Shown here in pieces: positions 1 to 64,000 of a stretch of DNA of 64,000 nt. This DNA is from Sediminispirochaeta bajacaliforniensis DSM 16054. Lineage in GTDB: Bacteria; Spirochaetota; Spirochaetia; DSM-16054; Sediminispirochaetaceae. The position numbers and the translations under genes are program-made. The stretch spans positions 1-64,000 of the forward strand of contig NZ_KB899427.1 in the NCBI RefSeq assembly GCF_000378205.1, given 5' to 3'. The notes beneath the pieces are model-generated. The model was not told the DNA's origin. It searched no databases and saw only the letters and a list, made by a program, of their open reading frames with translations. Within the stretch, counting starts at the first letter, position 1. The number at the start of each line of letters is the position of its first letter.

Positions 1-255
1 TTTATAGAGTTCCTGTTCACGCTTTTTCACCTGGTCAAGTTCCTGGTTCTTTTTGTTCTTACGCTCAAAAAGGGAACTCGCATTCTGTAGAAGTTGTTTC
101 TTCCAGGCACTGATCTGGTTGGGATGGACTTCATACTCCTCTGCCAGCTCCTGCAGTGTTTTTTCTTCCTTCAGCGCTTCAAGAGCTACCTTGGCCTTGA
201 ACTCTTCATCAAACTTTCGCCTCACGTACTTCTCCTTGTATATGGTATCATACAT
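1..255 (-). CDS. IS3-family transposase OrfA, N-terminal part
   Basis: This is the helix-turn-helix subunit of an IS3-type transposase; OrfA normally combines with OrfB by frameshifting to make the active enzyme that binds and cuts the element ends. The 85 visible residues start [20 protein letters not shown] and continue with [20 protein letters not shown] and a [16 protein letters not shown] recognition helix, the standard OrfA pattern. A coiled, lysine- and glutamate-rich stretch follows ([18 protein letters not shown]), as expected for the leucine-zipper region. The frame is open to base 1, so the gene is partial only because the window ends. The start ATG sits behind a weak AAGG ribosome site. 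Confidence 0.85.
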
Positions 256-306
256 CGGAGATTCTACCTTACGCCTTGTTAAAAACTGTTCGGAAATCTG
301 GGCTCA
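1..306 (-). mobile_element. IS3-family insertion sequence, right part (left part outside window)
   Basis: The IS3-type OrfA frame runs off the left edge. About 50 bases before its start codon, read on the minus strand, lies TGAGCCCAGATTTCCGAACA, which begins with the TG terminal dinucleotide usual for IS3 ends and has the look of an IS3 inverted repeat. I therefore place the element's outer end at 306. From 307 the plus strand continues directly as an SH3-domain coding frame, which supports that junction. The other end, OrfB and any target duplication lie outside the window, so activity cannot be judged. Confidence 0.7.
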
Positions 307-694
307 GCATACTTTGCATCTCAGGATAAAGCCCAATACTTCGGCAGGATTCTTTACTACACTGCCTGAAGAAACAAAGGTTCAGGTTGTGGAAGAGGGA
401 TGGACCCAAATCATCGACGACATCACCGCCCCCTGGTTCGAGGTGATAAGCGAATCAGGTTATAAGGGGTGGTGCTTTGGCGGGTAACTTGCAGAAATAC
501 AACCTGCCGTGGCCGATAGCCCGCCGACTACAGAGACAAAAACGGCTCCTGTTGCTGCTGGCCCAAATGCAGATTCCCACGGCTCTAATCTAAGATCGAT
601 ACTGCGGGATCTTTCTTTTGCAAAGATTGCCACCGGTATCGTTATTGTTGCGCTTTTGGGTTTGGGGTTTTACTTCCGCAAAAAACAGCAGTAA
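307..694 (+). pseudogene. SH3-domain membrane protein, cut by the IS and stopped by an in-frame TAA
   Basis: Reading one frame from the IS junction gives a bacterial SH3 domain (LRIKPNTSAGFFTTLPEETK, then VQVVEEGW, ITAPWFEV and GYKGWCFGG). The domain normally ends in GYL, and here the tyrosine codon position is TAA (485-487), followed in the same frame by LAEIQPAVADSPP. The frame then runs through a low-complexity proline/threonine linker to a single C-terminal membrane helix (IATGIVIVALLGLGFYF) and a basic RKKQQ end. The two halves therefore belong to one former gene. The N-terminus is missing because of the IS insertion. Spirochaetes often have such SH3-linker-membrane proteins; the function is unknown. 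Two independent lesions make a working product unlikely. Confidence 0.75.
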
Positions 695-699
695 GCAAT

Positions 700-845
700 G
701 GCCCTGGAGTCCCGCGGGGACGAGGAGGGCGATCGGGAGTGAGCCCGTGCCCGAGTCCCGGAAACGCGGGGCGAAGCGTTGGAGCGGAAAGCCCGGCCCC
801 GCGCAGCGGGGAGCCGCCCCAAAATATTCGGGCAATGAGACACGG
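700..845. repeat. GC-rich structured intergenic element
   Basis: A stretch of about 145 bases is far richer in G and C than its neighbours. It contains perfect short hairpins, for example GTCCC-GCG-GGGAC (709-721) and CCCCGC-GCA-GCGGGG (797-811), together with GGGGCGAAGCG and GCCCGGCCCC blocks that can pair over longer distances. No coding frame in it resembles a protein. It looks like a dispersed palindromic element of the REP/MITE kind, but only one copy is present here, so repetition is an inference. Confidence 0.4.
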
Positions 846-897
846 TAGATTTTATGGCTATGCGAAGTCACGATGCAGGGAATAAACAAAAAAAGTT

Positions 898-971
898 TGA
901 ACGCGACGGGATTCGAACCCACGACTTCCACCTCCGGAGGGTGGCGCTCTATCCAGCTGAGCTACGCGTCC
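898..971 (-). tRNA. tRNA-Arg (anticodon CCG)
   Basis: The minus strand folds as a full tRNA. It has acceptor GGACGCG paired with CGCGTTC, a D arm GCTC...GAGC, anticodon stem CCACC/GGTGG around loop CTCCGGA giving anticodon CCG, and a T arm with TTCGAAT. The discriminator base is A and the 3' CCA is not encoded. It decodes the arginine codon CGG. A strong promoter lies just upstream. Confidence 0.95.
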
Positions 972-983
972 AGTGTGAAGATT

Positions 984-1013
984 ACTATAGCGATATGAAC
1001 GCCCCTCTGTCAA
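984..1013 (-). promoter_or_regulatory. Promoter of tRNA-Arg
   Basis: On the minus strand TTGACA (1008-1013) and TATAGT (984-989) are separated by 18 bases, and the tRNA begins 12 bases after the -10 box. This is a near-consensus housekeeping sigma-factor promoter. Confidence 0.7.
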
Positions 1014-1108
1014 GGAGGTGTGGGCATGGGGAATTTACGGTGTTGTCAGAAGGGAGAACCGACCGCAGGAACACGGCAAACAGAGGCTTGTCCCCTGCAG
1101 GGCAATTC

Positions 1109-1138
1109 TTGACAGCAACGGCCGGAGCAGGCTATCGT
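1109..1138 (+). promoter_or_regulatory. Possible promoter of the rhomboid gene, suggesting a leaderless mRNA
   Basis: TTGACA (1109-1114) is followed after 18 bases by TATCGT (1133-1138). Transcription would start at or next to the ATG at 1146, and no ribosome-binding sequence is visible before that ATG. The -10 match is weak, so this is tentative. Confidence 0.35.
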
Positions 1139-1145
1139 TAGGCAC

Positions 1146-1703
1146 ATGAAGATACGCTATAATGCACCGGTAACCCTCACCTTCGCCCTTATATCCGCGA
1201 CAGTACTGCTTCTCGACCAGCTTTTTGGTCTCCATTTGATCTCCACCTTTTTCATCGTTCCGGGCAAGGGCGGGTTTGACCCTAGTTTTGCCCCCGGCTA
1301 TCTTCGTCTCGTTACTCATATTATCGGCCACGTGGGATGGCAACATCTTTTGGGGAATTTCTCCCTCATCCTTTTGATAGGCCCGATTCTCGAGGAGAAA
1401 TACGGCTCTTCATCCCTGCTCGTCATGATTCTTCTCACCGCACTGATCACGGGACTTCTCAATGTGCTCTTTTTCCCGACGGCGCTGCTCGGTGCCAGCG
1501 GAGTGGCATTCATGATGATCCTGCTTGTCAGCTTCACCAATATCAGAAGTGGTGATGTACCCCTCACCTTTATTTTGATCCTTCTTTTCTATCTTGCCAG
1601 AGAGGTCATGAACAGCTTACAGACCAATCAGATTTCGGAATTTGCTCATATTGTCGGCGGGTTCTGTGGGAGTCTCTTTGGTTTTCTGAAGCCAAGGCGT
1701 TAA
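1146..1703 (+). CDS. Rhomboid-family intramembrane serine protease
   Basis: This is a rhomboid protease, which cuts membrane proteins inside the bilayer using a serine-histidine pair. The 185-residue protein is almost entirely hydrophobic, with about six membrane helices. The family signature GASG lies at 116-119, making Ser118 the nucleophile, and His168 in EFAHIVGG is the expected partner. The GHVGWQHLLGNFSL segment (61-74) matches the conserved HxxxN loop and helix. It is a minimal rhomboid without extra domains. No operon partner is close: tRNA-Arg lies upstream on the other strand, and a gene remnant lies downstream. The substrate is unknown. Confidence 0.88.
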   Translation: MKIRYNAPVTLTFALISATVLLLDQLFGLHLISTFFIVPGKGGFDPSFAPGYLRLVTHIIGHVGWQHLLGNFSLILLIGPILEEKYGSSSLLVMILLTALITGLLNVLFFPTALLGASGVAFMMILLVSFTNIRSGDVPLTFILILLFYLAREVMNSLQTNQISEFAHIVGGFCGSLFGFLKPRR

Positions 1704-1758
1704 CCTGCCGGGAAGCCTCACGTTCCAAACTCATCCATCGACGACAGAAGAGTCTCCG

Positions 1759-2061
1759 TTATAGAAAAGGACCAGTAATCGACCTGCCATATGGTATCAG
1801 GATCGGCAAGGAGAATCGATTGAAAAGCGTCCCCCGCCGATGATCGAAACTGGAGGCCTGTAAGATTAATTCGACGTGATCCTCACGTGCATGAAATTCC
1901 ACAACTTGGGGGAAATAACCGGGACGCGAGTTTTCTCTGGAGGTCCCGACAACACCGTTTTTCGCTAACACCGTTCCGTCGAGATAAAGGGCATAGCCAA
2001 AGCGGTAAAACGAAACGAGGAGGGATCTTTCCACACTCCGGATTCGAAAAACTGTTTCAGA
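1759..2061 (-). pseudogene. Remnant of a 7TMR-DISM sensor protein (extracellular domain)
   Basis: The minus strand between two stops reads SETVFRIRSVERSLL, FGYALYLDGTVLAKNGVVGT, SRENSRPGYFPQVVEF and LILQASSFDHRRGT. This is the pattern of the 7TMR-DISM extracellular domain type 2 (YxLYVNGxxxxxNGxVGTS, PxYxPxxxxF, SNFxHRxGG), a jelly-roll ligand-binding domain found ahead of seven membrane helices in sensor kinases and cyclases. Nothing of the membrane part or an output domain follows, and the N-terminal signal region is absent. It is therefore a decayed fragment of a larger signalling gene. The rest of 1704-2198 has no recognisable coding content. Confidence 0.6.
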
Positions 2062-2198
2062 CTAATTTTTTCCCATCACTCTTCCTACAGTCTCTCCTTT
2101 TATCCGCTATGCGTACAGAGTATCACCGGCTCATTGCAAAATCTACGTCCTTCTCCAAAGATTGCCCAACGACCTTTTTTCTGATATGCTCATGGACT

Positions 2199-2366
2199 AT
2201 GAAACTTCAGATAAATCCCCGAGGAAACGGCGCCTGCCCCATCTGTTTACATAATGGCCGCTGTCAACTTCAGATGGCCCTTCAGGATGCCCTCCGGGAA
2301 AAAGAGAAAAACGAAGAGCTTGAATTGGTCATCTATACCTGCCCCCGTTTTAAGGAGAAATTTTAA
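2199..2366 (+). CDS. Small four-cysteine protein, possibly metal-binding
   Basis: This 55-residue protein starts MKLQINPRGNGACPIC and carries cysteines at 13, 16, 22 and 48 (CPICLHNGRC ... YTCPRF), a spacing that could hold zinc or an iron-sulfur cluster. Between them lies a charged helix (LREKEKNEELE). It ends three bases before prfA and is probably co-transcribed with the prfA-prmC-relA group. No clear ribosome-binding sequence precedes its ATG, so the start is chosen as the only ATG in frame near the conserved-looking part. I do not recognise a characterised family; a link to translation is only suggested by position. Confidence 0.6.
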   Translation: MKLQINPRGNGACPICLHNGRCQLQMALQDALREKEKNEELELVIYTCPRFKEKF

Positions 2367-2369
2367 GCG

Positions 2370-3437
2370 ATGATCGACAAGTTAGAAAGCATTGCCTCAC
2401 GTTTTTCCGAGATTGAAAAACGTCTCGGTGAGCCGGATACCATGAAAGACATGCACCTCTACAAAGAGCTAAGTCAGGAGCATGCCGCATTAAAGGATAC
2501 GGTCGAAGAGTTTGGCCACTATAAGGAATTACTCTCCGGTATCGAAGAAACGAAACAGCTTCTTGAATCGGAAAGCGACCATGAAATGAGGGAAATGGCC
2601 GAGGTTGAGCTCGAAGAGTTGAAAGATCATCTGGAAAAGAGCGAAAAGCGCCTGAAAACTCTTCTTGTTCCAAAGGACCCTCTGGACGGGAAAAACACCA
2701 TCATTGAAATTCGTGCCGGAACCGGGGGGGACGAGGCTTCGCTCTTTGCCGCCGACCTGTATAGAATGTATTCCCGCTTCAGCGAGCAAAAAGGATGGAA
2801 GCTGGAAATGATGGAATCCAGCGATACCGAGGTCGGAGGGTTCAAAGAGGTCATCTTTTCTATTTCGGGAAAAGAGGTCTATGGCAACCTCCGCTACGAA
2901 AGCGGAGTCCATCGGGTCCAGCGGGTTCCTTCCACCGAAAGCCAGGGAAGGATTCATACATCGGCGGTGACGGTAGCGGTGTTGCCCGAGGCTGAAAAGA
3001 CCGATATCGATATCAGTCCCGAGGACCTGAAGATCGATGTCTTCCGTTCTTCCGGCCCCGGCGGACAGAGTGTTAATACCACCGACTCGGCGGTCAGGGT
3101 TACCCACATTCCTACGGGGGTGGTTGTCACCTGTCAGGATGAAAAGAGCCAGCTGAAAAATAAGGCAAAGGCGCTGCGGGTTCTCAGAGCACGTCTGTAT
3201 GAGGCGGAAGAGATGAAGCAACGCAAGGAGCGGGACCAGGCAAGAAAGAGTCAAATCGGTTCGGGAGACCGTTCCGAGCGGATCAGAACCTATAACTTCC
3301 CCCAGAACAGGGTGACCGATCATAGGATCAACCTGACCCTGTACAAACTTGACCAGGTGATGGAGGGTGCGCTGAACGAGTTGATTGACGCACTTAAGCT
3401 GAGCATCACCGAGGAGCTGCTGAAGCAGCACGCTTGA
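2370..3437 (+). CDS. prfA: Peptide chain release factor 1 (RF1)
   Basis: RF1 recognises UAA and UAG stop codons in the ribosomal A site and triggers release of the finished peptide. The 355-residue protein has the normal family length. The catalytic GGQ motif lies at 231-233 within [20 protein letters not shown], and the stop-codon-reading PxT-type tripeptide is Pro187-Ser188-Thr189 (RVPSTES), which separates RF1 from the SPF motif of RF2. The N-terminal helical domain covers roughly 1-100. It overlaps prmC, whose product methylates the glutamine of GGQ; this is the classic bacterial arrangement. Confidence 0.97.
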
Positions 3438-4366
3438 TGGCCATACAACAGCCACGCCTCCAAAGCTACAGGGATGCCCTGGTCTGGGCATCCGGCCTGC
3501 TTGAAGCAGCGGGAGAAGTGCTTACCGATACTCCCGGATTGGATGCCTCCCTGCTTTTGGCTCATGCCGCAGGAATCGACAGGACAACGGTTTTCGTCAG
3601 GCTCCCGGATAGACTTTCGGAAAAAGAGGCCAATCGGTTTCGCACGCTTATTCATAAACGCCTTACGGGCACGCCGGTAAGCTATCTGACCGGCCGCAGG
3701 GAGTTCTGGGGCCTCGATTTTCTGGTAAACAACGAGGTTCTCATCCCCAGGCCGGACACGGAGACCCTGGTTGAAGCAGCCCTTGAGGCAATCGGGGCGG
3801 GGATGCAGGAAGCAGGACAGAGAAAGGGGATGCGCGGCGGCGGACTTCGTATCCTCGACCTTTGCTGCGGATCGGGCTGTATCGGTATAGCCCTTGCTTC
3901 CGAATTGCCGGAAGCCGAAGTTGTTTTATCCGATATCAGCAGCGCAGCCGTTGATATCGCCCTGAGGAATCGGCAACGACTGTTACCTGCCGATCAAGAT
4001 ATCGTGGTAATGCGTAGTGACCTGTTCGAGGGGCTTTCTACAATGGCGCCTTTCGACCTTATCGTCACCAACCCACCCTACCTCACCGATGATGAGGCGG
4101 ACGCAATGGCCTCGGCCGGGTGGGAAGAACCGGACGGGGCCTTGAGAGGCGGAAAGGAAGGCCTTTCACTTATCAGAAAGATCATCCCCGCATCACTACG
4201 CGTTCTCCGCTCCGAAGGATATCTTTTTATAGAATCGGCATCTTCACAAAGCGGCGAAATTTCCCGTATGCTTCAAGAAGCGGGTTTCCTGAGGGTATCG
4301 GTCAAAAAGGACCTTGCAGGAAGAGATCGAGTTACCGGAGGACAATGGGCGAAAAAGAGGATATAG
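3437..4366 (+). CDS. prmC: Release factor glutamine methyltransferase PrmC (HemK)
   Basis: PrmC uses S-adenosylmethionine to methylate the glutamine in the GGQ motif of release factors, which speeds termination. The 309 residues comprise an N-terminal helical substrate-binding domain (about 1-85) and a Rossmann methyltransferase domain. The SAM-binding loop is DLCCGSGCIG (141-150), and the catalytic NPPY motif is at 212-215 in TNPPYL. The ATG overlaps the prfA stop by one base (TGATG), implying translational coupling; a TTG three bases earlier is less likely. relA follows after six bases. Confidence 0.95.
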   Translation: MAIQQPRLQSYRDALVWASGLLEAAGEVLTDTPGLDASLLLAHAAGIDRTTVFVRLPDRLSEKEANRFRTLIHKRLTGTPVSYLTGRREFWGLDFLVNNEVLIPRPDTETLVEAALEAIGAGMQEAGQRKGMRGGGLRILDLCCGSGCIGIALASELPEAEVVLSDISSAAVDIALRNRQRLLPADQDIVVMRSDLFEGLSTMAPFDLIVTNPPYLTDDEADAMASAGWEEPDGALRGGKEGLSLIRKIIPASLRVLRSEGYLFIESASSQSGEISRMLQEAGFLRVSVKKDLAGRDRVTGGQWAKKRI

Positions 4367-4372
4367 AAACAG

Positions 4373-6379
4373 ATGCTTAGCAGAATTGAGAAATTTAACA
4401 CCAAGCTTTCTCGTTTTCCCGAAAAAGAGCGTCAAAGGATCCTCGAGGCTGCCGCATGGGCCAAGGAGCTCCATAAAAATCAGAAACGGGCCAGTGGCGA
4501 GCCCTACTTTATACATCCGCTGCAGGTAGCGGAATTTCTGATCGATCTCGGCCTTGACCAGGAGGCGATCATAGCGGCCCTTCTTCACGATGTTCTGGAA
4601 GATACGGATATCGAACTGCCGGAGCTTCGTAAAAGGTTTGGTAAGCAGATAGGAGCTCTGGTAGACGGGGTTACAAAGATATCGATTGTCAAGGCGAAGA
4701 GTAAGAGTGTCCAGGAAGCCGAAACCATCCGTAAGATGCTCTTCGCCATGACCCGGGATATCCGGGTCATTATTATTAAGCTTGCGGATAAGTATCACAA
4801 CATGAGTACCCTGGAGTACCTTACTCCGGAAAAGCGAAAGGCGATTGCTACCGAATGCCTTGATATCTACGCCCCCCTTGCCGACCGCCTGGGTATCAGC
4901 TGGCTCAAGGCAGAACTTGAGGATCTTGCCCTTAAACACCTCAATCCCAGTGCCTGGGAATATATCAACCAGTTTGTGGCCAGTAAGAAAACCGAACGGG
5001 CCAATTACCTGAAAAAGATTGAGCGGACCCTGTTGAAGGCAGCAGCGGCAGAAAAAATCGATATAGAGGTCATGGCGAGGGCAAAGCATCTCTACTCCAT
5101 CTACCTTAAGATGAAACGTCGCAAGAAGGATATCTCCGAAATTTACGACCTCTTGGGGATCAGGATCATCTGCTCGACAACTGGCGAGTGCTACACCCTC
5201 CTTGGGGTCGTCCACAAGCTCTGGCCGCCTATCGAAGGTCGCTTCAAAGACTATATCGCCATGCCCAAGGCGAATAACTATCAGAGCCTTCATACCACGG
5301 TAATGGGATTCGATGGTCAGTTGATCGAGATTCAAATTCGCACACGCGAAATGCACAACCTGGCGGAGTACGGAATAGCGGCCCACTGGGTTTATAAGCA
5401 GGATGGCTCGCGTTCTGATGCAAAAAGCATGCAGGAATTGCCTCTGATCAATAAGCTCAAGCGTTGGGACAGCAGTAAGACAAGTAGTGATTCCTTTCTC
5501 GAAGAGATCAAGGCCGACCTCCTTAAGGATTCGATCTATGTCTTCACCCCAAGAGGACATATCGTCGAGCTGCCAAAAAATGCCACTGCCATCGACTTTG
5601 CATATCATATCCATACCGAAGTGGGCAATAAAACCGTAGGGGCAAAAGCAGACGGTCAGATCATTCCTCTCAACCAGCCCCTAAAGAACACCCAGGTCAT
5701 CGAAATACTTACCAGCAATAATGCCCATCCCCATGTGAACTGGTTAAGATCGGTGAGGACCAGCAGAGCAAGGCTGAAGATACGCCATTGGCTCAACCAG
5801 CATGAAGAGAATCTCTTCATCGATAAAAGTATCATTGCAAAGAAGGGACCGACGAAGGGAGAGGAGACGGTCCTCAAGGTTCCATCCTCGTCGTCTGAGA
5901 AGGGAACCACCATCATCAAACAGGTTATGGACCGTGCCCGTCTCGCCTTCAAGATTGGCGATGAAAAAAACATGATGATCAGTATAGCCCACTGTTGCAG
6001 TCCCTCTCCCGGCGACGATATTGTCGGCTATGTATCACGGGGACGAGGGATCATCGTTCATAAACGGAGCTGTCCGAACCTTCGCCACATCGGGGATATC
6101 GAAGAGAGGACCATCGAAGTCGAATGGGAAGCCGCGAGTCCCAAAACCACTAGGCAATTTAAGGTTACAAGCCGCATGACCAGTGATCTCTTTTCGGAAA
6201 TCGAGGGTGCCGTCAAGAAATACCAGGGCCACCTGATTGAAGGAAAACTGGAAGAGGATATGAAGGGAACCCTGTCGGGAAGATTTACCATGGAGCTGGA
6301 GGGCCGGGACGATTATAAAAAGGTGCTCAAGAGCCTTAGAACCATTCCCTCGATTATTAATATCTATCCTCTCGATTGA
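4373..6379 (+). CDS. Bifunctional (p)ppGpp synthetase/hydrolase, RelA/SpoT family
   Basis: This 668-residue Rel enzyme makes and degrades the alarmone (p)ppGpp in the cytoplasm. The hydrolase HD domain is intact: His48 in FIHPL and His72-Asp73 in ALLHDVLEDT are the metal ligands. The synthetase domain follows with YDLLGIRIIC, GRFKDYIAMPKANNYQSLHT and EIQIRTREMHNLAEYGIAAH, all motifs of an active enzyme. A TGS domain (SIYVFTPRGHIVELP) and a C-terminal ACT domain complete the long form. Both activities should therefore be present, as in bacteria with a single Rel protein. It is the last gene of the prfA-prmC group. A hairpin overlaps its stop. Confidence 0.95.
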   Translation: MLSRIEKFNTKLSRFPEKERQRILEAAAWAKELHKNQKRASGEPYFIHPLQVAEFLIDLGLDQEAIIAALLHDVLEDTDIELPELRKRFGKQIGALVDGVTKISIVKAKSKSVQEAETIRKMLFAMTRDIRVIIIKLADKYHNMSTLEYLTPEKRKAIATECLDIYAPLADRLGISWLKAELEDLALKHLNPSAWEYINQFVASKKTERANYLKKIERTLLKAAAAEKIDIEVMARAKHLYSIYLKMKRRKKDISEIYDLLGIRIICSTTGECYTLLGVVHKLWPPIEGRFKDYIAMPKANNYQSLHTTVMGFDGQLIEIQIRTREMHNLAEYGIAAHWVYKQDGSRSDAKSMQELPLINKLKRWDSSKTSSDSFLEEIKADLLKDSIYVFTPRGHIVELPKNATAIDFAYHIHTEVGNKTVGAKADGQIIPLNQPLKNTQVIEILTSNNAHPHVNWLRSVRTSRARLKIRHWLNQHEENLFIDKSIIAKKGPTKGEETVLKVPSSSSEKGTTIIKQVMDRARLAFKIGDEKNMMISIAHCCSPSPGDDIVGYVSRGRGIIVHKRSCPNLRHIGDIEERTIEVEWEAASPKTTRQFKVTSRMTSDLFSEIEGAVKKYQGHLIEGKLEEDMKGTLSGRFTMELEGRDDYKKVLKSLRTIPSIINIYPLD

Positions 6380-6408
6380 GGTAGTGCCGCAAATAGTGGC
6401 GGTACCTC
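6378..6408 (+). terminator. Hairpin at the end of relA
   Basis: GAGGTA-(GTG)-CCGC pairs with GCGG-TACCTC around an eight-base loop, with a three-base bulge in the left arm. It overlaps the relA stop and separates relA from the convergent gene. No U-tract follows, so it is a weak or bidirectional terminator at best. Confidence 0.4.
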
Positions 6409-6411
6409 CCG

Positions 6412-7005
6412 TCACCCGCCGAGATATTCCGCAAGGGAACGTTCGAACTCTTCCTGATCGATCGCCCCCTTTATAAAAAGCGCAATCAATTCCTGTATAT
6501 CGGAAGGGAAATGCTCCCAGTAGCGCTTTTGCCACTGTCCCATCTCTTTCTCAAGGGAACGAACCTGCCGGGAATCCATCAAACCAAGAGAATAATCGAC
6601 GAACTGACGCACCATGGTTTCGAGCATCTGGGAGGGAATACTGTTTCCTTTGTCTGCAGACTTGCGGGGGGAGGCTTTTTCTCTTTGCGACGAAGAAGAA
6701 CTGTGGGGCATCCAGGCGGCCATCAATTCCTCGATCTGGCGCTCGGTCAATTCAGGTGCTTCAGAACGGATCATTTTTTCGACAAATTCCACTACCGTTT
6801 TTCGAATCATCTCACGGCTGCCGGCAAGCTGCTCATTCATTCCCGTAGCCATTTCTTCGGCAAGCCGCCCCGGCGCAAAACCGAAAAGTCCACCGTCATC
6901 GGCTCCGCGGCGCCGCTCGATAGCCTTTTCGATGACTTCAAGTTCGGCAAGAGATGCGTGATTGAGTATCGCATCAATAACCTGGTACAGCTCCTCTCTT
7001 TGCAT
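6412..7005 (-). CDS. Hypothetical helical protein
   Basis: The 197-residue product starts MQREELYQVIDAILNHASLA. It is predicted from composition to be mostly helical and soluble, without signal peptide or membrane segments. A serine-rich charged linker (HSSSSSQREKASPRKSADKG) separates an N-terminal half with ERRRGADDGGLFGF from a C-terminal half with repeated amphipathic segments (MLETMVRQFVDYSLGL, ELIALFIKGAIDQEEFERSL). I do not recognise the family. It lies four bases downstream of an MFS gene and is probably co-transcribed with it. The start was chosen at the ATG just after the MFS stop; longer open sequence upstream overlaps the transporter. Confidence 0.65.
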   Translation of the reverse strand: MQREELYQVIDAILNHASLAELEVIEKAIERRRGADDGGLFGFAPGRLAEEMATGMNEQLAGSREMIRKTVVEFVEKMIRSEAPELTERQIEELMAAWMPHSSSSSQREKASPRKSADKGNSIPSQMLETMVRQFVDYSLGLMDSRQVRSLEKEMGQWQKRYWEHFPSDIQELIALFIKGAIDQEEFERSLAEYLGG

Positions 7006-7009
7006 AGTC

Positions 7010-8266
7010 CTATTTTCGCACGCGTCGTTCGATTTCCGCAAGGAGCAGGAACAGCAGAGATATAAAAAGAGCAAAGCCACCAGCCAAAGGCCAAATCGCA
7101 GAGATCCCATGCTTTTCGATGAGAGGCCCCGCGAACAAAGGACCGAAGGCGTTTCCGGCTCCCAGAAGAATCGGAAAGAAGGCGTTGAAGCGACCACGAT
7201 GGGTAATGGGGGTATGGTTTGCCACATAGACGCTTGAATGGGTAAAGGAAAGAATTTCACCAAGGGTCCAGATCACCGCACAGACCAGGATGAGAGAAAA
7301 GCTCCGGGTAATATAGAGCCCGCCGAACCCCAAACCGTATAAAAGGGCCGCAAGGGCAACGGCAATGATCGGACGCAGATCCCGGGTAAGGGCGACCACC
7401 CCGGTCGTCAGAAGGGTAACGGTAAGGGCATTCACCGTCATAAGCGTACCGAAGTAGACCGTACCGTTATCGGGAAAAAGTTTCAGAAGATAAAGCGGAA
7501 GGGAAAAATTCATCTGACTATAGACCATATTGAGAAAGGGCATGAGAAAAAGAAAGGCGAAAAGGAAGGGGCGTCTGAGAAGAACCACAAGGGTCGAGCC
7601 GACTTCCGAACGTTCATCACTCTCATCCCGATATCCGGCGCTGATTTGCTCTTCGGTGGGGCGGGATTCTGTTACCAGGAGAATGATGAAGATAACGGAG
7701 AGAAAGGTGGTTCCGGCATCACCAAAGAAAAGCCAGGGGGCATGGTTACGATAGAGAAATCCGGCAATAAGCGGACCAACGGCAAAGCCTATGTTTGTCC
7801 CCAAATAGATAAGGCCGAAGGCAGCCTGTCGATTTTTCGGCGTAGTCAGATCCGTGGTGATGGCCTGACTAACGGGATACACACCGCCGGAGAAAAACTG
7901 GCTAAGAATGAGGAACCAGGGAAGCATGGGAGAATGATCTAAGAAACCGCAGGGAATAAAGCAGGCAGCGGCAGCGATCTGGCTAAAAACCAGCACTCGC
8001 TTTCTCCCGATACTGTCGGTAAGCTTCCCGGCTATAAGACTGCCGGGGACAAAGGCAAGGGCGGCCAAAAGCAGGTAACGCCCGGCGGCCGCCTCGCCGA
8101 GGCCGAGGCGGTCGGTAAGAAAGAGTGTCATGAAGGGGTGTACAAAACTACCTATTGAATTAATGATCCTGGCGAAAAAGAGAGCATAAACGCTTTTAGG
8201 TAAGCCACGATAGGTACGAAAGAGGGAAACAGGGGGTAGCTGGCCGGGTTTTCCGGAGAGAGCCAT
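7010..8266 (-). CDS. Major facilitator superfamily transporter
   Basis: This 418-residue inner-membrane carrier has twelve predicted helices in two halves. The loop between helices 2 and 3 carries the MFS signature as GKLTDSIGRKRVLVFSQ, and the region around DLTTPKNRQAAFGLIYLGTN is typical of drug/proton antiporters of the MdtH/YajR kind. The C-terminal end is basic (EIERRVRK). The substrate cannot be read from the sequence; export of a small hydrophobic compound is the usual role. It sits between ychF (nine bases upstream) and the hypothetical helical gene, all on the minus strand, so one transcript is likely. Confidence 0.85.
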   Translation of the reverse strand: MALSGKPGQLPPVSLFRTYRGLPKSVYALFFARIINSIGSFVHPFMTLFLTDRLGLGEAAAGRYLLLAALAFVPGSLIAGKLTDSIGRKRVLVFSQIAAAACFIPCGFLDHSPMLPWFLILSQFFSGGVYPVSQAITTDLTTPKNRQAAFGLIYLGTNIGFAVGPLIAGFLYRNHAPWLFFGDAGTTFLSVIFIILLVTESRPTEEQISAGYRDESDERSEVGSTLVVLLRRPFLFAFLFLMPFLNMVYSQMNFSLPLYLLKLFPDNGTVYFGTLMTVNALTVTLLTTGVVALTRDLRPIIAVALAALLYGLGFGGLYITRSFSLILVCAVIWTLGEILSFTHSSVYVANHTPITHRGRFNAFFPILLGAGNAFGPLFAGPLIEKHGISAIWPLAGGFALFISLLFLLLAEIERRVRK

Positions 8267-8274
8267 GGTGCGGC

Positions 8275-9384
8275 TCAGACGTTGAAACGGAAATGGACGA
8301 TGTCCCCGTCTTTGACAACGTACTCCTTTCCCTCGATACGAAGCCGACCGGCGGCCTTTACCTGCTGTTCACTTCCGAGCTCAAAAAGATCGTCACAGTG
8401 GTATACTTCCGCCTTGATAAAGCCTTTTTCAAAATCGGTATGGATGACACCGGCGGCCTTTGGGGCGGTGTCCCCCTCGTGAAAGGTCCAGGCCCGGTCC
8501 TCATCCGCTCCTGCGGTAAAGAAGGTGCGAAGTCCCAGCATACGATAACCGGTACGAATCAAGCTGTTGAGCCCGCTTTCGGCAAGGCCTGCGGCATCCA
8601 AAAACTCATGCTTGTCCTCTTCGCTCTCAAGGGCCGCAATTTCCGCCTCGAGCTTTCCGCAAATGACGACGACCTCGGCCCCTTCTTTCCCGGCAATGCG
8701 CTTCACCTCTTCGACAAAGCCGTTTCCCGCAAGGAGTGCATCCTCATCGACATTGCAAACATAGACCTGGGGCTTTAGGGTAATGAGATGAAGATCCCGC
8801 ATCAGCTCAAGCTCTTCATCCTTCCATTCCCGGCTCCTGGCGGGTTTCCCTTCGGTAAATAATGCGGAGAGCTCCTCGAGGATCGGAACAAGGGCCGCTG
8901 CCCGTTTGCCGGACTCGGTCCCCACCGCCTTCATCGCCTTGACGTTTTTCTCCTTTCGGCGCTCCACCGTTTCGAGATCGGCAAGGGCAAGTTCTATATT
9001 AATGGTTTCGATGTCGGAACTTGGGTTGATCTTCCCACTGACATGGACGATATCCTCATCCTCAAAACAGCGGACCACGTGGGCGATGACCCCGACCTCT
9101 CTGATGTGGGACAGGAAGCGGTTGCCAAGCCCCTCCCCTTTACTTGCTCCGGCGACAAGCCCTGCGATGTCGACAAATTCGACAATGGCGGGAACCACCT
9201 TCTTAGGGGGAATCAATTCGACGATGTGGTCGAGGCGCGGATCCGGGACCGATACGATGCCAACATTAGGATCGATGGTACAAAAGGGGTAGTTAGCCGC
9301 CTCGGCAGGTGCACTGGTCAGTGCAGAGAATATAGTTGATTTACCGACATTCGGCAGTCCGACAATTCCACAGTTCAATCCCAT
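8275..9384 (-). CDS. ychF: Redox-regulated ATPase/GTPase YchF (OLA1 family)
   Basis: YchF is a conserved P-loop NTPase that binds ribosomes and prefers ATP. The 369 residues start MGLNCGIVGLPNVGKSTIFS with the P-loop at 9-17, and show DIAGLVAGASKGEGLGN as the G3 and switch region. The G4 motif NKxD is altered to NVDE (YVCNVDEDAL), the change that lets YchF proteins accept ATP. A C-terminal TGS-like domain ends the protein (GVIHTDFEKGFIKAEVY). The ATG chosen gives the standard family start; a longer frame upstream would add twelve unlike residues. It is divergent from sbcB. Confidence 0.95.
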   Translation of the reverse strand: MGLNCGIVGLPNVGKSTIFSALTSAPAEAANYPFCTIDPNVGIVSVPDPRLDHIVELIPPKKVVPAIVEFVDIAGLVAGASKGEGLGNRFLSHIREVGVIAHVVRCFEDEDIVHVSGKINPSSDIETINIELALADLETVERRKEKNVKAMKAVGTESGKRAAALVPILEELSALFTEGKPARSREWKDEELELMRDLHLITLKPQVYVCNVDEDALLAGNGFVEEVKRIAGKEGAEVVVICGKLEAEIAALESEEDKHEFLDAAGLAESGLNSLIRTGYRMLGLRTFFTAGADEDRAWTFHEGDTAPKAAGVIHTDFEKGFIKAEVYHCDDLFELGSEQQVKAAGRLRIEGKEYVVKDGDIVHFRFNV

Positions 9385-9461
9385 GGCGTTTAAGCTATCG
9401 CAAAGCGAAGGGAAATGCAAGTCCGGTGGCCACAGTCGAACCCTTGTGATAGGATGGGCTT

Positions 9462-10916
9462 ATGGCACGAAGCATCTACTGGTACGATCTTGAAACCTTT
9501 GGAACGCATCCCCGACTCGATCGGATAGCGCAATTTGCAGGCCTGCGTACCGATGAAGCCCTGAACGAGCTTGGGGAACCCTTGGTACTCTACTGCAAAA
9601 TCACCCAGGATTATGTTCCGGATCCGAAGGCATGCCTGATTACCGGTATCACCCCGGAAGAAACCCTACGAAAAGGGCTTTCCGAGCGCCGTTTTATCGA
9701 GCGGATCAACGAAGAATTCATGCAGCCGGGAAGCTGTGTTGCAGGCTTCAACAGCATCGCCTTTGACGACGAGTTCATCCGTGCCACCCTCTATCGTAAT
9801 CTGATGGATCCCTTTCGACGTGAATGGGCGGGAGGGAACAGCCGCTGGGATCTGCTCGATGTGCTGCGGGCTGCCCGGGACCTCAGACCCCAGGGCATGA
9901 CATGGCCCGAGGGGGAGAACGGAAGGCCGACCTTTCGCCTCGAAAAGCTGACAGAGGCCAATGCCCTTCCCCACCAGAACGCCCACGATGCCCTCTCGGA
10001 CGTACGGGCGACCATTGCCATGGCACGTCTGCTCAGGGAAAAGCAGCCGAAAATCTTCTCCTACCTTTACCAGGGACGCATCAAGGACCATGCCCGGCAG
10101 CTGATCGATCTTCATAAGCGAAGGCCTTTTCTCCATACTTCGGCAATGCTCTCCAACGAATACGGATATACCTCTATCCTTGCGCCCGTAGCCCCTCATC
10201 CAGCAAACCAAAATGCAATCCTCTGTTTCGATCTCCGACAAGATCCGGAGCCCCTTATAGAACGTTCTGTGGATGAGCTTAGACGCCTGATATTCGCTCC
10301 CAGCGAGGAGCTCTCTCTGGAAGAAAGCAGAATACGCCTCATTCCCATTCATATCAACCGATCTCCGGTATTGGCCCCTCTTTCGACCCTCGATCCGGAC
10401 ACGGCAAAACGCCTGGGGCTCGATGTCACCCTCTGCGGTAAACGGGCGGCAAAACTTGCCGAAGCCTCCCTCCTGACACAGAAAATCATGGAAGTTTTCC
10501 GAAGGGATGAGGCGGAGATACGACGCGACCCTGAGCTTGAAATTTACTCGGGAGGCTTTTTTAGCGATGCGGACCGCCAGAGAATGGAACGCTTTCGCGA
10601 ACTTTCACCGGAAGCCATGTTGAAACGTCGGGGAGATTTTCACGACCGCAGACTACCGGAGCTGGCCTGGCGTTTTGTCTGCCGAAACCATTCCGAAATC
10701 CTTGACGAAAACGAACGCAAGAAATGGAAAAGTTTTTGTGCAGGACGTCTTCTTTTCCCGCCGGAACGTCTTATTAATGATTTTGCTTTTTTTAAACGAA
10801 AGGTAAAAGAACTCTCCGGGGATACCAATCTTCCGGCCGGAGACAAAAAAATCATCAAAAAACTCGCCGAATGGGCGACGATCATCGAAGTGGATGTATT
10901 GAGCTACGAGGGGTGA
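9462..10916 (+). CDS. sbcB: Exodeoxyribonuclease I
   Basis: SbcB degrades single-stranded DNA from the 3' end and works in mismatch repair and recombination. The 484-residue protein begins with the first exonuclease motif YDLETFG (8-14), followed by GFNSIAFDDEF and the DEDDh motif HDALSDVRATIAMARLL, which together supply the metal-binding acidic residues and catalytic histidine. The SH3-like and C-terminal helical extensions of the family are present (RRLIFAPSEEL, KWKSFCAGRLLFP). Length agrees with E. coli ExoI. The gene is single and divergent from ychF. The promoter of the next gene begins just past its stop. Confidence 0.93.
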   Translation: MARSIYWYDLETFGTHPRLDRIAQFAGLRTDEALNELGEPLVLYCKITQDYVPDPKACLITGITPEETLRKGLSERRFIERINEEFMQPGSCVAGFNSIAFDDEFIRATLYRNLMDPFRREWAGGNSRWDLLDVLRAARDLRPQGMTWPEGENGRPTFRLEKLTEANALPHQNAHDALSDVRATIAMARLLREKQPKIFSYLYQGRIKDHARQLIDLHKRRPFLHTSAMLSNEYGYTSILAPVAPHPANQNAILCFDLRQDPEPLIERSVDELRRLIFAPSEELSLEESRIRLIPIHINRSPVLAPLSTLDPDTAKRLGLDVTLCGKRAAKLAEASLLTQKIMEVFRRDEAEIRRDPELEIYSGGFFSDADRQRMERFRELSPEAMLKRRGDFHDRRLPELAWRFVCRNHSEILDENERKKWKSFCAGRLLFPPERLINDFAFFKRKVKELSGDTNLPAGDKKIIKKLAEWATIIEVDVLSYEG

Positions 10917-10922
10917 TTTGTT

Positions 10923-10952
10923 TTGTACAATTGGTCGCAGTTATGATATAAT
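10923..10952 (+). promoter_or_regulatory. Extended -10 promoter of the two-component pair
   Basis: TTGTAC (10923-10928) and a perfect TATAAT (10947-10952) are 18 bases apart, and TG stands one base before the -10 box. The promoter lies inside what would be the first codons of the kinase if the earliest TTG were used, so it argues for the later start at 10984. Confidence 0.6.
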
Positions 10953-10983
10953 TCATAAGCTATTCAATCGTGAGAACAAGAGT

Positions 10984-12696
10984 TTGAAAAAACCCGGCCA
11001 ACATACTATTTTTAGTCGATTAGTTATCAGCTTTGCGGCATCCGTTCTTGGTCCCACTATCTGCATAATACTACTTGTTATTGTCGTCTTCTATCATAAC
11101 AACACAAGTAAAGCCCAGCAGCAGATGGAGGATTCTTCTATTCTAGTTGCCAATAATATCGATAGTTATCTCAGTGAAATAGGGACAATAACTATTGCTC
11201 CTTACTATCACACGTACTTTGGTTCACAAAAAACGATTGATCCATCTTCTGCTTCTTATGCATCAGCCCTCAACGATTTTCAGACCGAAATGCGTTCGTT
11301 ATTGAACCTTTCGAATTACTCACGAAGCGATATTCTTGATCTGCTTGTATGGTCAGATGGCCGATACCTTTATTATATACTTTATAATCAGACAAAATAT
11401 TTCCAGCCGACATATCAAATAGAAAAACAGGAATGGTTCGACAAAGCATTTAGAAACAACGGTAAAATAATATTCGCTTCAAACTATTCTGAAAACAGGG
11501 AAACCGGCGTTCTATCAGGAAACTCTTTCTATATGGTAAGAAATATTAACAACCTCGTAAACCGAAAGCAAAAAAACCTCATTATTCTTAACGTCAGTAC
11601 TAAATATTTCGATGAGCAATTCGAAAAAATGAATCTGCTGTTTCAAAGTTTTATTGTCATTACCAACGGTCAAGGCAACATTATTTATTCGAGCAGACCA
11701 ATTACCGCCAATATTCTAAGGTCCATCATATCAAAACGAGTCTTTGAATATGACGACACCAATTGGCAGGTACTAACAACGGATTCAAATAAATTCGACC
11801 TCAAGGTGCATGTTATTTATTCATTAGACGACGTGAAGCATCAAACTTCCTTTTTAATCGGATATATCCTGCTTATCACTCTTGGAGGGATATTTCTTGC
11901 AGTAATTCTTTTTCGACATTTCAATAAATGGATATCATCGTCAGCAAAAGCCATAACATCGACTTTTTCTGAATTAGAAAAAGGAAACCTCAGTGCACGA
12001 TGCCCAGAGGTTTATGTCAAGGAATACAACGAGATCGGGCACTCCGTGAATAAAGCGATTATCCGATTAGAAGAAAAAATCAAGAATGAATACATTCTTA
12101 CGATACAACAGAAAACCGTACAGCTCTATGCCTTGCAATCGCAAATACAACCTCATTTTCTTATCAATACCATATATTGCTTCATAGCACTCAACCAGAT
12201 AGGCGAAACAGAAAAGCTCACAAATGCATTCTATCAGCTCTCCAATCTGCTGCGATATGTCCTAAGCAAGAAACAGTTTTCAACCGTTGGTGAAGAGCTC
12301 GATTTTCTGAATAGTTACCTCATGTTGCACAAAATGAGATTTGAAAACAGACTCGAATTCTCGATCGAATGCCCAAAAGATGCAGAAAGCATCAAAATTC
12401 CAAGACTTTTATTGCAACCGATAGTCGAGAATTCCGTAATACATGGCATTGAACCCTGTGAACACCCCTGCTACTGCAACATAAAAGTAGAACTCCAGGA
12501 TACTGTTTTTACCATCAGTATTATTGACAACGGCGTTGGATTCGATACCTCCTCCATTCCGGATGAAAAAGATTCGGTCGGCCTTTACTATATTCGTGAA
12601 CGGCTAAAACTTTGGAACGGAAGTGCAAAACTTTTTGTAGAAAGTTCCGACACCACCCGTGTGCTCATAAAAATACCGATGGAGAAAGCAACATGA
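10984..12696 (+). CDS. Sensor histidine kinase, YesM type
   Basis: This membrane kinase probably senses a carbohydrate outside the cell and phosphorylates the response regulator encoded next to it. Residues 12-37 form the first membrane helix, a long extracellular sensor domain of about 250 residues follows, and the second helix is near 290-310. A HAMP-like segment comes next, then the His_kinase motif QSQIQPHFLINTIY with His391, and a HATPase domain with the N box IVENSVIHG and DNGVGFD. YesM kinases normally read QINPHFLYN, so the motif is slightly variant. The TTG at 10984 is preferred because the promoter covers the alternative TTG at 10918. It overlaps the regulator gene by four bases. 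Confidence 0.85.
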   Translation: MKKPGQHTIFSRLVISFAASVLGPTICIILLVIVVFYHNNTSKAQQQMEDSSILVANNIDSYLSEIGTITIAPYYHTYFGSQKTIDPSSASYASALNDFQTEMRSLLNLSNYSRSDILDLLVWSDGRYLYYILYNQTKYFQPTYQIEKQEWFDKAFRNNGKIIFASNYSENRETGVLSGNSFYMVRNINNLVNRKQKNLIILNVSTKYFDEQFEKMNLLFQSFIVITNGQGNIIYSSRPITANILRSIISKRVFEYDDTNWQVLTTDSNKFDLKVHVIYSLDDVKHQTSFLIGYILLITLGGIFLAVILFRHFNKWISSSAKAITSTFSELEKGNLSARCPEVYVKEYNEIGHSVNKAIIRLEEKIKNEYILTIQQKTVQLYALQSQIQPHFLINTIYCFIALNQIGETEKLTNAFYQLSNLLRYVLSKKQFSTVGEELDFLNSYLMLHKMRFENRLEFSIECPKDAESIKIPRLLLQPIVENSVIHGIEPCEHPCYCNIKVELQDTVFTISIIDNGVGFDTSSIPDEKDSVGLYYIRERLKLWNGSAKLFVESSDTTRVLIKIPMEKAT

Positions 12697-14072
12697 ATAT
12701 TCTTATAGTGGATGATGAGCCACTTATCCATCGTTCAATTGAATTCATAATACGTCAATTTAAATTTCTGGATATTACCATCTCTCATGCCTACAATGCC
12801 TCTGAAATGTATACATACCTTAAACAACATAACATAGAACTTGCATTTGTTGACATAAGGATGCCCGGTGCCAACGGCCTTTCGGCTATAGCACAGGCCA
12901 AAAATCTTTCATACGACACTCTTTATTTTATTATGAGCGGATACAGTGAATTCGATTATGCAAGGGAGGCAATTACTATTGGTGTGGAAGAATACCTTTT
13001 AAAACCGCTCAATGACGATACGCTCCGTAGAGTGATTAACAGCGTTAGAGAAAAGCATAAACATATTATCGAACAAAGGAAAAACACAATTCGCGGTTGG
13101 TTACACGATGTTATTGATAGGCGAGAATGCCGCGACGAAGCTCTCAACAGGCACGCAATGGCCGCTATTTATGTATCAGATGACCACTCGACCAACTCTG
13201 AAGGGATTTGGGTGCCAAAGTTATACAGTAAATTTGAGGAATATATCGTATCGTGTCCGGCTTCGGATGGCGTTCTTTTCATGATGTATGCTCCTCGCGA
13301 AGAATATATAAATGAAGTGCTGAATACCAATAGAAAAGCGACGATCCCCCATGAAATGACTATGTATATCTCGAAAGTATATTCTGACCCGGCTGAATTT
13401 AGAGATGTTCTGCAGAAAATGCTTGATTTCGCCGGAGTTCGTATTTTACTGGGCATCGGAATGCATTATCAGTTTCATGATATCATCAATTCCAACACGG
13501 GGCTGCTGGATTATGTAAAGGACTGCCTGTACTGGAAAGATTGTTTCCATACGGGCGACTGTCTCGCATATCTTTCGGCCTGTCCTCCTGTTTATCGTCC
13601 GATATATGAAGGAAGTATTCCCGATACATATATAGAAAATATCTATGCATTTATAGCCTGTGTACTCGAGATTAATACTATCGAGTTATCATTACCGAAA
13701 AGACTTCGTTCAATGATGGAACATGCCGGAAATGATATGATTAAAAAACAAAATTCAACCGATAGAATCGACATGATACTGAAATATATAAACGAAAATT
13801 TTTGTACAGATATCTCTATTGCAAGTATTTCCGAACGTTTTGGCATCACGCCTAACTATCTTAGCACACTACTTAACAACAAGCTCGGGATAAAATTCGC
13901 CGATTACCTTTCCGATCTGAGAATAATCTATGCGAAAGAACTGCTTGCAAACACAAACCTTCGGGTAAAAGATATAATGGAAAAAGTGGGATATTACAGC
14001 CAAAGTCATTTCAATAAATTATTTGTAGAAAAGGTAGGAGTCACACCATCGGCATACAGGAAAATCCTCTAA
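12693..14072 (+). CDS. AraC-type response regulator, YesN type
   Basis: The 459-residue regulator has a receiver domain at the N-terminus (MNILIVDDEP; phospho-acceptor Asp54 in FVDIRMPGANG; conserved YLLKPL lysine). A middle region of about 220 residues follows, then a C-terminal AraC DNA-binding domain with two helix-turn-helix units (ISIASISERFGITPNYLSTL and VKDIMEKVGYYSQSHFNKLF). Such proteins activate sugar importer operons by binding direct repeats. The ATGA overlap with the kinase gene indicates coupling. The likely target is the convergent ABC importer operon, whose promoter carries direct repeats at 19664-19691. Confidence 0.88.
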   Translation: MNILIVDDEPLIHRSIEFIIRQFKFLDITISHAYNASEMYTYLKQHNIELAFVDIRMPGANGLSAIAQAKNLSYDTLYFIMSGYSEFDYAREAITIGVEEYLLKPLNDDTLRRVINSVREKHKHIIEQRKNTIRGWLHDVIDRRECRDEALNRHAMAAIYVSDDHSTNSEGIWVPKLYSKFEEYIVSCPASDGVLFMMYAPREEYINEVLNTNRKATIPHEMTMYISKVYSDPAEFRDVLQKMLDFAGVRILLGIGMHYQFHDIINSNTGLLDYVKDCLYWKDCFHTGDCLAYLSACPPVYRPIYEGSIPDTYIENIYAFIACVLEINTIELSLPKRLRSMMEHAGNDMIKKQNSTDRIDMILKYINENFCTDISIASISERFGITPNYLSTLLNNKLGIKFADYLSDLRIIYAKELLANTNLRVKDIMEKVGYYSQSHFNKLFVEKVGVTPSAYRKIL

Positions 14073-14083
14073 ATTATAAATAG

Positions 14084-14120
14084 ATTTGTTCCCCGGCCGC
14101 AGTAATTCCAGGGAACAAAT
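14084..14120. terminator. Bidirectional hairpin between convergent operons
   Basis: ATTTGTTCCC (14084-14093) and GGGAACAAAT (14111-14120) form a perfect ten-base-pair stem with a 17-base loop, placed between the regulator gene and the binding-protein gene that face each other. A run of T is weak on both sides. It probably protects or ends both transcripts. Confidence 0.6.
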
Positions 14121-14141
14121 TATTCAAGAAATAATAAAAAT

Positions 14142-15437
14142 TTATTTATAGAGAGATGCTGTTTTGTCAGCTATGGTTTTTACTGTATCTTCAGGAGATA
14201 CCCCATTGATAATACAAGCCTGGATAGCGTTTGTAACAATGGTGTCCTTCACTTCGGCATATGCTTCATCGAATGGGGAGTTAACAAAATAGTCAAGCTG
14301 GCCGACAGCGACATCAAGTAAAGGATACTTTTCCAAGGCGCTCTTATAGGTATCGGTCTCAAGAATAGACTTTCTCGGCGGCAAATAACCGGTACCGACG
14401 GAAAACCGAGCGCTGGTCTCGGTACTAGTCATATATTTAAGGAATTCCCATGCAGCGTTTTCTTTCTCTTCGGATGAACCGGTGAACATTACAAAGTTGG
14501 ATCCACCGGGAATTGCTGAGTATGTAACCTCTTTCGGAATATAAGCAACACCTACTTTGAATTTACAGTTGTTTACAAGATTCTTGTATTGGGCGCAACT
14601 TTGCATAATCATAGCGGTAGTGCCGGCAATAAAAACATTGCGACAAGCGGCAGAAGAATTGTAATCCTGTCCTTCCGGAATATACATTGTTCCGGCTCCG
14701 ATCATATCTCTCCAGAGATAAAGAGGCTTTGCTCCCGATTCATTATTGAACCCTATACCATTACCTTCTTCATTGTAAATCTGACCGCCGGCCGTAATAA
14801 CGAGGCCAAGATAATACCAAGGGTCTATTGGACAGCTATAGCCATATTTTCCGTCCCTGGTCAATATTGTGGCGGCAGACTTTAGTTCATCCCATGTGGA
14901 GGGAGCAGAAACTCCTGCGCTTTTGAATAAATCTGCATTATAATACAATACGGGCATGCTGCGACCCTCGGGAAGGGCAATCAAGGCATCATCATAATAA
15001 GAATAATCCAGAATGCCTTTGTAGTAATCATCTATATTATAATCATCACGTTTAACATAACTTTTAAGATCGACAAGAGCTCCCGCTTCGGCGTACATAC
15101 CGATACGACCGATTTCAAGCTGCGCAATCTGCGGGGCGTTTCCTGAAGCGACGGCAGCTTGGATTTTAGTTCCTTCTGTAGTGTAGTCACCTTGATAGAT
15201 GGCTTCAACATGCACTGCGCTTTGGGAAGCATTGTAGTCGTCAACAAGCTGCTGAATAAGATCACCGGTACCGCCGCTCATTGCATGCCAAAACTCAATG
15301 TCCATTGTCTTCTGAGAAGCTTCATCAGAAGAACTCGCCTTAGATGCATCGGTTGACATCGATGACTTGCCGCACCCCGATAGCATTCCGACTGACAGCA
15401 GCACCGAAAGTAGGGTTGGAAAAAGTTTTTTCACCAT
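14142..15437 (-). CDS. Sugar ABC transporter substrate-binding lipoprotein
   Basis: This 431-residue extracytoplasmic protein captures the substrate for the importer encoded upstream. It has a lipoprotein signal peptide (MVKKLFPTLLSVLLSVGMLS) with the lipid-modified cysteine at 22, followed by a serine-rich spacer. The mature part resembles the MalE/UgpB family: IEFWHAMSGGTGDLIQQLVD, VDDYNASQSAVHVEAIYQGD, PVLYYNADLFKSAGVSAP and NAAWEFLKYMTS. It is the last gene of a minus-strand operon (ATPase, permease, permease, phosphatase, binding protein). The start ATG is preceded by a good AAAGGAG ribosome site. The ligand may be a phosphodiester-linked sugar given the enzyme gene before it, but this is inference. 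Confidence 0.88.
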   Translation of the reverse strand: MVKKLFPTLLSVLLSVGMLSGCGKSSMSTDASKASSSDEASQKTMDIEFWHAMSGGTGDLIQQLVDDYNASQSAVHVEAIYQGDYTTEGTKIQAAVASGNAPQIAQLEIGRIGMYAEAGALVDLKSYVKRDDYNIDDYYKGILDYSYYDDALIALPEGRSMPVLYYNADLFKSAGVSAPSTWDELKSAATILTRDGKYGYSCPIDPWYYLGLVITAGGQIYNEEGNGIGFNNESGAKPLYLWRDMIGAGTMYIPEGQDYNSSAACRNVFIAGTTAMIMQSCAQYKNLVNNCKFKVGVAYIPKEVTYSAIPGGSNFVMFTGSSEEKENAAWEFLKYMTSTETSARFSVGTGYLPPRKSILETDTYKSALEKYPLLDVAVGQLDYFVNSPFDEAYAEVKDTIVTNAIQACIINGVSPEDTVKTIADKTASLYK

Positions 15438-15471
15438 AAAATCTCCTTTAAAAAATATTTTCGACCGAGAC

Positions 15472-16755
15472 TCATGTAAGAATCTCAGTAATAGGTTTAC
15501 CTTGCGCTGTTGGCATGGGAACGCCAAGGATTGCGGCGTACGTAGGCGCTTCGTCAATAAGAGTGCCGTGTGCTATCACAACGCCGTTTTTTATCTGCGG
15601 GCCAGCGGCAAAAAAAGTCGGTTGGGGACCTTTTGAAGGGAGATGTCCATGCGCCGATACAGAGAGCTTATAGTCATTGTTATCGGTGGGTCGAATGATC
15701 TCTCCGGAACAATCGTTGCCAAAGGCTGTACCGATACACCCTTCTATAGCGTAGTCGAACGGCCCTTCCAAATGATAAATTTCTTTGAGTTCCTTTTTGC
15801 CAAAGACTTTTTCACAACCGTAATGCCTGTTATCAACAAAACTGTTCATTGCTTCTTCGGCCTGAGCACGTAGACCTATATCCAAAGGATCAGAGAGTAC
15901 GACATGGCAGGAGATACCCGCTGAATGGCAATACATTTTCCAATCTTTTACCACTCCATTGCCATCAATAGTTATAAGGCCTTTGTCTCGCAGAACAACA
16001 TTCGGATAAAACACCTTTTGTACCGGCAAATGGCCGTGATCACCCATGACGACAAAATTTGTTTCGTCATATAGTCCCTGGCTTTTCAGAAGTTCTACTA
16101 CTAAACCGAAACGCCTGTCACATTCCAACAATGCTTCTTTCGCTTGCGGTGAAAATCCGCCGTTGGCATGACGGGCATGGTCGAGGTATGAAAGGTGCAA
16201 CATCACGACCTCCGGTTTGTGCTCCCTTATGACCTCGAGAAGACATCGTATCCCGAATTCATCCAACTCCGGCTGATATTTCCAGTGCAGTAAATGACGA
16301 TATTTGTCAAACAATTTTTCCATCCCTGGCGCGCATACCGAAACAAATCTCTGCCTTGAGTCTCCGCCAGGTTCATCAGACCATATTTCCGGGATGTTAT
16401 AATCGATGTTTGGATCGGCACCTGTAACAGGCCAGTTAACCACAGAAAAGCGATATCCCGCTTTTTTGCCCGCGTCGATTATTGTGGGAACAAGGAGTTC
16501 TTCACGTCTCCAATGCCATTCAGGATGGGCATTACCGACCTGAACTTTCTCATTATGATATATACCGTGTACATCCGGGTAGCATCCGGTCAGCATCGTC
16601 GCATGCGCCGCGTATGTCATAGCGGGATAGACCGAATCCACCTGTTGAACCAAGGAACCGTTTTTTAGGATGGGAAAGAGATTAGGACACTCTTTCAACC
16701 AATCCATATCATCAAAGAACAAAGAATCGACTGACAAAATAAATAACCTGGTCAT
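15472..16755 (-). CDS. Cytoplasmic nucleotide pyrophosphatase/phosphodiesterase-family enzyme
   Basis: The 427-residue protein belongs to the alkaline phosphatase superfamily and is closest to the NPP phosphodiesterases and phosphonoacetate hydrolase. It starts MTRLFILSVDSL, with Asp10 as metal ligand. The nucleophile threonine is Thr47 in SVYPAMTYAAHATMLTG, followed by the typical CYPDVHGIYHN. The second metal site is VMGDHGHLP, with another histidine in SAHGHLP. There is no signal peptide, so it acts inside the cell, presumably on an imported phosphate ester. It lies between the second permease gene and the binding-protein gene. The ATG was chosen because a GAGGTGA ribosome site stands six bases ahead; a GTG two codons earlier overlaps that site. 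Confidence 0.8.
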   Translation of the reverse strand: MTRLFILSVDSLFFDDMDWLKECPNLFPILKNGSLVQQVDSVYPAMTYAAHATMLTGCYPDVHGIYHNEKVQVGNAHPEWHWRREELLVPTIIDAGKKAGYRFSVVNWPVTGADPNIDYNIPEIWSDEPGGDSRQRFVSVCAPGMEKLFDKYRHLLHWKYQPELDEFGIRCLLEVIREHKPEVVMLHLSYLDHARHANGGFSPQAKEALLECDRRFGLVVELLKSQGLYDETNFVVMGDHGHLPVQKVFYPNVVLRDKGLITIDGNGVVKDWKMYCHSAGISCHVVLSDPLDIGLRAQAEEAMNSFVDNRHYGCEKVFGKKELKEIYHLEGPFDYAIEGCIGTAFGNDCSGEIIRPTDNNDYKLSVSAHGHLPSKGPQPTFFAAGPQIKNGVVIAHGTLIDEAPTYAAILGVPMPTAQGKPITEILT

Positions 16756-16770
16756 TAGCACTCACCTCAA

Positions 16771-17605
16771 TTATTTAATTCCCGAGTATACGAAAGCATT
16801 TCGTATTTTCTTGCTGGCGATAATATAGATGCCCAGTATTGGTAAAACGAGAATTAGGTTACCGGCCATTATATAGTTCCATCTAACCATAGCATCTGCA
16901 TCTTTCAGCAGCGCAATACCGATCGGCAACGTACGCAAAGAGTCGCTGCTCGTCATGATAAGCGGCCAAAAATAACTATTCCAATTTGAAATAAACATAA
17001 GAAGTCCGACAGTTATCAGTGCGGGCTTTGCCATCGGCATCATTATTTTAAACATTATTTTGACGTTACTCGCATCATCCAACTTGGCGGCTTCTATAAC
17101 TTCCTGAGGAACCTGCATGAAATACTGCCTCAGCAAAAATATACCAAATGGATTTGAAATGAAGGGTATCACCAATGCCGCATAGGAGTTAACAATATGC
17201 ATTTTGCAGAACATGAAGTAAACTGGCAGAAAGGTTATCTGTTGCGGTATCATGAGCCCCATAAGCACAAGGCCGAATACTATCGGCTTCATCTTATAAT
17301 GATATCTGGATAGGCTGTAGGCAGCGGGCACGATAATAAGATACTGCAACAGCAACTATAATGGAATTCTTCAGATAGGTTCCAATAGATATCTTTTGAA
17401 AGACGTAAACAAAATTTTCCCACTGTAATGAACCCGGTAGCATTTTCGGCGGATACTGCAAGGTCTCCGATAATGTTTTGAAGGCCGTAGATATCATCCA
17501 GAAAAACGGAAATGCAAAAAAGAGTACTACAAGGAATTTAAGCATCACGCTTGCAGCGTCCAACGTAGTATGTAATGTCTTTGTAGCTCTCTGTGATTTT
17601 TCCAC
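16771..17605 (-). pseudogene. Sugar ABC transporter permease (MalG type), frameshifted
   Basis: The N-terminal part (MEKSQRATKTLHTTLDAASV, then PFFWMISTAFKTLSETLQYP and FQKISIGTYLKNSIIVAVAV) and the C-terminal part (LIIVPAAYSLSRYHYKMKPI, EVIEAAKLDDASNVKIMF, ending YIIASKKIRNAF) are halves of one MalG-like permease but lie in different frames. The switch is near 17335-17350. Related permeases have about 17 residues between the NS and AAY motifs; here only about 12 can be read, so a deletion of roughly 14 or 17 bases fits better than a single-base error. Without repair the transporter should lack its second permease. The EAA loop is intact in the C-terminal half. Confidence 0.78.
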
Positions 17606-17617
17606 TACTATCCTCCC

Positions 17618-18538
17618 CTATTGATAATGAACACGTTTGCTGCCTACACCGAATTGGATATAGGTTACTATGCAGACAAAGATAAGCAGAATAACGCCGG
17701 CAGCGCATGCATACCCCGGCTTGCCGTAACGGAACGCATATTGATATATATAGTAAACAAGCGTATTGGTGGAATTGACTGGACCGCCCTGGGTCATAAC
17801 GCTTACCGTATCAAATACGCGGAACGACTGAATGGTCGCAACAACAGAGACAAAGAGTATTGTAGGTGAAATCATTGGAAACGTTATTTTAAAAAAAGTT
17901 TTTATCTTAGGGGCATCGTCGAGTTCCGCTGCCTCATAGATGTTGCTCGGAATATTTTGCAATGCCGCCATAATCAGCAACGAGTAGTAACCGATACTTT
18001 TCCAGACCATGACAAGTGTCAGCGAAAACAGGGCTGTCTCGGGACTCGCCAAGAAAGTATAGGGCTGAAAACCAAGAGTGGTTATTACTAAATTTAGTAG
18101 TCCGGCATTCGAATCCATCAACCAGAGGAAAAGAGTCGAAACCGATACGATTGAAACGACATGCGGAGTAAAGATAAAACTGGACACGATATCATTAAGC
18201 CTGCGCATCTTCTTTTCGTTCAGCCATACTGCTATCAGCACTGCAAACATCATCGTGAGCACGACAACGATGAAAGTGTAAAACATTGTATTTCGGAGAA
18301 CTTGATGAAATTCGGAAGAAGTCATTAATCTGGTATAATTATCAAGACCCACAAAATTCATTTTTGATGATATCAGGTTGCCAGAGAATAACGATCGATA
18401 TAAAAGATAAAATACCGGGTATATGGTAAAAACCAAAAGCAGAATTGTCGCCGGAGCAATAAGGATATAACCAATTGCACGCTCATACAGATCGTTTTTG
18501 TTGGCTACGGCTTTCGGTGGGCGCTTACTTACTATCAT
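17618..18538 (-). CDS. Sugar ABC transporter permease (MalF type)
   Basis: This 306-residue inner-membrane protein has six predicted helices and forms half of the import channel. The first helix is AIGYILIAPATILLLVFTIY, and the EAA loop that docks on the ATPase is IYEAAELDDAPKIKTFFKIT. It starts with a four-base overlap with the ATPase gene stop. The next gene, the partner permease, is frameshifted. The family is that of MalF/UgpA importers for oligosaccharides or glycerophosphodiesters. Confidence 0.9.
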   Translation of the reverse strand: MIVSKRPPKAVANKNDLYERAIGYILIAPATILLLVFTIYPVFYLLYRSLFSGNLISSKMNFVGLDNYTRLMTSSEFHQVLRNTMFYTFIVVVLTMMFAVLIAVWLNEKKMRRLNDIVSSFIFTPHVVSIVSVSTLFLWLMDSNAGLLNLVITTLGFQPYTFLASPETALFSLTLVMVWKSIGYYSLLIMAALQNIPSNIYEAAELDDAPKIKTFFKITFPMISPTILFVSVVATIQSFRVFDTVSVMTQGGPVNSTNTLVYYIYQYAFRYGKPGYACAAGVILLIFVCIVTYIQFGVGSKRVHYQ

Positions 18539-19593
18539 ATAAGCGAACCAGCCTTTGCCGTGAAGGTATTTTTCACGGCCGCTTGCATATCGGAAGAAAA
18601 TTCCATCCGCATCGAATTCTTATCGAACAGATACATATGCACAAAATCGACACCAACATTAAGCACAGTGTTATCAGCAACTTCGATATCCGTTTTCGCC
18701 ATGATCGATCCATACCTGGTTGAAAGTGAATAGATTATCTCCGATCCGAGCACTTCTTTCGTTACAACCTTCGCAGTCATTGTAATACCCTTTGACATAG
18801 CAATTTTATTCAACTGCACTTTTTCAGGGCGAAAGCCGAGTTTAACTCCTTCGGGCAAATATCCGCTGAGGACGTTAGTCTGCGGGGAACCGACAAATTG
18901 CGCTGCGTACACACAGTTTGGGTTATTGTACAGTTCGCTCGGAATAGACTGCTGGACTATCTTTCCATTGTCCATTAATACGATATCGTCTGCCATTGAC
19001 ATTGCTTCGACTTGGTCGTGCGTGACATATACGAAAGTGGTTCCAAGCTTTTTATGAAGGCTTATAAGTTCCACGCGCATCTGGGTACGCAATTTTGCAT
19101 CAAGATTTGATAAAGGCTCGTCCATGAGAAAAACCTGCGGGTCCTTGACCATCGCCCGCGCCAATGCAACACGTTGGCGTTGTCCCCCGGAGAGACTGGA
19201 AGGTTTACGCTTAAGGTATTCAGCCAGCCCTACAATATCACAAATAGTCTGTATACGACGTTTGCGTTCTTCCTTTGAAATCTTTTTATTTTCAAGACCA
19301 AAGGAAATATTTTGTTCGACGGTCATTGTTGGATACAGCGCATAATTCTGGAATACCATTGCAATATCACGTTTTCCCGGGCTGATGTCGTTGACACGCA
19401 CATCGTCGATAAATACATCGCCTGCTGTTGGTGTTTCTAATCCGGTGATCATACGAAGCGTTGTCGACTTACCACAGCCGGATGGTCCGACAAGCACGGT
19501 AAATGAATGGTCTTTAATGTTAAGATTCAGCTTATCAATGACTGTTTCATTACCGAATGATTTCGACACATCCGTTAGCCTAATTGAACTCAT
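18535..19593 (-). CDS. ABC transporter ATP-binding protein, MalK/UgpC type
   Basis: This 352-residue ATPase powers the importer. Walker A is GPSGCGKST (36-44), the signature is LSGGQRQRVALARA (134-147), and Walker B is VFLMDEP (154-160) followed by LSNLDAKLR. The C-terminal third is the TOBE regulatory domain of MalK-like proteins (LGFRPEKVQL, VHMYLFDKNSMRMEF). It is the first gene of the operon and directly follows the proposed activator sites. The ATG is preceded by GGGGAGGA. Many bacteria share one MalK-like ATPase among several importers, and this one could also serve the cluster at 29-32 kb, which has no ATPase gene. Confidence 0.93.
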   Translation of the reverse strand: MSSIRLTDVSKSFGNETVIDKLNLNIKDHSFTVLVGPSGCGKSTTLRMITGLETPTAGDVFIDDVRVNDISPGKRDIAMVFQNYALYPTMTVEQNISFGLENKKISKEERKRRIQTICDIVGLAEYLKRKPSSLSGGQRQRVALARAMVKDPQVFLMDEPLSNLDAKLRTQMRVELISLHKKLGTTFVYVTHDQVEAMSMADDIVLMDNGKIVQQSIPSELYNNPNCVYAAQFVGSPQTNVLSGYLPEGVKLGFRPEKVQLNKIAMSKGITMTAKVVTKEVLGSEIIYSLSTRYGSIMAKTDIEVADNTVLNVGVDFVHMYLFDKNSMRMEFSSDMQAAVKNTFTAKAGSLI

Positions 19594-19629
19594 AAAAAGA
19601 AAATCCTCCCCAGAAGTTTTTGCAAATTT

Positions 19630-19658
19630 AGTTTAGCAAGGGAGTTATGAATCAACAA
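19630..19658 (-). promoter_or_regulatory. Promoter of the ABC importer operon
   Basis: Read on the minus strand, TTGTTG (19653-19658) and TAAACT (19630-19635) are 17 bases apart. The poor -35 box fits a promoter that needs an activator. Confidence 0.5.
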
Positions 19659-19663
19659 TTGCC

Positions 19664-19706
19664 GATTTCTCGGAATGAATTACTGATTTCTACAAATCAA
19701 GAAATC
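19664..19706 (-). promoter_or_regulatory. Repeated AGAAATC half-sites, likely AraC-type activator binding sites
   Basis: The plus strand shows GATTTCT at 19664-19670 and again at 19685-19691, exactly 21 bases (two helical turns) apart, and the reverse copy AGAAATC at 19700-19706. The nearest repeat stands five bases upstream of the -35 box. Direct repeats two turns apart next to -35 are the usual arrangement for AraC-family activators, so the YesN-like regulator at 12.7-14.1 kb is the natural candidate. Confidence 0.5.
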
Positions 19707-19759
19707 CTTAAACACAATGGAACGATGCGATATTTGCCCCTGAGGCATAAAAAGTCAGA

Positions 19760-19824
19760 AACCACCGCACCTCCTTTGGCTTCTACCTAAAGGATATCCC
19801 TTTCGGGTTAACGGTGCGGCGGTT
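19760..19824 (-). terminator. Terminator of the ArsP-like permease gene
   Basis: AACCACCGCACC (19760-19771) pairs with GGTGCGGCGGTT (19813-19824) with one mismatch. The loop itself contains a small AAAGG/CCTTT stem. On the minus strand a TTTTT run follows after a few bases. It lies just past the end of the permease gene. Confidence 0.65.
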
Positions 19825-19846
19825 TTATATCATCAGTAAAAAAACT

Positions 19847-21034
19847 TCACCCGGCCACGGCACCAAACAGAAGCCCTGCTGTCGTAGAAAGCACCACAAC
19901 GAGAAGAACATACACGATGGTTTTTTTGGCCCCCAACTCGCCACCGATGACAAGCATTGAGGGAAGAGAGAGGGAGGGACCTGCCAGCAGCAATGCCAGT
20001 GCTGGGCCCTGGCCCATTCCCGATCCAAGGAGGCCCTGAACGATGGGGACCTCGGTCAGGGTCGCAAAATACATGAAGGCTCCGCTTACGGCTGCAATGA
20101 GGTTCGAGGAAAGCGAATTGCCGCCGACAAGAGAGGCGACCCACTTTGTGGGTATAAGGGCATCGTGGCCCGGCCTTCCGAGCAGGAAGCCTGCTATAAG
20201 GACTCCACCGAAGAGATACGGAAGGATCTGAAGGGAAAAATCGCGGGTGGCTATTCCCCAGATGCGTATGTCTTCTTTACTGAACCACCTGATGAGGGAA
20301 AAGAGCAGTAACAGAGCAAAGGCCGCCGTTATCAGATATTTATAGCGGAAGATGAGATCCCAGGCAGTGCTGCCGCCCTTGGAGGAAGCCCAATTGACAA
20401 AGACCAGAATCCCGATCATCGAGATCATATAGACTATCATCTGTCCCAGGGTGCGCCCCTCTTTGCCCCCGTCGTAACGAAACATCCGCTCATCGGAAAG
20501 GCGCTCCTCATCCTCCTTTCGGAAAAGCATCTGCATGATCATGCCGATAAGGATCGAGAAGAGTACCGCACCGATCATCCGTGCCACACCAATCTGCCAG
20601 CCGAAAATCTTATAGGAAAGGACAATGGCAAGAATGTTTACCGCCGGTCCGGAATAGAGAAAACTCACCGCAGGGCCTAGGCCTGCACCTTTTTTATAGA
20701 TGCCTTTGAAGAGAGGCAAAACCGTGCAGGAGCATACTGCAAGGATTGCCCCGGACACAGCGGCCACACCATAGGCAACAAGCTTCGGGGCCCTCGGACC
20801 AAGATAACGGATCACCGCCCGCTGGTTCAGGAAAACCGTTATGGCCCCGGCAATGAACATGGCGGGAACCAAACAAAGCAAGACATGATCACGTGCGTAC
20901 TCCCCCAGCATCGAAAAGGCCTCAATCAGCGCCCGGGATACCCAAAGGGAGTCAAAGGGGATAAAATAGGCGGCGAGGAAAACCCCGAAGACGAGAAACA
21001 AAGCCTTGTTCGGGCCGAGTTCTTTGTGTGCCAT
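19847..21034 (-). CDS. Permease of the ArsP/DUF318 family
   Basis: This 395-residue protein has about ten predicted membrane helices. Each half carries a conserved helix pair; the first reads AAVSGAILAVCSCTVLPLF followed by GAGLGPAVSFLYSGPAVNIL, the hallmark of the ArsP_1 (formerly DUF318) permeases, some of which export trivalent organoarsenicals or thiophilic metal ions through cysteines in this helix. The two cysteines in CSC are candidates for that role. It is followed by a small thioredoxin after one base, and divergent to an ArsR regulator with a metal-binding CVC motif. The group therefore looks like a metalloid export unit; the exact substrate is not evident. Confidence 0.83.
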   Translation of the reverse strand: MAHKELGPNKALFLVFGVFLAAYFIPFDSLWVSRALIEAFSMLGEYARDHVLLCLVPAMFIAGAITVFLNQRAVIRYLGPRAPKLVAYGVAAVSGAILAVCSCTVLPLFKGIYKKGAGLGPAVSFLYSGPAVNILAIVLSYKIFGWQIGVARMIGAVLFSILIGMIMQMLFRKEDEERLSDERMFRYDGGKEGRTLGQMIVYMISMIGILVFVNWASSKGGSTAWDLIFRYKYLITAAFALLLLFSLIRWFSKEDIRIWGIATRDFSLQILPYLFGGVLIAGFLLGRPGHDALIPTKWVASLVGGNSLSSNLIAAVSGAFMYFATLTEVPIVQGLLGSGMGQGPALALLLAGPSLSLPSMLVIGGELGAKKTIVYVLLVVVLSTTAGLLFGAVAG

Positions 21035-21035
21035 G

Positions 21036-21290
21036 TTATTTTGCTCCTCTCCCTTCTTCCTCACGGATGAGATCGATGATCTTCTCACTGGGCAGGATCG
21101 ACCCGCTGTTCTTGACGTCCCCGTCGATTGCAATCGCAGGGGTCATCATCACCCCCATCTCCATGATCTCATCAATATTGGTGACCTTTTCGATCTCCAC
21201 ATCCATACCAAGTTCCGCTACGGCCTGCCGCGCGTTTGCCTCAAGGGCCTTACATTTTGGACATCCGGATCCCAAAATCTGAATTTTCAT
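21036..21290 (-). CDS. Small thioredoxin-like redox protein
   Basis: The 84-residue protein is a thioredoxin-fold single domain (MKIQILGSGCPKCKALEANA) with active-site Cys10 and Cys13 in CPKC and a cis-proline region VMMTPAIAID. The family is the redox-active disulfide protein type common in anaerobes and often found next to ArsP-like permeases. It may keep the permease cysteines or the transported metalloid reduced. The start is set by GGAGGTGT before ATG; it lies one base upstream of the permease gene, so it is the first gene of the pair. Confidence 0.88.
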   Translation of the reverse strand: MKIQILGSGCPKCKALEANARQAVAELGMDVEIEKVTNIDEIMEMGVMMTPAIAIDGDVKNSGSILPSEKIIDLIREEEGRGAK

Positions 21291-21319
21291 ACACACCTCC
21301 ATAAGGGTTATCATTCAAT

Positions 21320-21389
21320 GTTTCAAAATTATGAAACTTTGAAAAAACAAAGTCAAGGGATTATTGACAAAGTTTCCACATATGGAAAC
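21320..21389. promoter_or_regulatory. Twin ArsR-type operators and arsR promoter
   Basis: Two 18-base dyads share the form GTTTC-N8-GAAAC: GTTTCAAAATTATGAAAC (21320-21337) and GTTTCCACATATGGAAAC (21372-21389), the second perfect over seven bases per arm. Their centres are 52 bases apart, about five helical turns. A TTGACA (21364-21369) reading toward arsR lies between them, so the second dyad falls between -35 and -10. The first lies close to the divergent thioredoxin gene. They are the obvious binding sites for the ArsR repressor. Confidence 0.65.
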
Positions 21390-21410
21390 AATATCATCAG
21401 GAAAGGAAGA

Positions 21411-21731
21411 ATGATGACAGAGGAAGAAAGAGTTCGTTGCGAATTACGAGCCCATATGTTCAAAGCCCTTGCCCACCCCCTGCGGATTTTCATGTTGGAA
21501 AAGCTGAAAGAACGTCAATGGTGCGTGTGCGAGCTGGCGGAAGAGCTTGGTATGCATAAGTCGACCGTTTCCAAATACCTCACCCAATTGAAAGAAGCCG
21601 GTTTGGTGGATGATCAGAAAGAGGGAACCCTCGTCAAATATCATCTCACAGCCCCCTGTGTACTTGATCTGGCCGCATGTGCGGAAAACGCGGTCCTGCG
21701 AAACAGGAAAAAGCAGCTGGGGCTTTCGTGA
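21411..21731 (+). CDS. ArsR-family metalloregulator
   Basis: This 106-residue winged-helix repressor dissociates from DNA on binding metal or metalloid. The N-terminal helix has MFKALAHPLRIFMLEKL. The metal-binding box is QWCVCELAEELGMHKSTVSK, with Cys38 and Cys40 in the position of the ELCVCDL motif of arsenite sensors. The recognition helix HKSTVSKYLTQLKEAGLV and a wing (DDQKEGTLVKYHL) follow. The start is the first of two ATG codons, behind AGGAAAGGAAG. It is divergent to the thioredoxin-permease pair and probably represses both that pair and itself. Confidence 0.92.
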   Translation: MMTEEERVRCELRAHMFKALAHPLRIFMLEKLKERQWCVCELAEELGMHKSTVSKYLTQLKEAGLVDDQKEGTLVKYHLTAPCVLDLAACAENAVLRNRKKQLGLS

Positions 21732-21735
21732 TCTT

Positions 21736-21930
21736 TTATGAATCGGAACGAACTTTCGGCGATCGTTCGTACGAGGGACAAATGTGACCGGTGGCCCGAA
21801 AGACCACAACGCTCGGAAGCAGCCGACTCTTAACACCGAATACACTGCAACTGCGGGGAAAGCGGAGGTCCCAGGTAACGGAAAAATAGCGGCAGCTGAG
21901 GCAATCGGGATGCTTCCGCCCCTCAGCCAT
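21736..21930 (-). CDS. Small conserved four-cysteine protein
   Basis: A 64-residue protein lies at the end of the MFS gene and overlaps its last codons. It reads HPDCLSCRYFSVTWDLRFPR and then SCSVFGVKSRLLPSVVVF, with cysteines at 10, 13, 28 and 51. This pattern (CxxCxHFxVTWDxxFPxxCxxFGFKSxxxPS) occurs in a widespread, uncharacterised small bacterial protein family, sometimes mislabelled as uracil-DNA glycosylase; the cysteines probably bind zinc. The ATG is set by GGAGGAAG just upstream, inside the MFS gene, suggesting coupled translation. It is convergent with arsR. Confidence 0.72.
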   Translation of the reverse strand: MAEGRKHPDCLSCRYFSVTWDLRFPRSCSVFGVKSRLLPSVVVFRATGHICPSYERSPKVRSDS

Positions 21931-23233
21931 CAGCTTCCTCCGTCCCATGAGGCTTTACGAAGAAGGCAAAGAGCATAAGAGCAAAGGCCAGCACGATAAA
22001 ACACATCCCTGCACCGCTGTAGGAATCGAAGAGGTCGAGCGAAAGACTGAAGGTAAAGGGACCGACCGCGCTTCCTGCAACCGAAAGAGCCATGGCAAAA
22101 CCGCTGATGGCCCCCAAATGGCTGAGGCCGAAGAGCCTCGGCCAGATTATGGCGCTGGTGATCCCCATCATTCCCTGCGACAGCCCTACCCCGAGGATGA
22201 AAAGGATTTGCATAAGCAGGGGAGAAGATACGACCACGACGGCAGCAAGCAAAAGACAACCGGTAAGCTGAATCAATGCAAAAAGCCGTTCGCCTACATA
22301 ATCGCTTAAGGTGCTTCCGATAAATTGAGAAGCAACGGCTACAAGGGAGGCGGGAAAAAAGAGGGCAACGGCACGGCTACGGGAGATCCCTGCCTGCCCA
22401 AAGATACTCACGACGTGAAACGTAGCCGCCGTTATCAGCAGGGCCGAGAGGGCAATGGTCAGGGCGACCAGCCAGAACTCCGGGCGCCTTCTTGCCTCCT
22501 GAAGGGTAAAATCCCGATCGGGAAGGGATTTCACCGGTTTCAGTCTAGCAACAAAAGGATGCGCCTTTCGTTTCGTTCCGACTACCCCGCCGTCGGCTTT
22601 CTGCCCCATATCCCGCGGATCGTCACGAAAAACAAAAAAAACGAAAACGGCAAAGAGCGCAAGCCCCAAAGCCATCATTCGCCATGTTTCCCGCCAGCCC
22701 GCCGAGGTGATCATCTTGTCGATAAGGCCGGGTGCTGCGGAAAACCCGAGAGAAACAGAGATACCGAGGAAGGCATTCGCAAGCCCCCGACGCCGCTCAA
22801 ACCACTTCATTGTCATGTTCCTGCTAAGCATGGTGAGATTTCCCTGACCGAAAAAGCGAACAAGAAAAAATCCGAAAGCAAGAACAATAAAGGAGACCAC
22901 GGTTTCCGGAAGTGCCGTAATGCGTGCCGCTTTCGATGCTATGTGATCACTAAAGGAGAGAAAAATCAGGGTCGACGCAAGAAACAACACTACAGGAACC
23001 CCCATCCGCCGAGCCCCAAGGCGATCATAGACCCTTCCGGCGAAAGAGAGAAGGAGGGCGGAGGAAATGGTTCCGATCAGATATGCAAGACTGATCCCAC
23101 TGCGGGAAATCGAATGAACGGCAAGCAGAAAATCGGTAAAAACCGAAACCCCGACCGTCTGGCCGGGGATACTGGCAAGGGTTCCAAGGATTGCGGCAGG
23201 CAAAATAATCCAACCGTAGAAAAAACGCTTCAT
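21923..23233 (-). CDS. Major facilitator superfamily transporter
   Basis: The 436-residue protein has twelve predicted helices and begins MKRFFYGWIILPAAILGTLA, the FYGWxxL start typical of MFS carriers of the monocarboxylate/OFA-like group. The helix 2-3 loop is GRVYDRLGARRMGVP. A charged central loop (GQKADGGVVGTKRKAHPF) separates the two halves. The substrate is not evident. The small cysteine protein gene overlaps its stop codon. LacI is encoded upstream on the same strand, after about 150 bases in which I see no further feature. Confidence 0.85.
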   Translation of the reverse strand: MKRFFYGWIILPAAILGTLASIPGQTVGVSVFTDFLLAVHSISRSGISLAYLIGTISSALLLSFAGRVYDRLGARRMGVPVVLFLASTLIFLSFSDHIASKAARITALPETVVSFIVLAFGFFLVRFFGQGNLTMLSRNMTMKWFERRRGLANAFLGISVSLGFSAAPGLIDKMITSAGWRETWRMMALGLALFAVFVFFVFRDDPRDMGQKADGGVVGTKRKAHPFVARLKPVKSLPDRDFTLQEARRRPEFWLVALTIALSALLITAATFHVVSIFGQAGISRSRAVALFFPASLVAVASQFIGSTLSDYVGERLFALIQLTGCLLLAAVVVVSSPLLMQILFILGVGLSQGMMGITSAIIWPRLFGLSHLGAISGFAMALSVAGSAVGPFTFSLSLDLFDSYSGAGMCFIVLAFALMLFAFFVKPHGTEEADG

Positions 23234-23383
23234 ACTACAGTGGTACCATGAATAGAAGCGGTATGTCGATCACTGCGTGCTTAGCAAAAAAACTATGCTC
23301 CGCTTCCAGGAGGAAGATTCATTCACTCAGGATCAGCTGTAACAGCGATCGTACGGCAGCTCTACAGGATTTTATTATAATTC

Positions 23384-24379
23384 CTAAACGCTTGAGGACC
23401 GCACGACAAATTCGGGGGCCAAGAGATGCCGTTTCGGTTTCGAATCGGGAGAGGCCATGAGATCCAGCAGTTCCATTGCAGCGATACGTCCCATATCGCG
23501 AATCGACTGAGAAACCGTTGTGAGCGGGATTCTGCACAGACTGGAAAGCCGTATATTGTCGTAGCCGACCACCGAGACCTGCTCAGGGATTGGTATCGAA
23601 AGAGCCACCAAATGCTCCATGACCCCCAGGGCGACGTTGTCGTTGGTAATAAAGAGCACACTCCTTTTCCTCTCAATCTCATCCCGTGAGAGGAGAATCG
23701 GAACCAGATCATATCCGTCTTCAAAGGTTTTTACGCCCCGATATCGTTTAATATCGCCCTTGGAGTGATCGACACAGTTATAAAAGCCGTCGACCCGATC
23801 GCCCATAGACTGATGCTCAAAACCCGTTATCAAAATAGTCTGTTCCTTCTCAAGACTATTGATATAGTGGGCCGCGAGCTCCCCTCCCTTTACATTGTCA
23901 CAGGAGACATAGGAAATCTCTTCATCTTCCGGAATACAATTCATGAGCACAAAGGGGATTCCCGCATGCTTAAGAAGACGGATCGTAGGTGACTCAGGGA
24001 GAACCGGGGCAAGAAGAATACCGTCCACCCTGCTGCTGATCAAAGAACGGACAAGCAAAAACTCCCGTTCTTCAACCCAGCGCGAACTGGAAAGTTGCAT
24101 TGAATAATTCTGTGTATTCAGGACCCAGTCCACCCCTTCGGCTATCTCAATAAAAAAGAAGTTTGACAACTCATCTATCACCACCCCGATATTCCTCGTA
24201 GGCGTACCGGCGAGCCCCTGGGCCAGCTGATTCGGAATATAGTCCATCTGCTTCATGAGCTCCAGGACTCGATTTCTGGTCTTGCTGTTTACCATATCGG
24301 GCCTCGACAAAACCCTTGAAACCGTTGATTTGGAAACCCCGGCCGCTTTCGCAATATCCATGATGGTTACTTTATTCAT
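23384..24379 (-). CDS. LacI-family transcriptional regulator
   Basis: This 331-residue repressor has the LacI helix-turn-helix at 4-24 (VTIMDIAKAAGVSKSTVSRV), the hinge helix region LAQGLAGTPT, and a periplasmic-binding-protein-like sugar-sensing domain (IGVVIDELSNFFFIEIAEGV, SRVDGILLAPV, VSVVGYDNIRLSSLCRIPLT). The hinge has GLA rather than the usual SLR, a small variation. It is divergent to the PfkB-HAD operon. The 306-base gap between them carries two matching palindromes, so it very likely represses that operon and itself until the imported sugar or a phosphate derivative binds. Confidence 0.92.
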   Translation of the reverse strand: MNKVTIMDIAKAAGVSKSTVSRVLSRPDMVNSKTRNRVLELMKQMDYIPNQLAQGLAGTPTRNIGVVIDELSNFFFIEIAEGVDWVLNTQNYSMQLSSSRWVEEREFLLVRSLISSRVDGILLAPVLPESPTIRLLKHAGIPFVLMNCIPEDEEISYVSCDNVKGGELAAHYINSLEKEQTILITGFEHQSMGDRVDGFYNCVDHSKGDIKRYRGVKTFEDGYDLVPILLSRDEIERKRSVLFITNDNVALGVMEHLVALSIPIPEQVSVVGYDNIRLSSLCRIPLTTVSQSIRDMGRIAAMELLDLMASPDSKPKRHLLAPEFVVRSSSV

Positions 24380-24400
24380 TACAACTCCTTTAACCGATTA

Positions 24401-24414
24401 TGCAACCGGTATCA
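24401..24414. promoter_or_regulatory. LacI-type operator 1
   Basis: TGCAACCGGTATCA, a near-palindrome centred on CG as in LacI-family sites, stands about 20 bases upstream of the lacI-type gene. It shares the ACCGGT core and the outer TG...CA with operator 2. Confidence 0.6.
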
Positions 24415-24606
24415 AAGAAATATCCACTACAAGAGATACATACACCATGTATCACCTATAGGACAGCACAGCCATCTTATCATAATAGCTATTATTGTTG
24501 TAATGCAAGAAAAAAATATATATATGTATGTAAATTAATTATATACCGATACAACCAATCTCCCCATACTGTAACAGCGAGAATGACACTCTGTGAAAGA
24601 TTATCA

Positions 24607-24655
24607 TTGACAAGCCCTAAAACCTACCGTACCATAATAACTGAAACCGGTTGCA
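24607..24655 (+). promoter_or_regulatory. Promoter and LacI-type operator 2 of the PfkB-HAD operon
   Basis: TTGACA (24607-24612) and TACCAT (24630-24635) are 17 bases apart. The operator TGAAACCGGTTGCA (24642-24655), palindromic except at one position pair, covers the expected transcription start. Repressor bound here would block initiation. The AT-rich sequence between the two operators (24415-24606) shows no other feature; a DNA loop between operators 241 bases apart is possible. Confidence 0.6.
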
Positions 24656-24685
24656 GTTAGCAACAACACATGGAAGGGTAACGGA

Positions 24686-26599
24686 TTGGACACTCAAAAC
24701 ATTTTTACTCAGGCGGCCAAGGTGTCGATTGCGGTCATCGGCGATATGTGCCTAGACGTTTATTACTTTGCAGACAGAGGACGAACGGAAATATCCGTTG
24801 AAACAGGACTGGAAACCCGATCGGTGAATGCATGTAAACATGAGCTGGGAGGAGCCGGAAACGTCGCAGTTAATTGCAAACGGCTTGGGGCAGGTAGAGT
24901 CGATATCTTTGGCATCATCGGAGAAGATGCACACGGCGACATTATCTTATCGCTTTTGGGAAAAGAGGGAATTGGCTCCGCCGGGGTTGTTCGGCAAAGG
25001 GACCAGTGGCTTACCCATCTCTACCACAAGATTTACGAAGGGAAAACGGAAACTCCCCGTTATGATATTGGGAATTATAACAAACCAGAGGCTGCAAATA
25101 TCGAAAAGCTCCTGAAGGTCATTGAAGATACAATAGACGGCTACGATTGCGTGATCATCAATGAACAGGTGATGCACGGCATACATTCCAGGGCCTTTCA
25201 GCAGGGATTAGAAAAGATCATCAAAAAAACAGAGGATCGGGTGACATGGTTTGCAGACTGCAGGAAACTTAATGACGTCTATGCCCATACTGTACACAAA
25301 CTCAATGACAAGGAAGCCTTCGAACTTTTTTCAAGACACACGGCAAAACGCACAAAAAAACGATCCAGTGAAGAAGAAGTCATTCAATGGCTCTATCAAC
25401 GATGGGAACGCCCTCTGATCATGACCCGTGGGGAGGACGGCGCCCTTGTTCACAACGGCCAAGAGATATTCGAGATCCCGGGGCTTCATATCATCAAAGA
25501 AATAGACACGGTAGGGGCCGGAGATGCCTTTATGGCGGGAACGGTTGTAGCCCATGGGGCAGGAGCTTCACTGCAGGATGCGGCTAAAATCGGAAACTTT
25601 ACCGCCGGGGTTTGCATACAGAAGCTATTCGAAACCGGCCACCCTTCGGCACAAGAGGTGGTGGCCATTGCTTCTGATCCCGATTATCGTTACCGGCCGC
25701 AGCTCGCACGGGATCCGCGGCTTGCCCGTAGACATGCAAAAACTCCCATTGAAATTCTCAATGCACACACAAAGGGAAGCTTTTCGGGTACCGCTCCAGA
25801 GGTCGCAATTTTCGATCACGACGGAACCATCTCCACCCTGCGCCAGGGATGGGAAGAGGTGATGAAAAACATGATGGTGAAAAGCATTGCCGGCCGCTAT
25901 TACGAAAAACTCGAAGCATCGCTTCTCAAACAAATAGAAGACTCGGCTAAGGCATTAATCGAAAAAAGCACGGGGGTCCAAACCATCATACAGATGCACG
26001 CGCTCCGTGACCTGATTATATCGATGGGATTGATTCCGAAGGAGGATATCCTTAGCCCCAAGGAATACAAGGAAATTTTCAACACCATGCTGATGGAGCG
26101 AATCAGCGAAAAGCAACGGCTGCTGGAGGATGGAAGACTTTCCACAGAGGATCTGACCATGAAGGGAGCGGTTGCAATGTTGCGCGATCTCAAGGCAAGA
26201 GGCACCCGGCTCTTTCTTGCCAGCGGGACCGACCAGGAAGATGTACGAAAAGAGGCCCGCCTGCTTGGCTATGAAGAGCTTTTCGACGGTGGTATCTACG
26301 GATCGGTAGGCGATGTGGAAAACGACCCCAAGCGATTGGTCATCCGAAACATTATCGGAGAAATAGAAGCAAAAGGTTCTATCGATCCTGCCAGGTGCAT
26401 TGTTTTCGGAGACGGACCGGTGGAAATGAGGGAAGCAAAGAAACACGGACTAACGGCTGTCGGGATCATGAGCGACGAGAGGCAACGCTTCGGTGTCAAC
26501 TATGCCAAAAGGGAAAGGCTCATCCTCGCCGGAGCAGACATGTTGATCCCCGACTTCTCCTGGAAAGATGAACTTTCCAGGTGGTTCGGCTGGAGGTAA
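24686..26599 (+). CDS. PfkB-family sugar kinase fused to a HAD-type phosphatase
   Basis: This 637-residue protein is cytoplasmic and bifunctional. Residues 1-335 are a ribokinase-fold kinase closest in look to the heptose-7-phosphate kinase part of HldE/RfaE: GDMCLDVYYFADRGRTEIS, HELGGAGNVAVNCKRLGAGR, DCRK, and the catalytic DTVGAGDAF with Asp280. Residues about 370-637 are a HAD phosphatase with nucleophile Asp377 in FDHDGT, a helical cap, LFLASGTDQ and FGDGPVEMREAKKHG. The HldE nucleotidyltransferase domain is absent, so ADP-sugar formation is not expected from this protein. A TTG start with GGAAGGG seven bases ahead fits. It is the first gene of a LacI-controlled operon with importer, epimerase and isomerase genes. 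Confidence 0.85.
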   Translation: MDTQNIFTQAAKVSIAVIGDMCLDVYYFADRGRTEISVETGLETRSVNACKHELGGAGNVAVNCKRLGAGRVDIFGIIGEDAHGDIILSLLGKEGIGSAGVVRQRDQWLTHLYHKIYEGKTETPRYDIGNYNKPEAANIEKLLKVIEDTIDGYDCVIINEQVMHGIHSRAFQQGLEKIIKKTEDRVTWFADCRKLNDVYAHTVHKLNDKEAFELFSRHTAKRTKKRSSEEEVIQWLYQRWERPLIMTRGEDGALVHNGQEIFEIPGLHIIKEIDTVGAGDAFMAGTVVAHGAGASLQDAAKIGNFTAGVCIQKLFETGHPSAQEVVAIASDPDYRYRPQLARDPRLARRHAKTPIEILNAHTKGSFSGTAPEVAIFDHDGTISTLRQGWEEVMKNMMVKSIAGRYYEKLEASLLKQIEDSAKALIEKSTGVQTIIQMHALRDLIISMGLIPKEDILSPKEYKEIFNTMLMERISEKQRLLEDGRLSTEDLTMKGAVAMLRDLKARGTRLFLASGTDQEDVRKEARLLGYEELFDGGIYGSVGDVENDPKRLVIRNIIGEIEAKGSIDPARCIVFGDGPVEMREAKKHGLTAVGIMSDERQRFGVNYAKRERLILAGADMLIPDFSWKDELSRWFGWR

Positions 26600-26605
26600 A
26601 GGAAT

Positions 26606-27709
26606 ATGGGTAAGCAATTTGATCGCTCGAGTATGAGCTACTATCCTTTGAAACAGAGAGCGAGCAAGGTGGACATCGTCAAAAGCTGTGTCACCGAAGA
26701 GCAGTTTCAGGGAACCTTAAACCCTGAGGTACGACAGAGGATCGCGATGATCGCAGAAGAGATTCTCAAAGCGCGTAAGAAGGGGGCGTCGGTTATGTGC
26801 GCCTTCGGAGCCCACACCATCAAGAACGGGATGGGACGGCTTTTGGGAGACTTCACACGGAAGGGATGGTTTACCCACCTTGCGACCAACGGTGCAGGGG
26901 TCATTCACGATTGGGAATTCGCCTTTCAGGGAAAAAGCAGCGAGGATGTACGCGCAAACGTTCAAAAAGGGATGTTCGGAACCTGGGAAGAAACCGGTTG
27001 CTATATCAATCTGGCCCTCGCTGTGGGAGCATATGAGGGGCTGGGCTACGGCGCATCGATAGGATCGCTTATCTCCGGGAACGGCCTCGCGATTCCTTCG
27101 AAAGAGGAGTTGCTTACGGTCATATCGTCGGACAACGAGCCCTTGGCCAAGCGTGCGGCTGCCGCGGACCTGCTCGATCTGCTGGAGCAGCTGGAAATCG
27201 AACCGGGCTTTCTTACAATACCCCACCCCTTCGCATCCTACAGTGTCCAGGCCATCGCCTTCGATGCCGGTGTTCCCTTTACCAGTCATCCGATGTTCGG
27301 CCACGATATCATCTATACCCATAAAGCCAACAAAGGGGCCGCGATCGGACGAACAGCGGAACGGGACTTTCTCACCTATGTCCAAAGCGTTTACGGCCTG
27401 GAGGGAGGGGTATATCTCTCCGTAGGATCGGCGGTCATGTCTCCCATGATCTTCGAGAAATCCCTTTCCATGTCACGAAACGTTTTACGCAAACAGCAGC
27501 GGGATATCCGCGACTGCGGTATCCACGTGGTGGATCTGCAGGAGGAAACCTGGGACTGGAGTCAGGGGGAGCCTCCTGCCGACAATCCCGCCTACTACCT
27601 GCGTTTCATGAAAACATTCAACAGGATGGGTTGCAGGGTGGATTATACCTCGGCGGACAACCGGGCTTTTCTTGTCGAACTATATCGCGAACTGAAAAAA
27701 AGGAGCTGA
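26606..27709 (+). CDS. Unrecognised 367-residue protein of a sugar operon
   Basis: The protein has no signal peptide or membrane helices and starts MGKQFDRSSMSYYPLKQRAS. Conserved-looking glycine and histidine motifs suggest an enzyme with a nucleotide-binding fold: MCAFGAHTIKNGMGRLLGDF, THLATNGAGVIHDWEFAFQG, MFGTWEETG, PFTSHPMFGHDIIYTH and YLSVGSAVMSPMIFEKSLSM. The THLATNGAGVIHDWE stretch recalls deoxyhypusine-synthase-like proteins, which use NAD, but the likeness is weak and polyamine chemistry would not fit the neighbours. It lies six bases after the PfkB-HAD gene and two before the epimerase gene, so it almost certainly acts in the same pathway. The exact reaction is unknown. Confidence 0.8.
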   Translation: MGKQFDRSSMSYYPLKQRASKVDIVKSCVTEEQFQGTLNPEVRQRIAMIAEEILKARKKGASVMCAFGAHTIKNGMGRLLGDFTRKGWFTHLATNGAGVIHDWEFAFQGKSSEDVRANVQKGMFGTWEETGCYINLALAVGAYEGLGYGASIGSLISGNGLAIPSKEELLTVISSDNEPLAKRAAAADLLDLLEQLEIEPGFLTIPHPFASYSVQAIAFDAGVPFTSHPMFGHDIIYTHKANKGAAIGRTAERDFLTYVQSVYGLEGGVYLSVGSAVMSPMIFEKSLSMSRNVLRKQQRDIRDCGIHVVDLQEETWDWSQGEPPADNPAYYLRFMKTFNRMGCRVDYTSADNRAFLVELYRELKKRS

Positions 27710-27711
27710 TA

Positions 27712-28995
27712 ATGAAAGCAAAGATAGCAGACTGGAAAAAGGAGATGACCGAGCACCTGACAAACGAACTACTCCCCTTTTGGACCAGTCGTTGTTGGGA
27801 CGAGAAATGGGGCGGATTCATAACACAATTCGGTGCGAAAGGGGAAGACACGGGCGTCGACGAGAAATCGCTGCTCGCTCACATGAGGACCATCTACTCC
27901 CTCTCCCTGGCCGCAGATCACGGATTCGACAAGGACGGAATCTGCCGTGATCTTGCAGGCCGAGGGGTAAAGCACGCCATAGACCACTATTGGGACCCGG
28001 TCTACGGCGGATTCTACTGGCTTTTCGACCGGAAAAACAAGGTTCTCATCGATAAGAAGATCCTTTACGGCCACAGCTTTGCCATCTATGCCTTGGCAAC
28101 CTACAGCAAGGTCTTCGGCGACCCCACCGCGCTTCACTATGCAGAGGCGTGTTTCGACCTTTTGCAGAAGTATGCGGCGGAAACGACCTACGGCGGCTAT
28201 CTCGAGATGTTCGAACGGGACTGGAAGCTCTGCGGCCCCGGTAGTCAAGGCGGCGACAGAAAGACCCTCGACGTTCATATGCACCTCATGGAGGCTTTCA
28301 CCGCCCTTTATGCGGCCAGCGGTAAGGAAATCCATCGGCGTAAGCTCGAAGAGATCATCGAAATCCTGATGGTGAACATTCTTCATCCCACATACAGAAC
28401 CGGCATTCCCCAGTTTTTCCGTAACTGGGAGATCGCTCCGCAGATCAAATTCGACATCATCTGGGGCTGGGACCGCTTCAGCGAGGGTGATGCGCAGAAA
28501 CCGAATGCCCTGGATAATACCTCATACGGCCATAACGTCGAGTTCTTCTGGCTTCTGCTCGAGGCCTTGCGGATCATGAATGCCGACCCGAAACCCTACC
28601 TTTCGACCTTTCATGCCATCCTCGAACATGCCCTTGCCCACGGAGTCGACAGACAATACGGAGGTATCTATGTCGAGGGCTCACATGACGGGAGCCAGGT
28701 CTACGACATGGCCAAAGAGTTTTGGCAGCAGGCGGAATTTTTGACGGGAATGCTCGATGCATACCTCTTTTACGGAGAGGAGCGTTACCTGGATGTGTAC
28801 GAAAATGTGCACCGCTTCGTTATGGACAAGATGATCCGCCACGATATCGGAGAGTGGCTGCCCCTTCTCGAACGCGAGGGGAAGCCCATCTGGACCCATA
28901 TGAGCCACTCCTGGAAGGTGAACTATCATACAATCAGGGCCGCTGTCCTCTCTATCGATCGCTTGGAAAAGATAGAAAACAGAATCGGCCAATAA
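27712..28995 (+). CDS. N-acylglucosamine 2-epimerase (AGE) family sugar epimerase/isomerase
   Basis: The 427-residue protein has the alpha6/alpha6 barrel of the AGE family, which epimerises or isomerises free sugars (N-acetylglucosamine, cellobiose, mannose). Typical segments are WDEKWGGFITQFG, HMRTIYSLSLAADHGF, YYWDPVYGGFYWLFDR-like HYWDPVYGGFYWLF, KKILYGHSFAIYALATYSKV, HMHLMEAFTALYAAS, YGHNVEFFWLLLEA and MSHSWKVNYHTIRA. The catalytic histidines expected in GHxxE/W and HxW contexts are present. Length matches cellobiose 2-epimerases. The ATG has AGGAGC ahead. It probably acts on the sugar delivered by the importer encoded next. Confidence 0.87.
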   Translation: MKAKIADWKKEMTEHLTNELLPFWTSRCWDEKWGGFITQFGAKGEDTGVDEKSLLAHMRTIYSLSLAADHGFDKDGICRDLAGRGVKHAIDHYWDPVYGGFYWLFDRKNKVLIDKKILYGHSFAIYALATYSKVFGDPTALHYAEACFDLLQKYAAETTYGGYLEMFERDWKLCGPGSQGGDRKTLDVHMHLMEAFTALYAASGKEIHRRKLEEIIEILMVNILHPTYRTGIPQFFRNWEIAPQIKFDIIWGWDRFSEGDAQKPNALDNTSYGHNVEFFWLLLEALRIMNADPKPYLSTFHAILEHALAHGVDRQYGGIYVEGSHDGSQVYDMAKEFWQQAEFLTGMLDAYLFYGEERYLDVYENVHRFVMDKMIRHDIGEWLPLLEREGKPIWTHMSHSWKVNYHTIRAAVLSIDRLEKIENRIGQ

Positions 28996-29007
28996 TAATC
29001 GGAACCC

Positions 29008-29024
29008 AACCTCCGTCGGAGGTT
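29008..29024 (+). terminator. Intercistronic hairpin before the binding-protein gene
   Basis: AACCTCC and GGAGGTT form a seven-base-pair stem around GTC. There is no U-run, so it more likely adjusts mRNA stability at the 5' side of the strongly expressed binding-protein gene than ends transcription. Confidence 0.4.
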
Positions 29025-29050
29025 TAGAAATTTGTTCAAGGAGGAGTTTC

Positions 29051-30322
29051 ATGACGAAAAAGCCATATCTGTTTGTACTGGCGCTCTGTTTCGTCCTTCC
29101 TGCACTGCTGTTTGCAGGAGGAAATCAGGAAAGTGAGAATTCGGGAAAATCTCTCGAGATCTTCAGCTGGTGGACAGCCGGTGGTGAAGCCGAAGGGCTT
29201 CAGGCCATGCTTGATGTCTTTCATGAGAAATATCCCGACATCGAGATCATCAACGCAACAGTCGCAGGCGGTGCCGGTACCAATGCAAAAGCAGTGCTTG
29301 CAACGAGAATGCAAGGAGGAAATCCTCCCGATGCTTTTCAGGTACATGCAGGCCATGAGCTGATCGACACCTGGGTGGTCTCCGGCTATATGGAACCTGT
29401 CACCTTCATCCTGAAGGAAAACGGCTGGATGGACAAATTCCCCAAGGATGTCATCGACATTATCTCCTATAAGGGCGAGGTGTACAGTATTCCGGTAAAT
29501 GTCCACCGCTCGAATGTCATGTGGTACAACCCCAAGCTCTTCAAGGATAACGGCCTCGAACCCCCAAAGAATATGGATGAGTTTTTTACCGTTGCCGAAA
29601 AACTGAAAGCAGCAGGTGTCACCCCCCTCGCACTCGGAGATACCAACGGATGGCCTGCCACCCACCTTCTTGAAAGCGTCATTCTCGCATCCACAGGGCC
29701 TGAAAAATATCGGCAGCTGTGGGAGAGAAAGGTCTCATGGAGTGATCCCGATGTGCAGGAAGCCCTTGAGAATTATGCCAAAATGATGAATTATACCAAT
29801 AGTGATCACGCTGCGCTCACCAATATGGATGCGGCCGGTTATGTTGCCGAAGGGAAGGCCGCGATGAATGTCATGGGAGACTGGGTTGCCGGTTACTACA
29901 AATCTCAGGACTATACCCAGGGAGTCGATTGGGACTGGATGCCCACTCCCGGAACGCAGGGGAATTTCATTATGCTTTCCGATTCCTTCGGTTTAGCAAA
30001 AAATGCACCGAATCGTGAAAACGTCATCAAATGGCTCGAGGTTTGTGCTTCCAAAGAGGGGCAGGATGCCTTTAATCCGATCAAAGGTTCCATTCCCTCA
30101 AGGATAGACGGCGATCGTTCAAAATATGATGCCTACCTCAATGCTGCAATGGATGATTTTGCTTCGAACGAAATCGTCCCCAGTGTTGCCCATGGAGCCG
30201 CCGTGTCGGAGGCCTGGATAACAAAGATCAACGACATCATGAGCGTATTTACCACCGATCTTGATGTCAAGAAAGCCACTATCGAGTTCCAGGCGGTAGC
30301 CGACCGCTACGCTCCCAAATAA
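29051..30322 (+). CDS. Sugar ABC transporter substrate-binding protein
   Basis: This 423-residue exported protein has a cleavable signal peptide (MTKKPYLFVLALCFVLPALL, cleavage near FAGGN) without a lipobox cysteine. The mature protein resembles the glucose/mannose-binding type of family-1 binding proteins: LEIFSWWTAGGEAEGLQAML, VNVHRSNVMWYNPKLFKDNG, GDTNGWPATHLLE, MNVMGDWVAGYY and DSFGLAKNAPNRENVIKWLE. The tryptophan pair in SWWTAGGE is typical of that group. Its gene has a strong AAGGAGGAG ribosome site and is followed by a stem-loop, as usual for the abundant component of importers. Two permease genes follow but no ATPase. Confidence 0.92.
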   Translation: MTKKPYLFVLALCFVLPALLFAGGNQESENSGKSLEIFSWWTAGGEAEGLQAMLDVFHEKYPDIEIINATVAGGAGTNAKAVLATRMQGGNPPDAFQVHAGHELIDTWVVSGYMEPVTFILKENGWMDKFPKDVIDIISYKGEVYSIPVNVHRSNVMWYNPKLFKDNGLEPPKNMDEFFTVAEKLKAAGVTPLALGDTNGWPATHLLESVILASTGPEKYRQLWERKVSWSDPDVQEALENYAKMMNYTNSDHAALTNMDAAGYVAEGKAAMNVMGDWVAGYYKSQDYTQGVDWDWMPTPGTQGNFIMLSDSFGLAKNAPNRENVIKWLEVCASKEGQDAFNPIKGSIPSRIDGDRSKYDAYLNAAMDDFASNEIVPSVAHGAAVSEAWITKINDIMSVFTTDLDVKKATIEFQAVADRYAPK

Positions 30323-30341
30323 GGGATCGGCAATCGTTGTC

Positions 30342-30365
30342 ATCGCGGGGTTTTTGCCCCGTGAT
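30342..30365 (+). terminator. Stem-loop after the binding-protein gene
   Basis: ATCGCGGGG pairs with CCCCGTGAT over nine positions with one G-U pair and a six-base loop. Such hairpins after binding-protein genes stabilise the upstream mRNA and reduce read-through into the permease genes. Confidence 0.6.
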
Positions 30366-30401
30366 ATTCATCTTAGAATCGGAAAAGCAGGTTAGGTTGA
30401 T

Positions 30402-31295
30402 ATGTACTGTCCGAAACAAGAAACACGCAAAGGCTTGCTGGTTGTTCTCCCCCTATCCGCTGTCCTCTTTGTATTTGTCTACGGATTCATCCTTTGGTCG
30501 TTGAAGGTATCGTTTTCCGCCTGGGACGGCATCCTCCCGAACATGAATTTCATAGGTCTTGAGAACTACCGGCGCCTTTTTAGCTCCCAGAGGTTTGTGA
30601 CCGACTTGTTCAATACCCTCTATTTCACCCTCTTTTTTATGGTCGTCTGCATCGTAGGCGGTTTCTTTTTAAGCTATCTTCTCTACTCCCGGCTCAGAGC
30701 CGAAGCGCTCTTTCGCACCATCTATCTCTTCCCCCTTTCACTCTCCTTTGTTGTGACCGGTGTGTTGTGGCGCTGGGTTCTCTCCCCGGAGGTAGGGGTC
30801 AATGCACTCTTCCATATGCTCGGCTTTAAAGCCAGTTTCGGCTGGTTCACCTCAACCCAGAGCTTCGGAAAATTCAATTACGCGCTGATATCCCTCATCA
30901 TCGCAGCGTCCTGGCAGTATCTCGGTTATACCATGGCGATGTTTCTGGCAGGGCTTCGCGGTATTCCCGATCAGATCATCGAATCGGCCGAACTCGACGG
31001 TGCAGGCGAATTTCGTATCATTCGGAGTATTCTGCTTCCCATGCTCAAGCCCATTACCTTTTCGGCAATGATCGTCCTGGGTCACATATCCCTCAAGATC
31101 TTCGATCTGGCCTACGCCATGACGGGAAAGGGACCCGCATTTGTTACCGATTTCCCCGGTCTCTTCATGTTTGAGACGACCTTCAGGGGAAACCACTATG
31201 CCGAAGGAGCTGCCATTTCCATCATCATGCTTCTTCTCATAGCCCTTGTCATCATTCCCTATCTCTATTCGACCTTTAGAGGAGAAGAGACATGA
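30402..31295 (+). CDS. Sugar ABC transporter permease (MalF/UgpA type)
   Basis: This 297-residue inner-membrane protein has six predicted helices (first: GLLVVLPLSAVLFVFVYGFI) and the EAA loop IESAELDGAGEFRIIRSILL. It carries the usual family segment LMKPITFSAMIVLGHISLKIFDL-like LKPITFSAMIVLGHIS. It overlaps the next permease gene by four bases. Together they form the channel for the sugar bound by the preceding protein. The energising ATPase must come from elsewhere, plausibly the MalK-type gene at 18.5-19.6 kb. Confidence 0.92.
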   Translation: MYCPKQETRKGLLVVLPLSAVLFVFVYGFILWSLKVSFSAWDGILPNMNFIGLENYRRLFSSQRFVTDLFNTLYFTLFFMVVCIVGGFFLSYLLYSRLRAEALFRTIYLFPLSLSFVVTGVLWRWVLSPEVGVNALFHMLGFKASFGWFTSTQSFGKFNYALISLIIAASWQYLGYTMAMFLAGLRGIPDQIIESAELDGAGEFRIIRSILLPMLKPITFSAMIVLGHISLKIFDLAYAMTGKGPAFVTDFPGLFMFETTFRGNHYAEGAAISIIMLLLIALVIIPYLYSTFRGEET

Positions 31296-32113
31296 GAAGC
31301 AGAACATCTGTTGTCGTAAAATATTTTCTTGCCATTCTCTGCGCCCTGTTGTTTCTCTTTCCCCTTTATGTGCTTCTGAACACCAGCCTCAAGCCCTTTT
31401 CCGAGGTACGAATCAGTGAAATGTGGATTCCGGCACAACACATCAGTTCAGAAGGCTTTGTCGAATCCTTTTCTAAACTGCGGGGGAACCTTCTCAACAG
31501 CTTTTTGCTGGTCATCCCCGTATCATTCTTTTCTATCCTTTTCGGCTCGCTGAACGGATATGTCTTTTCGAAATGGAAATTTCGCTTTTCGAATCTTATT
31601 TTCGCGCTTATCATCTTCGGAATGTTCATTCCCTACCAGAGCATCCTCATACCCCTGGTCCAGTCATTAAATAAGATGGGCCTCTACGGGCACTTGAAGG
31701 GGCTCATCATTACCCACATCATCTACGGACTTCCGATATCAACCCTTATGTTCAGAAACTACTATGCAAAGCTACCCGATGAGCTGCTTGAGGCGGGAAT
31801 GCTCGACGGTCTCGGTATCTGGGGTGTTTTTCGAAGAATTATCGGCCCCATATCCGCACCGGCAACGGTGGTGGTTCTGATCTGGCAGTTTACAAGCGTC
31901 TGGAACGATTTTCTCTTTGCGGTGGTCATCACCCAAAAACCATCGATTCAGCCGATAACGGTAGCCCTGCAGAACCTTGCAGGGAGTCAGGTTATCGAGT
32001 GGAACGTTCAGATGGCCGGTGCGCTTATCGCCGCGATTCCCACCCTTTTGGTCTACATTTTCCTTGGCAAGTACTTCATCAGGGGGCTTCTCGCAGGATC
32101 GGTGAAAGGGTAA
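31292..32113 (+). CDS. Sugar ABC transporter permease (MalG/UgpE type)
   Basis: This 273-residue membrane protein has six predicted helices. The periplasmic loop NTSLKPFSEVRISEMWIPAQ and the conserved NSFLLVIPVSFFSILFGSLN precede NGYVFSKWKF, which is the region damaged in the other cluster's permease and is intact here. The EAA loop is LLEAGMLDGLGIWGVFRRII. The C-terminal end YFIRGLLAGSVKG is the family standard. It is translationally coupled to the preceding permease gene. Confidence 0.92.
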   Translation: MRSRTSVVVKYFLAILCALLFLFPLYVLLNTSLKPFSEVRISEMWIPAQHISSEGFVESFSKLRGNLLNSFLLVIPVSFFSILFGSLNGYVFSKWKFRFSNLIFALIIFGMFIPYQSILIPLVQSLNKMGLYGHLKGLIITHIIYGLPISTLMFRNYYAKLPDELLEAGMLDGLGIWGVFRRIIGPISAPATVVVLIWQFTSVWNDFLFAVVITQKPSIQPITVALQNLAGSQVIEWNVQMAGALIAAIPTLLVYIFLGKYFIRGLLAGSVKG

Positions 32114-32122
32114 GGTAGGCAC

Positions 32123-33070
32123 ATGGCTTTACAGAACAGTACTCACAAGTTTTTCATCGGTATCGATATCGGCGGCACAAAAACGGCGGTTTCTCTCGGC
32201 GACGAGGCGGGGAATATTAGAAAAAAGGAGCGCTTTGCCACGGCCGATCACTACGAAGAGGTGATCGACCAGGCCTGTTCCTCTGTCCGGGCCATGCTGG
32301 ATTTCGCCTCGCCGCACAAGGTAGAGGCCATAGGGATCAGCTGCGGAGGCCCCCTTGATCCGGCAGCCGGTATTATTCAGGCACCGCCGAACCTTCCCTC
32401 CTGGATCGATGTTCCGGTGGTCGACCTCATTGCACGACGTTTCGATCTTCCCGTTTATCTGGAAAACGATGCAAACGCCTGTGCCCTTGCCGAGTGGTAT
32501 TGGGGTAATGGAAGGGGATGCCGGAATCTGATCTTCCTCACCTTCGGGACAGGGCTTGGAGCGGGGTTCATTCTCGACGGACGGCTCTATTCGGGAACCA
32601 GCGGCCTTGCCGGAGAGGTCGGCCATCTGCGGCTTGCCGAAGACGGTCCTCTTTGTTACGGAAAAGCGGGTTCCTGGGAGGGATTCTGCAGCGGCAGCGG
32701 CATGAGCCGTCTCTACGAGATGAAATTCGGCCGCAGCCTCAGCGCTAAGGAGATCTGCGACCAGGCGGAAGCGGGGGAAGCCCGGGCCCTGGAGGTTTCC
32801 GATACCACCGCAGAATACCTCGGCCGGGGGCTTGCCCTCCTCGCCGATCTTTTCAATCCCGAGCGGGTGATCATCGGAAGCATCTTCTCAAGAAGCGAAG
32901 GCCTATTTCGCAAGCGGATGGAAGCGGTGATGAAGGCGGAAGCCCTGCCGCGTACCTTCAGCGACTGCAAGGTGCTGCCTGCCGGGCTTGGGGAACATCT
33001 CGGAGACATGGCAGCCCTCGGTGTCGCCATTGGAAAACTACGTCAAAAGGAAGGTTCTTATGATAGATGA
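32123..33070 (+). CDS. ROK-family sugar kinase with degraded zinc motif
   Basis: The 315-residue protein is a ROK kinase, probably phosphorylating the imported or epimerised sugar. The ATP site is FIGIDIGGTKTAVSLGD, the sugar site contains ENDANACALAEWYWG with the catalytic aspartate in NDA, and LTFGTGLGAGFILDG is the phosphate loop. ROK proteins normally coordinate zinc through CxCGxxGCxE; here the region reads GPLCYGKAGSWEGFCSGSG, with all three motif cysteines replaced (Leu, Tyr, Ser), although EGFCSG lines up with the EAYxSG end. There is no N-terminal helix-turn-helix, so it is an enzyme rather than a regulator. Its end overlaps the SIS gene by eleven bases. Confidence 0.86.
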   Translation: MALQNSTHKFFIGIDIGGTKTAVSLGDEAGNIRKKERFATADHYEEVIDQACSSVRAMLDFASPHKVEAIGISCGGPLDPAAGIIQAPPNLPSWIDVPVVDLIARRFDLPVYLENDANACALAEWYWGNGRGCRNLIFLTFGTGLGAGFILDGRLYSGTSGLAGEVGHLRLAEDGPLCYGKAGSWEGFCSGSGMSRLYEMKFGRSLSAKEICDQAEAGEARALEVSDTTAEYLGRGLALLADLFNPERVIIGSIFSRSEGLFRKRMEAVMKAEALPRTFSDCKVLPAGLGEHLGDMAALGVAIGKLRQKEGSYDR

Positions 33071-33695
33071 CAAGCATCTGGACGAGTTGATAGAGCGCTA
33101 TCCGGCCCTCGCCCCGATACAAGAAGCAATTGCAATGGGTGCCGATGCGATGAAGAAAAGCATCGATGCAGGAGGGAAAATTCTGGTCTGCGGAAACGGA
33201 GGAAGCGCCGCCGATGCCGATCACATCGTGGGCGAGCTGATGAAATCCTTCGTAAAAAAACGGCCCATAGCGGATTCTCTGAAGCAGGCCCTCCTTGCGG
33301 CGGACGCCGTATTGGGCAGTGAACTTGCAGATTCACTGCAGGGGGGAATTCCGGCGATCAGCCTGACCCAGCACACCGCCCTCTCCACCGCCTTTGCAAA
33401 CGACGTGGATCCGCATATGACCTACGCCCAGCAGACAGCGGTTCTCGGAAATGCGAACGACATCTTTATCGGGATATCAACATCGGGAAATGCGAAAAAC
33501 GTTCGCTATGCGGCAATCTGTGCAAAGGCAAAAGGGCTTACCGTGATCGGCCTTACCGGAGAAAGCGGCGGCAAGCTGAAGGCGCTTTGCGACATCTGCA
33601 TCACCGTACCGGAAACGGCAACCTTTAAGGTACAGGAGCTTCACCTTCCGGTCTATCATACCCTCTGCCTCATGCTCGAAGAGCATTGCTGGTAG
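33060..33695 (+). CDS. SIS-domain phosphosugar isomerase, GmhA type
   Basis: This 211-residue protein matches sedoheptulose-7-phosphate isomerase (GmhA) in length and motifs: GGKILVCGNGGSAADADHIV, GELMKSFVKKRPI, SLTQHTALSTAFANDV and FIGISTSGNAKNVRYAA. GmhA makes D-glycero-D-manno-heptose 7-phosphate. Relatives of this type with an extra loop (ADSLKQALLAADAVLGSELA) between strands also occur in catabolic operons, so the substrate here could be another ketose phosphate. It is the last gene of the operon and is translationally coupled to the ROK kinase gene. With the PfkB-HAD fusion it reconstitutes isomerase, kinase and phosphatase steps. Confidence 0.86.
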   Translation: MIDDKHLDELIERYPALAPIQEAIAMGADAMKKSIDAGGKILVCGNGGSAADADHIVGELMKSFVKKRPIADSLKQALLAADAVLGSELADSLQGGIPAISLTQHTALSTAFANDVDPHMTYAQQTAVLGNANDIFIGISTSGNAKNVRYAAICAKAKGLTVIGLTGESGGKLKALCDICITVPETATFKVQELHLPVYHTLCLMLEEHCW

Positions 33696-33702
33696 ATCGG
33701 GC

Positions 33703-33885
33703 TCAGCGCCGTCTGATGGCCCCCATGGGGCAAAAACCGACGCAGCGACCGCAGTTGGTACAACGCTCTGCATCTATTGTGGGTGCGGCAAACCCAGACT
33801 GCCGGATGGCACCGGTGGGACAAACCCGTACCGAAGGGCAAGGATGATTCTGCGGACATCGAGCATGAACGACTTCTACGGACAT
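33703..33885 (-). CDS. Small 4Fe-4S-type protein
   Basis: The 60-residue protein resembles a bacterial ferredoxin with one regular and one altered cluster site. The C-terminal half has the full CTNCGRCVGFCP motif (cysteines 42, 45, 48, 52). The N-terminal half has only CPQNHPCPSVRVCPTGAI, with cysteines 10, 16 and 22 spaced by five residues, unlike the normal CxxCxxCxxxCP. At least one 4Fe-4S cluster should form. It is a single gene, convergent with the SIS gene, with a CAGGAGT ribosome site. The redox partner is unknown. Confidence 0.85.
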   Translation of the reverse strand: MSVEVVHARCPQNHPCPSVRVCPTGAIRQSGFAAPTIDAERCTNCGRCVGFCPMGAIRRR

Positions 33886-34050
33886 AGGTACTCCTGTTGC
33901 TTGTTTTGTCGAAAGGGAATTCGACAAGATGTGTTGTATATTTTATTTATAATATATAGATATAATCTTATTGTCAAGGCAGGGAATAAAAATGGCTCGA
34001 CGAGTAGTAATCGGTGTGTAGTGCTTGCTGAAAAGAGATTTTAAGCCGCC

Positions 34051-34285
34051 CTATTTGAATATTATCTTGCATCTGGATTTGATTATAGCCAGCTCTTCAG
34101 CACAGACTCTATCAAGATTCATAACGAACGCCAAACGAGATAAATATCTGTCGCATTTATTTCCTGCAACTTTGATGTACGACATACTAATCCGTATTTC
34201 CGTTTAGCTACTCCGAAGCACCCTTCAACGACTATCCAATTGAGCTCATCCTGATAGCGCTCCTTCTCCTCTTACTGGAATCTCT
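34051..34285 (-). pseudogene. Transposase C-terminal remnant (IS5/IS1182-like)
   Basis: The minus strand reads EERYQDELNWIVVEGCFGVA-like fragments (KERYQDELNWIVVEGCFG, then VAKRKYGLVCRTSKLQ), a frameshift, then SRLAFVMNLDRVCAEEL and a stop. The pattern NxVEGxFGxxKRxYGL ... FxVMNLxK is the end of the DDE domain in IS5/IS1182-type transposases. The frame is broken and no N-terminal part exists. The rest of 33886-34411 is AT-rich and shows no gene. The remnant marks the right-hand scar of a mobile element next to the suf island. Confidence 0.55.
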
Positions 34286-34411
34286 CTTATTTGCTCAACT
34301 ACTTCACGATCTGAAATTTATAGTTTTTCCTTGATGATTAACCCAACAGTGTCCTCCACCCAAATGGCCGCCGAACCGCATGAAAAAATCCTCTAATTCA
34401 AGCTGTATTTC

Positions 34412-34825
34412 TTATAGCACTGAATGAACCAAGACGGATAATCCTCTCACATTCTTTTGTGAAATCAAAAGCTCTGCATCGGGATGAATATGTAAATCCT
34501 TCTGAATAGCATACAACAGCATGACTTTTTTAGCCGATGCCGAGGAAACATTGTCACAAGGCACAGCCTTATCGAATTTCTTAATCATCTTTGGATCCAG
34601 TTTTATACTCCGAGCCAAACTCTGTTCCGCCAATTCTTGTAGCTGATCTTCCATACAGTTGTCACTCAAGAGAAATTTTGCCAAGATATACTTGCGCAAA
34701 TGCTCATAAACGAATTCCAAAGAAGGGTCTGACTCGTTTCTGATGATTTCCGCCTCGTTTTCGGCCTTTGCATGAGCCATAGACAACAGATGAATTACAA
34801 GGTTTTTTCGTTTTTCGATTGTCAC
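34412..34825 (-). CDS. Hypothetical protein of the suf-like operon
   Basis: The 137-residue product has a GTG start with GGAGTGAG ahead and no signal peptide or membrane helix. It appears helical and charged (VYEHLRKYILAKFLLSDNCM, MEDQLQELAEQSLARSIKLD), with two cysteines. I do not recognise a family. It lies six bases after the sufE-like gene, is the last gene of the group, and has the same AT-rich composition, so it probably arrived with it. A role in sulfur transfer is only a guess from position. Confidence 0.65.
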   Translation of the reverse strand: MTIEKRKNLVIHLLSMAHAKAENEAEIIRNESDPSLEFVYEHLRKYILAKFLLSDNCMEDQLQELAEQSLARSIKLDPKMIKKFDKAVPCDNVSSASAKKVMLLYAIQKDLHIHPDAELLISQKNVRGLSVLVHSVL

Positions 34826-34831
34826 ACTATC

Positions 34832-35263
34832 TCACTCCGTTTCAATGCATTTTGCGGCAAAATCCTGTATCGTTGAAAAAACAGAATGCAACCCATGGAA
34901 TCGATCCGTAGATATCTGGCTCTTTATATTGGTTTCCTCGATAAAGCGAGGATGAAAAGACAAAATTTCCTCTGGCGTTCTGTTATCCAAAAGCAGTATA
35001 TACATAGCAAGGAAGCCTCTGATAATAAGTGCTTCACTATCAGCTCGAATTCGGACTTTTTTATCGACATACTTCAATATGATCCATACACCTGATTGGC
35101 ACCCTGGAACCTTTCGCTCATTAGTCCTTTCCTGCAATTCGATATGTGGTATATCCACAGAAATCTCTATTAAATATTCGTACTGTAAAAACCAGTCTCC
35201 TAAATTATTAATGTCCTCTATGAAGGTATCTTCCAACTGAGAAATAGACATTTCTTCAGTCAT
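34832..35263 (-). CDS. sufE: SufE-like sulfur acceptor protein
   Basis: SufE takes persulfide sulfur from the cysteine desulfurase SufS and passes it on for iron-sulfur assembly. The 143-residue protein has the family pattern: LEDTFIEDINNLGDWFLQYE at the N-terminus, the acceptor Cys55 in RKVPGCQSGVWI, and ADSEALIIRGFLAMYILLLD. It overlaps sufS by four bases, so the pair is coupled. The scaffold proteins SufBCD are not encoded in this window, so the pair must feed a scaffold encoded elsewhere or another sulfur acceptor. Confidence 0.9.
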   Translation of the reverse strand: MTEEMSISQLEDTFIEDINNLGDWFLQYEYLIEISVDIPHIELQERTNERKVPGCQSGVWIILKYVDKKVRIRADSEALIIRGFLAMYILLLDNRTPEEILSFHPRFIEETNIKSQISTDRFHGLHSVFSTIQDFAAKCIETE

Positions 35264-36486
35264 TTTTTAATCCACCTACTCATTAAATCCTGTGTTTGTC
35301 GTATTGCCAGGCATGCCTCATCGATTTCTGTGCGGGTATTATAAAATGCAGGCGATAATCGAAGCGCCGCAGTAACACCGAACCGCTGTAATGCCGGTTG
35401 AGCACAATGCGTACCCGAGCGGATTGCAACGCCCAATTTGTCTAGTATACTAGCCGCATCATAAGGATGCATAGTATCCAAAACAAAAGAAACTACACCT
35501 GCGCGATTAACAGGATGACCTAAGACATGTAGTCCTGCAACTTCAGAAAGTTTTTCCACGGCATAATCGACAAGCATACTTTCATAATCGGCAATGGCTT
35601 TACGCCCAAGTCTGTCTATATATCGTATTGCTTCCGCTAAGGCAATAGCACCTGGATAGTTGGGCGTTCCAGCCTCTAATCTATACGGCAGCGGTGCTTC
35701 GGTAAAATCTTGATCCGTTACAGTACCTACCATCCCGCCTCCAAGACGTGATGGTTTCAACATCTCCAAGAGTCTTCGTTTACCATATAGCACACCGATA
35801 CCGGCAGGCCCCATGATCTTATGGCCGGAAAAACAGTAAAAATCATAATCTTCTGCAGAAACATGTGTATCGCAGTGCCTAATGCCTTGTGCTCCATCCA
35901 CAAAGATTACAGCACCGGCCTCATGAGCCAGCCGCGTCATCTCGCCCAACGGCATTACTGTTCCCGTAAGATTCGAAACCTGTGTAACTGCGACCAATTT
36001 AGGATTCTGAGAAAGAATTTTCTTGTATGCCTCCATATCAGGCATTCCATCAGGACATGGTATGATTGCAAACGTTGCCCCCGTTCTATGGCACAGCCTT
36101 TGCCACGGAAGAAAATTGGAATGGTGTTCAAGTTCGGTTATGACAATCATATCATTGATATGTAACGTCTCACGCAGCCCATCAGCTGCCATATTGATTG
36201 AATCGGTGGCCCCTTGAGTAAAGACAATCTCTTCTTTACTATCCGCCCCCAAAAAATCACGGACAGTTATTCGCGCATCTTCATAAGCCTGGGTCGACCG
36301 TTCACTAAGGGTATAGATGCCACGATGTATATTTGCATTATCATGCAGATAATGAGAACGAAGCCGCTCCAATACGCAGAGAGGCATCTGCATTGTCGCA
36401 GCATTATCCAGATAAATGAGCGGTCGGCCATCTATTTTTGTTGAAAGTATGGGAAAATCTTCCCGAATTTTTGCTACAGGTAACAT
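35260..36486 (-). CDS. sufS: Cysteine desulfurase, SufS type
   Basis: This PLP enzyme removes sulfur from cysteine, forming a persulfide. The 408 residues show the group II pattern: IYLDNAATMQMPLCVLERL, NANIHRGIYTLSERSTQAYE, ELEHHSNFLPWQ, the PLP lysine Lys223 in FSGHKIMGPAG, and the active-site Cys361 in IRSGTHCAQPAL. It is complete. The gene lies 18 bases downstream of a sugar-isomerase-like gene and overlaps sufE, an unusual mix in one transcript. Its base composition is lower in G and C than the genes on either side of the island. Confidence 0.93.
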   Translation of the reverse strand: MLPVAKIREDFPILSTKIDGRPLIYLDNAATMQMPLCVLERLRSHYLHDNANIHRGIYTLSERSTQAYEDARITVRDFLGADSKEEIVFTQGATDSINMAADGLRETLHINDMIVITELEHHSNFLPWQRLCHRTGATFAIIPCPDGMPDMEAYKKILSQNPKLVAVTQVSNLTGTVMPLGEMTRLAHEAGAVIFVDGAQGIRHCDTHVSAEDYDFYCFSGHKIMGPAGIGVLYGKRRLLEMLKPSRLGGGMVGTVTDQDFTEAPLPYRLEAGTPNYPGAIALAEAIRYIDRLGRKAIADYESMLVDYAVEKLSEVAGLHVLGHPVNRAGVVSFVLDTMHPYDAASILDKLGVAIRSGTHCAQPALQRFGVTAALRLSPAFYNTRTEIDEACLAIRQTQDLMSRWIKK

Positions 36487-36504
36487 AATAGCTTCTTAAA
36501 AAAT

Positions 36505-38049
36505 TTAAACCATAAGCGCTTCAAGTCCAAAAGCATCGGCAAGAAGCTTCAGTTCTTCCACATAGTCACCATAAGCAAGGGCCAGATGATTACCCGTATA
36601 TTTATGAGCCTCAAAAAACTTCTTCTGATCATTTACACGAAAAATCACATAGTTATTACAATTATCAGTATAGTATCCGCCACCGCACACAACAGTACCG
36701 GTGCCAATAAGCATTTTCCTGCAATCGGGAGAGAATCGGCAAATTGTAATCTTCTGACCAACATCCTGGTTAAAGTCATAACGGAAAACAGCTCCGAACT
36801 TTTTATCAAACGCAAAATGCCTCAAGCCGTACTTGGAAGGTTCACAACAAATACCTTTTTTCTTGCGAATCTGGCTGGAATGATCAATAAGGTACAAGTT
36901 GGAGTGATCTGTTACATTGGCCAGATCGTTCTCAAGGTCAAAACGTGAAGAAATAGGAATCACATTCCCACTATCGTCAAATAGTACCGGCCAGGCGTTG
37001 CCTAAAGAAGGCGCCTTATCTGACAGTGTAGTCAACATAAACATAGCCATCATACTGTTAATGTCCGAATCACAGGTGGAAGGGATACCTTGTTCCGTCA
37101 ACAGAGAGTGGTTAAGACAAAAGGTAAATTCCTCCTTGTTCATGCGCATAGTTGAACAAGCATCCGGGCAAGGAAACGTAAAACCATTGCAGTCATATAA
37201 ATTAAGAAGTTTTTCAACCAAAACATAAATCTTGCAGGAATTAATGACATACGTACGTTCGATATCAAGATTGTCAGGTTCTGCCCCTCCAATAAGTTCA
37301 TCCGCCAAGCTTTCAGCTTTTTTTACATCTTCATCAGTAAGATTTGGAGTGTCCATACGACCTGGTGTCGTATAGTTACCACCTTCGGGCAAAGGATGTA
37401 TATAGTCGAAAAACTCATGAAGATTCACATAGCGGAAATGTGTGCCAAAAACATCGGTAACCTGAGGCAGGCTGATAAAAGAATCATTACACGCATACGA
37501 GGTGTTGGAATTAAAGCGTACACCTGCCAGAACATTTGCATTTTGTACCGCTTTTTTTGTTCGCAGTACATTCATTTCCTTTATAAGATCGCTCCATGTA
37601 TTGGCAGCATATGTTTCCAGGCCGCGACTATATAAACTGGCCGTTATAGAGGTGATCATGCATCCCAGCCTTGGGGACAAAAGAATCGGCTTTTTGCTAC
37701 GCTCTGCCAATTCAATAATCTGACGCTCACGTGCAATACCTGAATGAATTAAATAAACATCAATCTCACCAAGAACTTTCATCATTTGATCAAAGTTCTC
37801 CTGAGGCAGAAGCCAATCATCATTACATTCAAAATAGAGCGGTTCCCGAAGTTCCACAAAATCAGGAATATTTTTAACTAAATCGTCCTTAAAATCCGAA
37901 AAAACCTGCTGAGCAGCAATTTTATCATACTCGTTCGTAAGTGCATCGCCTGAAGAAAACCGGCATGGTCCCTCATAAGCGAATTTATGTACAAGTCCAA
38001 AGCAAAGCGGCTGCACATTGAGTTTAACATCTAAGCACCGTCTAATCAT
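36505..38049 (-). CDS. L-fucose/L-arabinose isomerase-like protein
   Basis: The 514-residue protein fits the fucose/arabinose isomerase-like superfamily, whose members interconvert aldoses and ketoses with a manganese ion. Supporting features are the length, an N-terminal Rossmann-like part (DVYLIHSGIARERQIIELAE, KKPILLSPRLGCMITS), the middle FECNDDWLL, and a C-terminal half with TFPCPDACSTMR, CDSDINSMMAMFMLTTLSDK and ATGNH-like YTGNHLALAYGDY. The Glu/Asp/His metal ligands cannot be assigned firmly by eye. The ATG is set by GGAGGG seven bases ahead. It heads the suf-like operon. A catabolic partner kinase is not encoded beside it. Confidence 0.72.
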   Translation of the reverse strand: MIRRCLDVKLNVQPLCFGLVHKFAYEGPCRFSSGDALTNEYDKIAAQQVFSDFKDDLVKNIPDFVELREPLYFECNDDWLLPQENFDQMMKVLGEIDVYLIHSGIARERQIIELAERSKKPILLSPRLGCMITSITASLYSRGLETYAANTWSDLIKEMNVLRTKKAVQNANVLAGVRFNSNTSYACNDSFISLPQVTDVFGTHFRYVNLHEFFDYIHPLPEGGNYTTPGRMDTPNLTDEDVKKAESLADELIGGAEPDNLDIERTYVINSCKIYVLVEKLLNLYDCNGFTFPCPDACSTMRMNKEEFTFCLNHSLLTEQGIPSTCDSDINSMMAMFMLTTLSDKAPSLGNAWPVLFDDSGNVIPISSRFDLENDLANVTDHSNLYLIDHSSQIRKKKGICCEPSKYGLRHFAFDKKFGAVFRYDFNQDVGQKITICRFSPDCRKMLIGTGTVVCGGGYYTDNCNNYVIFRVNDQKKFFEAHKYTGNHLALAYGDYVEELKLLADAFGLEALMV

Positions 38050-38087
38050 TTTTTTATCCCTCCACACCATTTTCATCCATAATGGCT

Positions 38088-38117
38088 AATATGAAAAAGT
38101 TTCGCACAGGTATGCAA
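38088..38117 (-). promoter_or_regulatory. Possible promoter of the isomerase-suf operon
   Basis: On the minus strand TTGCAT (38112-38117) and CATATT (38088-38093) are 18 bases apart in the AT-rich gap before the operon. Both boxes are imperfect. Confidence 0.35.
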
Positions 38118-38146
38118 TATCAACAAGCAGGGTTACATATTTCCTC

Positions 38147-39388
38147 TTATGCTGATTGCCTGTGTTTCGCCGATAACATCAACGTCAACAAGAAACCCAC
38201 GGCGGCGATGGCAAGACTCACGAGGAAGGCCTTTTGGTAGCTGCCGCTGGAGGCTTTCATCTCGCTCATAATCGTGGGGCCGAAGTAGCCGGACAGGGCA
38301 AACCCGATAAACATGATGCCGTAATTGACGCTGTTGTGTTTTGATCCGAACTGGGCTGCCGTAAAACCGGGGTAGATTCCCATAATCGCACCAAAAGCCA
38401 GCCCGATACAGCTTATACCGACGTAAAACAGAACGACCGACGCGCCGCCGGCGAAATCTCCAGAAACATACAGCACGATAAGGCCTGCCATGGACACGGC
38501 AAAAACGCCGACAAGGGTTTTTATGACACCGACCTTGTCGGACAGGAAACCGGCCACTATGCGGCCGAAAGTGTTTACCAAGGCAAGAAAGGATACCGCA
38601 ACCGCGGCCGAGGCTGCACTCATGCCGATCATCTCCTGTGCGACCGGCGATGCCTGGGAAATTACCATAAGACCGGAAAAGGCACCGCAGCAGAGCATCA
38701 TCATCATCACGTAAAAAATCGGGTCCAAGAGCATCCCCTTCCAGTCTTTTTCGGCTCCGACCGGCCCGCCGCTTTTAGCCGCCGGCGGTGTCCAGCCATC
38801 GGGAACAAAGCCCGGGGGACAGCGGATAATAAAAAACGAAGCGGCCCCTATCAGGATCATCATAACGGCGCCGATGATTTTAAAAGTCGCCGTAACACCG
38901 TTGGCGGCGATGAGGGCGTTGGCTATGGGCGGCATGATGACGGAACAGACGCCGTACGAGGCGGTGACAAGCCCACCTACCAAACCCCGATGGTCCGGAA
39001 AAAACTTGATCATGTTGGCCACCACGCAACCGTATACCAAGCCAAGGCCAAGGCCGGTGCCAAGGCCGTAACTTACGATCAGCATCCCCAAGGATTTGGC
39101 AAATCCGGAAAAGAATATGCCTCCGCCGAAGAGAATCCCCCCGGTAAGGATGATGAACCGAGGGCTTGCCCTGTCGTTGATAAATCCGCCGGAAATCATG
39201 GTAATGGGACCGACGCTGTTCGCCACGGTAAAAACTATGGCAAGGCTGCCCAAGGCAGCCCCTCCCACGGAAGAGAGGTAGGCAGCCATGGGTTTAGCGA
39301 ATACGCTCCAGGCGTATATGGAACCGATGCACAGGTTGACAAGGCAGCTCGCGGCGAGCACAAACCACCGTTTAACGGTTAAGCTCAT
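38147..39388 (-). CDS. OFA-family MFS antiporter (oxalate/formate type)
   Basis: This 413-residue carrier has twelve predicted helices and starts with the OFA signature RWFVLAASCLVNLCIGSIYAWSVF-like RWFVLAASCLVNLCIGSI and YAWSVFAKPM. GxxNDRxSPRFIILTGGIL and VYGCVVANMIKFFPDHRGLV are also typical. OFA proteins exchange small carboxylates such as oxalate, formate or lactate. As the last gene of an operon with alcohol and aldehyde dehydrogenases, it may export the acid product or import a carboxylate substrate. It follows the FAD oxidoreductase gene after 15 bases. Confidence 0.87.
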   Translation of the reverse strand: MSLTVKRWFVLAASCLVNLCIGSIYAWSVFAKPMAAYLSSVGGAALGSLAIVFTVANSVGPITMISGGFINDRASPRFIILTGGILFGGGIFFSGFAKSLGMLIVSYGLGTGLGLGLVYGCVVANMIKFFPDHRGLVGGLVTASYGVCSVIMPPIANALIAANGVTATFKIIGAVMMILIGAASFFIIRCPPGFVPDGWTPPAAKSGGPVGAEKDWKGMLLDPIFYVMMMMLCCGAFSGLMVISQASPVAQEMIGMSAASAAVAVSFLALVNTFGRIVAGFLSDKVGVIKTLVGVFAVSMAGLIVLYVSGDFAGGASVVLFYVGISCIGLAFGAIMGIYPGFTAAQFGSKHNSVNYGIMFIGFALSGYFGPTIMSEMKASSGSYQKAFLVSLAIAAVGFLLTLMLSAKHRQSA

Positions 39389-39403
39389 CTTTCATCAACC
39401 CCA

Positions 39404-40873
39404 TCAGGTCGTCCCATCCAGGATGGCGCCCTGTTTTTTCAGGGTGCTCTGCAGCTCGCTGACGTTTTTTTCCAGCGCCCGGGGTGAAATGCCTTTCTTC
39501 ACGCAGATTGCGGCGGCGGCGCCGGCGGCCTGTCCGGTGATCATGGTTTGGTGCAGGTAACGCAGATAGGCGTCCCGGTCGGTTGAAACGTGCTTGCCTG
39601 CGATAAGCATATTCTCGACTTTTAGCGGAACAAGGCATCGGTAAGGGATGTCATAGGAGCCGTCGTCGCTCGGGCAGACCTTCTCCACCTGGGCGATGGT
39701 GTTCTGGTCGGTGGTGTGGTGTGCGCCAGCCTTGAAGTGGCTCTTACCTATAACATCGGGGAACTCTTTCCCCACAGCTACGTCGTCCCGGGTGAGTTTA
39801 TAGTCGCCCATAATTCTGCGGCCCTCACGCATGCGCAGTTCGGGGCAAAGCCGGGTAAGGTATGCGTTCTTAAAGCCCGGAATGTATTTTCGGAAGAACT
39901 TTAGGGCCAGGATATTCTGCTTACGACAAACCATCTCACCTTTGGTGATGTCCCAGGCATTGTCGGTGAGCACTTCCGGCACCTGGGATGAATGCTGCAT
40001 ATGGGCCTGAATATGGCCGCCTTCCCGGGGGGTAAGGAAGAAGCCCACACCAGAACATCCGTGCCATTCACCGGTCTCGAGCCCCTTTTTGTGGAACTCG
40101 GTAAAGCCCATAATTTCCCCGAACAAGGCCGGGTCGTCGCAGGTCTTGTAGAATTCAAGGGCCTTTTGATGGGCCTGCTCTTTCCGCTCCTCCGACCAAT
40201 GCGGCAGCGTATGTTCGAACCAGACAATCTGATCCGGGTTTTTATGGATCCAGTTCATCAGTTCCTTCCAATCAACCCCATCCATGGTAAAAGAAATCGT
40301 GTGGGGCTGGACAGTTTTTTTATCAACGTATTCGGAAAGGGCACCTGCCCGTACCGCGATGTCCCCTTCTCCGGTGCAGTCAATGATGATGTTTCCTTGG
40401 ATGATCATCGTTCCGTTGGTGTTCTCCACCTCGACGCCGGTCACTTTGTCTCCGTCCTGTACTACATCCACGACAAGGCTGTGAAGCAATAATTCCACCC
40501 CTTCTTCTTCCATCATTTCGAAAATTGTCAGAGCAAACCAGTCCGGGTCTATATACGAAAAGGTGTAGCCTCCTTCAAGCCGGTGCTCCGGTTTAAGATG
40601 CGGCAGGGCGTGCCCCTCTTTCAGCATCCGGGTATGAATCTCCTGAATAATGCCCGCGGCATCCTGTTCGCCTTTTGGGTTAAACAGGTGGGCAAACGCG
40701 AAGCCCGGAGGCCCTGAAAAACAAAGCTGTCCGCCGAGGGCCCCTACCCGTTCAATCAACAGGGTAGACGCTCCGCCTCGAGCCGAGGCAATAGCCGCCG
40801 CGACACCGGAAGTACCGCCGCCGCAAACGATGACATCGTATTTTTTATCAACAATAACCTGTTTTCTCGCCAT
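39404..40873 (-). CDS. FAD-dependent oxidoreductase
   Basis: This 489-residue flavoprotein has the N-terminal dinucleotide-binding motif DVIVCGGGTSGVAAAIASAR with the glycines at 18-23, then ERVGALGGQLCFSGPPGFA, INTCGNG-like NIIIDCTGEGDIAVRAG, and a C-terminal FAD-contacting ISGKHVS-like LIAGKHVSTDRDAYLRYLHQ and TGQAAGAAAAICVKKGISPR. This layout is that of the FAD_oxidored family (related to succinate dehydrogenase/fumarate reductase flavoproteins and sugar-acid dehydratase-like proteins). The substrate is unknown. It is soluble and lacks a signal peptide. The ATG is supported by GGAGG nine bases ahead. Confidence 0.86.
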   Translation of the reverse strand: MARKQVIVDKKYDVIVCGGGTSGVAAAIASARGGASTLLIERVGALGGQLCFSGPPGFAFAHLFNPKGEQDAAGIIQEIHTRMLKEGHALPHLKPEHRLEGGYTFSYIDPDWFALTIFEMMEEEGVELLLHSLVVDVVQDGDKVTGVEVENTNGTMIIQGNIIIDCTGEGDIAVRAGALSEYVDKKTVQPHTISFTMDGVDWKELMNWIHKNPDQIVWFEHTLPHWSEERKEQAHQKALEFYKTCDDPALFGEIMGFTEFHKKGLETGEWHGCSGVGFFLTPREGGHIQAHMQHSSQVPEVLTDNAWDITKGEMVCRKQNILALKFFRKYIPGFKNAYLTRLCPELRMREGRRIMGDYKLTRDDVAVGKEFPDVIGKSHFKAGAHHTTDQNTIAQVEKVCPSDDGSYDIPYRCLVPLKVENMLIAGKHVSTDRDAYLRYLHQTMITGQAAGAAAAICVKKGISPRALEKNVSELQSTLKKQGAILDGTT

Positions 40874-40887
40874 ACTTGTTCCTCCGT

Positions 40888-42588
40888 CTATTTTTTGAAT
40901 TCTTCGATTGACTTCGCAGCTTTGCCGTCGGGAAGTGCGATCGGTTCCACAATGCCCTCGCTGTGCAGGGCCCAAGGAAGTATGATGCCGTCGTGGCCTC
41001 CTCGACCGCCGACCACCACCACTTCAACATCTTTGGGCGACCGTGTAACCGGCATAGGGTGCCGGTTTTTAAAGCTTTCGGGCCGAACCGGAACAAGGCC
41101 CCGATTCCGTATCATAGGTACCTCGTGGTACACATAGGTGTGGATGTGTTCCTGAATCATTTTTTTTGTGTAACCGGCATTTTTCAACATCATGCCATGA
41201 TCCGGGGTGATAGCCATGACCAGCGGGCCTGGCATATAGGCATTGTTGGAACCAAGAGTAGTGCAGCAATGAGTCAGTGTGTCCAGAAGGTCGTAACCGT
41301 CAAGGCTTAAAAAGTCGATGACGTCATGAATCGGTTCGGCCTTAAGGACGTAAACCGTTGTGGTATTCTTGTCGAAGTGGTCTTCGTTGATCATGTTCCA
41401 CTGGGCCAGTTCCGGTTCCTCGGCGAAGCAGTAGGTAAACTCCGCCTGGCTGGCGATGCAGTCAAGGTCGCAGACCCCGGGTACGGAACGAAGCACGTTC
41501 ATGATGGCCAGGTTGACCGCCCGGCCGATGGTTGCGTTCATCGGCCAACCAGGGCCCATACAGCCTTGTTTGCCGGAGATACCGATTTCCTGGGCGATGG
41601 GTCCGGACACCAGCACAAGATTGCCGCCCGGGTGTGATGTGGTGACGCTCTGGTTAAAGTTGTAGAGTGGGTTGCCCAGGGCTTTAAAAGCCGCTATCAG
41701 TATGGGCATCGCCTTGGGTTTGCAGCCCGCCATTACCGCCGCTATGGCCACGTCCTTGACCGTTATACTCTTTCCGGACGGGCCCGAGGGAGGGCAAAGG
41801 ACCAGGCTTTCCGAGAAGGGGCAATAGGCCAGCATTTTTTCGTACCGTACCCTTGTGGGCGGAATAATCGGTAAACCATCACTGATATGCTCGTCGTTAA
41901 AGTAATCGTTGATCAGCTCCAGGTTGTCGCAAGGTTCTTCTTCGCTACCGAGCTCGAAGGTTTTGGGAAGGTAGCCGTCTTTCGCGGGAGGAACCTTGTC
42001 CATCTTGAAATCGATATGGGATAGTTTTGCAAGCTCCTCGCCGTTGGAAGTGAGGGCCTTTAAAATATAGTCCCATTTTACATCTACCTGATGAGCTACC
42101 TCTTCCACGGTACTGGCCTGGTAAATATCCACCGAGCACAGGCAAAGCTGTCCGGCACGGTATACGCCTACACCTTCGGTAATCGCCGATCCCGGAGGCG
42201 CAGTCATGTACACCGCGGGAATACCCAGTTTTTCTAGTTCGATAGTAACCACTGTGGTTGAAGAAGAAGTGCCCATGTCTCCTAAAGCCACAATCGCCGC
42301 GACCGGTTTCTCTTTGGCCAGCATGGCCGCGTAATCGGCCAGTTTCTTTGCGTCTTTGCCCCGGACAGTCTCGGTGTATTCCACAAAGTTCGAGGCGCCG
42401 ATTTCCTGGAGTTTTTCTTTTATACGGCCAAATACCGTATAGTAATTACAAAACCCAAGTTTGGTGTTGTTGTAAAAAAGGATTTTTCCTTTTTTCAATT
42501 CATCCAAGGACGACCGCTTCGCCATGGTAATGGCGGTCCTGTTCTGAAAGCCCCTGGGATCCAATAATCTGTTTTGTTGTTTTCCCAT
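40888..42588 (-). CDS. UGSC-family-like two-part protein lacking the UGSC motif
   Basis: The 566-residue protein has two parts. Residues 35-135 resemble the UGSC (seleno)protein domain: ILFYNNTKLGFCNYYTVFGR and IVALGDMGTSSSTTVVTIEL then EKLGIPAVYMT. In the family this site reads [U/C]GSC; here the four positions are Met105-Gly106-Thr107-Ser108, so the redox pair is gone. The second part (about 230-566) has DGLPIIPPTRVRYEKMLAY, GCKPKAMPILIAAFKAL, GPGWPMNATIGRAVNLAIMN and CTTLGSNNAYMPGPLVMA, a conserved but uncharacterised domain often near such proteins. ATG is preceded by AAGGAGAT. Reaction unknown; probably part of the operon's oxidative pathway. Confidence 0.7.
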   Translation of the reverse strand: MGKQQNRLLDPRGFQNRTAITMAKRSSLDELKKGKILFYNNTKLGFCNYYTVFGRIKEKLQEIGASNFVEYTETVRGKDAKKLADYAAMLAKEKPVAAIVALGDMGTSSSTTVVTIELEKLGIPAVYMTAPPGSAITEGVGVYRAGQLCLCSVDIYQASTVEEVAHQVDVKWDYILKALTSNGEELAKLSHIDFKMDKVPPAKDGYLPKTFELGSEEEPCDNLELINDYFNDEHISDGLPIIPPTRVRYEKMLAYCPFSESLVLCPPSGPSGKSITVKDVAIAAVMAGCKPKAMPILIAAFKALGNPLYNFNQSVTTSHPGGNLVLVSGPIAQEIGISGKQGCMGPGWPMNATIGRAVNLAIMNVLRSVPGVCDLDCIASQAEFTYCFAEEPELAQWNMINEDHFDKNTTTVYVLKAEPIHDVIDFLSLDGYDLLDTLTHCCTTLGSNNAYMPGPLVMAITPDHGMMLKNAGYTKKMIQEHIHTYVYHEVPMIRNRGLVPVRPESFKNRHPMPVTRSPKDVEVVVVGGRGGHDGIILPWALHSEGIVEPIALPDGKAAKSIEEFKK

Positions 42589-42591
42589 TTC

Positions 42592-42923
42592 TTATCTCCT
42601 TGCATAATCCTCAAAGGGATTTTTCAAACCTACCGCCGGTTTGGGTGGCGGCGTGTAGCCCGTCTTTTTCCAGAGGGGCTTGTTGTATTCGGACAACATG
42701 TCCGCAGGAATGATGCCCGTACACATAGTAATCATGGTCCCCTCATCGTCGGGTTCATAAGTCCAGGGGAGATACCAATGCAGTCGGCGCTGGTCCCATA
42801 CTTGGAAATCCACTCCCTATACGCCAAATACAGGCAGGAATTCTGATCCAGGGATGGGGAGGGCACCCAATACGTTTTCTGATGATGAAGGGTCATAAGC
42901 CTATTTTCTTTAGCCGTGAGCAT
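42592..42923 (-). pseudogene. Small conserved gene, apparently frameshifted
   Basis: The first frame starts behind GGGAGAGGTAT and reads MLTAKENRLMTLHHQKTYWV, LDQNSCLYLAYREWISKYGT and SADCIGISPGLMNPTMRGP before a stop near 42732. A second frame continues with WTYEPDDEGTMITMCTGIIP, ADMLSEYNKPLWKKTGYTPP and ends NPFEDYARR three bases before the UGSC-like gene. The two look like parts of one protein of about 110 residues joined by a shift near 42740-42790. Alternatively there are two tiny overlapping genes. I do not recognise the family. Confidence 0.5.
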
Positions 42924-42993
42924 ATACCTCTCCCCTTCCCCCTTTTCAGGGACTTAATGCAGAGAACTATTCTTCAAAATGCCCGATAGAACG

Positions 42994-44052
42994 TTATTTA
43001 ACGATGCTCTTATACGTATCCCTGGTAATCATAGTGCCGGAAATCTTGATAACCGCGTATTGCTGTCCGGCTTCCTTGAACTGGGGGAAAATATCCTCGA
43101 CCTTTTTACCTTCCCGGCAAATGGCCAGCATACCTTCAACCATATATTTCGCGTAATCCATGGCGTTGTAATAACAAGTAGCCCACCAACAGGGAGACGC
43201 GTTGTTGGCCCATTCCTTTACCGCCAGTTCGCCACCAGCGCTGACAAGGATCGTTTTCTTTTCCACGCCGGCGGCTTCAATCGCCCTGACGGCACCGAGG
43301 CCATAGTGGTCGACCGTGCCCATAACGAGCCAGGCGCTGACCTCCGGATGGGAAGCGATAATGGCGGAAGTCTGCTTGTAGGACGCTTCGGCCATATCCT
43401 GGCTGCCGGTCTCCGCGGCGCAGTCGGCCATGAAGATGTTAGAATCTTTCAGTCCAGGGAAGCCTTTTTTAAGTCCGGTGACAAAGCCGTTAGCTCGGTT
43501 GATATCCGACTGATACTTGCTGTTCGTACCTTTAATAACGCCAACGGTTTCAATCTTGGAAAGATCCACACCGGTAGTTTTCCAGTTGCCGATAATCCAT
43601 TGGGCGCATTTATCGCCGACGCCTTCCGCATCAAGTTCAACGTACGGGGCAAGCACTCTCCCCGAACCGTCCTTTAACTTTAACGTTTCACCGATTACCG
43701 GCACTTTAGCGTCGTTAAACTTCGACACCACCGCCGGGGCACTTCCTTCGTCGACCACAAAAAGGAAGGCGCCGTCGATTCCCGAGAGAAGCCCCACATC
43801 CACCTGCGAAAGCTGCGTTTCAATTTTTCGATTCGCGTCGGCGGTGCGCACTTCAAAATTGTACTGGGCTCCCAGTTCCTTTAAGGACGTTTCGATGTCT
43901 TGTATCCATTGCACCGTAAATGATGTGGCAAAATATTCGAAAACAAGTGTTTTTTGCCCCTCCGATGCAGAATCGGAATCCGTGACACCGTTGGCGAACA
44001 CCGCCGTTACCAAAGCGATGGTCATAATTAGCGCGATCGCTTTTCTCTTCAT
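42994..44052 (-). CDS. Ribose/arabinose-type ABC transporter substrate-binding protein
   Basis: This 352-residue exported protein has a signal peptide (MKRKAIALIMTIALVTAVFA). It belongs to the periplasmic-binding family 4 used by Rbs/Ara/Xyl importers: FEYFATSFTVQWIQDIETSL, ADANRKIETQLSQVDVGLLS, GAFLFVVDEGSAPAVVSKFN, IKGTNSKYQSDINRANGFVT and WLVMGTVDHYGLGAVRAIEA. The last of these resembles the AraF hinge region. It is encoded 26 bases after its permease gene in the nine-gene operon. The ligand is unknown; a polyol, alditol or pentose would suit the dehydrogenases. Confidence 0.88.
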   Translation of the reverse strand: MKRKAIALIMTIALVTAVFANGVTDSDSASEGQKTLVFEYFATSFTVQWIQDIETSLKELGAQYNFEVRTADANRKIETQLSQVDVGLLSGIDGAFLFVVDEGSAPAVVSKFNDAKVPVIGETLKLKDGSGRVLAPYVELDAEGVGDKCAQWIIGNWKTTGVDLSKIETVGVIKGTNSKYQSDINRANGFVTGLKKGFPGLKDSNIFMADCAAETGSQDMAEASYKQTSAIIASHPEVSAWLVMGTVDHYGLGAVRAIEAAGVEKKTILVSAGGELAVKEWANNASPCWWATCYYNAMDYAKYMVEGMLAICREGKKVEDIFPQFKEAGQQYAVIKISGTMITRDTYKSIVK

Positions 44053-44078
44053 AACTTTCCCCCCTTTCCTTAAAAAAT

Positions 44079-45062
44079 TTATCTTTCAAGCCTCTCCCTA
44101 CGGAAGAAGTCAAATATCAAAGCCGCAATTAAAATCAGACCTTTTGCGACAATCTGCCAAAAGGCCGAAACGTTAATAACCGTAAGGCCGTTGTTGAAAC
44201 ATTGCATGATAAGAAGACCAATAAAGCAGCCCTTCAGGTTTCCCTTGCCGCCTGTGAAAGCCACTCCACCGAGGATGGCCGCGGTAATGGCGTCAAACTC
44301 CGCTCCGGCACCTCCCCCCGGCTGTCCTGAGTGCATTTTTGCGGTCATCAATACACCGGCGAAAGCCGCTACCATGGCGCTAATGATGTACAGAATTGTG
44401 CTGATTTTTTTTGGATTTAAACCGGCCAAACACGCCGCGGTGGGGTTGCCGCCTATCATATAGACGCTCCTCCCGAATACGGTCCGTCCCAGGATAAACC
44501 CGAAAATTATGAAAAAGACGATGAGTAAAATCGCAGGAAACGGAATTCCGGCAATTTTCATGGTACCGAATTTGATGAACATTTCCTCATTTATGGGGAC
44601 CGATTTCCCCTTACAGATAATAAACGCAAGTCCAGAACACACCGAAGAGACCGCCAGTGTGGCTATAAAAGGCTGAAGACCAAAAATGTTTACCAAACAC
44701 GAATTAACCAGTCCTACCGAAACACTGGCGATTACCACCACAAGGGAAGCAATAGGCCAGGGAACGCCGGCGTTGATCAAAATCGCCACCAAAGTCCCAA
44801 AAAGGGCTGCCACGTTGGCACTTGCCAGATCGATATGACCAGCGATAATAAGATAGGTTTCGCCGATGGCCAAAAGGCCTACGGTCGAGGCTGCCAGCAG
44901 TATATTGGTCATATTGAAATAGGACAGGTAATTCCTGTTCATGAACGTAAAAAAGGAAATTTCCAGCAGCAAGACGACCAACATCATGATCTCGCTCGAT
45001 TGCATGAGACTCTTGGTCAGTCCCGTATTCTCGCTTTTATTTATTTTTCCGCTGTTTTCCAT
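44079..45062 (-). CDS. Ribose-type ABC transporter permease
   Basis: This 327-residue inner-membrane protein matches the RbsC/AraH family: about eight to ten helices, [60 protein letters not shown] and [20 protein letters not shown]. The last segment is the family's most conserved stretch. It forms the channel as a homodimer, so only one permease gene is needed. It lies three bases from the ATPase gene. Confidence 0.93.
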
Positions 45063-45065
45063 CGG

Positions 45066-46556
45066 TTACCTTTCCCTCATGGCAAGTTTTAAAACATTTT
45101 CTTCGGAGAGTTCTTCCCGGTTCAGTTCTCCGGTTATCCGGCCTTCCCGCATTACGATTACCCGGTCGCTGACATTAACGACTTCAGGCAGTTCAGATGA
45201 AATAAAAATCACCCCGAGGCCCGATTTAGCCAAATCACAGATCATTTGATAGATTTCCGCCTTGGTCCCCACATCGATACCTTTGGTCGGTTCGTCGAGG
45301 ATAAGAACTTTGAGGTTCGCCAGGAGCCAGCGCCCGAGGATAACCTTCTGCTGGTTCCCGCCGGAAAGTTCCACCGCCACTTTGTCTATCGAAGGGGTTT
45401 TGATCCGTTGTTTTTCCACCGCCAGCCTCGCGATTTGCCGTTCGTTCCGGCGGCTTATCACCCCGAGCTTTGCCAGGTTATGCAGAATCGGAATAGTCAG
45501 ATTTTCCCTGATCGAACGCTCGAGGACGAGTCCCTGCTCTTTGCGATCTTCTGGGCAAACACCGATACCCGCGAGGATCGCGTTCCGAGGGCTTCGTATT
45601 TTCTGGATTTTTCCATTAACGTAAATCTCACCCGCATTGAGCTTGTCAGCGCCGAAAATAGCTCTGATGGTTTCCGAACGTCCGGCGCCTACAAGGCCCG
45701 CGAAACCGAGCACCTCCCCCTTATGGAGGGTAAAATTCACACCTTTGATATAATCATTTTCAAGGCCTTTCGCTTCCAGTACCACTTCGCCGATTTTGTC
45801 GTTCCGGCTCAAATTATTAAACACGTCGCCGATATTTCGGCCTACCATCTTCAGCACAAGTTCGTCTTCGGTGGCGTCGGTGGTTTTTACCTCTTCGATA
45901 AAACAGCCGTCTTTTAAAATGATGATCTTGTCAGCTATCTTAAAAATTTCTTTCATTCGGTGGGACACATAGAAAATAACCTTCCCTTTCTGTTTGAGCT
46001 TTTCGATAAGCGAGAAAAGTACCTTGATTTCAGGATCCGAAAGGGAAGCCGTAGGTTCGTCAAAAGCGATTATCATACTATTACGGCGGTAGGCTTTCAT
46101 GATCTCCACCATCTGCTGATGGGCGACTGACAGGGAATTCACTTTATCGTGGGGGTGAAAAGGCATCTGGAAGAGGTCGATGAGTTTTTTCATCTCGCCG
46201 TGAGATTTCCTGAAATTGACAACGCCCAATTTATTCCGATAGAGGTCTTCCATAAAAACGTTCTCCGTCACGCTCAAGTCCCCCACAAGCTGGCGTTCCT
46301 GGTAAATCACACTGACGCCGTAACGGAGCGCCTCGATCGGTGACTTAAAAAGAACCTTTTTACCGTTAATAAAATATTCACCGGAGCTTGCTTCCCGGGC
46401 GCCGGTTAAAATTTTCAAAAGGGTACTTTTACCCGCGCCGTTTTCTCCGAGGAGTGCGCAGACTTCACCGCCATCGGCCCGGAAGCTGATATTGTCCAAG
46501 GCTTGGACGCCGACAAAGGCTTTGCTAATATTCTTAAACTCAACGTAGTTTTCCAT
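45066..46556 (-). CDS. Ribose-type ABC transporter ATPase, two nucleotide-binding domains
   Basis: This 496-residue protein fuses two ABC domains, as RbsA/AraG/XylG do. The first has Walker [17 protein letters not shown] (about 36-51), [14 protein letters not shown] as a diverged signature, and Walker [13 protein letters not shown]. The second has the family's altered Walker [17 protein letters not shown], the signature [14 protein letters not shown] and [13 protein letters not shown]. Normally only one site hydrolyses ATP well. It is encoded eight bases downstream of the aldehyde dehydrogenase gene. Confidence 0.93.
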
Positions 46557-46564
46557 GCCGTCCC

Positions 46565-48061
46565 CTATTGGAGAAAACCTTTCAGCACGATATTTTTGAT
46601 CTTGGTCATCTCATGCAAAGTAGTCAGCCCTTCGTTCCCCATGCCGCTCATTTTCTGGCCGCCGAAGGGCTGCATTTGGTTGCGGTACACCGAGGACCCG
46701 TTCACAACCATGCCGCCCGACTGCACATTCCGCGCGACGTGCATACCCAGTTTCCAGTCTTTAGTCATCACGCAACCGGAAAGCCCAAAGTCACTAGCGT
46801 TGGCAATTTCGATCGCTTCATCCATCGTATCAAAGCCGATAATCGGCCACACAGGGCCGAAGATTTCCATATTCTTCGCCACGTCCATATCTTTGGTAAC
46901 CCCAGAGAGTACCGTCGGCCAGTAAAAAGCCCCTTCCCTCCTGCCACCACATTCGAGCTTTGCTCCCTGGTCTATGGTCTTTTGAACCTGCTCCTCAACC
47001 TGCTCTGCGGCCTCTTCGCTGATAAGGGCGCCCATTTTCTCTCCCTTGGCGTTCGTGCGGTCGGTATGGGAAAAGGCCTCGTCCATTATTTCTTCGATAT
47101 TGTCGTCGTAGCCCACTTCGATCCCTTTAACCAGCTCCAAAAGTTTTTGAGTAAAAGCTTCCTTGACGCTGTTGTGCACGATAAAGCGTTTTGAAGAAAT
47201 ACAAATCTGCCCTGAGTTGCCTTTACGGCTCCCCCAAGCCCTGGCTGCCGCCGCATCGATATCCGCGTCAGGCATAACGATAAAGGGATCGTTGCCGCCT
47301 AATTCCAATACACAGGGTGCAAGACGTTTGGCCATAAGCTCGGCAATGCCTACACCCACTTCTGTACTGCCGGTCATGCTCACAGCGTCAACTCCGGGGT
47401 TCCGCAGGAGCCAATCTCCAACCTTCGATCCCGAGCCGGTTATAATCTGCAGGGCGTTGCCCGGAACACCGGCTTTCAGCAGGAGTTCGGTAATAAGAAT
47501 GTCCGTTAAAGGATTGTCCGTCGGCGGCTTCACGATGACCGCGTTCCCTGCGGCCAGCGCGGGGGCCACTTTGTACGCGTAAAGCAGCATAGGTGCGTTA
47601 AAAGGCACTATTGCCGCCACGGTGCCCAAAGGCTCATGGGTTACCATAATGAGATCTTGGGCTGTTTTGCCGTCATGCCCCGGTTCAGAGCCCGGCACGA
47701 GAAGTTGGCCGTCGAGCCGCTTTGCCGCCTCAATGTACCCGGGGAAAACCGATATCGTCTGGTTATATTCAAAAATCGTCGTGGCCACATGTTTACCGCA
47801 TTCCCGGGTGCAAACCGCGATAATCTCACGCTTTCGTTCCTCAAGAAGCTGCACGAACGTTTGAATAATTTTTTCTTTATCCATGAGCGGAATAGCGGCC
47901 CATTCCTTCTGCCCTTCCTTGGCGTTGACTACCGCTTCGTTCACATCCTCTTCGGTAGCCATGGGAATGGTATCGAGCTTTTTATTATTCGCCGGGTTGA
48001 TAACGTCGATGGTTTTACCGTCCCGCGAGCTGGTTTTCCTGCCACCAATAATCATCTGCAT
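46565..48061 (-). CDS. NAD(P)-dependent aldehyde dehydrogenase
   Basis: The 498-residue enzyme oxidises an aldehyde to a carboxylate. The catalytic Cys287 lies in KGNSGQICISSKRF and the general base Glu253 in VLELGGNDPFIV. The cofactor site contains VAAIVPFNAPMLLYAYKVAP and AVIVKPPTDNP, and the nucleotide loop MTGSTEVGVGIAELM. A mature full-length ALDH superfamily protein without targeting signals. It follows the iron alcohol dehydrogenase gene after 12 bases, so the pair probably converts a primary alcohol to the acid. The exact subfamily (lactaldehyde, betaine aldehyde or succinate semialdehyde type) cannot be fixed by eye. Confidence 0.92.
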   Translation of the reverse strand: MQMIIGGRKTSSRDGKTIDVINPANNKKLDTIPMATEEDVNEAVVNAKEGQKEWAAIPLMDKEKIIQTFVQLLEERKREIIAVCTRECGKHVATTIFEYNQTISVFPGYIEAAKRLDGQLLVPGSEPGHDGKTAQDLIMVTHEPLGTVAAIVPFNAPMLLYAYKVAPALAAGNAVIVKPPTDNPLTDILITELLLKAGVPGNALQIITGSGSKVGDWLLRNPGVDAVSMTGSTEVGVGIAELMAKRLAPCVLELGGNDPFIVMPDADIDAAAARAWGSRKGNSGQICISSKRFIVHNSVKEAFTQKLLELVKGIEVGYDDNIEEIMDEAFSHTDRTNAKGEKMGALISEEAAEQVEEQVQKTIDQGAKLECGGRREGAFYWPTVLSGVTKDMDVAKNMEIFGPVWPIIGFDTMDEAIEIANASDFGLSGCVMTKDWKLGMHVARNVQSGGMVVNGSSVYRNQMQPFGGQKMSGMGNEGLTTLHEMTKIKNIVLKGFLQ

Positions 48062-48073
48062 CAGAACACCTCC

Positions 48074-49303
48074 CTAGTTTTTACTTGCGATAATTTTAGA
48101 GTAATAATTCGTCCGCTTAATCAGATAGGCGAAATCCTTCATCATAGTTACTCTTGGGTATGCACACTGGTCGTTGGGAGTCGTATCCTTGTTATTGAAA
48201 ATCGGATGCTTCAACATAAGATCGAGCACATCGTTGTCATTGTAACCCCATTCCTCAAACGTTTTGCCTCCAGCGATATGGAGGTCCCGGCAAAGATCGA
48301 TAACCCAGTCGATCAGCATCCTCACCTCGAAATCTCCTTCGGGAATATTTTTCTTGGTGATGGCATTATAAGCTTTGCGGTATTTTTCTTTGCAACCCTG
48401 ACCGTTCCATTCAATTACAGCGGGAAGCACCATGCCGCAGGCATCGCCGTGTGGCATGTGAAAAGGCTCTTCCGACATAGGGTGGGTAATTACATGATCC
48501 TGCCCTATACTGGCGATACCAAGGGAAAATCCCGAGTACATACAGCCGAGACTCATCATGTTGGCCCACTTCGTAACCGCAGGGTTCGCCACAAACGGCC
48601 GTATCGCCTCGCCGATAAGTTCCAGCGAATGAAGCGAAAAGAGTTCAGTAAAATCGTTCGCATTCATGTTGGTGTAGGATTCAAGACCGTGGGTAAATGC
48701 GTCCACCGCAGTCGCCGCAGCCACTGCAAAGGGAAGTCCGGCAAGCAAATGAGGATCCATAACAGCGTAAGCCGGTAAAATCGAATCGTGCATGGGAACG
48801 AGTTTAAAACCTTTCTGGTCGCAAATAACCGCGTTTCTGCACACCTCACTGCCGGTACCAGCCGTTGAGGGAACCGCAATAATTGGATAAGTTTTATGGG
48901 GCAACGGTTTCGCGGGAGGCCAGCCCATAAAGTCCATCACCCCATGATCCGTTTCGCCGACAATTGCAACGCCCTTGGCGGTATCCATAGTACTGCCGCC
49001 CCCCACGGCGATAAGCGCATCGACCTTAAACTGATGGGCCTGCGGTATCGCCTCGTCTTCTATGGTAACGGCCTCAGGATTAGGGCGTACATTGGTAAAC
49101 AGGGTATACTCCACTCCGGGAGCGGCCTTTAAAAGGGCTTCCACGGGTTTGATCACCCCGGCCTTGTACAAGCCTGGATCGGCAACCAGCATTACCCGCT
49201 TCCATCCCTCGGTTTCCAAAACCCGGGGAATAACCGAAATACATCCCGGCCCCTGGTAAATCTTTTGTCTTACGCCGAACTGTAAAAACTTCTCGATTGC
49301 CAT
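48074..49303 (-). CDS. Iron-containing alcohol dehydrogenase
   Basis: This 409-residue group III alcohol dehydrogenase uses NAD(P) and a metal ion, usually iron. The nucleotide loop is ALIAVGGGSTMDTAKGVAIV, the central region is PIIAVPSTAGTGSEVCRNAV, and the metal site contains DAFTHGLESY and the histidines in HVITHPMSEEPFHMPHGDAC. All expected ligands appear present. It is the first gene of the nine-gene minus-strand operon, with GAGGAG ahead of ATG, and lies downstream of the LysR gene. Substrate unknown; propanediol-type and polyol substrates are common in this family. Confidence 0.93.
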   Translation of the reverse strand: MAIEKFLQFGVRQKIYQGPGCISVIPRVLETEGWKRVMLVADPGLYKAGVIKPVEALLKAAPGVEYTLFTNVRPNPEAVTIEDEAIPQAHQFKVDALIAVGGGSTMDTAKGVAIVGETDHGVMDFMGWPPAKPLPHKTYPIIAVPSTAGTGSEVCRNAVICDQKGFKLVPMHDSILPAYAVMDPHLLAGLPFAVAAATAVDAFTHGLESYTNMNANDFTELFSLHSLELIGEAIRPFVANPAVTKWANMMSLGCMYSGFSLGIASIGQDHVITHPMSEEPFHMPHGDACGMVLPAVIEWNGQGCKEKYRKAYNAITKKNIPEGDFEVRMLIDWVIDLCRDLHIAGGKTFEEWGYNDNDVLDLMLKHPIFNNKDTTPNDQCAYPRVTMMKDFAYLIKRTNYYSKIIASKN

Positions 49304-49351
49304 ACTGTACTCCTCACATTTTTTTCAGCAGGGCGCCACCGCTAGCGCATT

Positions 49352-49433
49352 CCGATATCGGCAGGCGATGAACGCCATCCTGTTCGTCCTACTGACGAAA
49401 GCGCAGTGGAACTTATTGAATAGAGCTATTATG
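49352..49433 (-). promoter_or_regulatory. Promoter region of the alcohol dehydrogenase operon with dyads
   Basis: On the minus strand a TTGCGT and CATAAT (49428-49433) about 18 bases apart could be a promoter. The dyad AATAG-AG-CTATT (49419-49430) overlaps the -10 box, and a perfect CCGATATCGG lies at 49352-49361. The former has T and A ends in the LysR-type T-N11-A style. Assignment to the neighbouring LysR is tentative. Confidence 0.35.
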
Positions 49434-49471
49434 GTATCCGGGTTTTAAAAAACGCAATCGCAATAAAAAAA

Positions 49472-49496
49472 CAACTATTCCGATTTGGAATAGTTG
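49472..49496 (-). terminator. Rho-independent terminator of the LysR gene
   Basis: CAACTATTCC and GGAATAGTTG form a perfect ten-base-pair stem with a five-base loop, followed on the minus strand by TTTTTTTA. The stem contains the gene's stop codon, so the last codons are part of the terminator. This isolates lysR from the downstream dehydrogenase operon. Confidence 0.85.
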
Positions 49497-50386
49497 TCGA
49501 TATATTCCCAGAAGGCCTCGGACGCAGCATTATGGAAGCTATTTCGCAGGCGGGTCAGACAGATAGATCTTTCCGCGGTAGGAATAATATCGCGAACAAC
49601 AAGATCCTCCGATGTGATGTGGGAGGTAAATTTTTCCATAAGTAGGGCGATACCCATTTTGTTCTGGACGAATTCAAAAACATTTCCAATTCGGGTGCCC
49701 TGAAAATACACATTAGGAGTAAACCCCGCTTCCTCGCAAAGTCTAACGCAGTAAGAATACGTGGTGGTCCGGTTACTCAAAAAACACAGCGGTTCGGTAC
49801 GCAGCTGCTGCAGCTCTATCTGTTTCTGCTCAGCCAGCGGACAACTGCGATTCACTACGGCGACCAGATGATCCCTGGTAAAGGCGATCTTTTCAAATCG
49901 CTTTGTTTTAAGAAAAAGCGAATCGCAAAAAACAAGATCAAACTCGCCGGAACTAAGACTGTTACTCAGCAGCTTATCCTCGTTATATTTAAACTCGTTC
50001 ATCTTTATCGTGAAATTGGGAAATTCGGTTCTGAAAGCGGCCACCGCTTCTACGATACCGTAAAACTCCATGGTGATCAGGCACCCCAGATTGAAATCCA
50101 TCTGCTCCTGGTCAATGAACTGGCACAATTCCTTGTTCATCTGTAAAAAGCAATCATTGAATTTTTTCGCATAGGGAAGAAAAAACTGACCACCAATTGA
50201 AAGCCTGGTTGTTTTATTGTTACGGATAAAAAGCTGTATACCCAGTGTTTTTTCCAGAGCCTGTATATGTTTCGAAAGCGCCGACTGGGTAATGTACAGT
50301 TCGTCGGCCGCGGCAGAAAAATTTTTACACTCGACTAACTTTAAAAAGTCATTGATATGGAAGAAGTTCAAATCCCAGCTTTTCAT
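49475..50386 (-). CDS. LysR-family transcriptional regulator
   Basis: This 303-residue regulator has the N-terminal winged helix-turn-helix (FHINDFLKLVECKNFSAAAD, ELYITQSALSKHIQALEKTL, GIQLFIRNNKTTRLS) and a C-terminal effector-binding domain (FDLVFCDSLFLKTKRF, PLCFLSNRTTTYSYCVRLCE). It lies directly upstream of the alcohol dehydrogenase operon but on the same strand, separated by its own terminator, unlike the common divergent arrangement. It is the best candidate to control that operon in response to its substrate. Confidence 0.92.
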   Translation of the reverse strand: MKSWDLNFFHINDFLKLVECKNFSAAADELYITQSALSKHIQALEKTLGIQLFIRNNKTTRLSIGGQFFLPYAKKFNDCFLQMNKELCQFIDQEQMDFNLGCLITMEFYGIVEAVAAFRTEFPNFTIKMNEFKYNEDKLLSNSLSSGEFDLVFCDSLFLKTKRFEKIAFTRDHLVAVVNRSCPLAEQKQIELQQLRTEPLCFLSNRTTTYSYCVRLCEEAGFTPNVYFQGTRIGNVFEFVQNKMGIALLMEKFTSHITSEDLVVRDIIPTAERSICLTRLRNSFHNAASEAFWEYIDNYSKSE

Positions 50387-50619
50387 ATTTTAGCCTTTTT
50401 TAGTCTTTCCCGCTTTGGCAAATTTGTCAAGAAAAAGGAGTTGAGCCATTATTTCTGTAAGGCATTGGGGCGATCACACTGTATTCATAAGCACAATCGT
50501 ACCGTGGCGATTCAAGATTTGCTCCCCTGCCGTAGTATCGTGGTGATCAATAGCGTGATGAAAGACTCAAGCCGGCCGTAATGGACATGCGAAGCCTCCC
50601 GGGTGTACCATAATCGGTA

Positions 50620-51909
50620 ATGATCGAAACCTACCAGAGTGAAACAGAAGATTCGCTTCCGCGGGAAAGGCGGGCATTTCTTGTTGAACTGCGCAGAGCG
50701 GAAGAGAGTGAGAAAAGTTGCGAGGCTCATCTCGCAGAACTCAAGGGTCTTGTGAAAACCCTTGGACTGACGATCGCCGGCACAACGGTGGCTCCACTGA
50801 GGGCTCCCTCTCCCGCCCTTTTACTGGGAAGCGGGAAGAGTGAGGAGATAGCCGACAGTGCCGACGAGCTCGATGCGGGGGTCATCATCATCGACGACGA
50901 CCTAACGCCGAGACAACAAAGAAACTGGGAGCAGCTTTCGGGCTGTGTCGTCATCGACCGCCAGGAAGTTATCCTGGAAATCTTCGCAGACAGGGCCGCA
51001 ACGCGCGAGGCCAGCCTGCAGGTTGCCCTTGCCCGCATGGAATATAGCCTTCCCCGACTTACCAGGGCATGGACCCACCTGTCCAGGCAGCGCGGAGGGT
51101 CCCGCGGGACAAGAGGAGAGGGAGAAACACAGCTCGAAAGCGACCGGCGGATTGTCCTTGCCAAGGTTGCGAAACTCAAGAAAGAGCTGGAAGGGGTACG
51201 CAAACAGCGTGCCACCGCCAGAAAGCAGAGGAGATCGGTGCCTCTGCCCACGGTAGCTTTGGTCGGCTATACAAATGCCGGGAAATCAAGCCTTCTCAAC
51301 GCCTTAGCAGGATCGACGGTCAATGCGGAGGATAAGCTTTTTGCTACCCTTGATCCCACGACCAGGCGGCTTGAACTTTCAGGAGGGAGAAGCGTTCTGC
51401 TTACCGATACCGTCGGATTCATCCGCAAGCTTCCCCATGCCTTGGTCGATGCCTTTCGTGCGACCCTGGAAGAAACCCTTCTGGCTGATCTTTTGATACA
51501 TGTTATCGATGCCTCGGATCCTGAAGCCGCAGAGCATTACCGCACAACCAGGCAGGTCCTCTCTGAAATCGGAGCGGAAGATACGGACCAGATCATCGTC
51601 CTCAACAAGGCTGACCTCCCCCACGACCAGCTTCTCCTTGCCCCTTTGCGGGAGGCGGATCCTCAGGCCCTTTTTATCTCCACAAAAAGCGGATTGCATC
51701 TTGATGCATTAAAAGAGCGGATTGCCGCCATGCTGGAGAAGCACACATTAGGCCATCGTTATCGTATTCCCCTTGATCGTTACGATCTGGTCGCTCTTCT
51801 CCATCGCGAAGGCAGAATTATAAAGGAAGAAGCGATCGGACAGGCGGTTTATGTCGAAGCAATAGTGAACGAGAAGATCGACTCCATACTGAAGGCTTTT
51901 AGGGAATAA
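50620..51909 (+). CDS. hflX: GTPase HflX
   Basis: HflX is a ribosome-associated GTPase that rescues stalled or heat-damaged ribosomes. The 429 residues comprise the N-terminal HflX domain (LVKTLGLTIAGTTVAPLRAP, ALLLGSGKSEEIADSADELD, VIIIDDDLTPRQQRNWEQL), a coiled linker rich in basic residues (RGGSRGTRGEGETQLESDRR), and a G domain with GYTNAGKSSLLNALAG, LLTDTVGFIRKLPHALVDAF and NKADL. All G motifs are intact. In the 233 bases before it (50387-50619) I see no convincing gene. Confidence 0.95.
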   Translation: MIETYQSETEDSLPRERRAFLVELRRAEESEKSCEAHLAELKGLVKTLGLTIAGTTVAPLRAPSPALLLGSGKSEEIADSADELDAGVIIIDDDLTPRQQRNWEQLSGCVVIDRQEVILEIFADRAATREASLQVALARMEYSLPRLTRAWTHLSRQRGGSRGTRGEGETQLESDRRIVLAKVAKLKKELEGVRKQRATARKQRRSVPLPTVALVGYTNAGKSSLLNALAGSTVNAEDKLFATLDPTTRRLELSGGRSVLLTDTVGFIRKLPHALVDAFRATLEETLLADLLIHVIDASDPEAAEHYRTTRQVLSEIGAEDTDQIIVLNKADLPHDQLLLAPLREADPQALFISTKSGLHLDALKERIAAMLEKHTLGHRYRIPLDRYDLVALLHREGRIIKEEAIGQAVYVEAIVNEKIDSILKAFRE

Positions 51910-51917
51910 AGAAGGAA

Positions 51918-52919
51918 ATGATGAAATTTGTTGATGCTCACAGCGACTTCGGGATTCGCTTTATCCAATCTCCCCGTGCACGGTATGGGGATGTCATGAC
52001 CGCCGAGCACCTCCCCATGCTTAAATCGGGGGGAGTTGCACTTGAGGTGATGACCGTCGGCGGTGATTTTGCCGTCGACGATCTCGATCTTGCCGATCCT
52101 GTGGACGCCTTTCGTGTTATCGAGGCTGTTCTCCGGGAGGAGGAGCATGCCGAGGCCTGGCAGGTTGTCAGGAACCGAAGTGATCTGCAGAAGATGATGA
52201 ACGGCTCCGGTACGGGATTGCTTCTTCATATCGAAGGGGCAGCTCTTCTCCGCAAAGATCCTGCCCTACTCAAAACCTTCTACCGCCTCGGCGTACGCTC
52301 CTTTGCCTTTACCCACAACCTTCGAAACGCTTTCGGCGACGGCTGCCTCGAACCATCCAACGGCGGCTTTTCGCTGGCGGGAAAAACCTTGCTGAAGGAA
52401 TTGGCGAAGTTACCCATGGTTCTCGACTTGGCACATGCCGGAGAGCGGCTTTTCGAAGAAGCGGCAGCATCGTACCCGAAGCCCTTTATGACATCGCATG
52501 CAGGAGTAAAGGGGATCACCGATCATCCGAGAAATCTCTCCGATCACCAGTTGCGGCTCATACGGGATGCAGGAGGGGTCCTGGGAATGGCCCTTGTCGC
52601 GGCATTTATTCACACACCACCGGCCGAAGCATCCCTCGACTCCCTCCTCGATCATATCTGTTACGCGGCGGAACGAATCGGCAGTGAACATATCGGTATA
52701 GGACCGGACTTTACCTATTTTTATCCCGAGGCCGTCGAGCGGCTGAGAGAACGGTTGGGCATGGATCCCGGGACCATCATGTTTCCCCCGCACCTTGACT
52801 CACCTGCGGGATTCCCCTTACTGGCGGAGGCCCTGTCGAATCGAGGCTTTTCCCAAAACGAGATACAAGGCATCTGCGGAGAAAACCTTATGCGGCTCTT
52901 CGGCAGCCTTCTCCAATGA
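51918..52919 (+). CDS. Membrane dipeptidase family (M19) peptidase
   Basis: The 333-residue protein belongs to the renal dipeptidase family, zinc enzymes of the amidohydrolase fold that cleave dipeptides. The metal motif DAHSD (6-10) stands in for the usual DGHND, the bridging glutamate is in LLLHIEGAALLRKDPALLKT, and the histidines appear in VLDLAHAG and FMTSHAGVKGITDHPRNLSD. The C-terminal GIGPDFTYFYPE matches the family GxDFDG region. It has no signal peptide, so it is cytoplasmic here. It follows hflX after eight bases and overlaps the DUF2784 gene by four. Confidence 0.9.
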   Translation: MMKFVDAHSDFGIRFIQSPRARYGDVMTAEHLPMLKSGGVALEVMTVGGDFAVDDLDLADPVDAFRVIEAVLREEEHAEAWQVVRNRSDLQKMMNGSGTGLLLHIEGAALLRKDPALLKTFYRLGVRSFAFTHNLRNAFGDGCLEPSNGGFSLAGKTLLKELAKLPMVLDLAHAGERLFEEAAASYPKPFMTSHAGVKGITDHPRNLSDHQLRLIRDAGGVLGMALVAAFIHTPPAEASLDSLLDHICYAAERIGSEHIGIGPDFTYFYPEAVERLRERLGMDPGTIMFPPHLDSPAGFPLLAEALSNRGFSQNEIQGICGENLMRLFGSLLQ

Positions 52920-53329
52920 ACATCCCCCCGGTAGTTGCAGCCTATGCCGCCGACCTGATAGTCTTTATTCACCTTCTTTATGTTCTCTTTGCCGTCGGCG
53001 GTGAAATAGTGATCGTAATAGGAGCAATTGCCCGACGGCGGTGGGTCAGAAACCGGCTGTTCCGTTTTCTCCACCTCGGGGCGGTTCTTTTGGTGGCGGC
53101 TGAATCATTTGCGGGCATCACCTGCCCCCTTACCGAGTGGGAATACCGGCTTAGGATTATCGCGGGACAGAGGGCGGAAGGAGATATCACCTTTATCGGA
53201 CGACTCATTCGATCGATTATCTTCTATGACTTTCCGCCCCTCTTTTTTTCCCTGCTATATATCGGCTTCGGTCTTCTGGTCCTCTCCACCTTTATTTTGA
53301 TTCCCCCTGGACACAAAAAGCACAGATAA
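52916..53329 (+). CDS. DUF2784 membrane protein
   Basis: This 137-residue inner-membrane protein has three to four predicted helices and the DUF2784 hallmark ESFAGITCPLTEWEYRLR (about 62-79). The N-terminal helix LIVFIHLLYVLFAVGGEIVI carries the conserved histidine. Function is unknown for the whole family. Its ATG overlaps the dipeptidase stop. Its last 75 bases overlap the end of the EamA gene on the other strand, a convergent overlap in coding sequence. Confidence 0.88.
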   Translation: MNIPPVVAAYAADLIVFIHLLYVLFAVGGEIVIVIGAIARRRWVRNRLFRFLHLGAVLLVAAESFAGITCPLTEWEYRLRIIAGQRAEGDITFIGRLIRSIIFYDFPPLFFSLLYIGFGLLVLSTFILIPPGHKKHR

Positions 53330-54145
53330 GAGAATCATTGCCCCTCCCACCAGCTTATTCCAGGAAAGCGTCTCTCCCAGGACAAGAACACTCAAAGCAA
53401 GGGCACCAAAAACCTCAAGGTAGGAGAGATGGGCGGTTACCGAAGCGGGCAAATGTTTAAGTGCGGTGAAAAAGAGAAGGAAAGCCACCAATCCTATCAA
53501 TACGGCATAGAGAGACGCATAGGCAAGGGAGGATCCTGTCGGAAAGGGCCAGAAAAAGAGTGCAGGCGTAAAGAGAAGGGCGGGAACAAGATTCTGATAA
53601 AAGGTTGTGGCAATCTGATCATAGCGAAGCGAAGCGGCCTTAAAGGCAATAACCGTCAAAGAATAGAGGGCCGAACTGATCAAAAGCATGGACATGCCGA
53701 TAAAATCTCGGCTCTCAATCGCAAAACCGCTCTGACTATAAACAACGCCGATCCCGGCAAAGGCAAGTAATAGGAGGAACACATTACGAAGAGGTATGCG
53801 CTCCTTCAGGAAAAGAGCACCAAAAAGGGTCGCAAAAACCGGCCAGGAATAGAGAATCATGATTCCATTGGAAACAGAAGTAAAGAGATACCCAGCAAAC
53901 AACAGCAGCAGACGCACCGCATTCAGAAAAGAGCCGAGTAAAATAAGAGCACTCGGCTTTCCGGGCCTACGATGGCCGGAAAGCAGGTAAAAGATCGTAA
54001 GAGCAACCAGGGGTACAGCGGTCCGAAACCACGACATAAGAGGGGCAGGAACTGCGGCGAGCTTGATGAAAACCCCGGCGCTTGCCATCAGCATGGTAGC
54101 CCCGATAATCGATAGAAGAGGAATAAACTGTGAACGTGAACTCAT
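53255..54145 (-). CDS. EamA/DMT-family transporter
   Basis: This 296-residue protein has ten predicted membrane helices arranged as two EamA repeats of the drug/metabolite transporter superfamily (first repeat LLSIIGATMLMASAGVFIKL to LFLKERIPLRNVFLLLLAFA; second ISSALYSLTVIAFKAASLRY to EVFGALALSVLVLGETLSWN). The ExxxL..E end of each repeat is typical. The substrate is unknown; amino acids or metabolites are common. It overlaps the next upstream small gene by four bases, so it is coupled with it. Confidence 0.9.
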   Translation of the reverse strand: MSSRSQFIPLLSIIGATMLMASAGVFIKLAAVPAPLMSWFRTAVPLVALTIFYLLSGHRRPGKPSALILLGSFLNAVRLLLLFAGYLFTSVSNGIMILYSWPVFATLFGALFLKERIPLRNVFLLLLAFAGIGVVYSQSGFAIESRDFIGMSMLLISSALYSLTVIAFKAASLRYDQIATTFYQNLVPALLFTPALFFWPFPTGSSLAYASLYAVLIGLVAFLLFFTALKHLPASVTAHLSYLEVFGALALSVLVLGETLSWNKLVGGAMILLSVLFVSRGNQNKGGEDQKTEADI

Positions 54146-54681
54146 AGACGATACCGGATACCGATTCCTGCGGCGACATAGTTGCTGGTTTCGGGAAAGA
54201 GCAAAAGGCCGGGAGCCGCTTCAACGAAAACCTCGATAGGCATATTGGAGAAGAAAAAGGCTATACCAATGGGAATACGCACGGCAATCTTAAAATCGGA
54301 AGAAAAATGAACGGCCCCGCCACCGCCCACATAAGGACGGAAAAAGGCACCGTTATTCATCTGGAAACCGTTCAAATGATAGATGAAATCGGAATGAAGA
54401 TAGAGACCGGTGTTGTGACTGAGAAACGACCAGGCAAGAGCAGCATCCCAGGCCATCGAACCATTACCGGTTGCCTTTATGCTGATGCCGCTCGGTTCTC
54501 CAAGGATAATTCCAGCGGAAAGTCCCGAAGCACGCTCTTTTAACTCATCGATATTGATCAAAGGCTTGGAATCCCCTTCGGGTTTTTCCGTCTGCCCTGG
54601 ATCGTCATTCTGGCTAAAACCGGGCACAGTCAGAGCAAAGAGAAAAAAAAACGCAGTGAGACGGGTAAAAATGCTCTTCAT
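54142..54681 (-). CDS. Putative outer-membrane beta-barrel protein
   Basis: The 179-residue product has a signal peptide (MKSIFTRLTAFFFLFALTVP, cleavage near GFSQ), a short acidic linker, and a mature part of alternating polar and hydrophobic residues with many glycines and aromatic ends (GLSAGIILGEPSGISIKATG, LYLHSDFIYHLNGFQMNNGA, YVAAGIGIRYRL). The terminal arginine-tyrosine-arginine-leucine fits the aromatic end of outer-membrane barrels. No known family recognised. It is encoded between a small unknown gene (two bases) and the EamA gene. Confidence 0.75.
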   Translation of the reverse strand: MKSIFTRLTAFFFLFALTVPGFSQNDDPGQTEKPEGDSKPLINIDELKERASGLSAGIILGEPSGISIKATGNGSMAWDAALAWSFLSHNTGLYLHSDFIYHLNGFQMNNGAFFRPYVGGGGAVHFSSDFKIAVRIPIGIAFFFSNMPIEVFVEAAPGLLLFPETSNYVAAGIGIRYRL

Positions 54682-54683
54682 AC

Positions 54684-54980
54684 CTACTCCCCCTGTGACT
54701 CCTCATCACAGGAAAAGCCGGCAAATTCGAACAACTCGGCCTGAATCCAGACAAAATTCCCATTTTCCGTCGGAATAAGGAAACGGGCGGACTCTACTTC
54801 GCTACTCTCTTTCGTAAAAACAGTCACCTTCTCAACTGCAAGCACAGGGTATCGTTTACTCTTATCGAAAAGTTTCGCCGTGGTGATATAGTGAGTCGAC
54901 ATATGGGGGAAAAAATCATCGAACGATTTTTTCAGATCGGGTTTGATTCTAACGTAAAAATGTGTTGACTGTGTGATCAT
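54684..54980 (-). CDS. Hypothetical protein
   Basis: This small soluble protein of about 98 residues reads MITQSTHFYVRIKPDLKKSF and ends FEFAGFSCDEESQGE. No family is recognised. The start is uncertain: GGAGG six bases before this ATG supports the choice; another ATG stands one codon earlier, and an upstream TTG at 55028 overlapping the next gene would add 16 residues. It is part of a tightly packed minus-strand group of four genes. Confidence 0.6.
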   Translation of the reverse strand: MITQSTHFYVRIKPDLKKSFDDFFPHMSTHYITTAKLFDKSKRYPVLAVEKVTVFTKESSEVESARFLIPTENGNFVWIQAELFEFAGFSCDEESQGE

Positions 54981-55024
54981 CATTACCCTCCACGGTGCAA
55001 GTGTATCCATTCGAACGACAAGGT

Positions 55025-55246
55025 TCAAGCAGAACCAGCAATAAGCTCGTAGGCAACCATCTTTTCATCAGGGTAAAGCCCTTCAGGAATCTTTTCTACC
55101 CCCAAGGCAACGGAAATCATATGCCTGGCACAACGAAGAGGACTTTTCCGGCAGTATTCTTCTTTTAATGTTTCGATATCGACGGCTTTCCGTTCGATCG
55201 TGCCCAAGTAAAAGGGACACGAATCAAGATATTCACAAGTTTCCAT
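55025..55246 (-). CDS. Small cysteine-containing protein
   Basis: The 73-residue product starts METCEYLDSCPFYLGTIERK and has cysteines at 4, 10, 32 and 39 (EEYCRKSPLRCARH). The CxxxxxCPF start with later CxxxxxxC occurs in small uncharacterised bacterial proteins that probably bind a metal ion. It is the first gene of the minus-strand group and is divergent to copA, sharing its upstream region. A copper link is suggested only by this position. Confidence 0.7.
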   Translation of the reverse strand: METCEYLDSCPFYLGTIERKAVDIETLKEEYCRKSPLRCARHMISVALGVEKIPEGLYPDEKMVAYELIAGSA

Positions 55247-55317
55247 AAGAACTCCATTATATCGATAATTCGCTTAAAGTTCAATGAAAAGCGAAATTTT
55301 GAGCTATATTGATTTTT

Positions 55318-55351
55318 TACTATTTTAGTCGTATTTTGATACAAAATAGTA
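55318..55351 (+). promoter_or_regulatory. Dyad in the copA promoter
   Basis: TACTATTTT (55318-55326) and AAAATAGTA (55343-55351) are perfect inverted repeats separated by 16 bases, just before the copA ribosome site. The left arm coincides with a possible -10 (TATTTT after TTGAGC and 16 bases). It is a likely operator for a copper-responsive regulator, which is not encoded nearby. It could also form an mRNA hairpin. Confidence 0.5.
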
Positions 55352-55363
55352 TGGGAGGACACA

Positions 55364-57538
55364 GTGGACGAAGCAGAAGAAAAAAACCATTTTTCCTTTG
55401 CTGTTGAGGGAATGACATGCGCCTCCTGCGCCAGAATTGTGGAGCGGGGCTTGAAAAAGATAGAAGGGATTGAGTATGTCTCGGTTAATCTTGCCACCGA
55501 GAAGGCCTATGTGGTCGGAAATACTTCGATCAATGAGGAGATATTGCAACAGGCCGTGGAGAAAACCGGTTATCACTATTCTGCGGATCTCCCCGCAGAT
55601 GATGTGCTGGAACAAAAATTCAAAGAAGCAGGGAAACGGGCCTTGATCGCAGGAGGGGTGACGATTCCTCTCATGGTTCTCATGATCTTCCACATGAGCG
55701 GTATCCATATTCCGGGATTTGCGCTTATTGAAACGGTGGCCGGCCTATACTTGATCCTCGGACCGGGGAAAAACACCCTAAAAGGGGCATCGATCGCCCT
55801 CACACATGGCCATGCGAACATGGATACCCTGGTCTCCATTGGGGCAGTCGCAGCGTGGCTGACCGCTCCATTAAGTCTGACCCCTCTGAAGCTTCTCTCT
55901 TTCGGCACCATCGGCGCGATGGTCATAGCGTTTCATCTTGCAGGAAGATACATTGAAGCAAAGCTGAAACGAAAAGCATCCCGTGATATCCGCGCCATTC
56001 TTGCCGGCGAGGCCCGAGCCGCCCGTGTGGAAACAGGCGATACTATCCGGGAGGTTCCCATCGAAAGTGTGCGCATTGATTCGATTCTCGTGGTCAGGGG
56101 CGGAGAAAAGGTACCTCTGGACGGAGAGATTATCGAGGGAAGCTGTGCCGTCGATGAGTCGATGATTACCGGAGAACCGATTCCGGTTTCAAAACAGACC
56201 GGTGAAGAGGTTATTGGGGGAACGATTCTCTCTTCAGGCTTCATCCGTGTTCGCGTCAGCAAGGTCGGTGCCGATACCTTTCTCTCGCGGATGATCAAAC
56301 TCGTGGAAGATGCCCAATCCTCCACCGTTCCCCTTCAGGCCTTTGCCGACAGAATCAGTCTCGTCTTTGTACCCGTGGTTATATCGATAGCCCTCATTGC
56401 GGCCGTCGTATGGGGCCTGGCATATGACTCCCTGACCCCCTTGCTGGTGAGAGCCTCACAGATTCTTCCCTGGGTGCGTCCCGATATGGGAGCGGCTGCA
56501 ACGGCGATTTTTGTATTTGTGGCAACGATGGTTATTGCTTGCCCCTGTGCCCTCGGCCTTGCTACTCCTATGGCTCTGGTTGCAGGAAGCGGTGCAGCAG
56601 CACGGCGGGGAATCATCCTGAAGAACGGAGAGGCCATCGGAAACGCCCGCTCCCTTTCCACCGTATTGCTTGATAAAACGGGAACCCTTACCCAGGGAAG
56701 CCCATCGGTCGACTCGACGAATCTGAACGACACCACTCTCGCGGCGGTAGCGTCTATTGAGTCGGCCTCTGTCCATCCGCTGGCAAAAGCAGTGGTGAGC
56801 TATGCCGAAGAGAAAAGATTGATGCTGCCCTCAGCATCGGAGATTTCCGAAGAAACCGGCCGGGGCATAGCGGGAAGCTGCAACGGCAGCTTGTACCATA
56901 TCGGCCGCCCCGAGGATGATTCCCGTTACAAGGAGCTAACCCAGACAGGGGCAACGGTCATCGAGGTACGTGGCAACGAGGGTATCCTCGGCTGGATAGC
57001 CATTCGCGACCCCTTGAAGTCCGATGCTCCGGCAATGATCGCACGACTGAAAGAACTGGGGATCACTCCGGTCATGCTTACCGGGGACCAAAAACACACG
57101 GCCCTTGCCGTAGCCTCGGAATTAGGCATTGATGAGGTGCGGGCAAGGGTAAAGCCGGAAGAAAAGGCGGCTATCGTTCGCGAATATCAAGGAAAGGGAG
57201 AGATTGTGGCAATGGTCGGCGACGGCATCAACGATGCGGCCAGCCTTAAAACCGCAGATATCGGTATCGCCATCGGAAGCGGCACCGATTTAAGTATCGA
57301 GAGTGCCGATCTGGTCCTTGTCAGCGACAGACTCGATCGTATAGCCGACGCCATAACCATCAGCAGAAAAACGGTCAGAACCATACGGCAAAACCTTTTT
57401 TGGGCCTTTTTCTACAATCTTATAGCCCTTCCCGCAGCAGCGGCCGGGCTCCTGCATCCGGCAATTGCGGAAGCCGCCATGAGTTTCAGCTCGATTAATG
57501 TGATTCTAAATTCATTACGAATAAGGAGAAGTGTATGA
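55364..57538 (+). CDS. copA: Copper-exporting P-type ATPase
   Basis: CopA pumps Cu(I) out of the cytoplasm with ATP. The 724-residue protein has one N-terminal heavy-metal domain (GMTCASC with Cys19 and Cys22), eight predicted membrane helices, the actuator motif MITGEPIP, the transport motif CPC at 393-395, the phosphorylation site Asp437 in DKTGTLTQ, HPLAKAVV in the nucleotide domain, and GDGINDAASL. All catalytic parts are intact. The start is GTG behind GGGAGG. It overlaps copZ by four bases, giving the usual pump-chaperone pair. Confidence 0.96.
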   Translation: MDEAEEKNHFSFAVEGMTCASCARIVERGLKKIEGIEYVSVNLATEKAYVVGNTSINEEILQQAVEKTGYHYSADLPADDVLEQKFKEAGKRALIAGGVTIPLMVLMIFHMSGIHIPGFALIETVAGLYLILGPGKNTLKGASIALTHGHANMDTLVSIGAVAAWLTAPLSLTPLKLLSFGTIGAMVIAFHLAGRYIEAKLKRKASRDIRAILAGEARAARVETGDTIREVPIESVRIDSILVVRGGEKVPLDGEIIEGSCAVDESMITGEPIPVSKQTGEEVIGGTILSSGFIRVRVSKVGADTFLSRMIKLVEDAQSSTVPLQAFADRISLVFVPVVISIALIAAVVWGLAYDSLTPLLVRASQILPWVRPDMGAAATAIFVFVATMVIACPCALGLATPMALVAGSGAAARRGIILKNGEAIGNARSLSTVLLDKTGTLTQGSPSVDSTNLNDTTLAAVASIESASVHPLAKAVVSYAEEKRLMLPSASEISEETGRGIAGSCNGSLYHIGRPEDDSRYKELTQTGATVIEVRGNEGILGWIAIRDPLKSDAPAMIARLKELGITPVMLTGDQKHTALAVASELGIDEVRARVKPEEKAAIVREYQGKGEIVAMVGDGINDAASLKTADIGIAIGSGTDLSIESADLVLVSDRLDRIADAITISRKTVRTIRQNLFWAFFYNLIALPAAAAGLLHPAIAEAAMSFSSINVILNSLRIRRSV

Positions 57539-57738
57539 AATACATTTTTGATGTGCCCGATGTTTCTTGCGGACACTGCAAGATGCGAATCGAATCAGCT
57601 CTCGGCAAAGAAACCGAGGTAACATCCTGCAACGTCGATATTGAGGCGAAAACGGCAGAGGTTGAATCATCCCTCGATGCCGACCAGCTGATCCACTTGA
57701 TCGACGAAGCAGGCTACGATGCAACGCTCAGGGCCTGA
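57535..57738 (+). CDS. copZ: Copper chaperone, HMA domain
   Basis: The 67-residue protein is a single ferredoxin-like heavy-metal domain that hands Cu(I) to CopA. The metal motif is SCGHCKM (cysteines 12 and 15) in place of the more common MTCxxC, and the fold ends with DEAGYDATL. The ATGA overlap with copA ensures joint translation. It faces the end of the receiver-domain gene four bases away on the other strand. Confidence 0.93.
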   Translation: MKYIFDVPDVSCGHCKMRIESALGKETEVTSCNVDIEAKTAEVESSLDADQLIHLIDEAGYDATLRA

Positions 57739-57742
57739 CGGC

Positions 57743-58153
57743 CTACCATTTCCCCTTTGAAAAGTCTGGAAAGAATTTTTCCAATAGGGATAGGAGTTGA
57801 CGTTCCGAAAAGGGTTTGGCCAGGCAATCGCTCATTCCCACGGCCCTGCACGCTTCAATATCTTCCGCATATGCGTGGGCGGTGAGGGCTATCACGGGAA
57901 CGGGGATTGCCCCCTGTTTTTTCTCGTGCGCCCTGATACGTTGCGTCGCCTCCATGCCGTTCATCTCAGGCATGTTTACATCCATCAGAATAAGATCAAA
58001 TTCCCGCTGTGTGGCTAAATGAACGGCTTCGAGCCCATTATCTGCCTCCGCAGTAGAAAAACCGCGTTTACCGAGTACCGTAACAATATACAGCCGACTA
58101 ATTCCGTCATCTTCGGCTATCAATATGCGGGGTACCCTGTCGCTCTTGTTCAT
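57743..58153 (-). CDS. Stand-alone response-regulator receiver domain
   Basis: This 136-residue protein is a single CheY-like receiver domain. It shows the acidic triad AEDDGISR (Glu14-Asp15-Asp16), the phospho-acceptor Asp58 in LILMDVNMPEMNG, the threonine in VIALTAHAYAED and the lysine in CLAKPFSERQL. The sequence is closest to receiver domains found at the C-terminus of hybrid kinases. There is no output domain. It overlaps the metallopeptidase-like gene by four bases, so the two are coupled. The cognate kinase is not nearby. Confidence 0.9.
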   Translation of the reverse strand: MNKSDRVPRILIAEDDGISRLYIVTVLGKRGFSTAEADNGLEAVHLATQREFDLILMDVNMPEMNGMEATQRIRAHEKKQGAIPVPVIALTAHAYAEDIEACRAVGMSDCLAKPFSERQLLSLLEKFFPDFSKGKW

Positions 58154-59913
58154 TTCTCCCCCAGCCGGTGGAGAAAATCATCGTATCGGCAGGAAACCTC
58201 TCCATCACGAACCTCAACGATGGGAAATATAAGACCACGTCCCAAAGGAAGTGCCCTTGTCTTCTCTTCAAAAAGCTTCCGATCCGGATGATCATAACAA
58301 AAGCGTTCTTTCAGCCCCTTGGCCGCAGACAAGTTTCCGGAAGCCTTGATATCGCCGACCTCGGCCAAAAGCTTCTCCACCGCGGGATGAAGAAGCGCAA
58401 AGTCATAACGGAAGCGCCCCTCTGTTGTAGATACAATGGCCCGCTTCTCCTCAAAATAGTGAAACATGATGTTACGCGCATTTGTATGGGCCTGGTCGGG
58501 AACAAAGGCAAGCGAACGCAGCATGGTCAGAAGCATTGCATAATGTGCCGCATCTGCCAATGGGCGGTTGATTACAGAGGCAGAGACCGCCTTTTCACAG
58601 GCCCACATACCGAAAAGCTCCGCTCGAAGCTCTTCAAGGGTACTATACTCGCCCCCAAGCCAGATCGATGCCTCGCCCTGATGATCGGGATCCTGAAGCC
58701 CTGTTGTGTGGCCGATTTCATGCAGGGCAGAGTGCAGCTGCCCTCCTTCGAACAGGGACGTTCCGACAAGATCGAGAATTTCCCGGGGAAGGAATTGGTC
58801 GGCCAGAATCGATCCTGAAAGTGAATGGACCGCCCGACCGGTGTTTTGATAGACCATGTTGACGGTCCCGATGTTCTTACCGACCCACTCATCGTTAGGC
58901 AAACTCTGAGCGCCAACAGTCATGGGACCAGTCACATAGTCGCCGCTCCACAAAAGCACATCAACAAATTTCAGCCGGGGCAGGCAATGCTCATCGATTT
59001 CACTTCGCTTCCACGTCCAGGGGGCCGTAGCCTCCAACTCAGGAACAAGGCCGAGAAGATCCTTTATCAGCCGGTCACTCTTGGTATCTATTCTGGTCAC
59101 CGCCGCACAGGCCGCACCCTTGTTGTTCTTCCAGGCGTCGAGATAAACCTCCAAAGCGGTTGAAATGACAATATCGATGGGGCTGTCGTGGCGAATCCAA
59201 AGATAATCGGCAACCCTTCGGGCCTCGAGGCTCCCTGTCTCAAGTTCGGTAATCTTCGCATCGAGATAGAGCCTGAAAGAAATATTATCACTAAGCTCCC
59301 GGGCCTTCCGCAAATAATCCGCGGCTCTGCCGCAGGCTTCGGGAAAAAGCTGTTCATTTCGTATGGTATCCACCCCTCCGTCATTACCGCGAAAAAGAAC
59401 ACGGTTCACCTCACCTGCCGGCGAGCCAAGGGATTCCAGCTCTTCATCGGTAAGATCGGGAGGATAAAACGAGCAACGCCCGGGAACAGGAACAAGGTCG
59501 AACAGGTAGCGCCTGATCTGGAGGAAGGCATCGAGGCTGCCAGCCTGTTCTGCAAGGGCCTTTACACGCCCCTCTTCGATTTCCAAAAGATGGTTTTTAC
59601 GAGGCTGTAAGCTCCACGGAGCATTCTGAAGCAGCAAAAGATGACGATAGGAAGAGAGGCTTTCGCCTTCGTGCTCATTCGCATAGGGGGAAATCGTGTC
59701 GAGAAAATGAAGAATAATCGATGTATCAGGGCAAAACTGCCAGCAAAACATCTCATTCATCTCTTCGGCCGCAAGGCAAAGATAATGAAGCAATTCAGCC
59801 TCGGAGGAAGAGAGTTCCTGCCATGGAAAATCGACAGCAGCAAAACCGGCCCGATGCTCAGGCTCGCCATGCTGTCGATAGGGCAAAAAATAAGGTTGAG
59901 GTATAGTTTCCAT
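58150..59913 (-). CDS. M49-like (dipeptidyl peptidase III type) metallopeptidase
   Basis: The 587-residue protein has the features of M49 peptidases: a zinc site HEIGH (398-402) and the second motif EELRAE (427-432), matching EExRAE of dipeptidyl peptidase III. The zinc motif is the short five-residue HExxH rather than the HExxxH of most M49 enzymes; short versions are known in a few bacterial members. The conserved segments LLWSGDYVTGPMTVGAQSLP and NMVYQNTGRA precede it. There is no signal peptide, so it acts in the cytoplasm, probably trimming dipeptides from peptide N-termini. It is coupled to a receiver-domain gene. Confidence 0.8.
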   Translation of the reverse strand: METIPQPYFLPYRQHGEPEHRAGFAAVDFPWQELSSSEAELLHYLCLAAEEMNEMFCWQFCPDTSIILHFLDTISPYANEHEGESLSSYRHLLLLQNAPWSLQPRKNHLLEIEEGRVKALAEQAGSLDAFLQIRRYLFDLVPVPGRCSFYPPDLTDEELESLGSPAGEVNRVLFRGNDGGVDTIRNEQLFPEACGRAADYLRKARELSDNISFRLYLDAKITELETGSLEARRVADYLWIRHDSPIDIVISTALEVYLDAWKNNKGAACAAVTRIDTKSDRLIKDLLGLVPELEATAPWTWKRSEIDEHCLPRLKFVDVLLWSGDYVTGPMTVGAQSLPNDEWVGKNIGTVNMVYQNTGRAVHSLSGSILADQFLPREILDLVGTSLFEGGQLHSALHEIGHTTGLQDPDHQGEASIWLGGEYSTLEELRAELFGMWACEKAVSASVINRPLADAAHYAMLLTMLRSLAFVPDQAHTNARNIMFHYFEEKRAIVSTTEGRFRYDFALLHPAVEKLLAEVGDIKASGNLSAAKGLKERFCYDHPDRKLFEEKTRALPLGRGLIFPIVEVRDGEVSCRYDDFLHRLGEK

Positions 59914-59977
59914 TATAGGCCTCCCTCCCTACTCTACCCCATCACAGGCCTATTGCATAGTGATTTTGGTCAGAGGC

Positions 59978-60541
59978 TTAGTCGCTTCCCCCCAAGGCAA
60001 AACGTGCAAAGAGATAGGGAACATACCCATATCCGCCTTCAAGGTTATCGTTCCCATAAGGAATATAGAGGAGCGTCCCTCCTATGCCGAGTTGGAACCA
60101 CTCATTACATGCATAGGCAGCCGTAAGCTCGGAAAGCCAGCAGTTTCCGGTTAGTATATTGTTGTACAGACCGAAAAAGAGGAAAGCTCCGCCTCCCAGA
60201 CTTCCGGTGAAGACAAAGGGATCGGCATTGATCCGAATCATTGCCTGCGGATACGCCATGGTTTCGAAGACAATCGTAAAAAGCCGAAATCCGAAACCCA
60301 TTTTTATCTGCCCCTCGCCGAACAAGTAGCCATAGTTGAGATCTGGAATGAGAAAGGCGTAATCAACGACACTACCGACATCATCATCGGCGTCATCGGT
60401 AGTCCCCACACCAACATAAAGCGGGATACTCAACCCTATATCAACATAACTGGCCTGAGCAGATAAAAGACCGATCCCCGTAAACATGAAAAGAAGAGAA
60501 AACAACACGACAGCCGCTTTTTCGTACCTCTTTTTCATCAA
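59978..60541 (-). CDS. Putative outer-membrane protein
   Basis: The 187-residue product has a signal peptide (AAVVLFSLLFMFTGIGLLSA, cleavage near SAQA) and a glycine- and aromatic-rich mature part with alternating hydrophobic residues (YVDIGLSIPLYVGVGTTDDA, YGYLFGEGQIKMGFGFRLFT, GYVPYLFARFAL), suggesting a small beta-barrel. Two ATG codons begin the frame (MM). No family is recognised. It lies about 125 bases downstream of the EIIA gene, in sequence without other features, and may be transcribed alone. Confidence 0.75.
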   Translation of the reverse strand: MMKKRYEKAAVVLFSLLFMFTGIGLLSAQASYVDIGLSIPLYVGVGTTDDADDDVGSVVDYAFLIPDLNYGYLFGEGQIKMGFGFRLFTIVFETMAYPQAMIRINADPFVFTGSLGGGAFLFFGLYNNILTGNCWLSELTAAYACNEWFQLGIGGTLLYIPYGNDNLEGGYGYVPYLFARFALGGSD

Positions 60542-60668
60542 TTACCTCCCGGGAAACACCCCGTAATTAATGATAGCACGAAAGTATCAACTATTCCGTT
60601 GGGGATCCAAACAGCACCTCAGTGCCGATCAAGTGGAAAAAACATCGGGGAACACAAAGAGAGGAACG

Positions 60669-61118
60669 TCACTCTTCCTGAAACAACTCAACAACCTCTT
60701 CGGGGCTCTGAGAAGCAAGGAGGAGACGGCAGAAACTCTTCGAACGGGTCAGCTTCGCAATTTCACTTAAGGCCTCAATATGTTGTCCTGCCTGATCAGG
60801 CGGAGCAAGAAGCAAAAAGAAAAGGTTGCTTGGTTTACCATCCATGGCCTGAAAATCGATTCCGTCGGGGGCAATGCCGATGGCAACCGTCAGCTGATCC
60901 ACGGCATCACATTTGGCATGAGGTACGGCTATCCCTTCTTCAAGGCCCGTACTTCCCTTGGCTTCACGATCAAGGAGGGCGGAGAGTGCCTTATCTGCGG
61001 AAATCAACTTGCCAGCCTTGTCAAGAAGATCAACAAGTTCTCGAAGAACCTCACTTTTGGTCTTGGAGCGAACAGGAATTTGTACCACCGAAGGCTCTAT
61101 CAAATCAATGAACGCCAT
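60669..61118 (-). CDS. PTS EIIA domain protein, fructose/PtsN type
   Basis: The 149-residue protein is a single EIIA domain of the fructose/mannitol type. The phosphorylated histidine is His67 in EEGIAVPHAKCD, with the conserved LLDREAKGSTGLEEG ahead and LFFLLLAPPDQAGQHIEALS behind. No EIIB or EIIC gene is near, so, like PtsN, it probably regulates rather than transports. It is encoded 15 bases after a universal stress protein gene at the end of the V-ATPase operon, an unusual place for it. Confidence 0.9.
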   Translation of the reverse strand: MAFIDLIEPSVVQIPVRSKTKSEVLRELVDLLDKAGKLISADKALSALLDREAKGSTGLEEGIAVPHAKCDAVDQLTVAIGIAPDGIDFQAMDGKPSNLFFLLLAPPDQAGQHIEALSEIAKLTRSKSFCRLLLASQSPEEVVELFQEE

Positions 61119-61133
61119 TGTTTCCCCCCTGGT

Positions 61134-61619
61134 CTATAATGCATCGTACAGGTCCCAGACCCGTTCTTCATCTTTTACAATCAAAACAGAACAGCCGACC
61201 GACCGCATCGCCCGCTCGGTTTCATCGAAGAACTCATCCCTGCGGCTTCTGATTCTGGCAAGTTCACCGATGATCAGCAAATCGATCTCAAGCTGATCAA
61301 CCTTAGATTTTATTTCCTGGTTGACGGTTCCCTGGCTACGCAAGGGGTCAACGGTAATACCACGATCGGAACCCAATTTCACGGCATAATTAAGATAGCG
61401 TTCGGCATCTGCCTCAAGATCATGTTGATATTCATCCTGCTCCGAGGCAAGAAAGATTCTCGCAGTAACAAGATCATTGAGGGCCCGCGTATTGACCACA
61501 TAGAGGGCGTAAAGCGTGGCACCACTCTGCTTGGCAAGGGCCACCGCATAGGCTGCCGCGGCAAGGGACTCTTCACTGCCGTCCAGGTACACCATCATTC
61601 GATCAATTATTCCCGTCAT
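61134..61619 (-). CDS. Universal stress protein (UspA family)
   Basis: The 161-residue protein has the Usp fold: MVYLDGSEESLAAAAYAVAL at the N-terminus and LLIIGELARIRSRRDEFFD near the end. The ATP-binding variant normally shows GxxGxxGx9GS(T/S); here the corresponding stretch is GELARIRSRRDEFFDETERA, so nucleotide binding is doubtful. It overlaps the V-ATPase D-subunit gene by 17 bases and is therefore part of that operon. It may link ATPase activity to stress or energy state. Confidence 0.85.
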   Translation of the reverse strand: MTGIIDRMMVYLDGSEESLAAAAYAVALAKQSGATLYALYVVNTRALNDLVTARIFLASEQDEYQHDLEADAERYLNYAVKLGSDRGITVDPLRSQGTVNQEIKSKVDQLEIDLLIIGELARIRSRRDEFFDETERAMRSVGCSVLIVKDEERVWDLYDAL

Positions 61620-62250
61620 GGCTTGTTTCCTCCTTTTTCCGCTCCAGCCGTTCCTTCACCATCTTCATCAAGATAAACATATCACGCTCGTTTTCCTCGA
61701 GTCTGTTCCGGATAAAATCAACCGTTTCGTTCAGGTCCGGTATCGCGATCTTTTCCAGGGCGTTGACCTTTCGAATGGTTTTCTTCACCTCGGTTGCAAG
61801 ACGCATAATGGAAATCTTAAGCTCGGCAAGACGCCCCATCAGCTCCAGGGCCTCTTTAAAGCTTTGCATAGCACCGTCGACTCTGAAACTGGTCTCGGAG
61901 GGGCTGTAATAAGGTGGGTGGTCGTCGAATTGGGTCTGGACCACCGGCAGCTGCACCCCCATGACCCGCCGATCTTTCAGATTGATGTCACAGCTCATGT
62001 TAACGGCCCGGGATAACTGCTGGATCCTCAAGCGTCCCATGTCCAGGGTCGCATCCTGCAATGCAGCATAGGCAGAAGCGAGACTATGCTCCACCTTTTC
62101 TTCAAAATCACTCGCCTGGTCGACAAGATTCAGGAGTTCAAGAACGAGTATATTCCGCTTTTGATCCAAGAGTTCATAGCCAAGCTTTGCAAATTTAAGC
62201 TCGTCCTGGACAGAGAGGAGGTTACTTTTTGTCGGAGCAAGGTTTCTCAT
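61603..62250 (-). CDS. V-type ATP synthase subunit D
   Basis: Subunit D is the central rotor shaft of V/A-type ATPases, corresponding to gamma of F-type enzymes. The 215-residue protein is a long antiparallel coiled coil starting MRNLAPTKSNLLSVQDELKF, with the family hallmark RRVNALE-like TIRKVNALEKIAIPDLNETV. The end (ERLERKKEETSHDGNN) is highly charged. It follows subunit B after five bases. Confidence 0.94.
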   Translation of the reverse strand: MRNLAPTKSNLLSVQDELKFAKLGYELLDQKRNILVLELLNLVDQASDFEEKVEHSLASAYAALQDATLDMGRLRIQQLSRAVNMSCDINLKDRRVMGVQLPVVQTQFDDHPPYYSPSETSFRVDGAMQSFKEALELMGRLAELKISIMRLATEVKKTIRKVNALEKIAIPDLNETVDFIRNRLEENERDMFILMKMVKERLERKKEETSHDGNN

Positions 62251-62255
62251 GGCAA

Positions 62256-63653
62256 CTACCGACCGTAATAGGTTTCGATCTCTTCGTCGGTCACCCTGTG
62301 GAGCTCTTCGGTTGGAAGCTCTCCCAAGACCTTCCAGCCGAGATCAAGGGTCTCCTCGATGGTGCGGTTCTCGTCGTGACGTTGACTGACGAACTGTCGT
62401 TCAAAGGCCTCCCCGAACTGCATATACTGATGGTCAAGGGGAGTCAGTTCCTCCTCACCAATGACAGAGGCAAGGTTTCGCACATCTTTCACGTAGCTGT
62501 AGGCGGCAAAAAGCTGGCTGGCAAGATGGGGATGATCCTCTCTTGTCATGTCCTTTCCAATTCCGTCCTTCATCAGACGTGAAAGACTCGGCAGGCCCGC
62601 AACCGGCGGATAGATGGCACGGCCGTGCATTTCCCGCTCAAAAACGATCTGCCCCTCGGTGATGTATCCCGTGAGGTCGGGAATGGGGTGGCTGATGTCA
62701 TCGTTGGGCATGGTAAGGATGGGCAGCTGCGTGATTGAACCTGCGGCGCCCTTTACCATACCGGCCCGCTCATAGATTTCGGCAAGGTCGGAATAGAGAT
62801 AACCGGGATACCCCTTTCTACTGGGGATCTCTCCCCGAAGGGTACTTACCTCACGAAGGCTTTCGCAGTAATTCGACATATCCGTGAGTATCACCAAAAC
62901 ATGCATGCCACGCTCGTAGGCAAGATGTTCGGCCAGGGTAAGGGCAGAACGCGGGGTAATAAGCCGTTCGATCGAGGGATCATCGGCCAGGGAAAGGAAA
63001 AGCGCCACATTTTCAAGAACACCGGTACTTTCGAAGCTGTCGATGAAAAAGCGGGCGACATCATGCTTAACACCCATGGCGGCGAAAACAATGGCGAAGT
63101 CAGTGCCCTCTCCCCGAATTTTCGCCTGACGGGTAATCTGGGCGGCAAGCTCGTTGTGAGGAAGACCGTTGCCACTGAAGATGGGAAGCTTTTGCCCCCT
63201 GATCAGGGTATTCATCCCATCGATGACCGAAATTCCGGTCTGAATAAAGTCACGGGGATATTCACGGCTGGTGGGATTGACGGCAATACCGTTGACATCC
63301 CGGGCCTCGTTCCCAACGGGAGCGGGACCGTCGTCGATGGGCCGGCCGAGTCCGTCGAAGATCCTGCCGAGCATCGAATCGGTAACTTCCAAGGAAAGGG
63401 GTTCTCCTAAAAAACGCGTTCTGGTAGAAGGGAGGGTCATTCCGCTGGTCCCTTCAAAGACCTGAACGACAACGGCCTCCCGGCTGGTATCGAGGACCAT
63501 GCCGAGACGAGTCTTGCCGGAGGCATCGACACATTCGACCAGTTCGCGATAGCCGACAGGGTGCGTATTTCTCATGATAAGGAGCGGCCCTTCCATGCTG
63601 TCCGCCCCGAGATACTGTCTTCCCGACAGAAGGGTTCGGTCATCGTGCTGCAT
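62256..63653 (-). CDS. V-type ATP synthase subunit B
   Basis: The 465-residue non-catalytic nucleotide-binding subunit of the V-type ATPase. It contains [20 protein letters not shown], where the P-loop of catalytic subunits is replaced as normal for B, plus [40 protein letters not shown] and [20 protein letters not shown]. The start [16 protein letters not shown] was chosen because the family starts near the GPL(L/V) beta-barrel; its ATG overlaps the end of subunit A by 14 bases. A longer upstream frame runs inside subunit A. Confidence 0.95.
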
Positions 63654-64000
63654 ACATTGACTCCATCTGATCAAAGGCCCGTTCGAGTCTGGCACCCAGC
63701 TTATCGAACTCCTTGGTATCTTCATTGGGGACAGTGAACTTCATCTTTACAAGTTCCTGGACCGCTTTCAGTCGTTTTACCTTTGAAAGGGTTGCTCCCC
63801 GTTTTATCGCTTCCCGGCCCTTCCTCCAATAGCTGATGATGAGGGAGAGCATACGCGCCTGTTTTTCGACCGTTGAGTAGCGATCGACATCATCGAAGGC
63901 GTTTTGCTGAAGGAAGGCATTCTTAAAGAGAGTACATACCTCAATGATAAAACGCTGACTATCGGGAAGTGCATCGGGACCAACGAGTTTCACCACTTGC
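63640..64000 (-). CDS. V-type ATP synthase subunit A, C-terminal part
   Basis: The frame is open to the right edge and gives the last 119 residues of the catalytic A subunit: [40 protein letters not shown] and [20 protein letters not shown]. The segment [12 protein letters not shown] is diagnostic for the A-subunit C-terminal helical domain. The P-loop and remaining domains lie outside. The order A-B-D on one strand agrees with spirochaetal and archaeal V/A-type operons. Confidence 0.93.

Follow-up and report, generated by a model that had tools for sequence, protein, structure and literature searches.

The fold shared by deoxyhypusine synthase (DHS) and ornithine cyclodeaminase is known to us only from amine chemistry. 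Ornithine cyclodeaminase closes a ring from an oxidised intermediate, and GmhA and HldA are enzymes of D-glycero-D-manno-heptose phosphate. In DHS, NAD oxidises a carbon, the oxidised intermediate is used for spermidine cleavage, and the hydride is then returned, so that NAD is regenerated within the cycle (excerpt of PMC7226451). NAD contacts of the Pyrococcus enzyme include Thr101, Ala102, Gly103 and Glu107 (excerpt of PMC7432094). The structure of AgrE, which has an ornithine-cyclodeaminase domain, contains NAD+ according to the title of entry 6lrg. In Geobacter sulfurreducens, GSU2086 lies, by locus-tag order, between hldE (GSU2085) and gmhA (GSU2087), and an excerpt of PMC5585712 gives like transposon defects for the three genes, with electrode scores of -3.1, -3.2 and -3.7 for GSU2085, GSU2086 and GSU2087, respectively.

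The gene described here, at 26606-27709, belongs to the family named after GSU2086. It lies in a window (the whole stretch of DNA analysed, 64,000 nucleotides of Sediminispirochaeta bajacaliforniensis) within a one-direction run of genes for a PfkB-HAD fusion, the GSU2086-family protein, an AGE epimerase, the binding protein and both permeases of an ABC transporter for sugar, a ROK kinase and, last, a GmhA-like SIS isomerase. This operon looks geared to the use of mannose or a similar sugar. The features are as follows.

23384-24379, minus strand: LacI-family regulator, divergent from the operon (Pfam, NCBIfam)
24401-24414, plus strand: second copy of the palindrome, 1 mismatch, near the lacI start
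24607-24635, plus strand: promoter-like site TTGACA-17-TACCAT, upstream of the operon, 10 of 12 matches
24642-24655, plus strand: LacI-type palindrome TGAAACCGGTTGCA, 0 mismatches, right behind the promoter-like site
24686-26599, plus strand: PfkB sugar kinase joined to a phosphatase-like HAD domain (Pfam, NCBIfam)
26606-27709, plus strand: GSU2086-family protein (NF052581), long type, predicted DHS/ornithine-cyclodeaminase fold, 367 aa
27712-28995, plus strand: AGE-superfamily epimerase; among solved structures 8h1k is nearest (E 2.7e-161)
29051-30322, plus strand: sugar-binding protein of an ABC transporter (Pfam, NCBIfam)
30402-31295, plus strand: ABC transporter permease, assigned from its position and sequence (homologues in the same place at other loci)
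31292-32113, plus strand: ABC transporter permease (on the same grounds)
32123-33070, plus strand: sugar kinase of the ROK family, most similar among solved structures to glucokinases
33060-33695, plus strand: GmhA-like SIS isomerase, matching 2xbl (phosphoheptose isomerase, 9e-36) in two stretches

The nearest named family of the PfkB part is HldA/RfaE domain I, under the cut-off of that family, and the nearest solved relative of the fusion is 4e84, a D-beta-D-heptose 7-phosphate kinase (7e-13). The epimerase relative 8h1k is presumably the mannose 2-epimerase of Runella slithyformis. The title of a paper on a Runella mannose 2-epimerase appears among the references of PMC13363691. The SIS isomerase scored 137.5 bits against TIGR00441, under the cut-off of 209, and about 25 extra residues separate its two conserved halves, each of which matches GmhA. 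In the control region, TGNAACCGGTTNCA has a perfect copy at 24642-24655; the pattern occurs 6 times in the window against a shuffle mean of 2.35, a count that is no independent test since the pattern was derived from the same stretch, and promoter-like sites barely exceed the shuffled mean in the region. Elsewhere in the window, an ArsP-type permease gene (Pfam) faces an ArsR-like regulator frame recognised by eye (19847-21731), and a class-V aminotransferase gene (Pfam) lies beside a frame that looks, by eye, of SufE/SufU type (34832-36486).

The product of 26606-27709 is confirmed as a real, strongly conserved protein locked in the operon. The frame is open over 367 aa on the plus strand, and the three motif-like blocks quoted in the preliminary description (GAHTIKNGMG, TNGAGVIHDWE and SHPMFGHDIIYTH) are all present in the protein. 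The tight spacing noted there was also verified: 6 bases separate the gene from the stop of the PfkB-HAD fusion (26599) and 2 bases from the epimerase ATG (27712). The genome holds one copy of the gene. A contig scan across genomes gave 403 stretches encoding relatives of the protein, of which 80 were retained, and an alignment of 80 sequences (own and 79 homologues, drawn from 92 matches, two of them short, with near-copies omitted) has 60% mean column identity. Because relatives are conserved and the invariant columns of this alignment include residues of the quoted motifs, 26606-27709 is a gene rather than a chance frame.

The family of the gene is already catalogued in NCBIfam, named after a locus tag and without an assigned function. 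The protein scored 313.9 bits against NF052581 ("GSU2086 family"), above the cut-off of 250 and over positions 1-300 of the 301 in the model; the Pfam search of the 367-aa protein gave no family above its cut-off. The preliminary statement that no family could be named with confidence has to be amended. Literature searches turned up one paper that names GSU2086 and, among the papers listed, none that describes a function for the family. No clear match to a known, unrelated enzyme family, which the preliminary description had named as what would speak against it, turned up.

Two types of protein can be distinguished in this family. Short-type proteins of about 305 aa were found in four Spirochaetota genomes (L123, L124, L150 and L152; L and G numbers denote our loci and genomes), and they form a separate clade joined to the long type by a long branch. 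Since the short-type protein of L124 scored 390.1 bits against NF052581, above the 313.9 of our protein, the namesake GSU2086 of Geobacter is taken to be of the short-type subfamily. Both types share 37 invariant positions (21 of 21 sequences), with many His, Lys, Asp and Glu among them. All four short-type loci lacked a nearby kinase or SIS match. The long type is patchily distributed across Spirochaetota (10 of the 296 genomes drawn), and about a dozen phyla are represented among the retained loci. Bacillota sequences fall among those of spirochaetes in the tree, and those of Kiritimatiellota, Verrucomicrobiota and Lentisphaerota are intermingled.

The faint likeness to the DHS fold mentioned in the preliminary description was upheld by structure prediction, Foldseek, VIA-align and profile comparison. 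An AlphaFold2 model built from the 80-sequence alignment (pLDDT 94.0, pTM 0.92) placed DHS 8put_A first in Foldseek (4.3e-07), followed by AgrE (8.8e-07). The best VIA-align match was the ornithine-cyclodeaminase domain of AgrE (6lrf_A; Z 18.9, rmsd 3.6, 220 aligned), followed by archaeal 3c2q (Z 17.9) and DHS 7cmc_A (Z 17.7, 245 aligned), with DHS overall at Z of about 17. Across the 50 matches listed, Z ranged from 15.8 to 18.9, which places the modelled protein in the fold superfamily with a Rossmann-like NAD domain. A model of the short type (pLDDT 82.6) retrieved the same folds (Foldseek E 3.6e-08). In hhalign, ornithine-cyclodeaminase-type proteins were matched with E 4.6e-07 at residues 43-112, the first Rossmann stretch, and ten DHS-family proteins of the phylum with E 0.0057; the latter value improved to E 0.00074 when the alignment was widened and the accuracy threshold set low. 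The tie to DHS is weak by sequence alone and clear by predicted structure.

Since the fold is shared with the NAD enzymes DHS and AgrE/ArgZ, use of NAD is likely by homology. In the 8put alignment, as read, the NAD-loop positions of DHS align with N95, G96, A97 and H101, four residues that do not vary among 21 sequences spanning both subfamilies, and N95 and H101 are invariant in all 80 long-type sequences. On the basis of homology and this conserved loop, the 367-aa protein most likely holds NAD.

The protein is not a true DHS, since it scored 13 bits against PF01916, far under the gathering score of 27, and no PF01916 match was found in its genome. The position of human DHS His288 holds no His (profile alignment, as read). 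K336, the lone lysine near the region of human DHS Lys329 and a candidate counterpart of it in the long type, is invariant in 80 of 80 long-type sequences and absent from 4 of 4 of the short type, so that the catalytic His and Lys of DHS appear not to be conserved family-wide. H239 and K285, considered as counterparts of these residues, were unsupported by the alignments and dropped. The match to the equivalog TIGR00300 was confined to residues 43-111 and reached 19.6 bits where 410.8 are required, and the protein therefore falls outside that equivalog as well.

The gene is linked across genomes with the kinase-HAD fusion, with the isomerase and with alpha-mannosidases. A phylogenetic profile, which the preliminary description had proposed, was run on 98 genomes (own and 97 relatives). 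The gene has 18 carriers, 17 above the cut-off and one (G082) in which it is interrupted by a contig end; in all 18 the kinase-HAD fusion is adjacent on the same strand, and a related kinase occurs in 1 of the 80 other genomes (19 in total; G041 has the kinase part only). Fisher's test gave 9e-19 for this co-occurrence, ignoring kinship. Neighbours were counted in 77 loci, namely the 80 minus L050, L064 and L081, where ORF calling did not yield the gene: PfkB, HAD, GmhA-like SIS, LacI, ROK, AGE, GH38 and GH92 were found near 50, 47, 32, 27, 25, 11, 8 and 2 loci, respectively, in many phyla. Where both flanks exceeded 5 kb (36 loci), 26 had a kinase or SIS and 10 had neither. The preliminary claim that the protein is an essential step of the pathway finds partial backing at most, in the linkage to kinase-HAD (18 of 18 carriers against 1 of 80), and those 10 loci, which lack both kinase and isomerase, speak against it.

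Some loci have particular arrangements. Five Treponema bins (L022-L024, L026 and L028) have 6-phosphogluconate dehydrogenase, kinase-HAD, the GSU2086-family gene and then a 341-aa protein (L026:11245-12267; 385 aa in L023 by ORF call), the L026 copy of which had no Pfam or NCBIfam match. At Bacteroidales loci (L060:5387-6238; also L053 and L073), a GKRP/MurQ-like SIS lies beside the GmhA-like SIS, kinase-HAD and the GSU2086-family gene. In L155 and L157, of one Spirochaetota family, the gene directly follows ArgJ, of the ornithine pathway, without a nearby kinase match.

The theme common to the contexts appears, from gene content, to be a manno-configured aldose and its phosphate. GH38 alpha-mannosidase lies near 8 of the 77 loci, where chance would put it near about 0.25, a rough figure for which about 75 strong copies were counted by eye, a 3.2 Mb genome was assumed and class-level rates were used for other phyla. 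Per-genome co-occurrence is weaker, with 12 of 18 carriers against 22 of 80 (Fisher 0.0026, ignoring kinship and genome size) at a cut of E < 1e-20 that was set after the list was seen. Of the alpha-mannosidases, 5 of GH38 and 1 of GH92 were confirmed by Pfam, and the remainder come from our own clusters or profiles; the strong GH38 of the present genome sits on a different contig. A ManA-like protein follows the gene in L163. The idea that the gene replaces ManA is unsupported, since ManA is present in its own genome and in 79 of the 98. With ManA in the own genome, and with AGE and ROK, which would by themselves convert mannose to glucose 6-phosphate if they act as named, the need for the gene, the isomerase and kinase-HAD is left unexplained. 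ADP-heptose synthesis was rejected for S. bajacaliforniensis, because a search of its genome for an HldC-type adenylyltransferase (TIGR02199) gave no match and the route is thus not evident there.

The reading that we prefer, with somewhat less than even confidence, is that the protein is an NAD enzyme that epimerises or isomerises a manno-configured sugar, free or phosphorylated, in a redox-neutral reaction. It would briefly oxidise one hydroxyl and hand the hydride back to the sugar, the net result being epimerisation or isomerisation, and the GmhA-like isomerase and HldA-like kinase-phosphatase would act together with it in an operon that would import and use mannose, mannosides or a related sugar. 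We infer the redox-neutral course because the relatives work so, and the sugar substrate because of the gene context; epimerisation would be one choice among several. Weighing against this reading are the unexplained need just mentioned, the 10 well-flanked loci devoid of kinase and isomerase, the ArgJ neighbour in L155 and L157, and the probable short type of the Geobacter protein together with the lack of kinase and SIS matches at the four short-type loci.

The same transient ketone could also allow loss of an adjacent group or closure of the chain before the hydride is returned, making the protein a sugar-phosphate lyase or cyclase. DHS and ornithine cyclodeaminase both use their oxidised intermediates in such ways, and the GKRP/MurQ-like SIS of L060 may hint at an eliminated side group, but no gene to receive what is split off appeared among the families tallied at the 77 loci, and we regard this course as unlikely. 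An ordinary dehydrogenase, which would oxidise an aldose or its phosphate with NAD and release NADH, has a similarly low probability: GFO/IDH/MocA oxidoreductases near 12 of 77 loci and the 6-phosphogluconate dehydrogenase beside the pair in the termite Treponema would fit it, whereas lactonase and dehydratase are absent among the families counted in those loci, and DHS, the best-studied relative, regenerates its NAD within one cycle in the PMC7226451 excerpt. Amine chemistry like that of the relatives, on a polyamine, ornithine or amino sugar, would agree with the fold and profile relation, and it fits better in L155 and L157, where the gene adjoins ArgJ; because the neighbours are otherwise sugar enzymes and the His288 and K336 positions speak against it, we consider it improbable.

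The name of TIGR00300, the second NCBIfam match, would suggest the nickel-pincer nucleotide (NPN) as cofactor instead of NAD, and LarC is indeed present in the own genome. An NPN enzyme should have larC wherever it occurs, and LarC was found in 8 of 18 carriers; the 10 without it, several of them 95-100% complete (G011, G026, G028 and G058), disfavour NPN as an obligatory cofactor, and with AgrE solved with NAD+ this reading becomes highly improbable. Slightest of all is the chance that the protein is no catalyst and instead senses NAD or a sugar, holding or steering kinase-HAD, its constant partner, much as a catalytically dead DHS paralogue of trypanosomes is reported to activate its own partner. 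The 37 positions invariant across two distant subfamilies, with many His, Lys, Asp and Glu among them, suggest catalysis.

Returning to the redox-neutral epimerase or isomerase, a wider proposal is more doubtful still: that this family is the first branch of the DHS/ornithine-cyclodeaminase fold to act on sugars, epimerising or rearranging a manno-configured sugar phosphate with NAD by hidden redox, and that it completes a route for mannose or mannosides that has gone unrecognised in many phyla, with another form in the heptose synthesis of Geobacter. The other enzymes of such a route would be the GmhA-like isomerase and the kinase-phosphatase fusion, whose kinase part is HldA-like. The surprising part is the sugar context around the fold of amine enzymes. 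The family is widespread and highly conserved. Should sugars be its substrates, the fold would reach beyond amine chemistry, and a mannose or heptose phosphate route overlooked by annotation pipelines would come to light.

Compared with the known systems, the protein has in common with DHS the predicted fold and the position of the NAD loop, and the profile alignment with DHS pairs an Asp in its second half. The ornithine cyclodeaminase domain of AgrE/ArgZ and archaeal 3c2q (TIGR00300, PF21570) are its best fold match, and it differs from them in its sugar-gene context and in a sequence match confined to the residues noted above. The likeness to the heptose enzymes GmhA and HldA/HldE is that of its neighbours rather than its own: the isomerase and kinase of the operon are nearest to them, both below the equivalog cut-offs. 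Within the GSU2086 family it is a long-type member, of 367 aa against a model of 301 positions, which it matches over the whole length and above the curated cut-off. Its counterpart in Geobacter, GSU2086, taken as short type and on a long branch from it, is flanked by a heptokinase and GmhA.

Follow-up and report, generated by a model that had tools for sequence, protein, structure and literature searches.

Proteins in which an N-terminal UGSC domain is fused to a C-terminal domain called Unknown_1 were described in 2008. That report (PMC2398784) proposes a thioredoxin-like fold, assigns no function, and places UGSC among the selenoprotein families that are most frequent in ocean metagenomes. 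In papers that name UGSC together with GrdB of glycine reductase (PF07355), the two apparently figure in lists of selenoproteins. The window analyzed here (64,000 nucleotides, positions 1 to 64,000 of contig NZ_KB899427.1 of Sediminispirochaeta bajacaliforniensis DSM 16054) contains an operon whose UGSC-like protein shares the two-domain layout of these GOS fusion selenoproteins (PF24696, NF041046) and scores above the PF24696 cut-off. The GOS proteins carry UGSC or CGSC and have a thioredoxin reductase neighbor, whereas the branch represented in the window carries MGTS, has a FAD_oxidored neighbor, and comes chiefly from gut Bacillota and Treponema. GrdB, of which only the C-terminal region is matched, has the Sec loop UGTC, as opposed to MGTS without Sec or Cys in the window. 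With respect to transport, the importer belongs with AraFGH/RbsABC-type systems and is nearest to AraG and AraH, yet its ATPase and permease stay below the AraG and AraH cut-offs; the MFS protein exceeds that of the OFA/L-lactate carrier model NF049980. Judged from these comparisons, the operon looks like a conserved selenium-free and thiol-free branch of a GrdB-like enzyme superfamily that is apparently coupled to a flavoprotein.

Operon architecture and the broken ninth gene

From 49303 down to 38147 on the minus strand, the operon comprises genes for an iron-type alcohol dehydrogenase (Fe-ADH), an aldehyde dehydrogenase (ALDH), an ABC ATPase, an ABC permease, a binding protein, the UGSC-like fusion, an FAD oxidoreductase, and an MFS carrier (Table 1). 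The first-pass annotation had named Fe-ADH, ALDH, a ribose-type importer, and UGSC-like, FAD oxidoreductase and carboxylate transporter proteins, all of which are confirmed by profile matches. It had also counted nine genes separated by 3–70 bases. Both figures need correction: eight genes are intact and the ninth is a URO-D pseudogene remnant, and the intact genes are spaced by 3–26 bp with the sole exception of a 405-bp gap (42589–42993) between the genes of the binding protein and the UGSC-like protein.

Table 1. Features of the operon and its upstream flank (window coordinates).
Feature	Coordinates	Strand	Supporting match or remark
LysR-type regulator (candidate operon regulator)	49475..50386	-	PF00126 and PF03466; upstream of operon
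Terminator-like hairpin closing the upstream LysR gene	49498-49470		
Iron-type alcohol dehydrogenase (Fe-ADH)	48074..49303	-	PF00465/PF25137
Aldehyde dehydrogenase (ALDH)	46565..48061	-	PF00171, 474 bits
Ribose/arabinose-type ABC importer ATPase	45066..46556	-	PF00005 twice; nearest AraG (NF008442), 585 bits (cut-off 689)
ABC importer permease	44079..45062	-	PF02653; nearest AraH, below cut-off
Periplasmic sugar-type binding protein	42994..44052	-	PF13407
URO-D-family gene remnant (pseudogene)	42592..42923	-	tblastn match in pieces spread over more than one frame
UGSC-like/Unknown_1 fusion, 566 aa	40888..42588	-	PF24696; MGTS at residues 105-108 replacing U/CGSC
PF12831 FAD-dependent oxidoreductase	39404..40873	-	312 bits
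MFS monocarboxylate transporter, L-lactate (SfMCT) type	38147..39388	-	NF049980, 395.8 bits (cut-off 320)

The gap holds two short open reading frames (42732–42923 and 42592–42813) that differ in frame. At the same operon position, the Lachnospiraceae MAG Candidatus Scatomonas merdavium (L025) has an intact URO-D gene (PF01208), and residues 1–62, 208–220, and 296–343 of its 345-aa product match the gap in order and in more than one frame by tblastn. A reading frame of about 345 aa is absent at 42592–42923, where only the three fragments are found. The same remnants are present in the second species of the genus (G001), with the gap being 90% identical as compared with 96% over the whole 19 kb. 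The ordered pieces and their recurrence in G001 thus mark the supposed ninth gene as a pseudogene remnant, and both short frames are, on this evidence, leftovers of one URO-D-family gene.

The operon is collinear in G001 (96% nucleotide identity over 19 kb), and L025 has the same gene order without the MFS gene; hence, the arrangement goes beyond chance. Protein identities to L025 are 85% for Fe-ADH, 81% for ALDH, 74% for the ATPase, 69% for the permease, 60% for the binding protein, 84% for the fusion, and 86% for the FAD protein. Relative to G001, the operon genes show dN/dS values of 0.026–0.148. The MFS gene has a dS of 0.027, its neighbors 0.10–0.19, for which recent recombination or strong codon constraint are possible causes. 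Gene families and synteny also support the earlier view of a co-directional catabolic operon for import, alcohol and aldehyde oxidation, and carboxylate transport. The operon probably imports and oxidizes a small molecule, and oxidation of an alcohol to an acid is plausible. Past the downstream end of the operon, GC content drops from 54% to approximately 41%, and the gene that follows matches no family significantly. The adjoining region (34412–38076; GC about 41–42%) contains SufS/SufE-like genes and encodes a 523-aa protein with a marginal fucose-isomerase-like match only.

The models closest to Fe-ADH are those of GbsB choline dehydrogenase and of lactaldehyde reductase, whose cut-offs it misses by a wide margin, and its best solved relatives are FucO lactaldehyde reductases; for ALDH the nearest model is lactaldehyde dehydrogenase, again below cut-off. 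A choline-to-betaine pathway, suggested by GbsB as the top Fe-ADH model, was rejected on account of these low scores. The best solved relative of the binding protein is L-arabinose-binding protein (E = 4e-9), and the protein reached the cut-off of none of the specificity models. An ordinary diol or lactaldehyde route would account for several of these matches: 1,2-propanediol or a deoxysugar product would be imported by the AraG/AraH-like system, and oxidized by the FucO-like Fe-ADH and the lactaldehyde-type ALDH, and lactate would be exchanged by the MFS carrier, whose score exceeds the L-lactate transporter cut-off, the UGSC-like and FAD proteins being accessory. We consider this route unlikely, as Fe-ADH (202–205 bits versus about 523–537) and ALDH (389 versus 650 bits) fall far short of the lactaldehyde reductase and dehydrogenase equivalog cut-offs, and the UGSC-like/FAD pair persists in loci that have neither Fe-ADH nor ALDH in the same run of genes. 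The MFS protein likewise stays below the oxalate/formate antiporter equivalog TIGR04259 (155.3 versus 335 bits).

The UGSC-like fusion protein and its relation to GrdB

The fusion matches PF24696 with 30.3 bits (gathering cut-off 25) over residues 8–129 of 566 only, and the remainder forms the Unknown_1 domain, which lacks a Pfam match. The equivalog of UGSC (seleno)proteins, NF041046, is not reached (25.6 versus 125 bits). The protein had been termed "motif-less", which is correct insofar as the letters UGSC or CGSC are absent but misleading in that MGTS is an invariant signature of the whole subfamily. It replaces UGSC/CGSC in at least 40 full-length members, is identical in 37 of 37 aligned members, and occurs likewise in the Sporomusa, Vibrio and second G001 copies. 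Sequences that are 72–88% identical to the window fusion also share GDMGTS, TAPPG and YRAG as well as MAGC and C-F-A-E-E of Unknown_1, and most members, canonical as well as derived, retain the Unknown_1 cysteines of MAGC and of C-x-x-E-E/N-E. Measured against G001, the fusion has a dN/dS of 0.048 and the FAD protein one of 0.026. The fusion is no decayed singleton but a strongly conserved protein under purifying selection.

In MGTS the Sec position has changed from U to M and the second cysteine to serine, which leaves no working thiol or selenol at that site. Moreover, selenocysteine could hardly be made in the host, as its genome has no match to SelA. The loss of both redox positions in every aligned member would suit a non-catalytic scaffold or sensor of the FAD enzyme, a selenoprotein fossil. 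We regard this as very unlikely because the invariance of the MGTS loop with its surroundings, MAGC, and C-F-A-E-E suggests a working site.

Canonical relatives on plasmids have CGSC or, in Acidovorax sp. T1 and Paracoccus ferrooxidans, a TGA codon that precedes GSC in frame. On Acidovorax plasmid p2-T1 (L061; 7947–9302) the UGSC gene is fused to Unknown_1, and on pFER4 of P. ferrooxidans (L064; 7408–7977) selB lies near the UGSC gene; in both, TGA is located exactly at the U of UGSC. Since TGA breaks the frame, these genes are annotated as split or are missing from annotation; both probably encode selenoproteins. A Clostridia genome (G359:C34, loci L057/L058) encodes tandem, apparently secreted Unknown_1 proteins, one of them with a UGSC-like domain that carries CGCGIC.

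The origin of the UGSC domain was addressed by HMM-HMM comparison of UGSC profiles with GrdB sequences (PF07355) read through their TGA. Probabilities were 95.0% for canonical members only and 96.0% for all members, with 17 control profiles (16 neighbor families and GrdE) reaching at most 4.8%. The alignment sits on the UGTC Sec loop, and canonical members continue into an IPHPLG-like stretch. MGTS members alone reached 37% against GrdB but 97.3% against canonical UGSC, and the link to GrdB therefore runs through the canonical proteins. As the comparisons were single-template and the GrdB profile contains few effective sequences, their E-values are indicative. Profile comparison thus identifies the UGSC domain as a putative homolog of the Sec domain of GrdB. 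No GrdB was found in the host genome, and a role of Unknown_1 as a GrdE-like partner was rejected (profile comparison 0.1%). AlphaFold modeled the fusion with low confidence (67.8), the N-terminal half being merely alpha/beta. Foldseek returned no significant structural match for this model, and a search of solved structures gave chance matches only with the fusion family profile and none with the FAD protein.

Partner genes, transfer and candidate substrates

The FAD gene starts with ATG at 40873 rather than TTG at 40975, and its product is the only near-full-length PF12831 match in the host genome (312 bits; next 68). A gene-neighborhood survey of the UGSC-like subfamily, proposed in the first-pass annotation, covered 42 loci. 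The FAD gene lies in the same run as the fusion in 34 of them, and contig ends and a crude ORF caller explain some of the others. Fe-ADH (six loci, plus four with a second type), ALDH (six), and the ribose-type importer are present in some loci and absent from others. The most constant pair across loci are the UGSC-like and FAD proteins, whose roles had seemed unexplained and which are not extras. Other members of these runs are TRAP DctPQM (11 loci), ABC ATPase (nine), URO-D (eight), UbiD (seven), UbiX (six), and AOR (two), and importers of the ribose-type ABC, TRAP, and TAXI classes are interchangeable. The second locus of G001 (L079; G001:C1:3617000-3636500) combines the fusion/FAD pair with UbiD, a TAXI-TRAP-type importer, URO-D, ALDH, and Fe-ADH; a counterpart of its UbiD was not found in the genome of the window strain. 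On a Vibrio europaeus plasmid (L060; pVEu, 7661–12948) a distant MGTS fusion (46% identity) is flanked by aconitase X genes on one side and by a gene annotated as enolase on the other, and no FAD_oxidored gene adjoins it.

Genes for trxB or a trxB-like protein are found near canonical U/CGSC genes on four plasmids (Arthrobacter, Roseovarius, and two of Variovorax) and in none of the MGTS runs. The single thioredoxin reductase match near MGTS genes (L031) was discarded since it lies at a distance of about 6 kb, next to a separate cluster of the GrdB type.

In a fusion tree, rooted at the midpoint and containing two long branches, the window protein, G001 copy 1, a Treponema MAG (L005), and L025 form one clade (98/99), and two other Treponema copies (L006 and G001 copy 2) are placed elsewhere among Bacillota. 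Among 59 genera searched around that of the window, only the latter has the fusion, and in the class of a Lachnospiraceae carrier it occurs in two of 291 genomes, that carrier included. This pattern fits repeated horizontal transfer, apparently including gut Firmicutes.

Because sister loci contain UbiD/UbiX, URO-D, and corrinoid genes, the substrate may just as well be an aromatic or other acid as the polyol or alcohol envisaged at first. Accordingly, plant aromatic alcohols or acids come into question: Fe-ADH and ALDH would deliver an aromatic acid that is decarboxylated by UbiD/UbiX and demethylated by URO-D/corrinoid proteins in sister strains, the window strain having a shortened form. 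VdcC/VdcB-like UbiD and UbiX in six to seven loci, URO-D in eight, and a corrinoid protein in L019 agree with this, as do carriers such as Sporobacter termitidis, Lactonifactor longoviformis and Sporomusa termitida, which use methoxylated or lignan aromatics. Nevertheless, we hold it to be improbable for this operon, where UbiD is absent, the URO-D gene is broken, and the importer is of the ribose type, whose cargo is usually a sugar; furthermore, the VdcC/VdcB matches are below cut-off, and the sole corrinoid domain found in the host genome belongs to a 1175-aa frame that is probably MetH. O-demethylation in the window organism itself is unlikely given the broken URO-D gene and the failure to find a stand-alone corrinoid protein. 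Both the polyol/diol and the plant-aromatic readings are live.

Proposed pathway and implications

The model that we tentatively put forward, at somewhat less than an even chance, is that of an anaerobic catabolic operon spread by horizontal exchange, in which the UGSC-like/Unknown_1 fusion and the PF12831 flavoprotein together make up one enzyme, encoded by two genes, that is the most constant part. The fusion would descend from a Sec- or Cys-dependent enzyme, its UGSC part being homologous to the Sec domain of GrdB, and the FAD partner would have taken over the redox function. The substrate, the catalytic steps with their order, and the direction of transport that we infer would be as follows. 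A small hydroxylated compound may be imported by the ABC system and converted by Fe-ADH and ALDH from alcohol via aldehyde to acid. The FAD/fusion pair would then act on this acid, with the Unknown_1 active site (the cysteines of MAGC and C-x-x-E-E/N-E) and the GrdB-like pocket binding and cleaving or rearranging it, and a monocarboxylate would pass through the MFS carrier. The score of the latter above the L-lactate transporter cut-off hints at a lactate-like product. It is conceivable, if rather doubtful, that a GrdB/UGSC lineage fused to Unknown_1 gave up Sec and thiols and had thioredoxin replaced by a dedicated flavoprotein, thereby giving rise to a new anaerobic enzyme with which gut bacteria attack plant-derived compounds.

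The operon also points to a catabolic toolbox common to anaerobes of termites, the rumen, and the intestine, for which, to our knowledge, nobody has named a substrate. The MGTS branch represents a natural selenium-free and highly conserved version of the enzyme with a constant flavoprotein partner, and it should be easier to express. For the UGSC family, the link to GrdB provides the first concrete candidate chemistry, that is, reductive cleavage of an activated C-X bond.
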